Source: Cymodocea nodosa (taxonomy: Eukaryota; Streptophyta; Magnoliopsida; Alismatales; Cymodoceaceae). From it: 64,000 nucleotides of DNA. The notes below the pieces were generated by a model. That model searched no databases. It was not told where the DNA came from and worked only from the letters and a program-made list of their open reading frames with translations. The stretch is taken from NCBI GenBank assembly GCA_036874045.1, contig CM072344.1:13984501-14048500 (forward strand), in the 5' to 3' direction. The translations under genes were made by a program, and so were the position numbers. Positions 1 through 64,000 of this stretch are shown here, in pieces (position 1 is the stretch's first letter; every line of letters begins with the position of its first letter).

Positions 1-543
1 CCATTTGGTTTGTTTGATAAGTTCTAGTTAACTACAACTAAACAGATAAGATCTTAAAACCAATTTGTGGCATATTGGTCTATTAACTTATAAAAAGGAT
101 TTAAATTGAAATTTCCAATTTTAAAAATTGATGTTCAAGTACAATAATAACAAATCCATATTGTCTACCACAAAAAATGATATACATTTGTAAGATCCAC
201 ACTAGATCGAACAAAATCATGCTCAACCACAAACAAACACACACACTATTGTTTGGTAATGTAAAATAGAAGTGGTGGTTCATTATAAAAGGAGTTACCA
301 ACGTAATTCAATATGGCAAGAAATAATGGTACAACCTACACTATCATGATATCTAAAACCAACGAACGTAATGGTAAACATCGTAGATAAAAATGCTCAT
401 TAAATTGATGAGCATAATGTAAAAAGAAATTGATGAAGGAAAATATGGTAATTAGGGAATACTTGTGACAACCCTAATGTTCAATAGGTAGGATGATTTC
501 CAAGTGGGTGAGCAATAAAAGATTGCAAGATCAAATGATGGAA

Positions 544-800
544 GATGATGGTTGATGGTGGCACACGACATCGAATAGTCGATAGAAGATGAGGGTCCGA
601 TGGTAGCACACATAATCGAATAGTTGACGAAAGATGAGGGTCGACAGTGACGCACAAAACGTTTAGGTTAGCAACAGATGACCTTCAACATGACAAAGAT
701 TGGGTGACGGAAGATGAGGGTTAACAATGGTGCACCAAAATGGTCGATGGAAGATGATGGTTGATGGCAAGGTGCAAAACTAATGGTCGATGGAAGCGAC
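544..800. repeat. Degenerate minisatellite, unit about 36-45 bp
   Basis: About six imperfect units begin with gatgatgg or gatgaggg at 544, 588, 633, 677, 713 and 753, each followed by a gttgatggtggcgcac-like stretch and ending in a tcgatggaa-like string. Spacing is 44, 45, 44, 36 and 40 bp. Units have diverged strongly, so this is an old array. Short open frames inside are by-products. Confidence 0.7.
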
Positions 801-861
801 AAATTTGAATGGGAGACGGTGGTTGTTGGGACGAGATTAGGGAAGATTTCTAGACTTCTCT

Positions 862-1046
862 TGAGCTTATTGAGGGGGGGTTCTAGAAATCAATTCCCAA
901 GTTTATATTTATATCGGGAAAACTTGGTAAAGTGTTTCCCAAGTTTTCTATATTGCACAAACACCCTTGGCTTGGGAAAGTATTTCCCAAGCTTACCTTT
1001 TTCAAGATTTCCCAATGTTTTGGTAATGCACAAACACCCCCAATTC
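862..1046. mobile_element. Possible PIF/Harbinger-type MITE remnant
   Basis: The right part ends in tgcacaaacaccccc, the same terminal style as the PIF/Harbinger elements at 29018-32885 and 58152-59193, and the segment repeats the string ttgcacaaacaccc internally, as those elements do below their termini. The left end (gaggggggtt) is poorly preserved and no clear target-site duplication was found. Confidence 0.35.
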
Positions 1047-1073
1047 CAAAGTGACTCCTAATCGAAATGTTCC

Positions 1074-1325
1074 TCAAGTTTTCTCCATTTACAATTTGGA
1101 GATATGGCTTTATGACTTTCAAGTTCAGTAAATGCTTGCTGGAGTAGTTGTATTTTGAAAGTTATTCTTGAAGATTCCTTATCTTTGAGAAACTAATGTC
1201 TAGTTTTCTCTATTTTCAATTTGGGGATACGGCCTTATGACTTTCAAGTTCAGCAAATGCTTGTTGGAGTGGTTGTATTTTGGAAGTTGTTCTTGAAGAT
1301 CCTTTATCTTTAAGAAAGTAATGTC
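1074..1325. repeat. 126-bp tandem duplication
   Basis: Two diverged copies starting at 1074 and 1200. Shared core strings include tatgactttcaagttcag and aaatgcttg. I see no coding function. Confidence 0.85.
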
Positions 1326-2439
1326 AAGTTGTTGAGGTACCCCTGTATAATTTAGAAGTTTAATCTAATCACAATTTATCCTGTTGGTTTGAAAATATGA
1401 AGTTTCAGAGGTGTCATTTTTTATGACAAACATTACCTTGTTTACCAAAATTTCCCAATTCCTATTCAGTCCCTTATTCCTTAGGGTTTCACAAATTTGG
1501 TAGGAAATGAAATTTTGAAGTCAGTAATATTTGATATAAATTGAAAAGTGATTTCTTGTTGACCAATTTTTATATTGCTCGCACCTATTTAATAAATTAA
1601 AGGAATTTTAATTTGATTTTCTTTTGTGTCGTTTGTTTTTATTTATTTATATTATTGGAAAGTTCTAGAAGTTGAAAAAGTTGAGTATGCTCATGAGGAA
1701 AGAAAATAGACGAAAAATTGCATATTGTGCCTGATATGTGACAGGTGGTCAAATATTTTTTTCATAAATATTTTGTTGATAAATTAACAAAGTTACACTT
1801 GCTAAATGAATAGAATATTATTTATAGAAGAACACAATGTCATCATATATGATTATTTGAAACGATGATTTAGTATGTCGATTAAATAATCATCAAGAAA
1901 TAAGGTGTAATATTATAATACACTCATTTTTTAGTATAAATTTGCAAATCTTTTGTAGTTACTGATTAATTAGTTAATTACCAATACACTCATTTTTTAT
2001 TATTTGAATGCGTGTTTGGTAAGATCATTCTATAGTCATCAAGAAATAAAGTATAATATTATAATATAATTTTTTTTGATTATGAAGTTTGCAAAGATTT
2101 TGTAAGTGCTAAATAATAAGATAATTGCCACATGAATATCTTCTAATAATGGAAATTACTAAAATAATTATACATGTCAAAAATATATATTATTAAATAA
2201 TCAATATATTAAATCATTATATATTTTATATTTATGAGAGGCAAGCATACCAGCCAATGGTAAAAAAAACCTCCCATCGATGGAGTGTGAGCAACTCAAT
2301 GATAAGTAAGCCATTCTCATGAAAGGGTGTATGAAAAATAATAACAGAAAAATAATGATATTCAATAGCCGTTAATTCCCACTACGTTGTGGGACTAGTT
2401 GATTGATGATATTATTCCACTGGAGTTGTTTTCACTGCT

Positions 2440-4477
2440 GAAATGAGGGCATTTTCTCGTTGGATTGAAGACTCAGACCTCATTGATCTCTCGATCAAAT
2501 GATGGCATTTCACATGGGCCAACTTCCAAGAGCAGTCGGTAATGTTGAGACCAGACGGAACCTTTGCTGATCTGGCATGGAACACTCTTTTCCCACTTGT
2601 GAAGGTCTTTGTACTACACAGAACTTGTTCAGATCATACATTTAGTCACTTGGTTAGGAATTGTGAGAAGAGATTAACATTTATGTAATTTAATTAAAGA
2701 TTTGATCATAGAAATATGTAAAAGAAAAAGATTCATGTGGTCAGCCTTACATGGTGAGATTATAGCTTGAGTGGTTGTTATTTGTTATATTTCTGGGCTG
2801 AAGATCAACTTCTGGAAAAAGCCCCATACTAGGAATAAATGTACATAATGAGCAGCTTCAACTTGTGGAAAAGGTCCTGCTAAAATCGAACAGCTGCCAC
2901 TTAAGTGCTTGGGTTTCCCATTGGCAGTTAACTGAATGTGAGTGGTGTTTCCTGTTGGACAGAGTTGACAAGAAACTTGCAGTATGGAAGTTGAAGTGCT
3001 TAAGCTAAGGGGGAAGGATCATCCTGCTAAACTTGGCATTTGGAAGTCTCCTGATCTTTCACATGTCAGCTTTTAAAATTCCACAAGGGGTGATTCAAGC
3101 AATGGTGAAAAAGTGCAGATCATGTCTGTGGGAGGGTATTGAGGATGAAGGGATTCATTTTATACACTGGAAGGAGTTGTGCAAACCTAACAAATTCGGA
3201 TATCTGGTTTTAGAGAACTAACCAGAGTCAATAATGCTTTGCTATGCAGGTGGTGGTGGAGATGACAGTCTAGAGAGAGGTTTTTGGTTGAAGTAGTCTG
3301 CAGCAAATATGGAAGCAGGTTGAACAATGGCAAGGCCTCGATCTAGAAGACACATACTTCTCACTTTTGGAGATCCATCATAAAGCTGCAGGACTTTATG
3401 ATGTCCTACTTTGAAGTTAAGGATGGTAACAGAGCTTACCTTTGGGTGGACAGGTGGTTGCCACAAGGAAAGTTACTTGAACTCTTCCAAGGGATTTATG
3501 TGATTTACAAATTAAGAGAGCTGTGCATATCTACTGTATTAACAACTGATGCTCAGGGGGCTTGCAGGGATCTTACTCTAAGAAAAGATCTCAAAGAGGG
3601 GGGAGATCACACAAATGTGTGAAATTTTGCAAATTGCTTCCCAACTCCTTCCAGCTAGATTGGGAGGTGCTGGGCACCTTAAAATGGGTGCTGACTAAAG
3701 TTTGGGAGTGTACGGCGAGAAGCTGCTATTCAGAATTAATCTCAACCTAAGATGCAAAAGGAGGGGATCCTTATTCAAAGAGGGTTTTCCTGTACGTTCA
3801 TCATTCCCAGCATCATAATTGTGGGATATCATTGAGAAATAGGAATCTGGGATGTTAATGAGCAAGCTGTACTTTTATTCATTGACAATATCTTTTGAGT
3901 CATTCAAGCAAGGGTACAGAAATCAAAATCCCCACTGAAGGTCCTGTTTCTCTATGTAGCTGATGATGCATGGTTGGCTGGTGATAAAATTGTGGCAGCA
4001 GAAATGGGCTCCCTTGGATGATATGAGATGGTTATTGTGAAAAGAGCATCAAGAAGATGTTGATTTCATATTCTTCAATTGCCCTATTAACCAAAACATT
4101 TGGGGAGTAATCAAGCAGGTGTTGAAGGGAGACTTGTGGCTAAGCTCCAGATCTGATTTGTTATGTCCTGTATCAAGGGTTTTGAAAAGAAAGTTTGGAA
4201 GAGCTCAGCAGAAGCTACTGCTTGTGGTTCATGCTATTTATTGGAAGGTTAATATACAATGAAATCACTTTAGGAATGTCAATCTGGACTCTTCTGCAAT
4301 TGTGGATAGATCTCTGATTTTTTTTGGGTTTTTGGGTGGGTTCTATCCTGCAGTGGGTTTGGGGTGGCGGGTTTTATTTCTTGTGTTCTACTTTTTTTGT
4401 GTTGTGTATTGTTCAAACACTGTAATTCTGATTGATCTTATCCAATAAGAGACAATGATATCCTTTTCAAAAAAAAT
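2440..4477 (+). mobile_element. LINE fragment with an internal deletion
   Basis: Pieces of a plant L1-type LINE in sense order. An endonuclease end (FSRWIEDSDLIDLS then FTWANFQ, closing with CSDH) at 2440-2645 is followed at about 2790 by the reverse transcriptase tail (ISGLKINFW), then FLLDRVDKKLAVWKLKCLS and HMSAFKIPQGVIQAMVKKC to about 3220. The post-RT domain (AYLWVDRWLPQGKLL) lies near 3430 and a zf-RVT-like piece (DFIFFNCP) near 4060. The central RT domain is missing and many stops and shifts are present. A 3' tail ends in aaaaaaa at 4469-4477. The left edge is uncertain. Confidence 0.75.
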
Positions 4478-4784
4478 CTACAAATATTCAAGCATCAAAA
4501 TAATTGAATAAAATAAATTATAATTCGATTGCATGTTTTGCAATTCCAAAAGCATTTTCATAATGTGTAATTGCCACTAAAGAATAAAGACTTAAATTGA
4601 AAAACATAAATGGTTATGTAAAAAGTACAATTAATGTTATAGATGACAGAATAATATCAAAGTAATGAAGTCATGTCAAAAAACAACTAAAGGGAGGTAT
4701 GGCTGTTTCCTTGAGAAAAAGAAAAAAATGGCTGTTTAAACAGAATAAATGGCTTTTTTTTCTCACCCTTTCTCCCTTTCTCTA

Positions 4785-5384
4785 AGGTAGCATTTGGTTT
4801 TAAGTTTGAAGACTTAGAATTTTGTAAAATTGAGATTTTTTACACATAATCTGAGTTCCACAAAATCTGTAGATCATGTGTAGTGTTCATTAGGTGTTCA
4901 GTTGGAAAAGTGGGCGTTAAATTTGGATGGACACAACACTCATAAGTGTTCAAATTGTGATGCAAAATCTTAGAATCGGCAAAATTGTCTATTCTTAGAT
5001 TGTTAGAAAAATGAGCTACAAACCAAGGAATTTAACTTCAATTTTGTTTCAGACTTTGATATGTTGAAAAATCCCCACGTCTTGGTAAAACTTCATTATG
5101 TTAAGTCATATTTGTAGAAATATGGTAAAGAAAATCACATTTTGTTAACAAATTACTATGTTGACATCAATTTCTATATTGCTTCAACAAGTTAAAAAAT
5201 CAACATGTATTAGCAAATTTTTGCGGATGTGTTCATATTTAATTTTAGGCTGCAAACCACTATGTAGAATTGAATGATTTCTGTCAAAAATTTGTCACGT
5301 CAGAGATGTTTTAGACCGATTTTTCAAAAAATCCCAAAATCATAAAATTGGATATCCCACAATCGATTTCAAACACACCCTAAA
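4785..5384. mobile_element. Possible short DNA transposon (MITE-like)
   Basis: The left end (ggtagcatttggttttaag) and the reverse complement of the right end (tagggtgtgtttgaaatcga) are loosely similar, and both resemble hAT- or Mutator-type MITE termini. The interior is AT-rich with no coding. No target-site duplication was confirmed. Confidence 0.25.
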
Positions 5385-6197
5385 AACAAAATAGATCAGG
5401 GCAAAAATGTTTAAATTCCCATTTTAAAGCAGAATGACTGTCAATGCCAGAAGTATGTGACCAAAAATACAATTAAAAATGTTTTTGCGAAGATAAATTT
5501 TAGATGCCATAAACCTCAAAACTTGAACGTTGAAATACAATGTAGAGAAATTTTGGATAACCACTCTCTACTGACTCAAAGTTGTGCACCTTTCGAGTTT
5601 GCTACTAGCTCCATATTTGTGTAAGCAACTATTCAACAAAATTGGAATTTTCTAAAATATTAAAATAAGGATAATTTTTAGATATTTGTGTCTCAGTAAG
5701 AATATCTTAGCTATGAAATATACCTTACAAATGCACTTCCTTGTATTTAAGACCAGCAAAGGTCAGTACTTAATGCAAATATTTAACTGAAAGGAGCCCT
5801 TGCTTCCTATAGCCACTCTTGAAACCAAAGAACCGTAAGAATGAAGAAAAGAAAGCATGTCAACAAGGTCAGATGACTTTGCAACCCAAATAGAGTATGT
5901 CCTGCCAATACATTTATTTTCTGCTTATTTATTACACATTTAAATAGCAAAGGTAATTTAACCATAATGCTTACTAGTGCATAGACTTGGTAGATTTTTG
6001 TATTGATAAAATCATAAAATATAAATTGGAATACATGATTATACTAGGAACTAGTGAACATGAAGCACTGTAGATGAAGCACCACTTTCAGTCAATTTGT
6101 GAAGATGGTAGATGTTCTATTGTTTCCTTTTTTGTGTTTAATTTATTCTTCAATATCCTATTCTTCATTTTAAACAGTTCATCCTATTTTCTTGCAG

Positions 6198-6487
6198 GTT
6201 TCACTATTATTGGATCGTCTTGCTCAGATAGTAAAAACTGGTTTTACCAAGCCAACCCAACGTTTGGATGGAATTTATGCATTATTTTCCTTCTTGAAAA
6301 TATTGTCTGCCAATACCCAAGCAGGTGCGTTCTGTGATTCTCAGTTTCCTTACTTTTTGTAGTATGCCATCTACATTTGGCTTAAACCTTTTGTCAATCA
6401 TGAATGCTTGCAGAGGATATCCTTGAGAAGGAGAAGGTGTGGCTGATGATATTTCAAAATGATTCTCCATTGGTGTCAGCAACTATG
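6198..6487 (+). CDS. GCN1: GCN1 exons 1-2 of the window
   Basis: The first exon (6198-6324) follows a cttgcag acceptor and carries the diagnostic string [17 protein letters not shown], matching the N-terminal HEAT region of plant GCN1. It ends in phase 1 at a gtgcgt donor. The second (6414-6487) gives [19 protein letters not shown] and ends in phase 0 at atg/gtag. An 89-bp intron separates them. The first exon is internal to the protein, so sequence to its left is intron. I found no preceding exon in 1-6197. Confidence 0.93.
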
Positions 6488-9400
6488 GTAGGTCCTTGGT
6501 TGTGTTATAATGTTTCTTATCGGAAAAATAGCTGGATTATATTAATCATCAAAAAGAAAAAAGGAAATGATAATATTACGTAATGACAGTGCACAGCCTC
6601 TTGCATGTAGGAGAGCATATACTTGACCTAACATACATGCTTGACTTACAATTGACATAATGAACGAATAACTCAGTTCGATACAAGGATCCATCTGCTT
6701 CAATCTCCCTCTTATCTACATTTTTACTTAATAAGTTTGTATTATTGTCCATTAAATAATTACATGTATCTAGGAAGGAATGAAGGCAGCAATAGCACTA
6801 GTAATTTGCTGCTGTTGTGGAAGCAATAACTTTCAAGCAAACAATGGCAAGTGATTGGTTGAACCCAATTGTGGAAGCAATATGTATAAATAACTAATCC
6901 AGGGCCAAACTACAATGTTTGTGTTATAGGTGGACACAACCTATATAGAAACCACAATGTTTATTGTGTGGTAAGGAAGTTATTTATCAAAGAAAACCAG
7001 AATGCAGCTTATTGAGTTGAAAGGCAGAACAGGAAGAAAAGGGTGTCTCTGGGCACACTGCAGAGCAAAATAACAGAAATAAAAGACATTAAAAGTAAAA
7101 CACCTGGGGCAATCTTAGCAAAGATAGACCAAACTAAATAGACATGGATCCAACACCTGGGGCAATCTTCCTATAAAAGGTTTTTGCATTACAAGGTTGT
7201 TGAAGGATGTTTTTTTGTTGTGGGGCAATGTACTCAAGATGATCATCTTGGGGTTGTCTCCAGGAGTCGGTTGACAAGAACAACTCCATATCCTCTTTTG
7301 AAGTTTCATCTGCATACCAGACAAATCATTGGAGTTCGAATTCTGGGAATTTTATCTGTACCCAGTGTGTTAGTAGTTGCCCTAACCAGAAGTGGATCTT
7401 ATAGATGGACCCAGATGTGATAGTCGTAATTTCTTGTCCATGGTTGTTCACTCTTTTCATTCTGTTTGGGTCCCTGCCCCATAAATAGATCAGGGTTTTT
7501 CTTTTTTTTTTTAAAGACATGGATCCAACTAGCCCTTCATATACTCATCTCTCTCCACCTGCCTCTCGAGCATGAGTCCAGCTAATAAATGCATCCACAA
7601 TCTGCATCTACCTTTCATGGGGAATGAAGTCCAAATCTTCTTTATACAATAGAGGGACCCCCTTTCCCTGCCAAATCTATTAAGAGGACTTTATCTTTCC
7701 AAAACCGCACAATGGAGGCCTCACCATCAATTTCCAATTTTCTACCAACCATCCATCTCTAGATAGTTGAAAAATAGATGACTCAATGACTCAACCTCCT
7801 TTTCGCCAAAGGAGGAAGTGAATAGTGAAATACACCCTTGGGAAATCTGCACTTCTTTCTTGATCACCAACCATGCCAAAATAGCACAGTTAGTGAAGCC
7901 AAGGGACTCCAAATGAATTTGGCAAAGTCCACTCTAGCACCTTCAAAATGGAAGTTATGATATAGTGATGCCATTGAGAACACACTCGTCCATTCAAGTG
8001 CCTCTTGAAAGTGTCAAGAATAAAAGCAAACTGCTTAGGAGCATCAGAATATAACAGAAACAGAAGACAATTAATATTTCTAGACTTTATTGCCATTTAT
8101 GTTTTGACTGAAAGGGATATCTTAAGTTAAGCCTTCCTCTAGACATGTAGAGCACCCAGGAACCTTACCCTTAGGCATTATGTCAACCTTGAAGAGGTTG
8201 GGAAAAGGCACATGCAGTACACATGCTTTACTTGTATTCAGTCCATTTATATAATTAATACATGGGTTATATAGGTCAGCCTATTAATGGCTCCAATTTG
8301 TTTGATTGCAACCCTAAAGTATTTATTAACCCATTTCTTTTGTTCCCTTTTGGAGATGTTGCTGTGGTATTAGAGGGTTGTTGAAGGTTTTGCAGTGGTT
8401 GTGGGGGATCATTGATGTTTCTGCACTAGTTATGGAGGGTTGCCATAGGTTTCTGTGGCCTCCTGATGGTGCTGTTGGGTCATTGAGGGTCATGGAAGGT
8501 TTCTGTAGCTGGCTAGAGGTGTTGGTCGCTTGCTGAAGATGGAACACTCACTGTAAGATGGCTAGGGATTGTTGGAAATGTTGCCAGTGGTGGAGGTCGG
8601 GGTAGGAAGGAGGAAGAGAAGATGGGAGAAAATAGGGCTTTGATCTACAAAACCCTTAAATAAACATAGTATGGATGTGAATATATGGATCCATATGGAT
8701 ATCTATTAAACCTTAACCCAATTTAAAAAAATGCATGTACAGCACTTAAGCAATGAGCAGGTGCCCAATGCTTAGGCAGGGTGGAGGTCCATGCATTGAA
8801 ATGGCTATACTGTCATTTCTGTCGGGGCACCTAGATGATGCCTGGGAGCCAGCCTTGATAAAATTGGGTGGTGCTCCTTGTGATAATATTAGTGTGTGGT
8901 TGCTCTTGTTGGTTGATTTGGTACATCCTTTAGAGTATTATACAACCATTCTATTTCATGCAATTTGATGGTGTTCGTTGAAAAGAAACAAGAGAATGTT
9001 TGACAATTAGGACATTGATTTTGTGAATTGTGATGACAATTTGGAATGTTTTCGTACTGGAATGGGCAGAATCAAAGTGCGTCAAGGACAGTGGTGATAC
9101 ATTTTTGGTTGTCTTAGGCATATTTCAAGCTATGTCTAGGTTGTGTCCTTTTCCTTTGTTGTGTGTTTGTTCTGTCGGTGATGCACCTTTGATCTTTTTC
9201 TTCATGGGGTGCCTTCACAGGACACTTTGGGTTTTGTTGTCTGTTTAATTTAAATTAATTTCATTTATACTGCTAAAAAAACAGTATTCTCATGCTTGAT
9301 GCTGTTTCGACTAATTAACACATTCTGCTTATGCTACATTTTAATTTTGTCTGTTTTCTTGTATGATTTTGCACTGTAGGCATTCAAACTTCCGAAGGAG

Positions 9401-12400
9401 GATTGCATGATGTGCATTGATGTTGTTGAAACTCTGCTCACTGAATATATAAACAGGTAATATACTTTCTCTTTTCAGGTCTGGTTCCTTCAGCATTTGA
9501 CAAAATTCTCATAGTTGGTATGCTATGATACATTCTGGCGCCTTTATATATATATATATATATATATATTATTGCTGTACCTAGGTGACATCTATCACTT
9601 ATGCTGTATGGGTATGTTTAAAAAAGCAATAGTTTTCCTTACACATTATATGATTTTTTTTGATAAAAATCCCCACAGGGGCCCAAACATCAAAACAAAA
9701 CATGGGGGAGACTAGGTCATACCCAGACATAACAAATTGTCCAACCCTAAAGGTTCTAGTTGAATGTGAATCAGCTACTACACAAGATACAATAGAGGAA
9801 GGAAGGTCCCTACATGAGTAGTAGATCTTGCTAGATTTGTGCAACAGAGGAACTTTAGCAAGGGCATCAACACTTAAATTAGCCTTCCTGTAAACATGTT
9901 GCGACTTGTACACCTGTCTCTTCATTGACTGAATGAGATCCCAGAAGCTATGTGCTTGCCAGCAGGTGCACACCCCACTCAGAATCATGTTAATTGCCTG
10001 TTTAGAGTCTCATTCAACAATGACTTTCTCCATATCCAAGCCCATATTCTTGCAAATTTGGAGACCGTCTAATACAACTCTGATTTTAGCAGCCACAGGC
10101 GTGAGATTAGGATAAAAATTGGAAAAAGCAGCAATAACATTCACCTGTTATTATGCCTCCATAGCCAGCCAGGAATGCCAAAGATGAAGCTCCATCTGTG
10201 TTAAGCTTCACATAGCCCAAATCAGGGGATCCCACACATACCATTGGAGAGATCTAGCCCTAGGATGTGCACATTTAGCATTTAGTTTGGTGAGGATGTT
10301 CTAATCTTGTAGAGGTGTGAGAATTGGGATTTTGACATGACAAACCAGGTCCTTGGTAGCAATGCAGGTTCTGTTGAGAATGTTCTTAAAATTGCCCTTT
10401 TTAGAGCCCAATTCAATAGCACATCTCTCCTTCCAAATTTCCCAAAGTAAGGTGGCACAACAAATTTTCCTAATAATCGTGTGGAATGTGTAGCCCTGAA
10501 TTTGAAAGCTATGGATAACCCAATCATGCCAATGGTTAGGACTGCAAAATTGCTTGTCAAAAACTGTTCCCATCCAAATGCATCCCAAGCTGGCCCATTC
10601 ACCTTGAGAAACAAGTGGTCAACAGTGTGCTCATTTCTGAAATTCACACAGCAGGGGCAAACAGAGGCCAAATTGATACCTTTGGTTTTCAAATTATCTT
10701 AGAAAGGAAGCACATTTCTCATCAATCTCCAAAGAAAAAAGGAAATTTTTGTAGGGACGAATTTACTCCAAATGTTCTAACCCCAAGGCTTCGGATTTGC
10801 TTTGGGTCTCATAACCTCCCAAGTAGATTTAATTGAAAAGTCCCATTGCTACTCCATTGCCATGGAAGAGACTCTTGAGAATCTTTTAGCAGCCTCAGTT
10901 CACTGCCAACCGCTTGGATGGTATGTGTAGGGAGGCCTATCTGTTCAATAGCAAAGGATCCCTCCTCCACCTCCCTAATTGTAGCATTAACAGTGCCATT
11001 AGCCAGTTGGAAATGGTCAGTTGGAGCACCAAGAGGAAGCCATTTATCCATCCAAAAATTGGTAGTGCCCTGGCCTTCCTTCCAAGACTGGGAAGAATGC
11101 ATGTTGTCCCATGCTTGGACCAGCAAGCGTAATCGAGATGGAATGGCCTGGCCGCACAATAAACAAGCTATTCTGCCATATAGATGCCTCATAAACCTAG
11201 CCCAAAGGGAGCTACCATGGTGCCACTGCCAAGCTTGTTTCATCTGAAGGGTCAGCATGAGTTCCTCAAGTTTCTGGATGCCAAGGCCCCCTTCTAAAAC
11301 AGGCTTGCATACGTTGTCCCAACTTATCCAATGATGCTTCTTACAATTTTAGGTACTACCCCAAAGGAAATTAGCCATCATCATGTTTAAACGCTGAATG
11401 GTTCCCATAGGGACAATAAAACTGCTTAGGATATAGATGGGGATGTTGTTGAGTACATGGCGAATGAGCATGAGACACCCTCCTGGAGATAAGAGTAGAA
11501 CTATGCCACATCCTGCTAGTTAGTTTTGGACTTTATGAATCCACATATCAAAATAGGCATTTTTGGTTCTACCTTTATAGATATTACACCCAAGATATTT
11601 GAAAGGTAAATGCCCCTGAGGAAACCCCATAACCATTCTTGATCAAAGCAACTCATTGGTTGGGGGAACTGTTAGCAACATAGAAGCATCTCTTTGCCTT
11701 GTTAATTCTTTGACCAGACGCCTCCTGATAATTATCAAGGAATTAAAGTGTGTGTGTAATTGATCTTTTGCTTCCATTGAGGAAGATTAAGAGATCATCA
11801 GCAAACAGGAGGTGTGAAATGTGGAAGTCATCCTTGCCAAAGTAGCAAGGAGCCATATCCCCTTCTCTAACCAATTTAGTCAAACCCTTACTTAAAACTT
11901 CTTTAGCAAGGATAAAAAGACTAGGAGAAATTGGATCACCATGTCTCAGTCCTCTTGTAGCAATGAAAAATGTATAGGGGATCCATTAATAAGAATCACG
12001 AAATTGTTGTATTCAATGCAGCCCCTAATGAGATTTATCCATGTAGAGCGGAAACCAAACTTCTACAACACTCTAATATTGAAAGATCATTCCATTCTAT
12101 CGTAAGGTTTTTCCATATTGATGTTGAGGATAAGATTACCCCCTCTTCATGCCCTTGTCAATTCTTTGAACCAATTCCTGTGTGAGATTGATGCTATTGA
12201 ATATGGTATGTCTTGCCACAAAAGCACTCTACTGAGGATCAATTAATTTACCTAGGATGAGGTGGAGCTTGGAAGTTATAAGTTTTGCTAGAATCTTATA
12301 AATCACATTACACAAGCTAGTAGGCCTAAATTTATGGAAATCACTAGGTCTGTCTTTTCTAGAAATGAGGGCCGAAAAGGTAGTTTTCAATGCACGGTTA

Positions 12401-15400
12401 AGAGGAGCACCCCCAAAAATAGCTTGAATTGCCTTAACAATATCTTGGCCGACAATGGTCTAGCAATCCTTGGAAAACATGGCTGAAAAACCATCAGGGG
12501 CATGGTCACCATCGATGGACCAGACAACTGTCAGCATCTCATCCATCTCTGGAACTCTGCACAACATTTCATTATCTAGTGTTGTAACCTCAGTAGGAAT
12601 AACCTGAAAGATAGAATCCCTAAGAGAAACAGCCTTCGAAGACAATAATTGAGAGAAAAAATCCACACCACCTTGATGGACCAGATCGCAAGAGTTGTAT
12701 CTAGGATTGCCAAGAAGACTCTTAAAAGGATCTCCATGGTTTTTTCTCTTATTCACCACCATATGAAAGTATTTCATATTATGATCTCTCACCTGGAGCC
12801 AGTTCACTCTAGCTTTTTGTGCTAAGAAAATCTCTTGATGGAGCTCTGCATCGTGAAGTTCTTCATGCTGGTGGTTTAACTGTATGTTTTCCGCACGATC
12901 TCCAGAACTCTAAACTTTCTGTTCTAATACGTCAATTTCAGACAACAGATTCTTGTGTATCAGATTCACATCCCCAAGATAGGATTTATTCCACCCTTTC
13001 AGCACCTTTTTATCATGACTTAACCTACGACTAACTTTGTCTATTGGGCAAGCACAAGTGATGGTGCCCCATGCTTGGGAAATCATGCATTGGAAATCAC
13101 TATGAAGGAGCCACATATTCTGGAATCTGAATGAAATGGGGCCTCATGGTTGAAAGGCCAGACTTTTGACAAGCATAAGGGCATGGTCAGAGTGGATTTT
13201 AGGAATATAATCAACAACAATAGGTCTGTGGTTAAGCAATTCAGCATTCACCAAGATTCTATCATGCCTTTTGTATGTTCTATTATTTCCAGTCTGATTG
13301 TTGCACCAAGAAAATGGGTCTCCTGAGTGAGATGGTTCCAATAAGTTATTATCATGAATAAATTCATTGAACTCATCCACCCTTGATTGGTCAAACCGGC
13401 TTCATTGATATTTTCATCACTGCATCTGATTGAATTGAAGTCCCCACCTAGCATCCAAGGCCAATCCGGGAAATCATGGCTAAGGTTAGATAAATCTTGG
13501 CATAAAATTTTGCAATTTTCCTTCATAGTTGCTGCATAGACAGTAGAAAAAAAAAAATTCAAACCTTCACCCTCCACTTAAAAGGTAGAGGCTTGGCTAC
13601 TTTCCCTAACACAACTGCAAGAGAAGGGGCCTTTCCATGAAAACCAGATTTTTCCAGAGATGGAATTGGCCCATCTACCTTCCACACCAAAGAGTTTGAC
13701 ATATTTATTAATGGAACTAGCCTGCTGAAAAGGTTCAAGGAGAATAACTAAATGAAACTTCTCTTTTGAGATTAAGTTTTTGATAAAGCTAGATGTAGCC
13801 AAATTGGCTATATCTTTGTTATTCCAAACTAGTTGATCCATAAGATATGAAATATAAGTAAAGAGGCGGACATGAACCCCCCTACTGCTTATCTGAGGGA
13901 CAAACCTCTTCCTCTACTTGGGATCAGGAGAGAGGCTCATCTGAATTGTTTTCCTTCTGATTACATTTCTTGCAGTTATAAAAATAGTAAACCGAACTTT
14001 CTGGCTTTTCCTGCTCTTTCTGAAACCAACATCCTCATCAGAGTTGTATAACCCAGCCAGTGGATTTTAATTTGAATGGACACTATTGTGTTTAGCTTTC
14101 AACCTATCCCTCTGCAAAACATTTGAAGTGTTAAGATTCCATAGAGACTCCAAAGGCTTTGATTTCTTTTCTAATCTCAGATTAGTCATATGGGAGCTTA
14201 TGATTTCACAATCTGGGGCTGATTTCTGGGACAAACTGGATAACCCCTTATGGGACTCTTGGGGAACATCCCCACTAGCCCCATCTGGTAAAACATCCCT
14301 TTCCTGGTCACCATTGTGATTGATTTTCACGCAGTTATCCTCATTCCCCTTTGGTTCAGTTTGTGTTCTAGGTGCTTCCATACCACCTTGGTCCTCATTA
14401 TCCATCTTGGCAGGATTATTGTTGGGCTCCTCCAGAGTTGTTGGATTCAACGGATTTTTATCCTTCAATCCCCCTCTTCTTGTGCCATTTGATAGATTTC
14501 CATCCAGCCTCCTAATCTTGATTTTCACTACCCACAGGGGTGCTTTGAGCAGGTCCATTTTGAGTGTTAGTAGAGATAATCTAATTAGAAGGGTTATCCA
14601 GAATAGAGGATGAGTTTTTGTTCACATACCTGCAATTCTTAGTAGAATGTCCCTTAAGCCTGCAGTTTCTACAAAATTTGGGTTCTCCATTAAGGTAAAC
14701 AATTGATTGATAAAATTCTTGATCATTGCAAACAATTTTAATCTTCCTAAGGAGTTCCTTGGAGAGTTCCATTTCAATGCAAACACAAGCTAGTCCCAGT
14801 TGAGTAAATTTGTTGAGATCTGCATGTGCACACAAGAACCTTCCCAGTGCCCCTGCAATGGATTGGATAGCACCTAGTGCATGTAGGTGTGCTTGTAATT
14901 TGGGAAAACCAACCCACACTGGAGCCCATTCCAATTCCAAACCTAGAGCAAAATCTAGAGACCATTTGGACACAAACATCTTCTTGCCTTCAATAGTCCA
15001 AACCCCCTTAGACATAAGTATTAATGAAGTTTGTTCTATTGATGAATCAGATGAGAACATACCTTCCATCTAAATGGTCCTTGGTTTGCAGAGCATTCCT
15101 CTAGTGGTTGAGGAAGGACATCATTGATGGACGACCACCCACGAATTTCTCAACTAGAGTCCACTTGAAAGGGTCAACTATCTATTGGACTTCCTCTTTG
15201 TTAATGTGTATCACCCATTCTCCCTCTTTAATTGAAGAAGGATGTATAGGTATATATGGAAAAGCAGGAGGAATGTGTTGCTCGCTAGTGGCCATGGCAA
15301 AGGAGAGATGGCCTGCCCCAGGAGGATATATCCTCATCTGATCTACCTCAGACAATGCTTGATGACAATTATGAAAGTGAAGAGGGGACAGTTGTGGATC

Positions 15401-18400
15401 TTCATTCTTAAGGTGTTTCACACCTTGGGAGACATTCCTTTCACAATTCAAGTGACTAAGGGCACAAGAGTTAGCCCCTGGAGAGCTCGTCATCGGGAGG
15501 AGAAACGATCTTGTTGAGGAGAAGCTGACATTGAGAAATCACACCTTGGGAGACATTCCTTTCACAATTCAAGTGACTAAGGGCACAAGAGTTAGCCCCT
15601 GGAGAGCTCGTCATCGGGAGGAGAAACGATCTTGTTGAGGAGAAGCTGACATTGAGAAACCCTTAACCTCCTGGCTGGAAGACTGAGAGAGCAGACTCTT
15701 GCAGACAATGAAAGTGGGTGCCCTAGCAGTCACCCCTATTGTGAGAGTGGTTGCCCTAGCTTATACATTATATGATTACATGCATCTATTCTAGACCAAA
15801 AATAATGATATCTTTAGATACATAAAATGTAAAATCTAGAGACATAACATATAGGTTGGTGTGGTGCCTAGGTGTGTGTTCTAGTACGTTTGTTATGGGC
15901 AAAAAGAAAGCCATAGTAATGTTCAATGCTTCAATGTAATCAAACATATGGGAAAATCCTAGTATTTAGTGTTTTCAAGGGATTTTAGATTAATGTTAAA
16001 GAATAAAATGTAAATGTTTTTGAAATTAATTTAACTTTTGAAATTTATGAAAATGTTTTATATTTTATGGCATTCAGGTTATTCGTTAATAGTCATTATT
16101 TTTAATAAAAATTCCAAATAAATGGAACTAAACATTTTCCTTGCATAAAAAACAAAAACTCTTTATAACTGAAATAAAATTTAGGATTTTGGAACTATGA
16201 ATCTTATTACACTTATATTCAATGTCTTTTTAAAAATAAATTCAATCTAAAATGTATATTTTCAAGTCTTCCTGCCCTTGCTTATCTTGCCTATTCTGTT
16301 TCTTCGAATGATATTTGAAGGGCTGTTCACTCTATATTTCATTGAGGTCATTGAATTATTGTCAAAATCTGTTTCTTTGCTTTCCATGTGATTTTTTTCC
16401 TGAGCAAGGTGCTTCCATTCTATAAAAGCAAATATAGATTATGTGGGAATTTTGTATGCCTCTGTGTTCTTTGATAGTGTGGTATGTTATTGTTCATTCC
16501 TGAAGGCACTTGCATAGGGGAAGCATGGTATGGTGGAGTTCATTCTTATTAAGGCACCTTCCCAAGCATTGCTTGAGTACCAATGTGTTACAAACAAGTG
16601 TTCTTATTTTTAGGCATATTTTTTTCTTATACTTCTAGAAATCTCTTTGTATTTTCTTATGATGGTGCTATACTTTTGAAGAATTCTTTTAGTTATCAGT
16701 GCCAACATCCATTAAGGGGATGACAACAAATAAATGCAACCTATATGAGATCTAGAGTGATGCCTTCTTTAAAATAGATACATTGAAAAATTTACCTTTT
16801 GTATTCCCTCAAAGTTCTTTCTAGGTGAATTCAGCAATTGTGCAAAAGCCACATATCATGACTCTTAGGCCCTATTAGATTCATTTATTGCTATCCAACT
16901 TATTTTAAAATGCTACATTTTTGAAAAGTGTGGTATTACTAGATTATTTAATTCTGCATATTTTAGTGTTTTAAATACAAAAAGCAGTCTTCAAAAACAC
17001 AACTTTTTGCAGTAAGCAGCTTAACATATTAAATGTGTTTGGTTTTCCTTTTTTTTTAAAAGAATAAAACTTTTAAATAGACACATATTGTCACTCAATA
17101 TTCACCAAACGACTAAAATGGACACAATAAAGCCACCGCTAATGACTTTTACTTTATTTGTGAAAACCCTTGTATTTTTCTTCAACCATCATGCCCATGA
17201 AGCACTGTCTGAATCATCAGCCAATGATACTGTAACCTTACATCATCACCAAAAGTTTCTTATTTTACCAGTAAATCTACCATTCAGATCAATTAACTTC
17301 TATTGATTCCGTAGCTTAGATTATTGTACATCACGTTGAAAAAAAGAAATGGCAATGGTCTTTTTCCTAAACCAAATAGGAGCGTCTACTAGTAACACAA
17401 TAAACTTGATATTTAAGCACCACCAGAGTTGGTAATGACTTTCTTTCCACATGAAGAATTGATCCTTGGGTCAGATTCAATTGTTCCATAGAAACTTTGC
17501 CGAATAGACAGCTATGTAGCCATCTGAGAAAGACATGGAATCATTGTTTTCAATGTGAATTTTGTGTCAGATATGGGTCTGACAAAAACATGAAACATGT
17601 TCAACAATGTATCAATAACATGTTGGACTGAATTTTCTAGTATACTTATTAAGGTGGGTGATTGGGTGCTTGGTGTGACTTGGTCAAGCATTGGAATCTC
17701 TTCTTGCCTTACCTTAATTGAGTAGATTTTTTATCTTATCTATTTAACTAAATATATGTTTTCATGAATTTTTAAAGCTTTTTTCTTGCACTAAATTTAA
17801 ATATATTTTTTGAAAAAATGGATATTTAAATGGACACATAGCCCTGGGTGCCTTAATCTCTATGATTTCTAGGCATTTACGAAAGTTAAAATATTATGTA
17901 CTTTGTACATTTGAAACAATTGTGTTGACATATAAGATATTGTTAAAATAGACAATGTGTTTGAAATAAATAAATATTGTAATATTAACCTTGTATATGC
18001 TTAATCTACTCTCACCCTGAGCTTGATTGTCCAAAATAATATTTTTTAATTTATTTAGGGTGTGTCGGCATCTTCTAGCTGCCTGAATTGTCCTAGCTTT
18101 TATGATTGTCCTTAAATATTCAAAATCCAAATACTTAATCAAAATTGGTAACAAAATCTTAAATGTTAGCTAAGAAAACCGTGAAAATGAATTTGATCCA
18201 AAAATCTAGCTGTCAATTAAATCTGGTACAATAAATCTGAAAAAATTGAATTCAATAAAATTGCCATTCATAATATCTGAATTTGTATTTGAATTGGAAT
18301 TCATTTAATGCGTGTAGAGTTAATCATGCTTAAAGAGAGTTTAGTTGTTTGCTATGCATATTGTTATTTGATTAATTAATTTACATATCTTAATCATTTA

Positions 18401-21400
18401 ATAATATCCAAAAATATTCACATTTAGTTTTGTTTTTGATTTGTTGGAAGAAAGGAATAGGTGGAAGTGACTTATATATTTATAAGTAAACATAAAGCCT
18501 TTATACATAGAGTCTACATAAAGATGATAAATAGAACTCTACCAATTTAGGACACCTAACCTCTAATACATTATTTTCTCTAATATTCTCACTTAAGCTG
18601 GAGCATTTGGCTTGCAATAGACTTATACAAAAAAGATTATAACATACTATAAACAAAGACATACATAATAGACAAACTTGAACTAGAATTGGTAACGTTG
18701 ATAGATAGCAATGCTGTGTAAGTGAGAAAAATATTCAAACCCTAGTTGACCAAATTTTAATAGGTGTAAATTTTGATACGTCGTTGACATCATTTAACTT
18801 GATTAACATTTGAACACCTTTACGTACTAGGAGGTTGACACACATGCTCTTACAAGCACTAATGTAACCATCATCATCCATTCAATAAAAGTAATAGCAC
18901 AACACCATCTAACATCAAGATTGATCTTGTGGAAGACAAACAACTTTCATGGAGCAACATTACTACAATACTGAGACTTGCACGAGACATTGGACTTTGA
19001 TTTCTTCTCTTCTTTTATTCACTGTTGTCTCTCTCTAAGCTTGTGCTGCATGTCACATTGTCTTGTGAACATATCAAAATATTCATGCCTTGTGGTGGTG
19101 GAAGTGACCGAAATGCTTTCCTTCAGCTGAATAGAATAGCTTTCCTTGGACCATAGCTTGACTGCTCTTGATGAGATTAGTTGTAGCCATGCATCTTCTA
19201 GAAATTTGGGATCCACAAGCTAACACTGCTATTTGCATGTGATACTTCTTATATTATAGGCAATGTCTATTGTCTAAACGGGGGGAAGGTTAACACACAA
19301 TTTCAGTATAAGTGTATCATGTGAAAGTAAAATTCGATCATTCTTGCTGCTAAACATATATCCCAGAATCTTTTTGTAGAAACAACCTATGTTCAAGTGT
19401 TCCCCAGAATGAGTCCAATGGGAAGGGGTCAGATGACGTTCAAAAACTGATCCCATGTAGATTATATAGCATTACAACAGTAGAAGCCCACTTTTGTCTA
19501 CCCTTTTTTTGAATTAATTTACATGTTGGAAAATGCACTTTTGTTGCTACAAGAGAGTTCAAGATACACTTGTACATTGTACCAGGGTTCTGTGATGTCT
19601 GAGGATTTTTTATCAAGACTTTGCAGAAAAATCCCCATTGCTGGTTCAAGTGCAGTTTTGTCTTGATAGATTCTGCAGACATTAATGCTCAAACCATTGA
19701 ATTTTTCCAGAACAAGAAAAAACTTGGCTTCCTATGTTATTCTGAAAGTGAATTATTTGTGTAACTTTAGCTGTTCACATATTTGTGTTTGTTTTTAAAT
19801 TATGCATTTAAAATTATTGAATGATCTATTTATGAAATGTAATTTATATGGATAGCTGGCTTTTCTATTGGCTTTTGTTTGTTTGGATGGTATGGTTTGT
19901 CTTCCATGATTTTTCTATTAATAATATCTGATGGTTTATCAAAAAGTTTCTATCATGAGGATAATACAAGTGTATTATATAGTATTTCCCAGTGCTGAAA
20001 CGTTTGTAAGATATTGAAATAATATTATTTTGTTGTTATTCATAAATAAGTCTGCGGTTTATTTTTGGGCCACTTCTGGGATAGCTGGAGTCTTACTGCA
20101 GTTGTCATTACCAGATTTTAATAGCTTACTAATGCAACCCAATTACCTGATGCTAATATCATGGGAGACATCTAGATGCTAGTTAGTTTTTTCTTTTACA
20201 CCTGTATTTGTTGAGCATTGATATTGTCCTTTTTATATTTTACAGAGTAGTGGAGACTTCTACTGTAAAATCACTTTTACAGGTAAGTACCACATGACTG
20301 TCTTAATTGTTTTCTTTTCTATTTGATTTTTAGCTGATTAGGTTTTTGTCTACAGTTCGTACTTCATCTACTTTGCCACCCAAGTTGGGAAATTCGTAAG
20401 GCAACTTCTTTTGCTGTAAAAAGGTTCACGTCTGCCTCATCTCTTCTGGCGGTGGACCTTCTAGTTGAGTTTGCCAACTGGCTAACTGTCATAAAAGAAA
20501 GATATCTATTTCCAAAAGAAAGGTTTGTTGGTCTGATATCTGAAAATACAAGTGATATCGTTTTCTTATTCTCTTGTGAAATGGTAATGCTTTGTAGCTT
20601 TAGTATTTGTTCTTGCTGGATGTCTATGGTCGCTATTCTTCTATTTACCACATCTGCTTCCTTCTGCACGTTTGTTTTCATATTTTCCTTGTTTTCTCTA
20701 CAAACTTCACCTGATGTAAAGCTTGTTTTTGCTTTCTGAGGTATTATTATATTACAATTATTATGAATATGGTTTATTGAAAGCATGAAAAGATCTTAGA
20801 ATCATTTTGTGGTGTTACTTTATTGCAAAGAGAGGCAAACATGTAGAGGGACGGAGACATGCAATGTTGCATGCATGACAAAAAAGGGATAATCTGAGAT
20901 CTGAACGTGCAATTGCTAGAGTTTATTATCATATTGCACTACTAGCAGTTAGCTTATACTATATATATTCATCAAGATAAATGTTTTTAGAATAGTAGTC
21001 CCACATGGACCTATTTAAAAAGAAAAGAAGCATTAATATAGAAATAGACTCCTCTATTCATAACCATTTGGTTGTTAGTTGGATGTTCACATTTTAACAT
21101 GGTATTAGAATAGAATGATCTTAGTAGGTCCATACACATCTATCTGAGAAAAACCCTTCTAGGACCTAAAGAGGGTTATAAATTAGGGAGGGTATTGGAA
21201 AAATGGTCACACATGGACTAGTTTAAAAAGAAAAGAAACGTGAATATAGAAATAGAGCCCTCCACTCATAACCATTGGTTTTGTGTTGGATGTCCAAATT
21301 TCAACAAATATTAACTATAAATTTGTTTTTAGTGAACTGACTAAAGTGCTTTATTTTTTTGTTTTGTTTGACAGTGATGCAGAAAGTTCTGGTAATATTC

Positions 21401-24400
21401 AAATGGTAGTTCCTTCTGTCGAAGTGCTTGTGAAATGTCTTCTTCTGGTTGCTCCGCCTGCTGTTGTTTGTAGCTCAACAGAAGTGTTTGCCAAGCTTTT
21501 ACTTTCTGCTCATCATCCATGTATCATTTCTCTTGGCCATAGAGAATCTGTATGGAAAGTATGTATTCTCTCTTTATACTTTAGCCATTTTTCCACTGAA
21601 CTCATCATTTTTAACTCCCCATGAACTGAGATCTTTTCTGATTCCAATCATTGGAAAAATATGGGATCTATTAATGTTATTTGATCTGCTTTAATCATTA
21701 CCTGTTCAAAATCATCTTTAATAATTTCATTGTGTTAGGATGATAAAGTGTAGGTAGTCCATTGTATTGTTCATGGTGCCATAGAATTTTGTCAGGTGCG
21801 AAAATTTCTGAGTCTTCACCATTAATTCAAATACATGGTACAAAAATGTAGTTTCTTCTTTGAAAGACATCATGAGTGCTATAGAATTCTACCACATTGG
21901 GGGAGTTGACTACTGCTTGTTATCATAATACAGGGAAATCTGAATTGACCTAGAGGGTACTGTTGCACCATATATGGTTATGGAAGGTGTTGGTCGAACT
22001 TCCATTACTATTACTCTCTTTCTTCTACAAGAGGGTGAGAAAAAAAGAGTTTCCACCTCGTCTAATTCAAGAGTAAATTAGGAAAAACCTATATATAAGT
22101 GCATAGTGACTTCTAAGTGTAGGATAAAATTTAATGTTTGTGATCTAAATATTTGGGTAAGTACTTTGTGTACGTATGAGGAATGTGTTAAACACATCAC
22201 ACATCTGAATGACTCAGCCTTTTGGTTATCCTTATAAGGTTGAGTTGCCATAAGTATTTATGATAGGTGACTAGTGCAAACTAGAACTAAGTGTATAATG
22301 CAAACCTATGTGTACAAACAAAATAAGATGATGAGAGTGGATGTACATGATTCACATGAGATGAAGGAGAAGAATAAATGAGAAGTAGAAACCTATGGAG
22401 ACTAAAGGAGAAGGATATAGTTGTGCATAAAATTTCCATTCAAGTGTAGTTATGAAGAGAATAAAATTTGTGCTACTAAAAGTGTCCTAACCATAGTGTA
22501 GGTGTAGCTGAGTTAGACTAAGCAAGTAAGGCAAACAAATAATACATGGTAAGTGCTAAAGCATAAGTGCATGAATTAGTATGACCCTGTGAGTGTATGG
22601 ATGGAGCACAAGTGAAATATGTAAGTATGCATGAATAGGTGAAGCATGGATGTGCATGCACATAAGTAAATGAAGTATAGGGTATAATGCATGGTATGAA
22701 ACATGAATCATGGTGTATGTTTTGGTGTGTGTGTGTCATGTGAGTAGGAGTTTATGCATGTATGGGCACCATGTATGTGAGGATGGGTGTGTGATATGCA
22801 TGTGAACAACATGTAAGTGTGTATATGTGAACATGTAGGTGTGCATGAGCATAAGTAAATAAGTATGTATGAATGAATGACATAAAGGTATGGATGAGTG
22901 ATTTGTAATTGTACATGAGCAAATGATATATAAGTATGTGCAAGTGACATATAAGTGTGAATGAGTAGCATGTAAGTGTGCATGAGCCTGAGTGAGCTTG
23001 TAAGTATGAATGAATAACATGTAGATATGAATGAGCGACATGGAAGTATGCATAATACGTAAGTATGATGCATAAGTGAAATATGGGAGGTATAATGCTT
23101 GAGATGAGTATGATTATGTGACTGTGTATAAGTGTGCAGAAATAAACATGGATATAAGTGCATATGTATGAGCATATGTGAGTGCACATAAGGGCATATG
23201 TGTGTACATGTGAGTATGAAATAAGCTTAGATGATACATGAAATGAGAGTGCATATGGACATGAGTTATGCATGCTTATGTGTGCATGTAAGCACATGAA
23301 TCAAACTTATATGATATATGATTTTGGGGAAGCATTGCAAGTATTTGGAGATTTGTCGTATACACACTCTCATATCATATATCATATTGGAGAGTGAAAT
23401 CAATCATTTTGGGGAAGCATTGCAAGTATTTGGAGATTTGTCTGGCAGGCTAAATTAGTTTTATCTGATGGATTCAGGACCCAACTGCACTCTGTCACTT
23501 GGGTAAGCTTTGTTACTATGACTGGCCTGTTGTGAGCCCTCTTTCACGATGCAGACTTGACACCAACAAAGATGCAAAGGTAAAACAGTATGTGAGGTGA
23601 CATGGGATCAGAAGATAGGTGGAGTATGAGATCTGAGAGTTTGATGCCACCTTGGCATTATTAGAACTCTTTGGAGCCACAATGAATAGAAAGGGGCAGA
23701 TGCGTATAAGTTGTGGGCAGTAAGTTCTATTATTCAGTTAATTCTGCATACACTGAAGGTATTATATTGCTTGGCATCAACATATTTGCAACAAGACAAG
23801 CACTCACCATAAAAAATCTAGCTCATCATTGGTTGTTTGCTTCTGTTACAAAGAAATGGAATCTATTTGGCATCTCTTCTTCAGTTGTTTTACCATTGAG
23901 ACATGGTTGCTGATATTTGCAGGCTCACATTGATAGGATGTTGAGTCGGTGGGGTTTTGTTTTTGGGAAATATGCTTAAGCTACAGGGAGACTAATAAGA
24001 ACATCAAGGGCTCATGAGATCTCTTACCACAAGGAATCTGGTGGTTCTGATTGAAGGAACATGATTCTAGCTGGAAGCGCAGATTTATGGCAGATGTGGC
24101 TGACTGGATATGACTAGAAATGGATGATACTTGAGTGTAGTAGCTGCATTACAGGCTGCCTGTTGTCTATTTTTAATTTTTCTTAAGCCCAATATATCTG
24201 GCCTTGCTTTTATGCTTTCTGATTTTTTTCTGTTCCAGTTTTTTCACTGATTGGGATTTTTTGTTGTGCTTTTCTGGTCTTAAACTATTTCTTCTGTAGC
24301 CTTTGGTTGTTTGTTTTTGAAAAGAGTACGATAGAATTTTCCTAAAAATATTTTATACATATTGAATTTTATTATCTGAGCAGATCATTTTTAGTCCATT

Positions 24401-27400
24401 TATATCCATTGACGTTGTATGAGGCTTTTACTTGTTTTTTTTGCAGAGGCTTCAACGAAATTTGACGAGACATCATAATGATATTGCTGAAATTCTTGCT
24501 TCTAATGTTGAATCTGTATGCAAGGTATTATATTAATGTTGATAATGGGTTTTTGGTAGAACCTGTTATGCATTTGCAGTTTTATAAAAAATTTGGGTTA
24601 TCCAGAAAAACTGTTTAGGGTTTGTTTGTTTTGCACTGTCTAAAGTACCATCAACTATGGGGTACCATTTTTGTCTGTAACATTTTTTAGTTTAAAATTC
24701 TAGAATACCTGGTCATTGATTTTCTTAATCTGGTTAAGAAGATGTAGACCTCTGGATTTGGATTTTGATGGATGGTGTTGCTCATTGCTTTTGAGAAGAC
24801 TTTGGGTTCTTGGAAGAAAACATTTGGAATAGTTTTCTCAAAGTTTCTGCAATAGTTGTGGTTTTTGTTGGATTCTTATGTCTTTATTATGGCTTTCTTG
24901 AATCTTTTTTTGCCCATTTTATGATTTTCTGGCATCTTTGGCTTGCAGTTTTCTAGTGAAAGAATTAAGGTAAAAAGCTAAAGTTGGAATATTGGTGTTA
25001 CTTTTGAGATGCTTCTGAAACCAAACTTCTGTCATAAAAGTTAGACCCATTGTTTTGAGGAAGAAGAGGGTGGACCTTTTTAAAAGTAAATAAGATACAT
25101 CTGAAGTCCTTGGCGAAGGTGATAATCTCCTTCTGGGAGAAGAATGATTTTCTGGAATCTTTGGGTTGCAGTTTTCTAGTGAAAGAATTATGATAAAATG
25201 CTAAATATGGAATATTGGTGTTACTTTTGAAATGCTTCTGAATCCAAATATCTGTCATAAAAGATAGATCCATTTTTCTGTGGAAGTAAATGTGAATCTT
25301 TTTAAAAGTAAATGAGATACATTCAATGTCCTTGGCAGAGCTGATAATCTTCTCCTAGGAGAGTAACCCATTCTCAAAAAGCCAAATTTTATAAAGTCAA
25401 ATCAACCAAAAAGTGGCATGAAACGTAAGATAGATTTTCTGCTTTGTGTTGGAAGCTTTCCCTCTTGCCGCCCTCTGGAAACTGTTAACTAGCTGGTCCA
25501 GTCATCTTCGATGCACTCCTTTGTGATGACAATCTTGAGTAATTAGGTCCAGAATCTGACTAGTGGGCAATTGTTGAAAAGTTGTGGTGCAGTCTCCTCC
25601 TGTTTGTCATATAAGCACACAGCATTAGTGTCACTGATCCATCTAGCTCTGAGGCACTTTGTGAGTAGTTGATCCTGCAGAAGCAGACACATGAAGCGTT
25701 TAACTTTTGTGGGGCAATTTAGCTCTCCAAACAAAATTTGTGAAGTCCCATTTTTGTAATATACCCTTGTTCTGCAGCAGTCAATCATAGAGCTTCCAAG
25801 TCCCCCAAACACCCTAAGCTCATGAGGTCTCAAGTCCTCTAATCCCTGTCTCTTCCATCAGGCACTTTATTTTCTAGCAGTAGGAGAAGATTGGCTGCCT
25901 CAAACACTTCCTTTGAGATTTAAGTTGCAAGCTACAGCTCCTGAGACCTGCTAATATTATCGTGAACCAAACTGAAGGGGTCTGGAGCTGGAGCAAAAAT
26001 TTTCTTGAAATCGTCAGCAAGAATTCTGTCTTGGCATCATCTTTCTGATCAGAAAGAGGTAGACAAACCATCCTGCACCACCACACACATTAGAAGTAAA
26101 CACAGCCTTTAGCTAACAGCATGTCCAGAAGTAGGAAAATTGAGCTGGAAGGGAAGGAAGATCTTGTTTTCCATACTTAAAATAATTCTCGACCATGGTG
26201 CATCCTCTTGAGCCATCCATCTCCAGTACCTCTTGCCGAGCAGAACTTTTTTAAACAATTCAATATTTTTGATCCCCAAGCCTCCTTTTTTCTACATGCG
26301 AGCATACCATTTTCCAGATGATAAGATGGAAGCACTTGCAATTGGAGTTCCCCTGCCAATGTCACCTCCTGAAGCTTTCCTCGAGCCTATGAACCACACC
26401 TTTAAGAAGAATGAAGACAGACATGTAAAAGATAGGAATGCTGTAAAGAACTCTCTTCAATAGTGTGACTCTTCCCCATAACTCAGAAGCTTGGAAGGCT
26501 AGCACTCGAGCATAGAAGAGAACTTGTTGTCCATGCATCTTCAGTCAGTAGCTTTAGGCCTCCTCCATGATGGTGACAAACCTAATTGATAGGCCACATC
26601 TCCTTTATGTAGTTAAGAACACCTATTACCTTTGTTGGGTTAAGTGGTACAGGTGTGGAGTATGTTACAAGAAACATCGACACTATTCGGAAGGTTTCAG
26701 GTCAGTTCAGACCAAATATCATTATTAAACTTGAGCCTCCTAGCCATTTTCATATGAATGACACTCATCATCACCTTCAAATACTGTATTCCAATCCCAC
26801 CCTCTGAGATGGGTTTAGTTACTTGCCTCTAACATTGACCAAAATTGCACCTTTGGAGGTGCAAAGAATTTTTTTTTGTCCCATGCAAACCACTTATTTG
26901 GAAAATTGTGCAATTCTAGCACCTTCTAGTGGAAAGTCCAGTCAATCATTTTGAAAGCTTTTTAGAAGTTTACCTTGACTTCAGTCCTTTTTTTTGACCA
27001 TGTTTATACTCAACTATCAATTCCTGAGCTGCCACAAACCTTTCCACCAAACTTCTTCCTGGTAGGAATGCAGTTTAAGATTTGATGTATTGGCTTATGA
27101 ATCATACACAAGAGCTTGTTGAGAACTTTAAGTGATAATCTTGAGGGTGGTATTCCTCAAGTTAAACAGCCTAAAGTCACAGGCATCAACGACTCCCCAT
27201 TTTTTAGGAATCAGAGGTATGAAGGACTTCTTTAGAGCTTCAAGATTGGCATTCTTGTCCCACAATTCAAGCAACACCCTCTTCAGATCAGGATACAATG
27301 TGTTAAAAAGTGGTGGAAGAAGATTGATGGGAAACCTTCTTGACCTGGTGCCTTTTCCCCTTTCATACTGAAAACTGGTTGTTTAATGTCATCTTTGTCA

Positions 27401-30400
27401 AACTTCCTCACTAGAAGGTGCTGAGCTGAATTAGAAAGCTTAGGGAGGAAATCTGGGCCCCAGAGAGGTCTGCAACCACATTGATGTTTTAACCTGGTTT
27501 TGAAGAAATTCCCAAGCATATACAGCATGCTTGCACCCTGAGCATGCTCCACTGCCACCCTCATCTGTACATAATTATTCCTTCTCCTAGCATTTTCACA
27601 CTTACGGAAAAATGTTGTATTATTGTTTCCTTCCTTCACGCATATTTGTATTAATTTTGTTGCCATGTTGTCTCCCCTGCAAGACCCAGTGCATTTGAAA
27701 GCTTTGTTGACCTTCAGTTGATTCCTTTAAAAGCCTCGTTTAAGCCATCATTCAGAGGACCATACACCACATTGTAGAGCCATTTCTATCCTGACAATTC
27801 ATTTGGAGCACATTTGAACATGAAAAAGTCCTTCATAATGCTGCTGAAAAAGTCTTTCTCATCATATTTCAACTTCATCATTATTCCTTCTCATCATATT
27901 CAACTTCATCATTGATAATTACCTACATGCACCCTATAATTCTTCCAACCTTTGAACAAAGGCCTTTTTGTGCCCTCAAAAAGCTATTTTGATCAATTGT
28001 GCCCTTTCATTAACTTCCCACCGCTACCAACCTAGGAAAGGAGCTCCCTCATTTCAGAAATTGTTAGAAGGGAAATAGAGGCCAACCTCCTCTCCCTTAT
28101 TGTTAGAAATATGTAGACTCCCCAATGAACACATCCCCCACAGCATCAATTTCAACTTCCATTGATTGTTTAAGTTGATCTTCCATCACATTGACAATCT
28201 TTGTAGCCCTCTAGCTCCATTAAGTTTATAAGCAATCTTCAGAGAAGGCAATTGCCTTAACCTTAGTTTGTTCCTCTGCCTCAAGTGAACACAAATTGTG
28301 CCCCTTGTAGATCAGCTTCATAAAGGTTGAAGAAGATTAACCCAAGGCTTGGGCTTGCAATCCAAATGGGGTTGACACTTAGGAATTACTAAAAGAGAGA
28401 AGCACCTTTTGTGCCCAAGTTTGGCCCACACACACGGGCCAATTCCAGCTTTGCAAGTTGTGTATTGGGCTTACTCTTAAGAGCCTCTAGAGTGGAAAAG
28501 GATCAAGTGAGTATGACTTTTGCAAACCATCAACCACAACATCCTCAATCTAGGACTAGATTGAGGCTGCTTGTCCTCATTAAAATCACCATCTACACTA
28601 TTTTGAATAGAGTTCAAAACACCTTCTATGGACCAAGTAGGAGGCACCTTGTGAGATTCATTGGTAGAAGAGACCCCCTTTAATCTTTCACCATTGATTC
28701 CGACTTCATTTTCTCCAACAATAGCTAAACAAATCTCCACCTCTAATGAAACATTGCCCACCCCCAAACCACCATCTGCTTGCAAAAACTACAACCTCCT
28801 TCCCTATATCTCTTGAAGGCCCATCTCTCTTTGCTTTTGAATAGACAGTGCTGGTCCCCTTCATCTCCCTTGAGTGTGATGACCATCACTAAGAAGTCAA
28901 TGAACAACCTTCACCTAACCAAACTTCACTTGAACCCTATCTTGGTAATGGATGCCAATCCAGAAGTTCTCCCTATCCATTAACTTCTTTCTTTGCAAGA
29001 TAGGCAGAATTGCCCCTGAGGGCTTGTTTATGCATCTGGAATTTGAATTCCGTAAAATTTGAATTCTAACAGAATTTGAATTCTACAGAATTTGACAGAA
29101 ATAATTCAAAATCTGGGCGTTTGTGCACATTCAGGAATTTGACGGATATTGAAATTTAGGTGTTTGTACACATGACAAAATTAAAAGGAATTGAATAGAA
29201 TTGATTTTTAATAAAATTAAGTAATGAATTAAAGTAATTAGTGAAAATGTAATTAAATTATTAATGAATTATTTACATTAATAAATGAACATATTATTAA
29301 AATAAATGTTTATATATCATTTATCAATTAATTAAATGTATCATTATATAAAATAAATCAAAAATTACAGAAATTGATAACTTATACGTTATATTACATA
29401 TTTAAAACAACAAAAGGATAATTATAAATTCTATATTACTCGTAATGATCAAAAAAAGGTATATTACAAAAAATTTACTCATTATGATGTTTGTAATATT
29501 TTCATTCACGACCATCCCACATTACATACATAATATTTTCACAAAATTTATCTGCAATTTCTTTTCTTTGCTCTTACGTGTTGTTTCCAATAGTGTTAAG
29601 TATTTCATATTGTCTTTATATATTTGTAGAGTCTTCAACTTGTATATCACGTTCATCTTCTTGTACTTCATTTTCAAGATCTTGACATAAGTTTGTTTTA
29701 TCTGCTTTACGAATGAAGTTGTGAACTAAAAAACATGCCAACACTATTTTTGCTTGAGTTGTAAAATGAAATGATATATATCCTCGTAATATTGTAAAAC
29801 GATGTTTAACTACTCCAAATGTACGTTCAATTACTGTCCTCAACTGTGAATGTCTATAGTTGAAGTTTTTCACTACATTTGTCAGTTGTCGATTTTCTTC
29901 ATATTCTGATAAGTGATATCGAACACCTCAAAATGGACATATAAACTCAGGTTTATTTGGAAATCCAGCATCAACTAAGTAAAATTTACTTACATGTATT
30001 TGAATATCATTTAAAATAAATTCAATTTTGATTGATAAGTGACATAAAGTTAGATCATAAGTTGTATACCTCGTGACACTTGCAAACCATTGCATTGAGT
30101 TGTCGCATCTTGAAGGAGTCGAGCATCAGCAGTTGAACCTTCCCACCCATTAAGAACATAGGTAAATTCCATATCAAAATTGCATGCAGCCAATACGTTT
30201 TGTGACAATTCACCTTTTCTATTCCTAAATCGGGCATTCTCTTTTTCATAAATTGTGGCTTTAATGTGTGCACCATTAATAGCACCTATACAATCCTACT
30301 CATACCAAAAACAAATTTAATTAATATATAAATGAATAACATGAAATATCAAAATAGAAATAAAGATTGAAGTGTGTACCTTGAAATATGGATAAACATT

Positions 30401-33400
30401 TACATCATTCTGAATTTGATTGTGTGTAGCAATTTCATGTTTAGTTAGAAGTATATCACCTATTTTTAATATAGCATTTATTATTTCATTGAAATATGTA
30501 CTGATAGTCCATGTTGATTGATGAAAATGCTCTCTAGTTACTTCGTACCTTTGATTTTGTTCAACTGTCACTAAAAAAATAGCAAGTTTATCCTCTACAC
30601 TCATATTTCTACTATCTGATATTACTTTCATATTTCTTAATAATCTACAAAATTGTGAAAAAATATATTGACTCATTCAATAAATTTTCTTGCAGTTGTA
30701 TGCTTGATATGGTGATGATGAATTTAACAATCTTTGTACATATTCTGCTCTTTCCGTACTGTATATACGAGTGGTGGTTGTTTGAATCCCATTTATAGTA
30801 ATTCCGCTTAGAAATTGCCATGTTCCCAATATAACTTTTCTTTTTTTCTTCCTTCGTTCTTCGTCTTCATTAATAATGGACATAGACGTCTTAATAAATT
30901 CCAGTCCCTGCATCTGTACCTATCATACCAATTATGATTTAATAAAAAAAACATAATAATAGCATACAATCCAAAACCATGCATACATCAACAAAATGTT
31001 TACACCATGTTACATAAGGATAACACAAGTTCAATAAATTCAAACATGTTCAATAAAATTTAAATTTTTAAATGAAAAAAGCACATCATTTCAAATTAAA
31101 CTTCAACCATGAAGTTCTCATATTCGGTGGTAGACGCCTAAATTGATTCTTCTTTGATTCTATCTCTAATAATTGCATTGCCTTGTATTTTTCTTCTTCT
31201 ATAAGATTTGTAAGTGAAAGTAAAATAGTGAGAACATCATCTTCTTCACGATCTTTTTTCTCTAACAATTCCATCTTCCTCTTTATGTATGTTAATTTTC
31301 TTTCTTCATTACGTTGTGTAAATGCCATCTTTTCCTTTTGGATCGATATCATGTTCTCTTGTAGTTGTATGACACGCTCTGTGTATGCCATTTTCCTCGA
31401 ATTTTCTTCCATATCCTCACTAAAATAATTCATAAGTGATACACCAAGATTGTTCATTGTAGTTGTCATAAGTTGCTGTGATTCAACATGTGGACGTGGA
31501 CGTTTTCCTTTCCTGCATGAGTCTACATCATTCAAACTAGGAGAAGGAGCTTGAGTAGGAAAAGGATCTTGCGTTTCAGCCTCAAATTTCATAGTATTTT
31601 GTGTAGGAGGTACATTATCAAGGTCATTTGTATCTTCATTCAAGTTCACAGCTGCTCTCAGATTTGTTATACTCATTTTAGTTGAGACTGTTGCAAGATT
31701 TCCTTCAAATATTATTTGAAGTTGGTCATATATAGGACATGCTTTACCCTTGTACTGTGTACACTCTAGATGAACCTATTAGGAAAAAATATATTAGTAC
31801 AAATTATAAATTAATCAAATGTTAAATTTAAATTTGTAAAAATTCAACTAACTATAACAAATTCATCCCAAACTTCTTTTGCGATATCAGTATGTGCATG
31901 AATGTAGTTCCATCTCCAACCATTTTGTGCACCAATCTTGGTATAAATTTTGTACATTTGTCGCTATATTTTCATTCGACTATCAATATTTTTCTTTTGG
32001 ATGTTACCTCCTGTTTCTTTATTGTAATCATCAATTACCTTCAGCCAAGTATCAACTCGTATCTTTCCATCAGGAGTTTTACCATTACCCTCCTTAATAG
32101 CATCGCACACCCTTCTTAATATCTTTTCATCCACTTGAACACTCCAACTAAAATAAGATCTTCCACATCTTTTCTTATTTTCCATTTCCTATGAATACAT
32201 ATATAAACATAATATAAAATGCACCATAACATAACATAGAGATGGACATTTCCATAAACATTAGATTCACAATATACACCTATCTACAAATGAATATACT
32301 TTAGCAAGATAAATATCTAGGTATTGTAAATGGTAGTGATTAATGTAGGTTGTGTAAATTTATATATTTGTGCATGGAAAATACTTTTGCACCATCAACA
32401 GTATTACAAATTATTTTGCATTAATGCAATTTCAGCCATAAGAAAGTAACATTCGAATGTGAAAATATATTTTGCACCATCAATAGTATTACAGTAATAC
32501 TCTGTGAAGAAAGTAGCATTGGAATGTATACCTTTCACTAGTGAAGTTACTGTTGAAGATGGTGCAGGCGAGTACGAGGCCGAACATGTAGGTGTTGGGG
32601 CCGAGCATGGGTGCCGACGAGCGTGAGGGGGAATGAACTGCGATGCGGGCGAGAGCAACGGTGTAGGCGAGGCATGGGTGAGGGCAATGGTGCAGGTGAG
32701 TGTCAGGGTCGAGCGTGAGGGGGCGACTGTCGGAAAATGAATTCCGACCTTTTAGGTTGGGAATTTCCCAAGCTTTACACATGGTTGGAGGAATTTGAAT
32801 TCCAAACGGCACAAACACCTTATCACTTGGAATCTGACGGAAAATTTTTTTAATTCCATCAGATTCCGAGTGCACAAACCCCCTCTAAGAGTTTGACCTG
32901 AACTAGCACAACATTACTCCAAACCAAATGTAGGCCTCCTACTTCCATCAATCTTCTAAATGAACCCACCAACTTCATTCCACTTGTCAGGCAGGATGCC
33001 CAACAAATGCATCCACACGTTTGGCCATGGCATTGCAAGCTTGGTGGCCAACTTGCTTTGCTGCTCATAGAAAACTAGTTTCTGGTATCCCTCCCTCGTA
33101 ACCTCTTCTTTCAGGAGTTGCTCCCTCCACGGTGCATTAAGGGAGGCCACCAAGAAGTCAAAACTGTAGGGCTGACAAACCCACCAACTAACTTTAGTGC
33201 CCCATTTCTTCTGAATATGGCCCATAACTATATTTTTGTTACCACTGTCAAGCATACTACTGATACAGCATGCCATTAATTGCTCCCCATAAACTGTAAT
33301 TTCTTGACACCATGTTTCTTCCACAAGGATGGAGTCCAATTCTCTGTTGTCCATGTCAGACCCCAACCCTCCCTGCCATTGGTAATCATCCACAAGTCTT

Positions 33401-36400
33401 TTGACTCTCACCTTCTGGTTTTGAATGTTACAGGCATGGCTTTGATGACCTACCCTGTAGTCAACAAACAATAGGGTCATAACATGAGGTCACCTGGTGC
33501 CAAACACCTAAACACTTCAAGCATTTGTTGAATTTCCACCGTCTGCCCTCTCCTTGATCATTGTCCCACCAGAGACCTAAGAAGGTTCCAACAAGCCATC
33601 TATCAAGGAAGACCCTTCTGGCCACCACTCTTTTTTCCTTGATCGCATCACCACTTTAGTCACCCTCAGGCATAAAACACTCAAAGCCTGAGGCCTGTTG
33701 GATGTGCTATCAGGTTGGGAAAATATATAAAAGCTAGATCCATTTTACATTCTATGTTTTAGCATGAAATGGGTAATCATGGGCTCTTTGGAGAAGCACA
33801 CTTAAAGACTGATATATAAAAAATTCAAATGCTCAAATGAAGAAAAAACACGTCATGTTCCTGAATAATAAGCTGCTGATATATTATTGAATTTTTATTT
33901 CTGTGTTATTTTTTCATTCATTTGTAAGAATTTTCTTCCCAGAAGAATAACATTCATCCGAACTTGAACAACCTTCAAGTTAAAGCTGTATTCATATACA
34001 TTCTCCATATCGATGCATCACTTTGCTTGCCCTGCTTGTGTTGACAATTTCAATATATTATTATTTATGCTCTTTTGGCATGCAAAACATGGCACATTGG
34101 TTGGTGCATATCTTTATTACCGACATTGGTTCCTTTCTTCTTTTTAGGTTAGGTGCGATAATAAATTATGGTATGCTATATGCTGATTTTAAGTGTCAAA
34201 ACATAGTTCTGTTGACTTGGTTATGTAAAGTTATCTTAAGTTTAATTTCTTTCAGGGTTTGCTTGGCCCAATGGTGTTGATGAGTCCTAACGTGGTTGTC
34301 CAACATGCTGCAATGGCTTCACTATCAACATTGATGACCATAGCACCTAATGAAACATTTGTTGTGTTTCAAAATGTGTGTTTTATAAAGTTCTTTGTTT
34401 GTATGGTTTTGAAATTCCTTATGTTTATTGATTGAAATTATTTCTGTTTTACCTTTTCTTTCTCAGCAAGTTAGACAGCTTCCTGACATTCATCTCCATG
34501 AAACACTTTCTGAGAGTGATATAAAGGTAATGTGTTTTTCATTTTGTCTGAATGATTATTTGTAGTCATGAAACTTCATCAAAAAGCTGTATGTTTCCCT
34601 TATTCTGAAATTTATTTGAGATGAAAGAAAATATTCTTTTCTTTTTGTCCTGATTCTCTGAGGCCTACATACAGATTTTTTATACCCCAGAAGGAATTCT
34701 CTCCAACGAACATGGTGTTTATGTCGCAGAAACTGTTGCTACAAAAAATAAAAAACTCTCCAAAGGCCGTTTCAAAGTTTATGATGCTCAAGATGAGATT
34801 GTATGCATCAACAACTCTCGTTGTTGCTTTGCTATTTTTTCACATGTAATAAAATTAAGAAAACTGTTTTTGTTGAAAGGAAACTGCCAGACCAGCTCTT
34901 GTGGCACAGAAGGAACCTAGAAGGAGGGATGCTGCAAGTGTGGGAAAAAGAGATGGGGCAAAGGCTACTAGAAAAAGCGGCAAGTTTTTAGCTTTCCACT
35001 CATGGTCTTGTTTATAGTTTCTATTTGGACTACTAGTATATTTGCATTGATCAATTCATGCAGACAAGGGTAAGACAGCTAAAGAGGAAGCTCGTGAATT
35101 GCTCCTTGGAGAAGAATCTTGTATACGTGAAAATGTACAGAGTATACAGAGGAATATATCTATCATTCTTGCGGCTCTTGGTGAGATGAGTGTGGCCAAT
35201 CCTGTATTTGCTCATGGTCAACTCCCTACATTGGTGAGAGTTTCATTTTAAGCCCATATTTACTGGAGAATATTGTTTTTCCTGGTTGTTTTATCTTTTT
35301 GTAAATTTCCCTTTTGGCATCTGAATGCTGTATCACATACTGAACTTAAGGTGTCACAGTAAATTTGATGCTTCTGATTTCTGAAATTTATCAGTTTCAC
35401 ATTTTAAATAAGATTTTTAAAAAAGATTATCATCTTAAATTGTTTAGCAAATTCTAGAAAAGATTTCCTTCATTCATTACCATTGCTCGGTACCTTTGTC
35501 ATTTAAATGGATGGTTTTTTCCAATTGTTAATGATTTTTTTGTTTCACATGGGAAAATTTTCAACAATTAGAAAATGATTTACAGATTCCCTAAAGGCAG
35601 GAAGAAAAGGAACACAAGTAAATTGAAGGCAGGAAACTTTTTGTCATGAAAATGCTAGATTTCTGATGGGCAGGACGTTGCTCTTTATAGTTGTCTATGA
35701 AAAAAATTTTATGGTGTCTGCTTTTCATCAACCCACGTTTGGGAATGATGGTTGGGTATGTTAAATGAACACATTGATATTGAACTATATTACAAGTATT
35801 GTATAAGGGAAAGAGTACCATGCGATCTTTGATGGTGGCTTTGGCTGGCTTTTATTTGGATTATTTTCTTCTTGTTTGACTTTGTCACCTAGTTGAGCTT
35901 GTTTCTTTTCTTGTAGAACTTTCTATATTTTGGTTTTCTTCCCTTTACTTATTTGGTATGTGTTATTATCGTCCATGATCACCTCCAAAGGGTTATTATT
36001 GAATTTGTGTTTAAGATGCTTAAAAAAACTTAAAGTAACATGGATAAGCAGTGTTTTTTCCCTGCTTTGAAATTTTTTTTGTTTTACTAATATGTCAGGT
36101 GAACTTTGTCTTTCCGTTACTCCATTCACCAATTGTGAGCAGTGCAGCCTTTGAAGCTATCTTAAAACTTGCCCAGTGTTTGGCACCCCCGCTATGTGAT
36201 TGGGCACCTGATATTGCTGCTTCATTATGCTTAATCTCTGATAAGGATTTAGACATAGAATCAGAATTGATGTCCACCACTGCTGGTTCAGAGAGCCATC
36301 AGAAACCATTTAAGGGTATTTTTGAACGAGTAACAGAAGGCCTATCAATTTCTTGTAAAACTGGTCCACTTCCAGCAGATTCCTTCACTTTTATATTTCC

Positions 36401-39400
36401 AGTAATATTTTTCAAGCTTAATGTGTTCATTTATTTGATATTCATGCATTTGTGTAGCAGTGAGATTAATCAATTTTCTTCATCAATAGATAATGGAGAA
36501 GATTCTCACTTCTCCAAAGAAATCCAGATTTCATGACGATGTTCTTTCTATACTTCCATTGCACTTGGATCCAGTTTTACCTCTCCCTAGACTCCGAATG
36601 TTATCAGTACTTTCTGAACTTTACTAATTTCATGGTAGTCATTGTTGATTACCAAGATCATGAAAGCTTGATAAAATTCATGCTTTGTTCTTAAATGCAT
36701 GTCTACAGGTTCTCTATCATGTTCTTGGTGTTGTTCCAGCTTATCAAGTTACCATTGGACCAATGCTGAATGAGTTGTGCTTAGGTCTTCAAGCAAAGGA
36801 AGTTGCACAGGTCATTTGGTTATTTCTCAAAGGAAAATTGTCTTTGACAGAAAAATGTCTCGTGTGATGAACATCTATAATATTTAATGCAGGCCCTTTG
36901 TGGGATATATGCAAAAGATATGCATGTGAGACTTGCTTGCTTAGGTGCCATAAAATGTATACCGGCTGTTTCTAGCCGAGCCATTCAACATGATGTTGAT
37001 GTTTCAACCAGCCTATGGATTGCCTTACATGATCCAGAGAAGGTACATTTCCTCCATAAGGCCTCATTCGTCCATGGGGGTGCATAGCTGCCTGCTGCCT
37101 AGTGTACCGTATATTTGTGTCATTGTTGGAACTTGGAAGCAAATTTTGTATCATTGATTGAATACATGTGCAAATCTACTTTCCAGGTGGTTGCAGAAGC
37201 AGCAGAAGATATATGGGACCGTTATGGGTTTGAATTTGGAACCAACTACTCGGGCCTATTTGCTGCTCTTTCTCATATGAACTACAATGTTCGAATTGCT
37301 TCTGGGGAGGCTTTATCTGCAGCCATGGATGAAAACCCAGACACAATAGAAGTAGTTTTCTTTCATCTTTTGTTTTGTTTCTATAAAATACAATTTTCTA
37401 ACTATTTTCTTTCATTTTTAGGAAACTCTTTCATCATTATTTGCTCATTATATCCGAGATTGTGGCAGTGGGCTGGGCATAGAGGATCATTGTTGGATAG
37501 GAAGACAAGGAATTGCTCTAGCATTACATTCTGCTGCTGATGTATTGAGAACCAAAGACCTTCCTGTCGTCATGACATTCCTCATATCTCGAGCTCTGGT
37601 ACAAATAAAATATTTTTATATATGCTTATTTGTTTTAATTAAACACTCAAGAAGCCTTGTTGTTTTATGAAGCTGTACAACAGAGCACATATTTTGGTTA
37701 TATCATGTTCTGTTTACATTACATTATCTATCTTCATTGTGATCATCAATTGCATATTCTGTAGACTAGACACTTGGATATTTTTTGTCAAAAATGAATA
37801 GATGTGAATAAAAAATTTAAAAGATTTTTTTTGTAATGATTATATAAATTTTTGTTCTATTCCAAATCTTTTAATCAATTTGCAATGTCGAAGCTGGCAT
37901 TTATTTTATCATTTTAATCAAGATTTTATTCTTCAGCTATTCTGATATAGCATGTATGTATTTATCAAAATCTGTTTTACCTATATGGCACTAAAAGTTT
38001 GGAAATTTCACTAGTTGAAATATAAATATCCTTTGAAAAAACTTTAAAAAGATTGAAATTAAGACCATATTGTCTGTTGTTAGATGGATTAAAATCTTAT
38101 CTAAAATTTTTTTGTTGCAATTAAAACCACATGGAAAATGAATCAAATTTACAATGCCATGGAACAAATTACTTATTTAAGTTAAACGAAGAAGTTTCAC
38201 TGATCTTTATCATGTTCCTTACTGGGCCATTCTCTTGTTACAACCACTTCCTCTAAAATGTTGAGAAAATTTGGATATTTATTAAGGTGCCTTCGGCACC
38301 CACAGCTTATGCCACAAATAAAAAATAAATTTTATTATCTTCAGATTTTATCTTGGATGAATTCAATATAGGGTTATTTAAAGTTTTGCATAAAAATTAT
38401 CATTTAAAATTAATTTTATCAAAATTCTGAAAATCTTTTGAAAATTGACAATAAAGATATAATTTCATTGTTCTACAAATTTTTTGTTGGATTAAATGAG
38501 TTAGATTTTTAAAAAAATAACCTGAAGCCAGCACATGCCAGATTGATTTAGAAAATGTCCTCGGTATAGAAAAATTTTATTGGTGTTGGTCAGCATGATA
38601 TGTTGATGCCAACACTATGTCAAATGTCTGTAACATCTACTCCTGCTGACACACTAGCAGATATTATGTCAACCAACATTGAAAATTGATGTGTTGAAGA
38701 CGTTTCAGCATGTACACACCACCTACAACAGAATGGTATGATTGAGTCCAAACATCAACACATTCTTGATGTTTGTTGCGCCATTGTGGTTAAGATAAGA
38801 GTTTTAAAGTAGTCGTTGTCTGATGTTGTTTTGACTGTATCTTGATTAATAAGATATCATGTACTCCTCTAGGGAGAGAAATTTCCTTATAAAGACCTTG
38901 TCATGATATTAAGCTTTCCTCTTCTTTTTCCAAAGCTTTTCATTGTGTCATCTTTGTTTAGGATTTTTCTCTTGTTCTTGACAAGTTAGCCCTGCAATTT
39001 CTTTAGCGTGTCTTTGTTTGGTGTTTTCAGATACATTGCAGATATCAATGTTTTCGTCATCTCATTAGGCACTACTTTGTGTTTGCTAATGCTACCTTTT
39101 CGAGTTACACAGTTACTTTGAATTGTTAGCTATATGTGGTTAACATTTTAGCTATTCTGTGGCTTTTGCATACTTTCCCACTACCACTGTTTTGCTACTC
39201 CCATCTCATATTCCTACTTCCAAAGGTTTGCATCGACTCTTAGATTTAATTGTTTGGCATATTCTACCCTTTCTTTTGTTGTGACACAATCAAGAGTATA
39301 AACTATACCCTCATCTTTGCCACCTAGGATAGGTGTAGAACCACTACCTTAACTTGCTTCACCAAAGAGTATGCTTTGAAATCTCTTTATCTCCCCTTTT

Positions 39401-42400
39401 TCGTTCTGTTTTCTTCCATTATTGGCCTTTCAGTAAGTCCCTCGCATGTTGTCAAGATTGACAAAGACATTTTGGACACATAGCAACATTGTTTTATCCA
39501 CTAGTGGAATGTTGCTTTAATTCGGTAACAATACCCCTAATTGTTTTCTTTTTGCAATACTTGCTTTCCATGTGTTGTCTGTTGTTTAAAAAATCAGGCA
39601 TCCATCCAAGGCCTTTACTTTTGCTAGCTCTTTCCTCATTTTTGCTAGTAGATCCTTGAGATCAATTTGAGTCTAATGAAGAGAGAATACAACCTGAAAA
39701 TCTAAAATCTTGGCATGGACAATTCAATTTTATTTGTTATCCTATCAAATATGTTGAATATTTTGTTGGAATTGGTAAAAAATAAAAAATCATTCATAAA
39801 ATATAAAAAAACTAACAAGCCATTGACCTATGCATTTGATCATCACATATACCATAAAATCTGTTGGAGTAGGAAAAATATACAAAATCAGTACGAAAAT
39901 ATATTTAAAAAGCAAAAAATGTGAAATACATTGAAAAACAGCAAAAACAGTTATATAAATTGGTAATAATTAAACCAAGGAACTTGGTAAGCATTCAAAC
40001 TTTGGATGGGGTATTGTTTTCATTCTAATGTCTGATTGGAGTTCTCTAGCAAGAGGATGTATATTTGGCAAAGAAAATTTAGCTCTGTAGAGACTCTCTA
40101 CTCTCCTGGCAAGATGCTGAAGTGGAAATGATGGAGATGGGAGCAGGTGATGTGTATTTAAAGGGAATAGGAGTTCCTTTGCATCACATGACTACAAATG
40201 CAAATGTTGGTGAAGTCAAGAAAACGTTGTCAACATGGGGCTCCACTGGCACCGAAAGTCATGAGTTTCAACCAACATGCTAAAGTTTTTCAACTTTTAC
40301 CGATATTTTCATTGGCATGTGATATCCATTACACTTCAGATGGATGCATCATCCAAACGAGATTCCATCATGTCACAAAAGTTTCGGTGGCACATGTCAA
40401 AGTTGGACACCATGCCTATGACAACCACATGCATATAATATGATTATGACAAGATGATTTTTACAACAATATGTGTTTGCTATTGTGACTATGGTTATCT
40501 TCAATAAATACTATCCATTTAATTTAAAAATGATACTATACAATGAGGTTTTGAATATATAGAAATTCAGAAGAAATAGCGTATATATTGGAATGATAGG
40601 TCCTAGTCTTCTTATGACATGTTGATGCCTAGGCATTGACTAGGTTGGGCATTTCAATGACCCTGATACCATCGTCTTACTGATGCCCTTCTAGTTGCTT
40701 TTCTTTCTTATTTTTTCCAACTTTTTTTGAGGCTTTCTTTTTTATTGAATTTCCTCATGTGCAGCTTTCTGGCATTGCTTAATTTTTTTTCTTTCACTGG
40801 CGGCAGCCTGTTTCTTTCTGGAAGACTTTCCTAATGTTACATGTAATGCATTTATATGACCAAAGAAATATTTGTGATGCTTTATATATTGAGTTGCAGG
40901 CAGATCATAATACAGATATTCGTGGTCGAATGATAAATGCTGGTATTCTGATCATAGACAAGCATGGAAAGGAGAATATTTCATTGTTGTTTCCAATTTT
41001 TGAGAACTACTTGAGCAAAAAGGTTTGGACATTTTTAAAATAAGTTGTTCCTTTCATATGATAAATTTTCATTTGTTGACTGTTGTGAATTTGTTTGCAC
41101 TTTGGATGGTTGGACTAGAGGTAAGTGTCATGTTTCTTGTGCAGAGATTTTTTTAAGCTTTTGACTGCTTGATTTCATTCCATTCCATATATCACAGATA
41201 GGAAATGCACTCTCTCTCACTTTTTGCAGACTTCTAATGAGGAAAAATATGACTCAGTACGTGAAGGTGTTGTCATTTTCACTGGAGCCCTTGCAAGACA
41301 CTTAGAAAAGGTTTGAAATTCAACTTTAGACTTTAAAGTATGTTATTAACTTTTGAACATTCCATATGTCTTTGCTTTTTGCAGTATTGTTGCATTCTAG
41401 AGTAATATTTTGTTGAATTATTACTTGTAGGATGATCCAAAAGTTCATGCAGTAATCGAAAAGTTACTGGATGTTTTAAATACACCGTCTGAAGCTGTTC
41501 AAAGGGCAGTTTCAGATTGTTTGTCTCCTCTTATGGCCTCAAAACAGGTTAGCTTTCTTCATTACTGATGTCTTTTGTGTACTTTTTAGACTCTAGATGC
41601 CTGTTAAGTTCTCAACATTAGCTGAGCTTATGGGAGTAAAATTTTCAATTATGAGATGCATAAAAGGATAAATCTAGTGCACAAGGGTACCATAAACATA
41701 GTTTCTGGGAAGTAGACCACAGTTGCCCATTGTCTGAAATTCTTTATACGAAATATAATATATGAATATAGGATAGAATCAGGTTCATTAAGATAATGTA
41801 TTCAAATAAAGGATGATGGAGACATGGGAACTATGGCTGAACGGAATGTACATTATCTCTTATGATTTTATTTTTTACCTTCAGATTGTGTTGGATATGA
41901 TTATGAGTGGTCTAATTATGGTATAATTGAGATTCTGCAATGACTTCAATGTAGAGAAAACCATAAGAAATCCATTTGTATTTTGAATTACACATTCCAA
42001 GTCTCTATTGGAAATGAGTGGCCGAAAGGCAATCCTACCTCTCTATTAGTTACTACTAGTATTAATATTTTATGATTATATTGCTATAGTTATACTTAAT
42101 AGTGAGGATTATTTGTTAGAAGTAATATTAATCAAAGAAATGATTTACAAAAATAATATTTTTTTCAAATTAACATGCTTTTAATATTAATTTATTATTA
42201 GTTATAATATTATAGATATTGTATTAATTTGAATGTTAGATTGGATCGATGATATTGGCATATTTTGTATTTGATTGATTAGAATGTAATTACGCTTGAC
42301 AGGTCATGAGCACTTTCCTCCAAAAAATTGATCTACCGTTCAAAATTTGAGAATCATGTAGAATCAACAATTTTGTTGATTCTCTGATTTTGCAAAAATG

Positions 42401-45400
42401 ATCTGGGATGCACTGTTGATAATCCTTTGGATTTTTATCAAAATCTGTTGTGTCAGTGGTGTTTGAGACAGATTTTCATCAGAATTTGAACAGTGTAGAA
42501 TTGGAGGGTCGATATTAAGGGTCTTAAATTTAACATGGGAGGCTAGACCTCATCTATTATTACCTCTCGCTCTCTCTCTCTTTCTCTCATTGTATGTGTA
42601 TGTGGTGATGTGTGTGCTTGAGTGTCCAGGTGCAGGCCAGTGGGGGTGTATAAGTGTGGGAAAAAATTATAAGGGTCTCACCTAGGCACCCAAGGCTGGT
42701 ATCCTAGGGTTTCTTGATAACCTTGTTTTGATCAATTTCTGTGCACCTCCGTGCTTTATCTGATTATCTCCTATACTTTCAACCAGTCTAGCATGATTCA
42801 TGTTTTCTTGGACTGTAGTAAAGCCCCTAATTGAAATTTAATTTTATGCCTGTTAGTGTTCCAAAAAGAGAAAATGTCCATTTAATGGATTCAATGCATC
42901 CATTTTGTTGAAATTTCCTGTTTTTGGAAATTGGTGCTTGTGAATTACGGTTGCAAATTTTAATTCTTACAACTTAAACATCAATTATTGATGCACAATC
43001 ATGCCATTAAGTCAATTTCCTGGTTATGAGTGATCATTCAACTTAAACCTAGCATGTTGGGGACACAATCTTTTTTTACTTCCAGCCCAGGGAATTTTAG
43101 AAACTCTATTTCTCCATCAATTATTTCAAAAAATTACTGATCTCGTTAATACTTTTCATACTCAACATTGAATTATTTTTCATGTAATTAGTATAGTTGA
43201 TCTTTAGTTAGATTTTTGGTAGCTGAGACTTTTGTGAAAAGATCTGGATGCATAAGCAGCTTTGTTGTCATCATGTTTTGTGGTTATGAATGATCACTTT
43301 GGTAATTAATCTGCTATGTTTATTATTAAATGTTGAAGCATGGCTAATATGTGATCCTGGCCTGGAACCCATGCTTACTTGATGCAATAGCTCAGATATG
43401 GATGAAAACCTTTCGCCAATGTTAGACAAGCCCAAACTCCTTCCCACACCTGAAACCAACAATTCTACATGGTTTGTTTTGTACTGTTGTAAGGAGGGAT
43501 CCATAATCAATGACTATAAAAGTTGGTGATATATTATATGATCATACTGAAACATTTTGTGCATTTTAATTAGCTGTATTTATGAGTCCTTGGCTTATCG
43601 TGGAGATTAAGGCACGTTGTTTGTTACTGTTGCTATAGGAAGATGGTCAAACTCTTGTGAATGGTCTTTTAGAGAGATTAATAAAGTGCGACAAATATGG
43701 TGAACGTTGTGGAGCAGCATTTGGACTTGCTGGTGTGGTAAAAGGTTTTGGAATTACATCAATAAAAAAATATAGGATTGTGACAATTCTTCGTGAAGGT
43801 TTGGAAGACAGGTATGCTATGTAATTGTCTTAATATAATTGTATTATTATCTCTGTAATTTAAGAAATTTCTTGTTCCTCATCATTTTAATTTTCACCTT
43901 TAATTCTGTTAGCTTGAAATTTTTTGTTGCAACTGATATGTTGCATATTTTTATAAAATATAGTATTGACCTAATTTTTCTTTAATATAATGGTGGATTA
44001 CTATTCTTTTTATTGATTAGTCAAATTTTTGTCAGAGTAGCATTCCAGGTATAGTTGTATGAATACTTCTTTCAACATACTCCTCTGTTGGGGATCTGCC
44101 AACCTGTTCATTTATTTCGTATGTACAACAGTTGCCATGCTTCACATGTTCAAATCAATATATTACTTTGCTTGAATGAAATTAATGCGTAATTTAGGGA
44201 GCACCATTTCAAATCTGCAAATGTTTCTTCTTTCATGATGTGGATTGTATACTGTTCTTTTTATTTTTGTTCATTATGGATTCATCAAGAACAAAAAAGT
44301 TATTTGTTTCACTAGGAGAAGCCATTTCCATTTTGTTCGACAGCAGTTTCTTACCTTGTTTTTTTGGAGGAGGTGGTGGTTTGGCTATTGTTATGATGTT
44401 CAGTAAATGATAATTTATCAAGATCTAGATGCAAAGATGTTATTTGTTTCACTAGTAGAAAGCCATTTCCATTTTGTTTGAAAGTTGTTTCTTATCCTTT
44501 TTTCGGTGGGGGGTTGCCAATTGATAGCATATTTAGTAGATCTATATTTTCTTGATTAAGTCACACATTTTTAATTTGAAAACCTCTGCAGGAATTCTGC
44601 TAAATCTCGTGAAGGAGCTTTACTTGGATTTGAACGCCTCTGTGAAAAACTTGGCAAAGTATTTGAGCCGTATGTTATTTGCTGTTTTCTTCCTATTAAT
44701 CCTCTTCATTATTTTTTCATTTTTCTTAGAATATTTTTTTTCTGTTTCACAGGTATGTTATCCAGTTTTTACCTTTTCTTCTGATTTCCTTCTCTGACCC
44801 TGTTTCTGCTGTTCGTGAAGCTGCTGAATGTGCAGCTCGTGCAATGATGTCACAACTTACTGGTTATGGAGTGAAACTTATTCTTCCTTCACTTTTGAAG
44901 GTTTGTTAATTCTGCTATCTCTTTACTCCTGGAGCTGGTTGCCAGCTGGCATTCATCTTTATTTTGGATCTCTCCTTTTATCTATTACATATTCACAGTA
45001 GTAAGATTTTGATGAGTTGTTTTTTCTCATTCTAATTCATCGCAAATAAGCTAAACTAAATTTAATATTGCCTTCAATTTGTGTGTTACATGGTGTTGCT
45101 CATCATGGTCTTTTTGTTTGGTTGCGTTGTTTGAGTTCTCAAATTTTCATTGTGGACATTGATATAAACATTGTAAGACTAAGAGAATTCTTGATAAAAC
45201 TTATTAATTCCCTTCTTTCGAAGGGTAATTATTTTACTCAACTGTTTGTGTGACCTAAATTTAGTAACATTGCAATGATGGGCATTAATCTGAACTTAAA
45301 TTACCAATGTCACTTTCCCAACACTTAGTCGTTAAATATTTGCAAACTGCCTCTATTTTTTTTTTTCATGTGGATGTTCTCGACAAGCTAGCCATTAAAG

Positions 45401-48400
45401 CTTGGTGCTGTAAATGCATCACAGGCATGGATGTACGTCATGCTCTGTGTAATCAAGCTGAAGAAGATAGAGATCACATATTCTTTGCCTGTTGTGTAGT
45501 ACAACATGCGTGGAGTATGATGATGCCTCAAGTGGTCTTCGATGGTCTCTCCTACCACTCTTTTGACAGTCTGTTTGACACAATCCATAGTATTATCAAG
45601 GGACAGATGAATGAGGCTAAGCATGGGCTGCTTCTATCAATTCATGCTACCTGTTGCTGTGTTTGGCTGCATAGAAACAATATTATCTTCAAGGGAGAGT
45701 TGTGTAACAGGGAGAAACTGTCTCTTGTAACTTTCAAAACTTTCATTAAATGGGTTCAGATTTTGTTTTGATTGTGTTTTCTTTCTTGGAGTCCCTATGT
45801 TGTGAGGTAAAGATGATCCTTTTTAACCCCTTGGAAATAGAAAAATATTTGGTGTTTAAGTAATATTCTGCTTATTCTTTTTCAAACAAATAAAAAACAG
45901 TTAGGTTTTTGGGGCAAAGATCTGGAACACTGAGATTAAAAATGATAGACAAAAATTCAACGTTTTTGAAAGAGTGTGAAATGAGTGAAAGAATCTTAGT
46001 CACATTTGATGAAGTCATGAAAAGAGCAGAAATACAGGATAGATTTGAGTTATTCTTTAAGGCCCATTTATGGTTGGGAAATTTGAAAGAGAAGGATCCA
46101 TACCTTGATTAGGAGTAAAAGTACAATATATATGAGGATAATGGACTCCTAGATAAACAAATATATATTAAGCCAAATACATAACATAAACGCATTCATA
46201 CAATCATATTATATTAAACATTCACACTTCCCCTCAAGTTAAAGTATATATATATCTATCATGCTCAACTTATTATATAAGTATTCAAAGACACTAGCTC
46301 CTAACTCCTTGTGAAGATATCCAGAAGTTGCTTTTAAGACTGAGCATGGGGAGTGGAGATTAAACCTTTCATTACCATATACCAATTGTAGTGATAATGT
46401 ACTACAATATACCTTGTGTGTTATTGGAAGTTTAAACTATTAACTATGAAATTGTAGTCTAATTGTTATAATGCATGTACATGAGGCTGTGAGGTGTGAA
46501 CCCTAGTTTTTTAGGTAATGGCTTGAGCTATTGATCTATACTCAATTTTGACAATAGATCTAGAGACTACACTCTACTTATTTTGTTTGGTAACTAAGTT
46601 ACCAACAATATATATGCAAAAACTTGAGATAAATTTTCTATCATTTGCATAGCATGTGTCTAGAATATGCTTCAATCTTTAAATACCCATTCCTTGGTAT
46701 ATGATCCCCTTTCCTTGTACATTCTCACAAAATGCACCTACCTAATGAATTTTTCTAGGTTCATACATGAATTGAGTGAGTAGGCTAATGACAAATGCAA
46801 TATTTGGTCTAGTAATAGCGTAATAAATCAATTTGCCAAACAACCTTCTATATTGTCCTAGACTTTGCATCACTTCAATTGAATTATCTTGAGAAGGAGG
46901 ATTTGGTTCTATAGACATGCTCAAGTTTACAACTTAAACATCCTGTCTCATGTAATTAATCCAAAACATATTTCCTTTAATTTATAGTTATTTTCCCTTG
47001 GGCATATGGAAACCCTATTTGCAGAAAATACTTGGGTTTGCTCATATCTTTAGTAGAAAATAAACTTTTCAAGATAAGCCTTCAATTATAGGCATTTACA
47101 ATTAACAATGAACTTTACAATTTGGGTTTGCCTCTACATCACTACTTGTCGATAGGTTGTCATTAACATAAATAACTAGTATTAAGCATCTTGTAGTTGC
47201 TTTTCTATAAAATATTGAATGATCCATTGCACATTGTTTGAAATCGCCATCAATCAATGGTGCTAAATTTTTCAAACCATGTGTGTGAACTTTGCTTAAG
47301 ATCATTAATTATCTTCTTAAATTTGCATTTTAAATTCTCCTCCTAAGTAACATACTTTAAAGATTGTTCTATGAAAACTTGTTCAATTAAATCTCCATAC
47401 AAAAAACATTTTTTACATCAAGTTGATGTAGCTTCTCTTATTGATTGATGACTAGAGACAAGAGAATTATAATTGAGTTAAGATGTGTAGCTAGAAAAAA
47501 AAAATCTCAGCATACTCAACTTAATAGGTCCAAGTGAAGTCATGAGAAATCAATCATGCTTTTTGTGTTCACTGAACCATCTGGCTTGTACTTGTTGATA
47601 TAAACCTACCTATAAGTAACTATACCATCCCCAACATGATAGGACACCAAATCCCATTTGACAAATGAACCAAAAGCTTCTACTTCCTCATTTGTTATAG
47701 CTTTCCAATGCAATAGTTGTAGTGCTTTTTGTTGGCTTGTGGGAATAGACTTAGTAGAAATAGATCAGGTGAAACTATAATAGATTGGGCAAATGTGATT
47801 ATAAAGTTCAAGGTTGTTTACTTTTCTTGAAGACAATAGGAATGTTAAGATCTAAACTAGTCGTATAGGTGTTGTCAAAGTTGCAGGCATATTTAAGGAT
47901 GGCTGGGTTGAGGGAAGTGGCAAGTGATGTCATTGATATACCTACATTGGATGAGATGTCTAGTTACTTTCCATCCTTGAGCCATCATCAATGGATACAT
48001 AAGCATTGGTAAAGGAGCATTGAGAGGATGATCCTTAACACCAAAATAAGGATGAAATTCAAAAAAACATCAATAGAGACATAATATTTTTTTGTTGGAG
48101 GTTTAAAATTGTTTTATTCCTCTTGTGTATGTGAATATCCAACAAAGATGTATTTTAAAGTTGTAGGAACCAACTTGTCCAAATCTAATGACATATTTTA
48201 AGCAAAAGTAATACACTCAAAGACCTTTGGAGGAATTGTAAACAACTAAAGTTCAAGTTCAAGGCAATGAGGAGGAATTTCATCACCAAGGGGTGTTGAA
48301 GGTAGATGATTAATCATATAGGAAATTGTAAGAGTTGTGTAAGACCAAAGGTATTTATGCATTTTCATTTGCAATAATTGTGTACTAGCAACATGAAGAA

Positions 48401-51400
48401 GGTGGCATTGTTTCTTTTTGGCAAACTCATTTGATTGAGTGGTACGAGGACTTGTAGTTTGATGAAATTGTATTTTAAAAAGGTTGAAATTGTTTCTATA
48501 TTTTCAATCACACCAAGAGAAGCACAAAAGGTTTCAAATTTGTATTTTAAAAATTCAAGAGCATTGTCAATTTACAACCATTTGAGTGTAATGAGAAGTT
48601 GCTTTAGCAATATGAAACTTGTAATGGTGGCTATAGGTGCAAACAAGGTGGTGTTGGATGATTGCTAAAGGCTAGGGTTCTCTAGGACATTGTCGGCACA
48701 CCTCCTCAATGGGGGTCCTTCCCTTGAAACTTCATAGCTTTCTCTAGGTATCTTGATGGAGTCGACTAATGACCTTATTGAACCCCCTCAGCTCCCCAAT
48801 ACACTTCCTCAACTCATTGACATCTCTTGAATAGAAGGAGACAAACAATCATCGTACGTCCTTTGTAGCTACTTTAAAGGATATTCTTGTAACACCAAAC
48901 TTTGTAGACATTCTAGTGTACATGTTAGTACTCAAAGATAAGGAACAAAGTCCTCTCTTCTCTAAAAGAGGTTTCGCAGCCAACCAACATGTTTTGATGG
49001 ACATTAGTTCGTCAATTTAGTACACAATGACCTTGAATGTTTGACATCTATGTAGAGATGAAGAATGCCCTCCCCTTCAAAGAGGATTTCTTCCCAGTAA
49101 TTATAGATTTACATTACATCCTTATTTGTTTCAAGTGTAGGGAAGATTTCATCAAAGCCTATTTGAAAGATTATTGAGTAATCAAACGGAAATAGATGCC
49201 CATCTCTCGTTGGTCCTCATCCTTTTCACTTGGCTTAGAATCTCTTTGGGTCCCTATATGGATTTACTTATCAAAACTTCGAGTGCACATCTAAGCTTTA
49301 GTTGTCAAGTCAATTGCAAGCATGCTAGGGTGCTTCTTGTATTTGTGTCAGGATGTCTAGTGCTTCACTTGGCTAGGATTGATGATAGTTTGTATGGAAA
49401 TTATCTTGTTCAAACCATTACCAAGAACTATAAAGAAATGGCCATGAATTGATCCTCCAACCTATTGAATATGGTTCAAGGGAACTTAAGTTCTTCTCCA
49501 ATTGTTTCAAGCTTGGACACCTATCAAAGAATTGTTGTAAAGTCCAAAAACATAATCCCTCCAATGTCCAATTAGTAGACAAATTTCAAAGTGATAAACC
49601 TAGAGATAATGTTGAATAAATGCAGGATAATCTCCCCAAATAGAATCCAAACCAAGTAGTAATTGAAAATGAATGGACTTAAGTCTGTAGAAGAAAGAAG
49701 AAATCTAGAAAAGATTGCCAAACTCCAGTAGACCTAGGGTAGTTCTCTTAAGCAAAGGAGGCTTCCCAATAGGTTGGCATGGTGAAGGAGGAGATTCACA
49801 AAGACACTGCATGTAGGAAATTATGATTTGTTAGAAACTAAAAATTTGAAGGGCCCCTAATGTATCCAATGAATACCTAGACCTTCCAAACCTCTCTTAA
49901 AGTTACTTAGGCAAATATGAATGACGACAATTTTAAGGGGTTGGCAATGCAGAATGAGTGGTAGTTGATGTAGTTAATGCTATTGGGTCTGTCAATTACC
50001 TTGACCACATCAAACTTAACATTGAGGAGATTGGCCTAGACCTAGATGATGACATTTGGCTGCATATCTACAAAACTTATTCCCAAAGCAGGTCTCATCC
50101 CTAGAGGAGACAAACTATCTCCTTAAACATGGAACAAGAAAGGAAAGGTACTCCCTGAAAGGTAGCTACACACTAACATTCCTTGTTATCCATGAAGACA
50201 ATTATTTGGAATTGTAGGTGTGTTGGAAATAGGGCCTTGTTTGGATCTCCAACACGACACTAGAAAATTTGAATTAGTTACCCAGCAACGAGCCAGAAAA
50301 ACTAGAATTTGTTAACTTCTGTTTTTACTTAGTTAATTTATCTTTATGTCTATATTACTGAATTTCTTTTTAGAAGTAAACAAACAACCTTTCACAAAAA
50401 TTAGATATTAATTCCAATTTGTGTTTTAACTGCAAGTGCTCAGTGTCTATTGTATTAGTGTGCAAGTACAGGTCGATCTCACAAGGAATTGCTTAATAAT
50501 TGTTAACTGTTCCGTTTTTAACAATCAAATTTATATATTCAATAAGCTCTCCGTTTAGTTACAGTTAACTCAATAGACAAAGTTTGTTGAGTTATAACTA
50601 ACTCAACGGACTAACCTCGTAGACTTAAGTTAACTTCACGAGACTGCCTTTCCTATTTAATACTGCTATTTACAGAGGAATTCGGTCAACCATTGAGCGG
50701 TTCCATAGATTGTAAATAACATCAATTAAGCTCTTTAATATTAGTAAACACTGAATTTATCATTAGGCAATACTAACATTCAAATAATTCAAACAATAAC
50801 CATTAAAATCTTTAAGTCTTTTGAACGAACTAATTTTAATAAACTGTAAAACTAAAACAAACATAAAACAATCACAACACTGACAAAGATAACATTAATC
50901 ACGATACAAAACAAATAATACAACACTCAAATACAAAATATAAACACAAATAAGTTGTTTTTGGTATTTTTGTTTTGATATGAGCATGAAAATGGGCGAA
51001 AGGTGAAATGTAAAGTAATCTTAGTCGACAGTAAATACTTCTGTCACTACATGCGACGTGATTACACCACTTACAATTCTGTCTCCTCTTTCTATAGAAT
51101 CACGAGTCCAGAATTGCAAAATGATCTCCTCTTCAGCATACAGACATCAATCTGAAGCCAAGGCTAGAAACTTTACAATCTCCTGATATATGAGTCGACG
51201 TTTGGTGAAAATGGCTTCCCTTCCCGCGACGTGATCACTCCTCATAGTGGTTGTCAGGCACTATGTTTGACTCGGAATTGACCTAACATCAAGAAAGTAT
51301 CCTCATAGACCTCCGATGGTTGGTGATTATGGTGATGTTGATGATGGTTGGTGTGGTACTTCAGAGAATTGCCGACGTTGCCTGTAGAAAGTTAGGTGAT

Positions 51401-54400
51401 CCTTCTCTGCACACACTGGCCACACCCATCGGTCACACACACACCTTGCTGCTTTTTTTCTTCTTTTCTTTTATATTTTTCAGTGGTAACTACTTCTACT
51501 TGAATGATCGATTGGATTTTCTTCATTCATATCAACGACGATGATTTCTTCTTCCTTCGACGAGTGAATTCTTACATGATACATGCGATCGTAGTTTTTC
51601 CTTCTAACTGTCCTGTTTCTGCAATTGCTACAGTGGCATATTAGAAAATAAATGGTCTGTGGAGTTACAGATAACTCAACAGACTTGCTTCGTTGGTTTA
51701 ACTATAAAACACGTGCATAAATTTAACTATCCGATGCTTAGGTACATTTCGGATACTTACATACTTAACTATCCGATGTTCAGATGCATTTCGGATAGTT
51801 ATAGATAACTCACCGATATATAACTTAAGTCAATCTTCCAGATCACGACACGTGTTATCAGTAGTTTTATAATAAAAGAAACATTTCGGAGAGTTACTGG
51901 TCTAACTATCCGATGCCTAAATGCATTTCGGATAGTTAGAGATAACTCACCGAAATTCCACTTAAGTCATTCTTCCAGAATATAACACATGTCTACAGCT
52001 ATTTTATAAATAAAAGGAGATTTTGGAGAGTTACACATATAACTATCTAATGTCTAACTGCAATTTCGGATAGTTAAAGATAACTTACCGAAAGTTCACT
52101 TAAGTCATGCATTATGATTTCGACACGTGTACTTCAGGAAATAATAAAATATTCTTTTAAAACATAACTGTTCGGTAATTTAAACATAACTGTCCGATAC
52201 ATGCTCAGTACGTTAAACATAACCGTCCAAAATAACGGAAAATTCGGATACTTAAGAATTTCATAGCCTGCAATTTACCGACAATCCAGAAATGTACTAA
52301 ATTAACATTAATTCCCCGTAATTAAGCAGATTCTTTCATTAAAGCATATAACAGTGCAATTATAACATAATGGCTTAATTCTCATATGATAAGCTAAATA
52401 TTATGCAATTAACCATCATTTAACCATTAATATTATGCACTTTTTCATTCTAATAGGCCTCTTAATCATTTCTTAAAGAAGAAATTCAATAGAATAAAAT
52501 CCAATTAGCCACTATCTTGGAACTTTTCATTGCTTTGAAAGAGGTCAAGATATTGCAATCTTTATCTAGCAACCTAATTGGTATCCCAATGTAGTGTTGG
52601 GCAAAATTTGGCTTTTTTGGTCTAATAGAATTGGCATAACTCTTGTCAATGAAATAAACTAGACAATGACCTTTTGGATCACTCTTTTAGATGGAAACAG
52701 ATTCCTTTTCTCTATTGTTTACATTGCTTGCCAAGTTAACACCAGACACCTCTTATGGGAGGAGCTCCATCACATTAATGAAAGATTTCCTAATGTGGTG
52801 ACTTCACTGTTGTTTGAAATAATGGAGAGGTGATTCCTAATGGCTCCTTAAATCTATTTGGATTAAGGGACTTCAATGACATGATTTATGACATTGGTCC
52901 TGAGGAGTGTCTTTTTTTTAAGGAACCCCCTCTCTTGGTTCAATAATCATAAAGGGTGAAATAGACAATATAGAAGGCTAAATAGAGTTTTGATAAACAA
53001 TATGGGCAATGACCACTAGAGTCTACTAATGGAATACAAGCCCCAAATCTACTTTGACTATTCACCTATGATGCTTACTCTCACTATTGATACATGGTCT
53101 AGCATTGCTCCCTTCCTCTTCCAACAGATGTGGGCTCTCCATTAAGACTTTCAAAGGATAGTTTCTTGCACTTGGCATAGTGTGATAGAGCAATGTCTCA
53201 TAACTCTATTAACTAAGAAACTCTTCACCCTTAAAAACCATCTCAAAAGATATAACAACTTGGTTTTTGGCAACATTGATCAAGACAAAGAGTGGTTAAT
53301 GCATGAGATTGCCCAAATGGAAGCTCGCGTGCAATTAGAGTGGGACAATGATGATTACTCTCGATTAGACATGGTGAAAACAACCTTAGATAAATGTAAC
53401 CAACAAAAGGAAGTCTTTCTTGCATAGAAGGCCTACATCAAATGGCTATCCAAGGGGAACAAAAATTCAACCTACTTTCACAAGATTATTAACTGAAGGA
53501 GAAATGCTAACTAGTATAGAGCCTTAATGACTTGCAATAACTTCACTTCAATGGAAGAAGTACAGACAACTGATACAATTCTCTTTAAGAAGCTTCTTTT
53601 GTTGGAAAGCTCTTAATGTGTAGACAATTTACTTGAGAATGTTCTGAGGTGACCGTTGAAAAAGACAATGAGTCATTGTCTTCAATTCACAATAGCAAGA
53701 AAGTGAAAAAGGCCATGTTTTTCATTGACAAGGACCATGCTTTTGAACCAAATAGCGTCACAACTGATTTCTTGAAATCCTATAGGGATATTATAGCAAA
53801 TGATTTGATTCCAGTGGTGCAGCACTTCTTTTAGGGAGGTAGATTAGACAATTCCTGGAAAGTCACCTTGCTCTCATTGATTCCTAAAGGTGACAATCAA
53901 ATAGGTTTTAAAGATTTCCACCTGATAAGCCTTTGCAATGTCAAGTATAAGGTTATAGCCAAGATGCTCTCAAAGAGCTTGCCAAATGCATACAAACAAG
54001 GTTCCTTTGTAGATGATAGAAATATCATTGACAATATATCCATTGCCCAAGAGATGACTCAAAATATAGAGAATGGTTTTAGGGGTGAAAACATCATCCT
54101 CAACTTAGATATGAAGAAGGCCTTTGACAAATTGAAATGGTCTATCATTTGGTAGGTTCTAAAGAAGTTTGGATTCTCTGCAAAGAACATTGATTTACTC
54201 AAGGAATGTGTTGAGTATAATTGCTTCTGTATGGTGATCAATGGTAGGTCTTCTAATTTTTTTAATGCTTTGAGAGGCTTTCGCCAGGGAGATCCCCTTT
54301 CACCATATCTTTCCATTATTGCAAAGAAGTGCTTTGCAAGAGCTTACAACACTTGGTGTCCACTAATAACATCACCCCTTATCCTACAAGAAATAGAAAC

Positions 54401-57400
54401 AACATTATATCTCATCTTCTTTATGCAGATGACATTATCTTATTTATCAACGACACAAAAAATGATATTAAAAAAGATTTACAACTCCAGCAAGGGTTTT
54501 TTTATGGTCTCAAAAAGCCTTTTTGTGCAAAGAACAAATAGGATTCAAGAACTCACTGGTTTCCAGAGAGGGGAGTGCCTCTTTCAATATCTAGGTTGCC
54601 CTCTCTTCAAAGGTTAATCCAAAAGCATTTACTTTGAAGGCTTTATGCAAAAAGTGCAAGACAGGTTGGCAAGCTAGAAAAGTAAAATTCTCTTTCCTGG
54701 GGTTGGAATTACCTTTCTGAAGTATGTTCTCTCTAATTTACTTATCCACCTGATTAGTGCTTTTGATGTACTGACGGAATTTGTTGACAAAGTACAATCC
54801 TTGTTCACTAAATTATTATGAAGAGAAGGCAAACTTCATTAGCCCAGATGGAGCAATATGACCAAGCTTGTCGAAGAAAGCAGATCAGGAATTAGAGATC
54901 TCAAGGAACTCATGACAGCTTTGAGAATGAAGATGACATAGAGACTATTAAAGAGAAAGACCTTGTGGTTTAAATTCATCTTATCCAAATGTGGTCTTCC
55001 CTTCAACAAATAGAGCAAATGTGAACTAGTAAATGGAAATCCCTACATGCAATGTGGAGTTGGATAGCTCGATCTACCAGATGGATGGGTGGAAAAGGTA
55101 ACATCAATTTTTGGGAAGATCATTAGCTTTCTTCTGGAATCATTTCAGAATTTTCAGCTCCACTTGCAGGCTTCAAAGATCTCACCATGGCTTAGGTTGC
55201 ATCTAACCCCAGGGTGCTTGACAACTTTAGCCTTTCAAATCATATCATTCATGAAGTCCACACCAATTTTAGATGCCTCAATGAGTCTAAAGTTGAGTTC
55301 AACTGGAGTGGGTCACCAACGAGTGACCTCATTGTCAAATCAACCTGAGAAGTAGTCCAGAAAGAAGGTAGACAAGATTGATGGAATGGAAGTGTTTGGA
55401 ATAAATTTCTACCAACTAAAGTCTCTTTCTTCCTTTGGAGATTATCCTACTCCATCCTCCTGACAGAGACCAATGCCTAGAGGAGAAGTTTTACTTGGCA
55501 TCTTGATACAAATGCTGCACCTATCTTCAACGGGAGGACTCTAGACACCATTTATGTTTTGAGGGAGACTGGATCATTCTATGCAAGTTCTGGATTAATC
55601 AAAAATTGGGCTACAATTTGCCAAAATTAGACAAATTAGAAACTCTTTGTTCAAAAGACATTGTTTCAGAAAGCAAATCCCTCTCGTGCAATGCTAAAAA
55701 ACTTTTAGTGGCCAACATCTTATGGGAGTGTTGGAAAAAATGATGTTCTATGATGTATGAAAACAAAAAAGGATCCATCACCAATATCAAAGTCAGAGTG
55801 GAAGCTACGTTGGACTCCTTTGCTAGAGCCTTCATCAAGATGAGATGCAGTTCAAATGAGATCCCACTTCTTAGGAGGCTTGGTTTTAGGCTCTTGGAAG
55901 TTGGGAAAAACCCTCATAGTCGAGAATCAAGCTTGACATGGATGGCACAATTAGCATGGAAGGCAATGCAACTAGTGGTGGGGTTATCTAGAATGCAAAT
56001 GATGTCATCATAGCTACTTTTTTAGAGCTATATGGCCAATCCAATGTGTTTATGGTTGAATTTTAGGCCATGCAGAGCAACCTCTCTATATGCAAAGACT
56101 TAAGCTTAAATTTACAGAACCTCGAGATTGAGACTGACTCTTTACTCTCATAGACTGCTTTCAACAAAGTTAGAGATTCTTTGGACAAGCCCAGCCCTGG
56201 TGGCCCTTCTTTATGCATTTTATCTATCACACTCCTTGAGACATATCCCTCGTGAGGCCATTTGGATGGTGGATCTTCTAGCAAATAGAGGACTCAATGG
56301 TATTCAAAAGGAACTATTCCATCACTTCAGGGAGCTCCTAAAAGAGGCTCGATAACAATGGCAGTTGGACATGCTAGGTATTCCCAGCATGAGGAATCAT
56401 TAGTCTTTGGCCTCTTGTCTATTTTCACTACTCAATGCAAAGCTTTCTCAAGGGCCCCTTGATTAGACTAAGGTTTATTTAAAAAAAAGAAACGTATAAC
56501 AAAAAGTTGAGTTTTTATTTTAGCAAATTTTGTTTAACTACATCTAGAATAGTTTGATGATCTTTTAACAAATAATTCCAAGACACTTAGAATAAACATT
56601 TACAAATGTTATATAATATTGATAACTAGGGACAAATGAAATATGACTAGGAATTTAGATATCATAATGATTTAGATTAAAAAAACCTTTACTAGACGCA
56701 AATTGAAGTTTGTGGAAGGTGATATGATGATACTTCCTCAATCAACACAACTCACACTTAGGCAAAGATATAGAGATGATGGTTTCCCAAATGACACAAC
56801 TCACGATCAAATGGATATAGAGATCTAAGGAAGGATTTGCTGTAACTTTCAATGTGATGGATATGCAAAACAATAATGCCACAAAAGTGATGACTCAGTA
56901 ACAATTAGTAATACAACCAATCCACTCAATAGATCATGATGAACATACTTGCGAATAAAATCACCTCATCTACAACCCAAACCAATCTTCATCCTTGTTT
57001 GCAAATCTTGAAATGTAAAATGAAAAAGAAAAAAGGTGAGCAGGAGGGTTAAATAGTTATAGCACTAATGGGTAATAAATTTGTACAAAAGTCAAGTACA
57101 TAAAGGACTTATTCAAGTCTGATCTTTAAGGAGACTTGAGTGTGCCTTCTCTAGACACAGGCCATGACAAGCCATAAACTCTTTTGACAAGTAATATTAA
57201 GACGATTGTGTAAGCAGGTCAAGTGTACTTGACATATAAGAGAAGACACTTAAGTCTATAATCTAAAAATCATCACTTTTAGCTACCATAGCTTGATCTA
57301 TATCTGAAGTAAAAGCAATTGCAGTAGTAGTAGAGGGTTCAGTGGCTAGCAAATAGCCTAGATGATAGTAACCATCATGGAGTCATCAAGTCTGACAATA

Positions 57401-60400
57401 GTAGTAGTAGTAGTTGTAGTTGGAATAATTGAAGCATCATGGCCACATGTGTCCAAGCTAGCTATCCAAACTTGTCCCAATATCTTTTGTTCAACCACAT
57501 TGTTGGTAGGCTCGACAACCCCTGCTGTTCTACACCTTCACAGTTAGTAGTATTGCTAGGAGATTTCACCCAACCTTGATTAGTTGCCATGGCTGAAGTC
57601 TTGCTATTGGGATTGTGTTTGGCAACATGTAACATGCACAAATATTGTGAACATGTTTGGACGAGTGTCACTACCTAGAATTTGGCCACAAACTTATAAG
57701 GCAAGCTTTAGAGTCAAATTAGACAAATAGATGGCAACAACAAGATCCTCTTAATGCCAGCACAGTAGCGCCTCATCACCACATCTGATGTAATAGGCTG
57801 ATACACGTCCAACTCCTTAAATAGTGGTCTGATGGTAGCAAAATGCACTTGAGCAAATTATCTCCCATACGTAGAGAGAATCTGGTGATAAATCTCATAT
57901 ACCCTGACTATGTTTTTGTCATGGTTATACATCTATTGTAATATGTCCCAAATTTTCTTTGCTGGTCTCAACTCATCAGCTTGTGTGCAACATGTGGTTC
58001 CATACTATTCTCCAACTAAGTGACAACAATAGAGTCATTAGTATACCAATCATCATACTTGAGGTGATTGTGTGAGATGCTTCAGCTTCCTTTGGGTGGT
58101 AATAAACATTTAAAAGCTTTGTGGCCAAAGTAAAAAAATTCATCCCATTTAGGTGGGGTTTATGCATCTAGAATTGAAGAAAAATAAATTTGAATTCCAT
58201 CCAATTTCAAATACAAGGGTGTTTGTGCACCTGGAATTACAATTCTGGGAAGAAATGAAATTCTGTGTTATAGAAATCAAAGACGATTTTCATTTCTCAC
58301 CCCTATAGGTCAGCATTTCAATTTCAAACCCTTCGACCTCAAGCTATACAAGACATTCCAACACCGTGCACCTCAAGTTCATTCTGACCTTACATTCCTC
58401 AAGTGGTTGCACATCATGCATGAGGTCTATTATCATGCTGCCTCATCATCTCAAGCTATGGGAAGAAATTTGCGATAGAAGATAGTATGGAGATATAAAA
58501 TATGATATGTTTGAGTTTATTTCCTAGGTAGGGACAAATGTATGTTTTCATTGTTGATTTTGTTTTGTATTTAGAACTTTATATATAGGTAATTAACAGA
58601 ATTGTGTCCCACTTGTTTTCCTAATGAGGTCATTAATCTTAAGCTACATTCACTCTAGTAATTAACAACTTCTCCAACTGTCAGGTTTTAATTACATTAT
58701 TTCAAGCACTGCAATTTAAGTTTTTTTTGGATGAACGATCTTGAGTTTTCTTGACAAAATTTAGTTCATTGTTTTTATTAATGGTTCTATATGTAAAAAA
58801 CTTGACTGTTATGAGTTTTTCATTAAGTTGGATGTTATTAAGTAGGGAATTATATAATTATATTTGAACTTTGTTCAAGTTTATGTGTTTTTCCTTTCAA
58901 ATTATGTACTTTTCCTTTGAAATTTGCTAATTACTTACATTATTACTAACTAGTTGAATTAATTAATTAATTAATGACAACTGTATTACATTATTGACAC
59001 ACACAAACATAAATTTTCAATTTTATCATTTTTTTACATGTACACAAATACTTAAATTTTAAATTCTATTCAATTCCTAAACATGCCCAAACATCTAAAT
59101 TTCAAATTCTATTTTCATTCAATTTTGTTCAATTTCATTTCCAACCAGAATTTCATTTTCATCAAATTCAATTCCCGGTGCATAAACAAACCCTTAGTTT
59201 CTCAAAGGCACTAGTAAGGTTTTAGATGACAGAATCTCTAGCACCTATAATGAAAGGGCAAATAATGCTGCCATCACTAGTCTTGTAGTGGTAAACAAGG
59301 AGAACATTAACGGTTGTGGTCTTAACTTGTTTGAACTTGTCTGAATGCATTTAAATTGGTTCTAGTACTGGTCTGACAGTAGTAAAAGCAAGGTCAAACA
59401 AAGTTTCAGAATCCGCCTGACATGGTAAGCAGGGCAGGAGGTGGTCAAACACAGCAACAGCAGCAGGCAGAACTGTTCAAACTGCTCAGAACAAGGACTT
59501 GTCAAAACTCATCTTGTGGACATAATGACCAAATGACACTGGTAGATCCAAGCAAAAGCTCAGTAACAGTAGTAGTAGCAAGGGGGCCCCAGTTGGAGCA
59601 GCAATGACTCAATCGCTGTAAGGGTTGAGCAAAGAAACACAATGGAAGAAGACCACCGTTAGGGAATTTGGTGATAACAGTAGGGGAGGAATAGCATCAA
59701 AGGCGGCTGTAAAGGATCAACTGACTCCAGAGTAGCTAGTAGTGCAGTCCTGTGGCCTGTTACATGGTTGTCGGTGGTCAATTAGTGTGTTAGAAGTGCC
59801 AGCAGCCTGTAGGGTCTGTCAATGATGAGGCTGGAAGAAACTGATGGTGCTAAAGAAATTCGATAGAGATTTTGGTGGTGCCAAAAAAGAGGGAGGAGCT
59901 AGTGGTTGGTGGTGGTCAACTAGGGCAAGGGCTTCAACCTAAACTTTGGTACCATGTGAAGCTTGAGTGAGAAATGGATTCATTCCTTGATTAGAAGTGA
60001 AAGCACAATATATATGGGGATAATGGACTCCTGGATAAATGAATATCCATTAACCCCAATACATAACACTAATACACTAATACAACCCTATTGTATTAAA
60101 AATTCACAACAGTCATACAATGATGGCACCAAGGTGGTTACTTTGATTGCCTTGGGTGCCTACCTAGGTGGTTCAAAACAAGATATGATAAGCATATCAA
60201 AACACCTAGATAATTATCACACAAAATGTGAATTAGACAGAGATAAAGTGGTTGCATGCATTGGAAAAATCATGTAGAATGACAGAAAATGGCCTCTACT
60301 ATTGAATGATTTAAAATATAATCAAATCATACCAAGATCAATTTCAAGTTGAATGCCTTGGAGGGTTATAACCTTGTCCTCGTCACACTAGATAATCTCA

Positions 60401-63400
60401 GAACATTTGGTTGCACATCATTTGTTTTCTCCACACCATAGAATGGGTCCATAACATCTTAAGTGGCATAACCTATATGATACTCTGTAACTCATTGGTA
60501 ATATTCTAACTCAAGTATATGCACAAAATATCCTATCCATAAGAAATGATGAACTATCAATACGTTAGATTCCTCTAGGTAGGGAGGCTTTCATGGAGTC
60601 ATGTCATTGTAGTCATCCTTTTGTATTAGTTGTTCTCTTAAAAGTTGGAAAAGGTCAGATGCTCCATAATTAGATCCTACACGTCTTTAATCATGTTGAC
60701 TTGAAGCATGGTAGCTTGGCTCAAGTGCAGTAATCAAATAGCCCATGCAATTCTTCATAGAAACTATATGTGTAAGAATATTGACTCTAAGGCTGAGGTT
60801 AAGGTTCAGAATCATTCATTTGCAAACCTTTAAAGATTTGTGGAAAAAATAAATTGGATTCTCCTTCTGTTGCCTCTTACCATGTATCATCACTAATTCC
60901 TTGCTTTTTCTTTGTGTAATGATGTTACAATGATTCATAATCATGTTTGTAAGAGGGTTTAATTTTGTGATCTTTATGTTGAGTGGCATGGGTGAAGAGT
61001 TTCTCTTGTAAATGAAGGCTTTTGATCCTCAAACTAAGGAATATTACTACCACTACCTCTGACTCTTTGATACATAACTGGATTTAATAATAATGTATTG
61101 ATATGGTTTTTCTTGTGATTCAGGGACTGGAGGATAAAGCTTGGCGAACTAAGCAAAGTAGTGTGCAGCTTCTTGGCGCTATGGCTTATTGTGCACCACA
61201 GCAATTGTCCCAGTGTCTTCCCAAGATTGTCCCAAAGCTTACGGAGGTTTATCATGCTGGCTACACTTCCCCTCTCATCTTAGTTTGTGATAGTTCATGC
61301 CTTATGTATTCTCTTTGTTTTTTCGGACATTGGCAGGTATTGACTGATCCACATCCCAAAGTGCAGTCAGCTGGTCAAACAGCCCTTCAGCAGGTAGTGA
61401 TAGATATTTAATCAATTTAAGATGTTATATTCCAGGCTTTTGATATTCATTGTAGCTCGTATCTTTTTCAGGTTGGAAGTGTGATAAAAAATCCTGAAAT
61501 TTCAGCTCTTGTACATACCCTTTTATTGGGGCTTGAAGACCCTAATGCATATACAAAGCATTCCCTTGAAATTCTTCTACAGGTGATAAACTCACCAACT
61601 ATTTGTTTCTTTAATTGTCTGGGACATAATATCATGATTTCTGCTTGACCTGGATTCTGCTTTTGATATAAAATTTAGACTACATTTATCAATTCAATCG
61701 ACGCACCATCATTGGCATTGCTGGTGCCTATCGTTCACAGAGGCTTGAGGGAGAGAAGTTCGGACACCAAGAAAAAAGCAGCTCAGATAGCTGGAAATAT
61801 GTGCTCATTAGTGACAGAACCAAAAGATATGATTCCATATGTTGGGTTGCTTCTCCCTGAAATAAAAAAGGTGGCCATGTTGCTTTGTTATTGCTGGTAA
61901 TGTAATTTCTTATTTGACAATTTTTTCTACAATGGTAATAGGTGCTTGTGGATCCCATACCTGAGGTTCGATCCGTTGCTGCAAGGGCAATTGGATCTCT
62001 TATAAAGGGGATGGGGGAGACTAACTTCCCAGATCTTGTACCATGGTTGTTAGATACACTCAAGTCTGATAATAGCAATGTTGAACGATCTGGAGCAGCA
62101 CAAGGCTTGAGTGAGGTAACAACATTTTCAATTCATAGCTCTCCAATTTTGGTTCTATTATTGGAACAATATCATAGTTGAGTTCTCTGAATCTGTCTTC
62201 CAAATATTTCATCTAAATTTACATCAAGGTGACTGGTTTTCTTTGGAGAAAAACATTATATTTTGGCAGCTCCTTGTACAAGAAAAGCATTATATTTCTT
62301 TGGAGAAAAATATTATATTGTAGGAGGGATCTAAACCATGGTCAAGAAGTAAATCACTACATCAGACATGAAATCTGTTGTTGCAGACCTGTAGATGGCA
62401 CTGGTTCTGTCTGTCTCACCATTGCTGGCAAAAAAGTTCTAAATCTATATATGTATATAAGAATTGATAGATTCTTTCACAATCCTCCATTTTTCAAAGA
62501 TTATAAAACATTAGATACAGGAATCTAGGTTTGGCTAACTGCTGTAAGTAGGGTTGTAAACAGAGCAGATTTGATTTGAATAGACCTATATCTGAATCTG
62601 TATCTGTTTGATAGCTAAATAATCCAAATCGCTTCAATTAATATCCAAATTACTGAATAACAGATTTATCTCAGAAAAATTGAATTCAAATATCCAAATC
62701 TGGAAATCTGAATCCAAAATTCTAATTTTGAATATGGCTATTTCACCTTGATATGATATATTTTCTCTGTAAAAAAATTTAATCCAAATATATGAATCAA
62801 GACACCTGGATGTGAATATCATTATTTTATATCAAAAATATAAATTTATAATGATAAGATAAATTGTTTTTAAATAAAATATTAAATATAAATTTTTCGG
62901 ATATTGGATTAAATGTGTAAATGAATTCTAATTGGATTTTAATCAGTGGATATCTATTGAATTTCGGATTTTTTATATCTATTTAAGCCCCAGTGTAGGA
63001 GATGAGTCTCAATTTTATGCTGTAGGTGGAGCTGCCTATTTCAAAATAATGGTTTGTCATTTCCATGTCCATCAATCGGCAATGGCTTTACTTGTATCAA
63101 AGGCTTGTGCTTGCATTCACCTCCTTTCTTTAACTGAAAAACAGAAAAATGGCCTCAGCCATTTTTTAAATGTTTTTGGCCATCAGCCTTCTTAATTTTT
63201 GACAAATGGTGAAAATCAATCAAGTCAGATTTTTTCATTTCCAATAGTTTAAACGACCCTTTTCTAGTGAAAATGGGGGGGGGGGGGGGGGGGGGGGGGG
63301 GCGAGCATCAACATATCACTTTTTTAGATATAAGAATGGTGATATTAGGGTATTGTCTAGGTGGCATGTAGTCCAAGTCTCAACAACACTGAGCCTATGT

Positions 63401-64000
63401 GGGCTACAAATGAGCCCTTGGATTCAAACACATGACCTGCAGGTCGTAATGAAACATCTTGTGTCCTATAGACTACAATTATAATGTACAATTTGTTTTT
63501 TCAGTTTTGTAAATCATTAAAATCTTATTACAATGTTATTGCTTGAAATATGCATTCCTAATTTCATGTTCAGGACTTCTATTTTTAGCAAAATTTTCCT
63601 TTTCTGACTCATTTTAATAATATTTTTCTTAGGTTTTGGCTGCTCTTGGCAAAGATTATTTTGAGAATCTTCTTCCTGACATCATTCGAAACTGTTCTCA
63701 TCAAAAGGCTTCAGTTCGTGATGGATATTTGACTATGTTTAAGGTGGAAATGAAGTGGTTATTTTCAAGTAGATGATTAAATATTAGTTATGCTTTTCCT
63801 TTGCAGTAGATTTTTGTGTACATCTTCATCTTTGGACTGTTTTTTTGACAGTATTTGCCACGGTCATTGGGTGTCATGTTCCAGAATTACTTGCAGCAGG
63901 TTCTTCCTGCCATTTTAGATGGTGGGTACATTGGTTTATATGGTGCACCATTTGGGTACTATATGTAGATTAATCAAATTTTACTTTTCTTTGTAGGCCT
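6198..64000 (+). CDS. GCN1: GCN1 / ILITHYIA translational activator, internal part (32 exons)
   Basis: GCN1 is a ribosome-associated scaffold that lets uncharged tRNA activate the kinase GCN2, which phosphorylates eIF2-alpha; in plants the homologue ILA also affects immunity and development. Exons read by eye: 6198-6324, 6414-6487, 9380-9456, 20246-20282, 20356-20522, 21375-21558, 24447-24524, 34256-34375, 34467-34526, 34675-34800, 34880-34979, 35064-35233, 36099-36401, 36490-36606, 36709-36810, 36893-37042, 37187-37351, 37422-37598, 40900-41022, 41230-41310, 41431-41547, 43639-43811, 44592-44669, 44753-44900, 61124-61246, 61337-61393, 61472-61582, 61679-61870, 61942-62115, 63633-63743, 63852-63921, 63997-64000. 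All phases agree and there are no stops, so the gene looks functional. All introns are GT-AG except one GC-AG. The protein is a chain of HEAT repeats; the eEF3-like part lies in exons 24-31. The GCN2-binding C-terminus and the N-terminus are outside the window. Confidence 0.97.
7140..7529. mobile_element. 360-bp insert flanked by a 15-bp direct repeat (SINE-like)
   Basis: The 15-mer agacatggatccaac occurs at 7140-7154 and again at 7515-7529, the second copy directly after a 12-base T run ending in taa. This is the layout of a retroposed insertion with a target-site duplication. The insert (7155-7514) has no convincing A and B boxes of RNA polymerase III and no coding. A 16-mer (cacctggggcaatctt) at 7154-7169 also occurs upstream at 7101-7116. 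A SINE with a T-rich tail is one option, a processed fragment another. Confidence 0.5.
7560..8110 (-). mobile_element. LINE scrap, post-RT / zf-RVT region
   Basis: Read on the minus strand, two adjoining frames give [18 protein letters not shown] and [15 protein letters not shown], which resemble the zinc-binding RT-associated domain (W-xx-P...C...E-S-HLFF-C). A nearby [10 protein letters not shown] resembles the post-RT motif. It is badly decayed and the boundaries are guesses. Confidence 0.4.
9380..9456 (+). CDS. GCN1: GCN1 exon 3 of the window
   Basis: A 77-bp exon between a gcactgtag acceptor and an aacag/gtaata donor. It encodes [20 protein letters not shown], which corresponds to the plant GCN1 segment with the pattern KLS-DDC-CxDLLEVLL. 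It leaves phase 2, which the next exon at 20246 completes to an arginine codon. It is isolated between a 2.9-kb and a 10.8-kb intron. Confidence 0.9.
9545..9569. repeat. (TA)n microsatellite
   Basis: An uninterrupted alternating TA run of about 25 bp, about 70 bp left of the LINE target-site duplication. Confidence 0.95.
9656..13841 (-). pseudogene. LINE ORF2: endonuclease, reverse transcriptase, zf-RVT, RNase H
   Basis: Domains in order on the minus strand. Apurinic endonuclease at 13841-13140 ([15 protein letters not shown] near 13440, closing HSDHALML near 13180). Linker with [19 protein letters not shown] near 12780. RT from about 12500 ([46 protein letters not shown]; catalytic FADD in [18 protein letters not shown] near 11800). 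Post-[15 protein letters not shown] near 11040. zf-RVT CPCC...EHTVDHLFL near 10640. RNase H end [14 protein letters not shown] near 9880. The FADD box is intact but the frame is broken in several places, one clear stop lying at about 13578. Confidence 0.88.
14067..15493 (-). pseudogene. LINE ORF1: DUF4283 plus CCHC zinc knuckle
   Basis: From an ATG at 15493 the frame gives an N-terminal part to 15182. After a break, 15069-14581 carries the DUF4283 core ([20 protein letters not shown], then [20 protein letters not shown]) and the knuckle [14 protein letters not shown] (Cx2Cx4Hx4C), which binds the element's RNA in related elements. A third segment, 14558-14067, is a polar, asparagine- and lysine-rich tail. 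At least two frame breaks separate these parts. Confidence 0.85.
15419..15659. repeat. 121-bp tandem repeat at the LINE 5' end
   Basis: Two copies, from 15419 and from 15540, are almost base-for-base identical over about 119 bp (both contain gggagacattcctttcac and ctggagagctcgtcatcggg). The unit spans the presumed 5' UTR and the start of ORF1 on the minus strand. Since 121 is not a multiple of three, the upstream copy cannot extend ORF1 in frame. Confidence 0.95.
18430..18960 (-). mobile_element. Possible Copia LTR fossil remnant
   Basis: On the minus strand the string gctccagcttaagtgagaat looks like a Copia polypurine-tract and LTR junction, followed by an LTR-like AT-rich stretch to about 18430. 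It is a short, old fragment and broken; boundaries are uncertain. Confidence 0.3.
20246..20522 (+). CDS. GCN1: GCN1 exons 4-5 of the window
   Basis: Exon 20246-20282 (37 bp) encodes [12 protein letters not shown] and is one of the smallest in the gene. Exon 20356-20522 encodes [20 protein letters not shown], matching the conserved LLxHPSWxxRK motif of GCN1. A long open frame on the opposite strand (20364-20786) overlaps this exon and is only its antisense shadow. The second exon ends in phase 2 (gaa ag) and is completed to serine by the exon at 21375. Confidence 0.93.
20982..21306 (+). mobile_element. TRIM-like miniature LTR fossil
   Basis: Two direct terminal repeats of about 115 bp (20982-21099 and 21193-21306) share strings such as tttaaaaagaaaagaa and atatagaaatagag and both end in aaca. 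Directly after the first repeat stands tggtattaga, close to the TGGTATCAGA primer-binding site (initiator tRNA-Met) of Copia-type elements, and a purine-rich ttagggaggg precedes the second. Total about 325 bp with no coding, which fits a TRIM. The two repeats have drifted apart, so it is old. It lies wholly inside the intron before exon 6. Confidence 0.65.
21375..21558 (+). CDS. GCN1: GCN1 exon 6 of the window
   Basis: A 184-bp exon from a tttgacag acceptor to a tggaaa/gtatgt donor. It contains [18 protein letters not shown] and ends GHRESVWK, matching the plant GCN1 segment PSVEVLVK...KRDAVWK. This part of GCN1 is poorly conserved between plant families, so the residues in between are less diagnostic. 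Confidence 0.92.
22500..23320. repeat. Degenerate ATG/GTA-rich minisatellite
   Basis: About 800 bp of short related words (atgagtg, aagtatg, catgtaagtgtgcatgagc, gtgcatatg) on the + strand with strong purine/pyrimidine alternation. Because stops are rare in the complement, three long overlapping histidine-, threonine- and tyrosine-rich frames appear on the minus strand (22518-23297). They have no domain and are repeat artefacts. Confidence 0.8.
23331..23442. repeat. 37-bp direct repeat pair
   Basis: An identical 37-mer beginning attttggggaagcattgc occurs at 23331-23367 and 23406-23442. The 38 bp between them contain the near-palindromic catatcatatatcatatt. It marks the end of the minisatellite. 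Confidence 0.9.
23450..24340 (+). mobile_element. Possible LINE 3' scrap
   Basis: Near 23860-23930 one frame reads [16 protein letters not shown], similar to the zf-RVT end (HLFF-C...W), and further decayed RT-associated sequence may follow. No 3' tail or target-site duplication was fixed. Confidence 0.35.
24447..24524 (+). CDS. GCN1: GCN1 exon 7 of the window
   Basis: A 78-bp, phase 0 exon encoding [20 protein letters not shown] followed by VESVCK. It continues directly, across a 9.7-kb intron, into GLLGPMVL at 34256; the joined VCK-GLLGPM matches the Arabidopsis VCKSLLGPM. The isolated exon is easy to miss in automatic annotation. Confidence 0.9.
24921..25366. repeat. 223-bp tandem duplication
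   Basis: Two copies start at 24921 and 25144 (shared strings gcagttttctagtgaaagaa and tggaatattggtgttacttt). They differ at scattered positions. They lie at the 3' side of the minus-strand LINE and may be part of it or flanking DNA. Confidence 0.85.
29616..30676 (-). pseudogene. PIF/Harbinger transposase (DDE_Tnp_4), decayed
   Basis: Starts at an ATG at 30676 ([18 protein letters not shown]). Exon 1 (30676-30380) carries the helical N-terminal domain ([20 protein letters not shown]) and ends NVYPYFK. A GT-AG intron (30379-30296, 84 bp) joins it to [39 protein letters not shown] and [16 protein letters not shown]. The third part has [15 protein letters not shown], then [19 protein letters not shown] and ends VHNFIRK. 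The first catalytic Asp (normally GAIDGTH) is Asn here, and a TGA at 29930-29928 stands where the family has Arg (CPF-x-GVRYH). The stretch between about 30050 and 29990 is out of frame, either a second intron or damage. The enzyme should be inactive. Confidence 0.9.
31086..32185 (-). pseudogene. Myb/SANT-like DNA-binding protein of the PIF/Harbinger element
   Basis: Starts at 32185 ([20 protein letters not shown]), whose YFSWS-xx-DE pattern is the plant Myb/SANT-like (Myb_DNA-bind_3) domain. A TAG at 31966-31964 interrupts it after NIDSRMKI; the family sequence continues [18 protein letters not shown] in the same frame. A GT-AG intron (31853-31776, 78 bp) leads to [19 protein letters not shown] and then, from 31676, a polar stretch and a coiled-coil C-terminus rich in Glu, Lys and Met. 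In this superfamily the protein takes the transposase to the element ends. Confidence 0.88.
34256..34800 (+). CDS. GCN1: GCN1 exons 8-10 of the window
   Basis: Three phase 0 exons (34256-34375, 34467-34526, 34675-34800). They give [19 protein letters not shown], then [11 protein letters not shown], then [20 protein letters not shown] and [12 protein letters not shown]. The strings LSESDIKIF-TPEG-L and GVYVAE are conserved in plant GCN1. The last exon runs into a basic, low-complexity linker coded by the next exons. Confidence 0.95.
34880..35233 (+). CDS. GCN1: GCN1 exons 11-12, basic linker, joined across a GC-AG intron
   Basis: Exon 34880-34979 encodes a lysine- and arginine-rich linker ([16 protein letters not shown]...). 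It ends in phase 1 before gcaagt. Exon 35064-35233 resumes with [15 protein letters not shown], a highly conserved GCN1 motif, then [20 protein letters not shown]. The nearby GT at 34984-34985 would shift the frame into a stop, so the GC donor is the reading that keeps the conserved protein. The charged linker is typical of plant GCN1 at this position. Confidence 0.94.
34980..34981 (+). other. GC splice donor of a GC-AG intron in GCN1
   Basis: The intron 34980-35063 starts gcaagt and ends catgcag. GC-AG introns are a known minor class (about one percent of plant introns) and usually have an otherwise strong donor consensus, as here (G before, gcaagt after). Frame and family conservation on both sides demand this junction. 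Confidence 0.85.
35234..36098 (+). other. GCN1 intron, 865 bp
   Basis: AT-rich intron with no repeat or coding that I recognise. A short minus-strand open frame at 35591-35821 has no family resemblance. Confidence 0.85.
36099..36606 (+). CDS. GCN1: GCN1 exons 13-14 of the window
   Basis: Exon 36099-36401 (303 bp, the longest in the window) encodes [35 protein letters not shown] and [20 protein letters not shown]. Exon 36490-36606 encodes [19 protein letters not shown] and [13 protein letters not shown]. Together they match the GCN1 stretch [22 protein letters not shown]-type amphipathic helix pairs are visible. Both exons are phase 0 at each end. Confidence 0.96.
36709..37598 (+). CDS. GCN1: GCN1 exons 15-18 of the window
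   Basis: Exons 36709-36810, 36893-37042, 37187-37351 and 37422-37598, all phase 0. Key strings: [58 protein letters not shown] and [20 protein letters not shown]. These are almost word for word the GCN1 core of other plants. Introns here are short (70-144 bp), in contrast to the giant introns elsewhere. Confidence 0.97.
37599..40899 (+). other. GCN1 intron, 3.3 kb
   Basis: AT-rich. The part at about 38580-38980 has a look of retroelement control sequence (ttggtcagcatgatatg, and a TATA-like ccttataaagacc followed by a pyrimidine-rich stretch). No paired repeat or coding domain was found, so I do not call an element. The rest shows nothing I recognise. Confidence 0.7.
40900..41547 (+). CDS. 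GCN1: GCN1 exons 19-21 of the window
   Basis: Exons 40900-41022, 41230-41310 and 41431-41547, all phase 0. They encode [38 protein letters not shown] and [19 protein letters not shown]. This segment is among the most conserved of GCN1 and leaves no doubt about the assignment. A 3.3-kb intron precedes the block and a 2.1-kb intron follows it. Confidence 0.97.
42361..42382. repeat. Perfect 10-bp inverted repeat with 2-base centre
   Basis: Arms GAATCAACAA and TTGTTGATTC flank TT. It could fold as a tight hairpin. No matching longer inverted repeat was seen around it. Confidence 0.9.
42563..42590. repeat. CT-rich microsatellite
   Basis: A run dominated by ct repeats, followed by a tgtatgtgtatgtggtgatg GT-rich stretch. 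Confidence 0.9.
43639..44900 (+). CDS. GCN1: GCN1 exons 22-24 of the window
   Basis: Exons 43639-43811 (phase 2 end), 44592-44669 (phase 2 end) and 44753-44900. They encode [40 protein letters not shown] and [20 protein letters not shown]. The third leads into the eEF3-like HEAT region. The 9-mer GTATGTTAT stands both at the donor of 44669 and at the start of exon 44753; only the first position gives a canonical gtatgt donor and keeps EPYVIQ in frame. Confidence 0.96.
44281..44530. repeat. 140-bp partial tandem duplication in a GCN1 intron
   Basis: The string gttatttgtttcactag followed by gccatttccattttgtt occurs from 44299 and again from 44439. The intervening sequence is less similar. It lies in the intron 43812-44591, which has nothing else to report. 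Confidence 0.8.
45290..45850 (+). mobile_element. LINE 3' fragment (zf-RVT)
   Basis: An open frame of 154 codons from 45307 carries the zf-RVT domain: [20 protein letters not shown], then [18 protein letters not shown] and [18 protein letters not shown]. It is a 5'-truncated piece of a LINE ORF2 in sense orientation with the host gene. Its frame is open over the remaining length, but it lacks endonuclease and RT. The 3' end near 45850 is A-rich without a long tail. Confidence 0.8.
50238..52455. mobile_element. Unclassified 2.2-kb insert inside the LINE
   Basis: It interrupts LINE ORF2 just after [18 protein letters not shown] stands directly on both sides (50233-50237 and 52456-52460), within a longer match AATAGGGCCT / AATAGGCCT. 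The insert starts TGTTTGG but does not end in CA, has no inverted termini I could see and no coding. The string gtacaggtcgatctcacaag near 50470 looks like a motif I associate with some long plant LTRs, so a solo LTR-like fossil is possible; a Mutator-type element with a 9-10-bp duplication is the alternative. It is the youngest layer here except perhaps the PIF derivative. Confidence 0.55.
51766..52176. repeat. 137-bp tandem repeat with an internal hairpin
   Basis: Three copies start at 51766, 51903 and 52040, exactly 137 bp apart. The first two contain taactatccgatg followed by tttcggatagtta, an inverted repeat with 11-bp arms (TAACTATCCGA / TCGGATAGTTA); the third is similar but has lost one arm match. 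Each also has an acacgtgt- or acacatgt-type word. A partial unit precedes at 51724 and a decayed one follows at about 52165. Confidence 0.9.
52470..56355 (+). pseudogene. LINE ORF2, main part after the insert
   Basis: Endonuclease traces ([35 protein letters not shown] near 52780) are followed by the linker [16 protein letters not shown] near 53240. [22 protein letters not shown] near 53920, [17 protein letters not shown] near 54010, [17 protein letters not shown] near 54105, [12 protein letters not shown] near 54280 and the catalytic box in [15 protein letters not shown] near 54420 (YADD). RNase H traces near 55950-56300 include LEIETDSLL and [19 protein letters not shown]. At least six stops or frame changes interrupt it. 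Confidence 0.87.
58152..59193. mobile_element. Non-autonomous PIF/Harbinger element, 1,042 bp
   Basis: Termini GGTGGGGTTTATGCATCTAG (left) and GGGTTTGTTTATGCACCGGG (right, reverse complement) are flanked by TTA on both sides (58149-58151 and 59194-59196), the classical PIF/Harbinger target duplication. Repeated subterminal strings (ggtgtttgtgcacctggaat at 58215) match the style of the 29018-32885 element, so both belong to one family. No coding remains. It sits in the gag part of the Copia fossil. Confidence 0.88.
61124..62115 (+). CDS. GCN1: GCN1 exons 25-29, eEF3-like HEAT region
   Basis: Exons 61124-61246, 61337-61393, 61472-61582, 61679-61870 and 61942-62115, all phase 0. They encode [58 protein letters not shown] and [20 protein letters not shown]. 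This is the part of GCN1 that resembles the HEAT domain of fungal elongation factor eEF3 and contacts the ribosome in yeast. It follows a 16.2-kb intron full of transposons without any loss of frame. Confidence 0.97.
62116..63632 (+). other. GCN1 intron, 1.5 kb
   Basis: It contains a region at about 62540-62980 made of many diverged words of the type atccaaat, atctgaat and tggatat on both strands, which looks like an old inverted-repeat-rich element, and the poly-G run. A tRNA-like ggattcaaac near 63420 is too weak to call a SINE. Confidence 0.75.
63275..63301 (+). repeat. 27-base G homopolymer
   Basis: Twenty-seven consecutive G in an otherwise AT-rich intron, 332 bp before exon 30 of the window. 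It can form G-quadruplexes in DNA or pre-mRNA and is a place where sequencing is unreliable. Confidence 0.95.
63633..64000 (+). CDS. GCN1: GCN1 exons 30-32, last one cut by the window edge
   Basis: Exons 63633-63743 ([33 protein letters not shown]), 63852-63921 ([20 protein letters not shown]) and the first four bases of the next exon at 63997-64000, which complete the glycine of ILDGL. The gene continues to the right with the remaining HEAT repeats and the GCN2-binding region. Confidence 0.95.

Follow-up and report, generated by a model that had tools for sequence, protein, structure and literature searches.

Results

The host intron and the elements within it

The window, i.e., the whole stretch of 64,000 nucleotides of Cymodocea nodosa DNA that was analysed, holds an intron of the housekeeping gene GCN1, of 16,223 bp with GT...AG borders in phase 0. 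The flanking exons form a single reading frame and, when joined, match GCN1 chains without a gap across the junction, which bears out the earlier proposal, made from the sequence alone, that this intron splices in frame on paper; the intron is probably removed whole. A search for known structured RNAs found none at gathering score in 44800-61300. A paralogue of GCN1 in which this intron would be empty was likewise considered and rejected, the exon 3' of the intron being present once in the genome. The features are given below, with each element class at the strength stated for it in the text.

44901-61123, plus strand, GCN1 host intron
45362-45890, plus strand, LINE fragment, truncated (zf-RVT region), on the left side of the Copia element
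46076-60108, minus strand, Copia-type LTR retrotransposon remnant, inserts included
46076-46226, minus strand, Copia 3' LTR
48586-48601, no strand, left target-site duplication of the LINE
48602-56493, plus strand, LINE, probably L1-type, with A-rich 3' tail
50233-50237, no strand, left copy of the 5-bp duplication (GGCCT) at the gypsy-type insertion
50238-52455, minus strand, solo LTR from a family of high copy number, probably gypsy-type
52456-52460, no strand, right copy of the 5-bp duplication (GGCCT) at the gypsy-type insertion
56494-56509, no strand, right target-site duplication of the LINE
58152-59193, no strand, PIF/Harbinger-type non-autonomous element
59955-60108, minus strand, Copia 5' LTR
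60175-61061, no strand, old unclassified repeat fragment right of the Copia element

The first and last of the repeats in this list were absent from the sequence-only reading. The truncated LINE fragment has four weakly similar places, and a frame at 45289-45768 matches zf-RVT below the cut-off (E 0.00019). The fragment at 60175-61061 has at least 48 matches besides itself at 65-84% identity, with 40 of 167 candidates scored and two copies aligned.

The 2.2-kb insert is a solo LTR, probably of gypsy type

The innermost insert had been described as an unclassified 2.2-kb sequence that splits the LINE at the start of its endonuclease. Its insertion into the LINE stands, given the GGCCT duplication on either side and the uninterrupted site, reading GGTCT, in the LINE copy L078, with the endonuclease position read by eye; 'unclassified' does not, as the insert has LTR ends and a 5-bp duplication and the internal part is absent, which makes it a solo LTR. 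LINE relatives are uninterrupted at this site at at least three places by coordinates (on C2, C7 and C6) and at one, L078, by alignment. One end of the solo LTR in the window reads TA, where other copies read CA.

The family comprises at least 29 further copies, and in different copies it has a PPT at one end (eight loci) and, at the other, a PBS (which we take to be of tRNA-Asp type) followed by open frames. Behind the PBS of a relative, one of two frames matches Asp_protease_2 below the cut-off (E 0.0045), and in relatives the 1.5 kb that precede the PPT are largely non-coding. We presume that the family belongs to the OTA lineage, such as Athila. The abundance of the family (13,872 first-look candidates), with many copies clustered side by side, would also suit a non-autonomous DNA element or a satellite unit; that origin is very unlikely, since it is opposed by the 5-bp duplication and LTR-like ends of the insert and by the PPT, PBS and open frames beside its relatives, and we discarded it as unsupported. 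With the insert read as a solo LTR, a gypsy element was presumably once full length at this site, and a further event, LTR-LTR recombination, is therefore added to the order of insertions.

The LINE lies in the Copia element

The LINE runs opposite to the Copia element and, by arithmetic, is about 5.7 kb long without its insert. It is flanked by a 16-bp target-site duplication, 12 of 16 positions being equal between the copies, which was delimited from the sequence and the alignment with L077. Its frame at 53835-54152 matches RVT_1 above the cut-off (E 9.5e-10), and the neighbouring frame does so below it (E 0.021). Together, the A-rich tail and the long duplication point to a LINE that is probably of L1 type. 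That the LINE splits the integrase region of the Copia element, as had been claimed, is upheld by its borders, its duplication and the empty site in the Copia copies L076 and L077, the position of the integrase being read by eye only.

The Copia remnant is a single element

The Copia remnant spans 14.0 kb, or about 5.1 kb by arithmetic once the inserts are removed. Its LTRs share 82% identity over 139 nt without gaps and 81.5% over 151 aligned sites (K2P 0.217 ± 0.044), and they find each other with E = 2.0e-32 in a genome-wide search, so that the two had rightly been called homologous repeats; the borders proposed for the right repeat were exact, and the left one starts at 46076, not 46075. 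A PPT-like sequence lies inside the left LTR and a PBS-like sequence, presumably of tRNA-Met type, at the inner edge of the right one, the latter clearer in copy L008; both signals also occur in relatives. This is the arrangement demanded by one minus-strand element and, with the homologous LTRs, it agrees with a Ty1/copia element. One piece at 47105-47308 (68 aa) has a weak RVT_2 match below the Pfam cut-off (E 0.0097), while among the nine other pieces eight had no Pfam match and one an unrelated weak match. The integrase-region piece had no Pfam match, and the position of the integrase and its order before the reverse transcriptase were likewise read by eye. Since only three of five positions agree in the element's own 5-bp target-site duplication (ATGGT / ACAGT), the outer limits of the Copia are taken from the ends of its LTRs. 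Insertion of the Copia into an older coding element, represented by frames 45894-46112 and 60098-60274, was rejected: neither frame has a Pfam match and, by arithmetic, they do not continue into each other.

Relatives of the left Copia part (46800-48601) and the right part (from 56494) adjoin in the same order and on the same strand, without a LINE, at at least eight other places. This count derives from 40 of 372 candidates scored on the left and 40 of 350 on the right, with 21 of 52 and 21 of 60 matches compared and pairs less than 6 kb apart kept, a cut-off that would itself drop any copy holding the LINE. The empty LINE site was aligned in two of the eight. Left out of this count is one site on C11 with a gap of 14 kb.

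Were the flanking parts from different elements joined by rearrangement, there would be no single nested stack, and the imperfect Copia duplication and the part 59190-59954, which has no other DNA relative, would fit such a history. It is nevertheless extremely unlikely in view of the eight LINE-free collinear places and of LTRs at both ends with PPT-like and PBS-like sequences on their proper inner sides. The LTR pair and the collinear relatives thus confirm a Copia fossil in the host intron, with both flanking pieces from one element type. That the composite formed elsewhere and entered GCN1 as one block, by duplication or transposition of the nest, is similarly improbable: nothing was found in its favour, and among the scored candidates (40 of 372 and 40 of 350, so that a distant copy of the nest may have escaped notice) no second place runs through a Copia-LINE junction, only the window itself passing query position 1798 on the left (LINE start 1803) and no other match starting before position 22 on the right (LINE end 24).

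A PIF/Harbinger-type element in the gag/leader part of the Copia

The fourth element has terminal inverted repeats and a 3-bp TWA duplication, TTA at 58149-58151 and 59194-59196, which place it with PIF/Harbinger. Relatives with the same ends were found and, at 1,042 bp, it is about twice as long as several of them (540-575 bp). We call it non-autonomous because its longest frame (58194-58475) has no Pfam match and hence none to a transposase. A transposase-coding relative lies in the same window at about 29018-32886, with DDE_Tnp_4 matches above the cut-off (E 1.5e-12 and 5.9e-6) and ends 65-68% similar to those of the copy in the intron. Local derivation from this relative was rejected, the similarity being 65% over 303 bases vs 82% over about 390 and 340 bases at the two best-scoring places elsewhere.

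The Copia copy L079 continues through the insertion site. Compared with the genome, 59190-59954 has a single match, itself. The evidence for the right side of the site therefore consists of a weak alignment with L079, whose two scores are reached by 3 and 7 of 500 shuffles, and of two short matches to the Copia leader (L004 and L007). Copia homology ends at 58151-58152 in 4 of 60 matches, a weak sign as the query ended at 58160. The earlier claim of a PIF/Harbinger derivative in the gag part of the Copia therefore stands, and the empty site is moderately supported, its right side being the weaker.

Discussion

Order of insertion

For the LINE, the 2.2-kb insert and the PIF element alike, the borders were set against a family copy that runs on without interruption, so the empty sites are those of family copies in the same genome and not of an orthologous intron. 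These comparisons give good support to the succession Copia, LINE, gypsy element, solo-LTR formation, and to a second one in which the PIF came after the Copia; the sequence-only reading had proposed both, short of the solo-LTR formation. Divergence agrees with the nesting of the solo LTR in the older Copia (0.109 per lineage since the Copia insertion; terminal branch of the solo LTR 0.059). The PIF element cannot be ordered relative to the LINE or the solo LTR.

We therefore consider it very probable that this intron carries a nested stack of Copia, LINE, gypsy-type solo LTR and PIF elements, an explanation that as a whole takes the intron to be a tolerated landing site for transposons. The Copia would have inserted first, antisense to the gene, into the phase-0 GCN1 intron. 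The L1-type LINE would then have entered the Copia integrase region in sense orientation, probably by target-primed reverse transcription, followed by a gypsy-type LTR retrotransposon near the endonuclease start of the LINE, which recombination between its two LTRs would later have reduced to a solo LTR. Separately, the PIF/Harbinger-type element would have inserted at a TTA in the gag/leader part of the Copia. It is unlikely that the stack still acts on its host gene and is kept by selection rather than merely tolerated; in that case the Copia LTR (antisense), the LINE (sense) or the solo LTR would provide a site for splicing or polyadenylation, or a mark for silencing, by which the output of GCN1 is tuned.

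Comparison with known elements and nests

Nested transposons in introns are of a known, ordinary kind, and general views are unchanged by this stack. Beyond the first reading, the identity of the insert, the two further repeat fragments and the transposase-coding PIF relative are new. The stack records in legible form how four classes of element came to a single tolerated site; it can serve as a worked case and supplies the lineage with insertion markers. Should splicing remove the intron whole, it would be a further case of a conserved gene with an intron of about 16 kb that is mostly transposon-derived.

Plant L1 LINEs have RVT_1, an A-rich tail and a long target-site duplication; the LINE in the window shares these, but it is decayed and interrupted near its endonuclease start. 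The gypsy-type family resembles Ty3/gypsy OTA elements such as Athila in its long LTR, the little coding sequence before the PPT and the weak aspartic protease match, whereas the copy in the window is a solo LTR only. Like PIF/Harbinger MITEs, the PIF copy has a TTA duplication, inverted repeats and a DDE_Tnp_4 relative in the window; it differs in its 1,042 bp, in which a transposase was not found. The Copia shares a PBS, a PPT, short LTRs and a piece with weak RVT_2 similarity with Ty1/copia elements (PMC6317226) but is decayed, has many stops and is interrupted twice. In nested transposon clusters, e.g., those resolved by REANNOTATE (PMC2672092), interruption shows the order of insertion and LTR divergence gives age; the same principle applies to the present nest, which differs in that a single intron of a conserved gene holds all of it and that it combines four element classes.

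Results

The window occupies C16:13984501-14048500 (C-numbers denote contigs of the genome), and searches covered 374.6 Mb in 28 contigs. Transposable elements are stacked within one GCN1 intron, with the following features in window coordinates:

44901 (GT) to 61123 (AG): GCN1 host intron, 16.2 kb
about 45362-45890: truncated LINE piece, left of the Copia
46076-46226 and 59955-60108, minus strand: Copia terminal repeats
48586-48601: left target-site duplication of the LINE, GTGTAATGAGAAGTTG
48602-56493, plus strand: LINE with an RVT_1 match
50238-52455: solo LTR (2.2-kb insert), GGCCT on each side
56494-56509: right target-site duplication of the LINE, GTATAACAAAAAGTTG
58152-59193: PIF/Harbinger-type element, TTA on both sides, imperfect inverted repeats
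60175-61061: piece of an old repeat, unclassified, right of the Copia

The exons flanking the intron join in phase 0, and 91 residues of the joined exons matched 8i9x_LR (E = 1.2e-37, residues 1-91) and 7nrc_A, named GCN1 (E = 7.9e-21, residues 1-89), with the junction ungapped in the best stretch of both, so that the intron is in frame on paper, as had been proposed. The 2,898-residue chain 8i9x_LR is listed as ribosomal protein L19, a name taken to be a label error. A genome search with the exon 3' of the intron gave a single match, and thus found no GCN1 paralogue able to show the intron empty.

The Copia spans 14.0 kb of the intron, or about 5.1 kb by arithmetic once its inserts are subtracted. 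Its LTRs are homologous repeats, as the nesting requires, identical at 81.5% of 151 aligned positions and differing by 18 transitions and 10 transversions (K2P 0.217 ± 0.044), and the target-site duplication is poor (ATGGT vs ACAGT). A PPT-like sequence adjoins the left LTR and the PBS-like TGGTACCAAAG, which we take to be of tRNA-Met type, adjoins the right, placing the element on the minus strand; in the relative L008, an LTR end resembling this one leads into TGGTACCAGAGC. In Pfam, a 68-aa piece (47105-47308, minus) matched RVT_2 under the cut-off (E = 0.0097), eight of nine other pieces had no match and one an unrelated weak match, and the integrase-like piece had none. The probable Copia assignment rests on LTRs, PBS, PPT and the weak RVT_2 match jointly, since the other coding pieces lack a supporting match. 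PMC6317226 describes most copia groups as using tRNA-Met.

The LINE reverse transcriptase matched RVT_1 (E = 9.5e-10, 53835-54152); the next frame did so under the cut-off (E = 0.021), three further pieces had no Pfam match, and the target-site duplication copies are equal at 12 of 16 positions. The left and right Copia sides were used as separate genome queries, giving 52 rows (best 40 of 372 candidates scored) and 60 rows (best 40 of 350) among the matches listed; 21 of the left rows were paired with 21 of the right, keeping pairs <6 kb apart. Both sides are collinear without the LINE at no fewer than eight places (C1, C3, C13, C15, C16 (two), C18, C19), at distances within about 860 bases of the LINE-less expectation in either direction, where the LINE would add 7.9 kb and the pairing limit would itself exclude any Copia copy holding it. 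Inspection by eye showed other inserts further along at the places on C13 and C15; a C11 place (2402561-2419988) with a 14-kb gap between the sides falls outside this set. One copy (L077) continues through the LINE duplication into the right Copia side, with a second (L076) agreeing less exactly. The flanking Copia pieces are thus of one element type.

The insert that splits the LINE, previously left unclassified, is a gypsy-type solo LTR, a solo LTR because the internal part is absent. LINE-side searches gave 26 rows on one side and 53 on the other (best 40 of 103 scored), with both sides collinear by eye at C2:19621592-19624241 (111 bases apart, 93 expected without the insert), C7:2632359-2635503 (1,613 and 1,613) and C6:13123175-13126588 (2,765 and 2,361); on C14, 15.8 kb separates the two sides of a fourth pair. 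Another LINE copy (L078) has GGTCT once, against GGCCT, LTR, GGCCT in the window, and insertion into the LINE is borne out. The LTR family is very abundant (13,872 first-look candidates; 67 rows among the best 40 scored). In 23 of 29 further fetched copies the longest match begins at 50236-50239, and in 21 it ends at 52452-52453, the rest being truncated, longer or split. Eight loci continue at one LTR end with a PPT complement, reading CTTCCCCCATAC or closely similar, and several copies continue at the opposite end with a PBS-like sequence (TGGCGCCGTTGCC in L028 and L033, variants elsewhere), presumably of tRNA-Asp type. A tRNA-Asp-type PBS is usual in Athila-like elements. Open frames occur in the 1.5 kb past the PBS in three copies (L022, L028, L036); of two L022 frames tried in Pfam, one matched Asp_protease_2 under the cut-off (E = 0.0045) and one had no match.

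Repeated, partly PBS-like CAAACAAGTTTT...TGG motifs stand at the LTR end in eight copies (L018, L021, L022, L026, L028, L029, L031, L033), and a PBS-like motif lies inside the window copy's own LTR (50238-50310); LTRs of this type may perhaps have extended over the primer site. The solo LTR also holds 137-bp tandem units with ATTTCGGATAGTTA motifs (51744-52130).

The proposed PIF derivative within the Copia gains from its TTA flanks, inverted repeats and a coding relative. That relative, a minus-strand element at about 29018-32886, has ends 65% and 68% similar to those of the intron element and DDE_Tnp_4 pieces (E = 1.5e-12 and 5.9e-6), which favours the PIF/Harbinger class; its Myb/SANT-like (E = 0.0034) and At2g29880_C (E = 8.1e-5) pieces fall under the cut-off. 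Relatives of the ends are common (57 rows among the matches listed, best 40 of 634 scored). Of 30 loci compared, one is the window, three have TTA on both sides (L041, L057, L066) and 26 have one or both ends unclear or differing. A Copia copy (L079) matches left of the PIF up to TTA and then resembles sequence right of it, in a weak alignment (3 and 7 of 500 shuffles reach the two scores). The genome search gave 59190-59954 no further DNA match, with two short leader matches right of the PIF (L004, L007), and so the apparent Copia empty site is supported, not proven. Copia homology ends at 58151-58152 in 4 of 60 right-side rows, which says little as the query itself ended at 58160.

Two repeat pieces in the intron are additions to the sequence-only reading: 45362-45890, with zf-RVT under the cut-off (E = 0.00019) and similarity at four places, and 60175-61061, with 48 rows besides itself among the matches listed (65-84%). 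Two read copies of the latter resemble each other past both ends of the window piece. Elsewhere, minus-strand LINE-like frames lie at about 9600-15070 (DUF4283 at 14584-15069, E = 6.5e-12), with similarity to the intron LINE at 11870-12213 and 13079-13374. A 121-bp unit in two tandem copies (15418-15659, 100% match) looks recent amid old repeats.

Discussion

Nesting gives the sequence Copia, LINE, gypsy-type element and LTR-LTR recombination, with Copia then PIF as a separate branch; relative to the LINE and solo LTR, the PIF has no fixed place in time. Divergence is an independent check on this order: the Copia has accumulated 0.109 substitutions per site in each lineage after insertion (half of K2P), against a solo-LTR terminal branch of 0.059, an upper bound because the tree of 27 copies took in 26 others of a very large family (terminal branches of these 26: mean 0.049, range 0.031-0.081). 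The order first proposed, of Copia, LINE and 2.2-kb insert, and of Copia and PIF, stands. In the left and right Copia-side searches (best 40 of 372 and 40 of 350) no other row crossed the Copia-LINE junction, and the nest was thus most likely built inside this GCN1 intron. The sequence-only reading was very probably right both in what it described and in the history it drew from it; one element is newly identified, and the nest is an ordinary phenomenon in well-preserved form.
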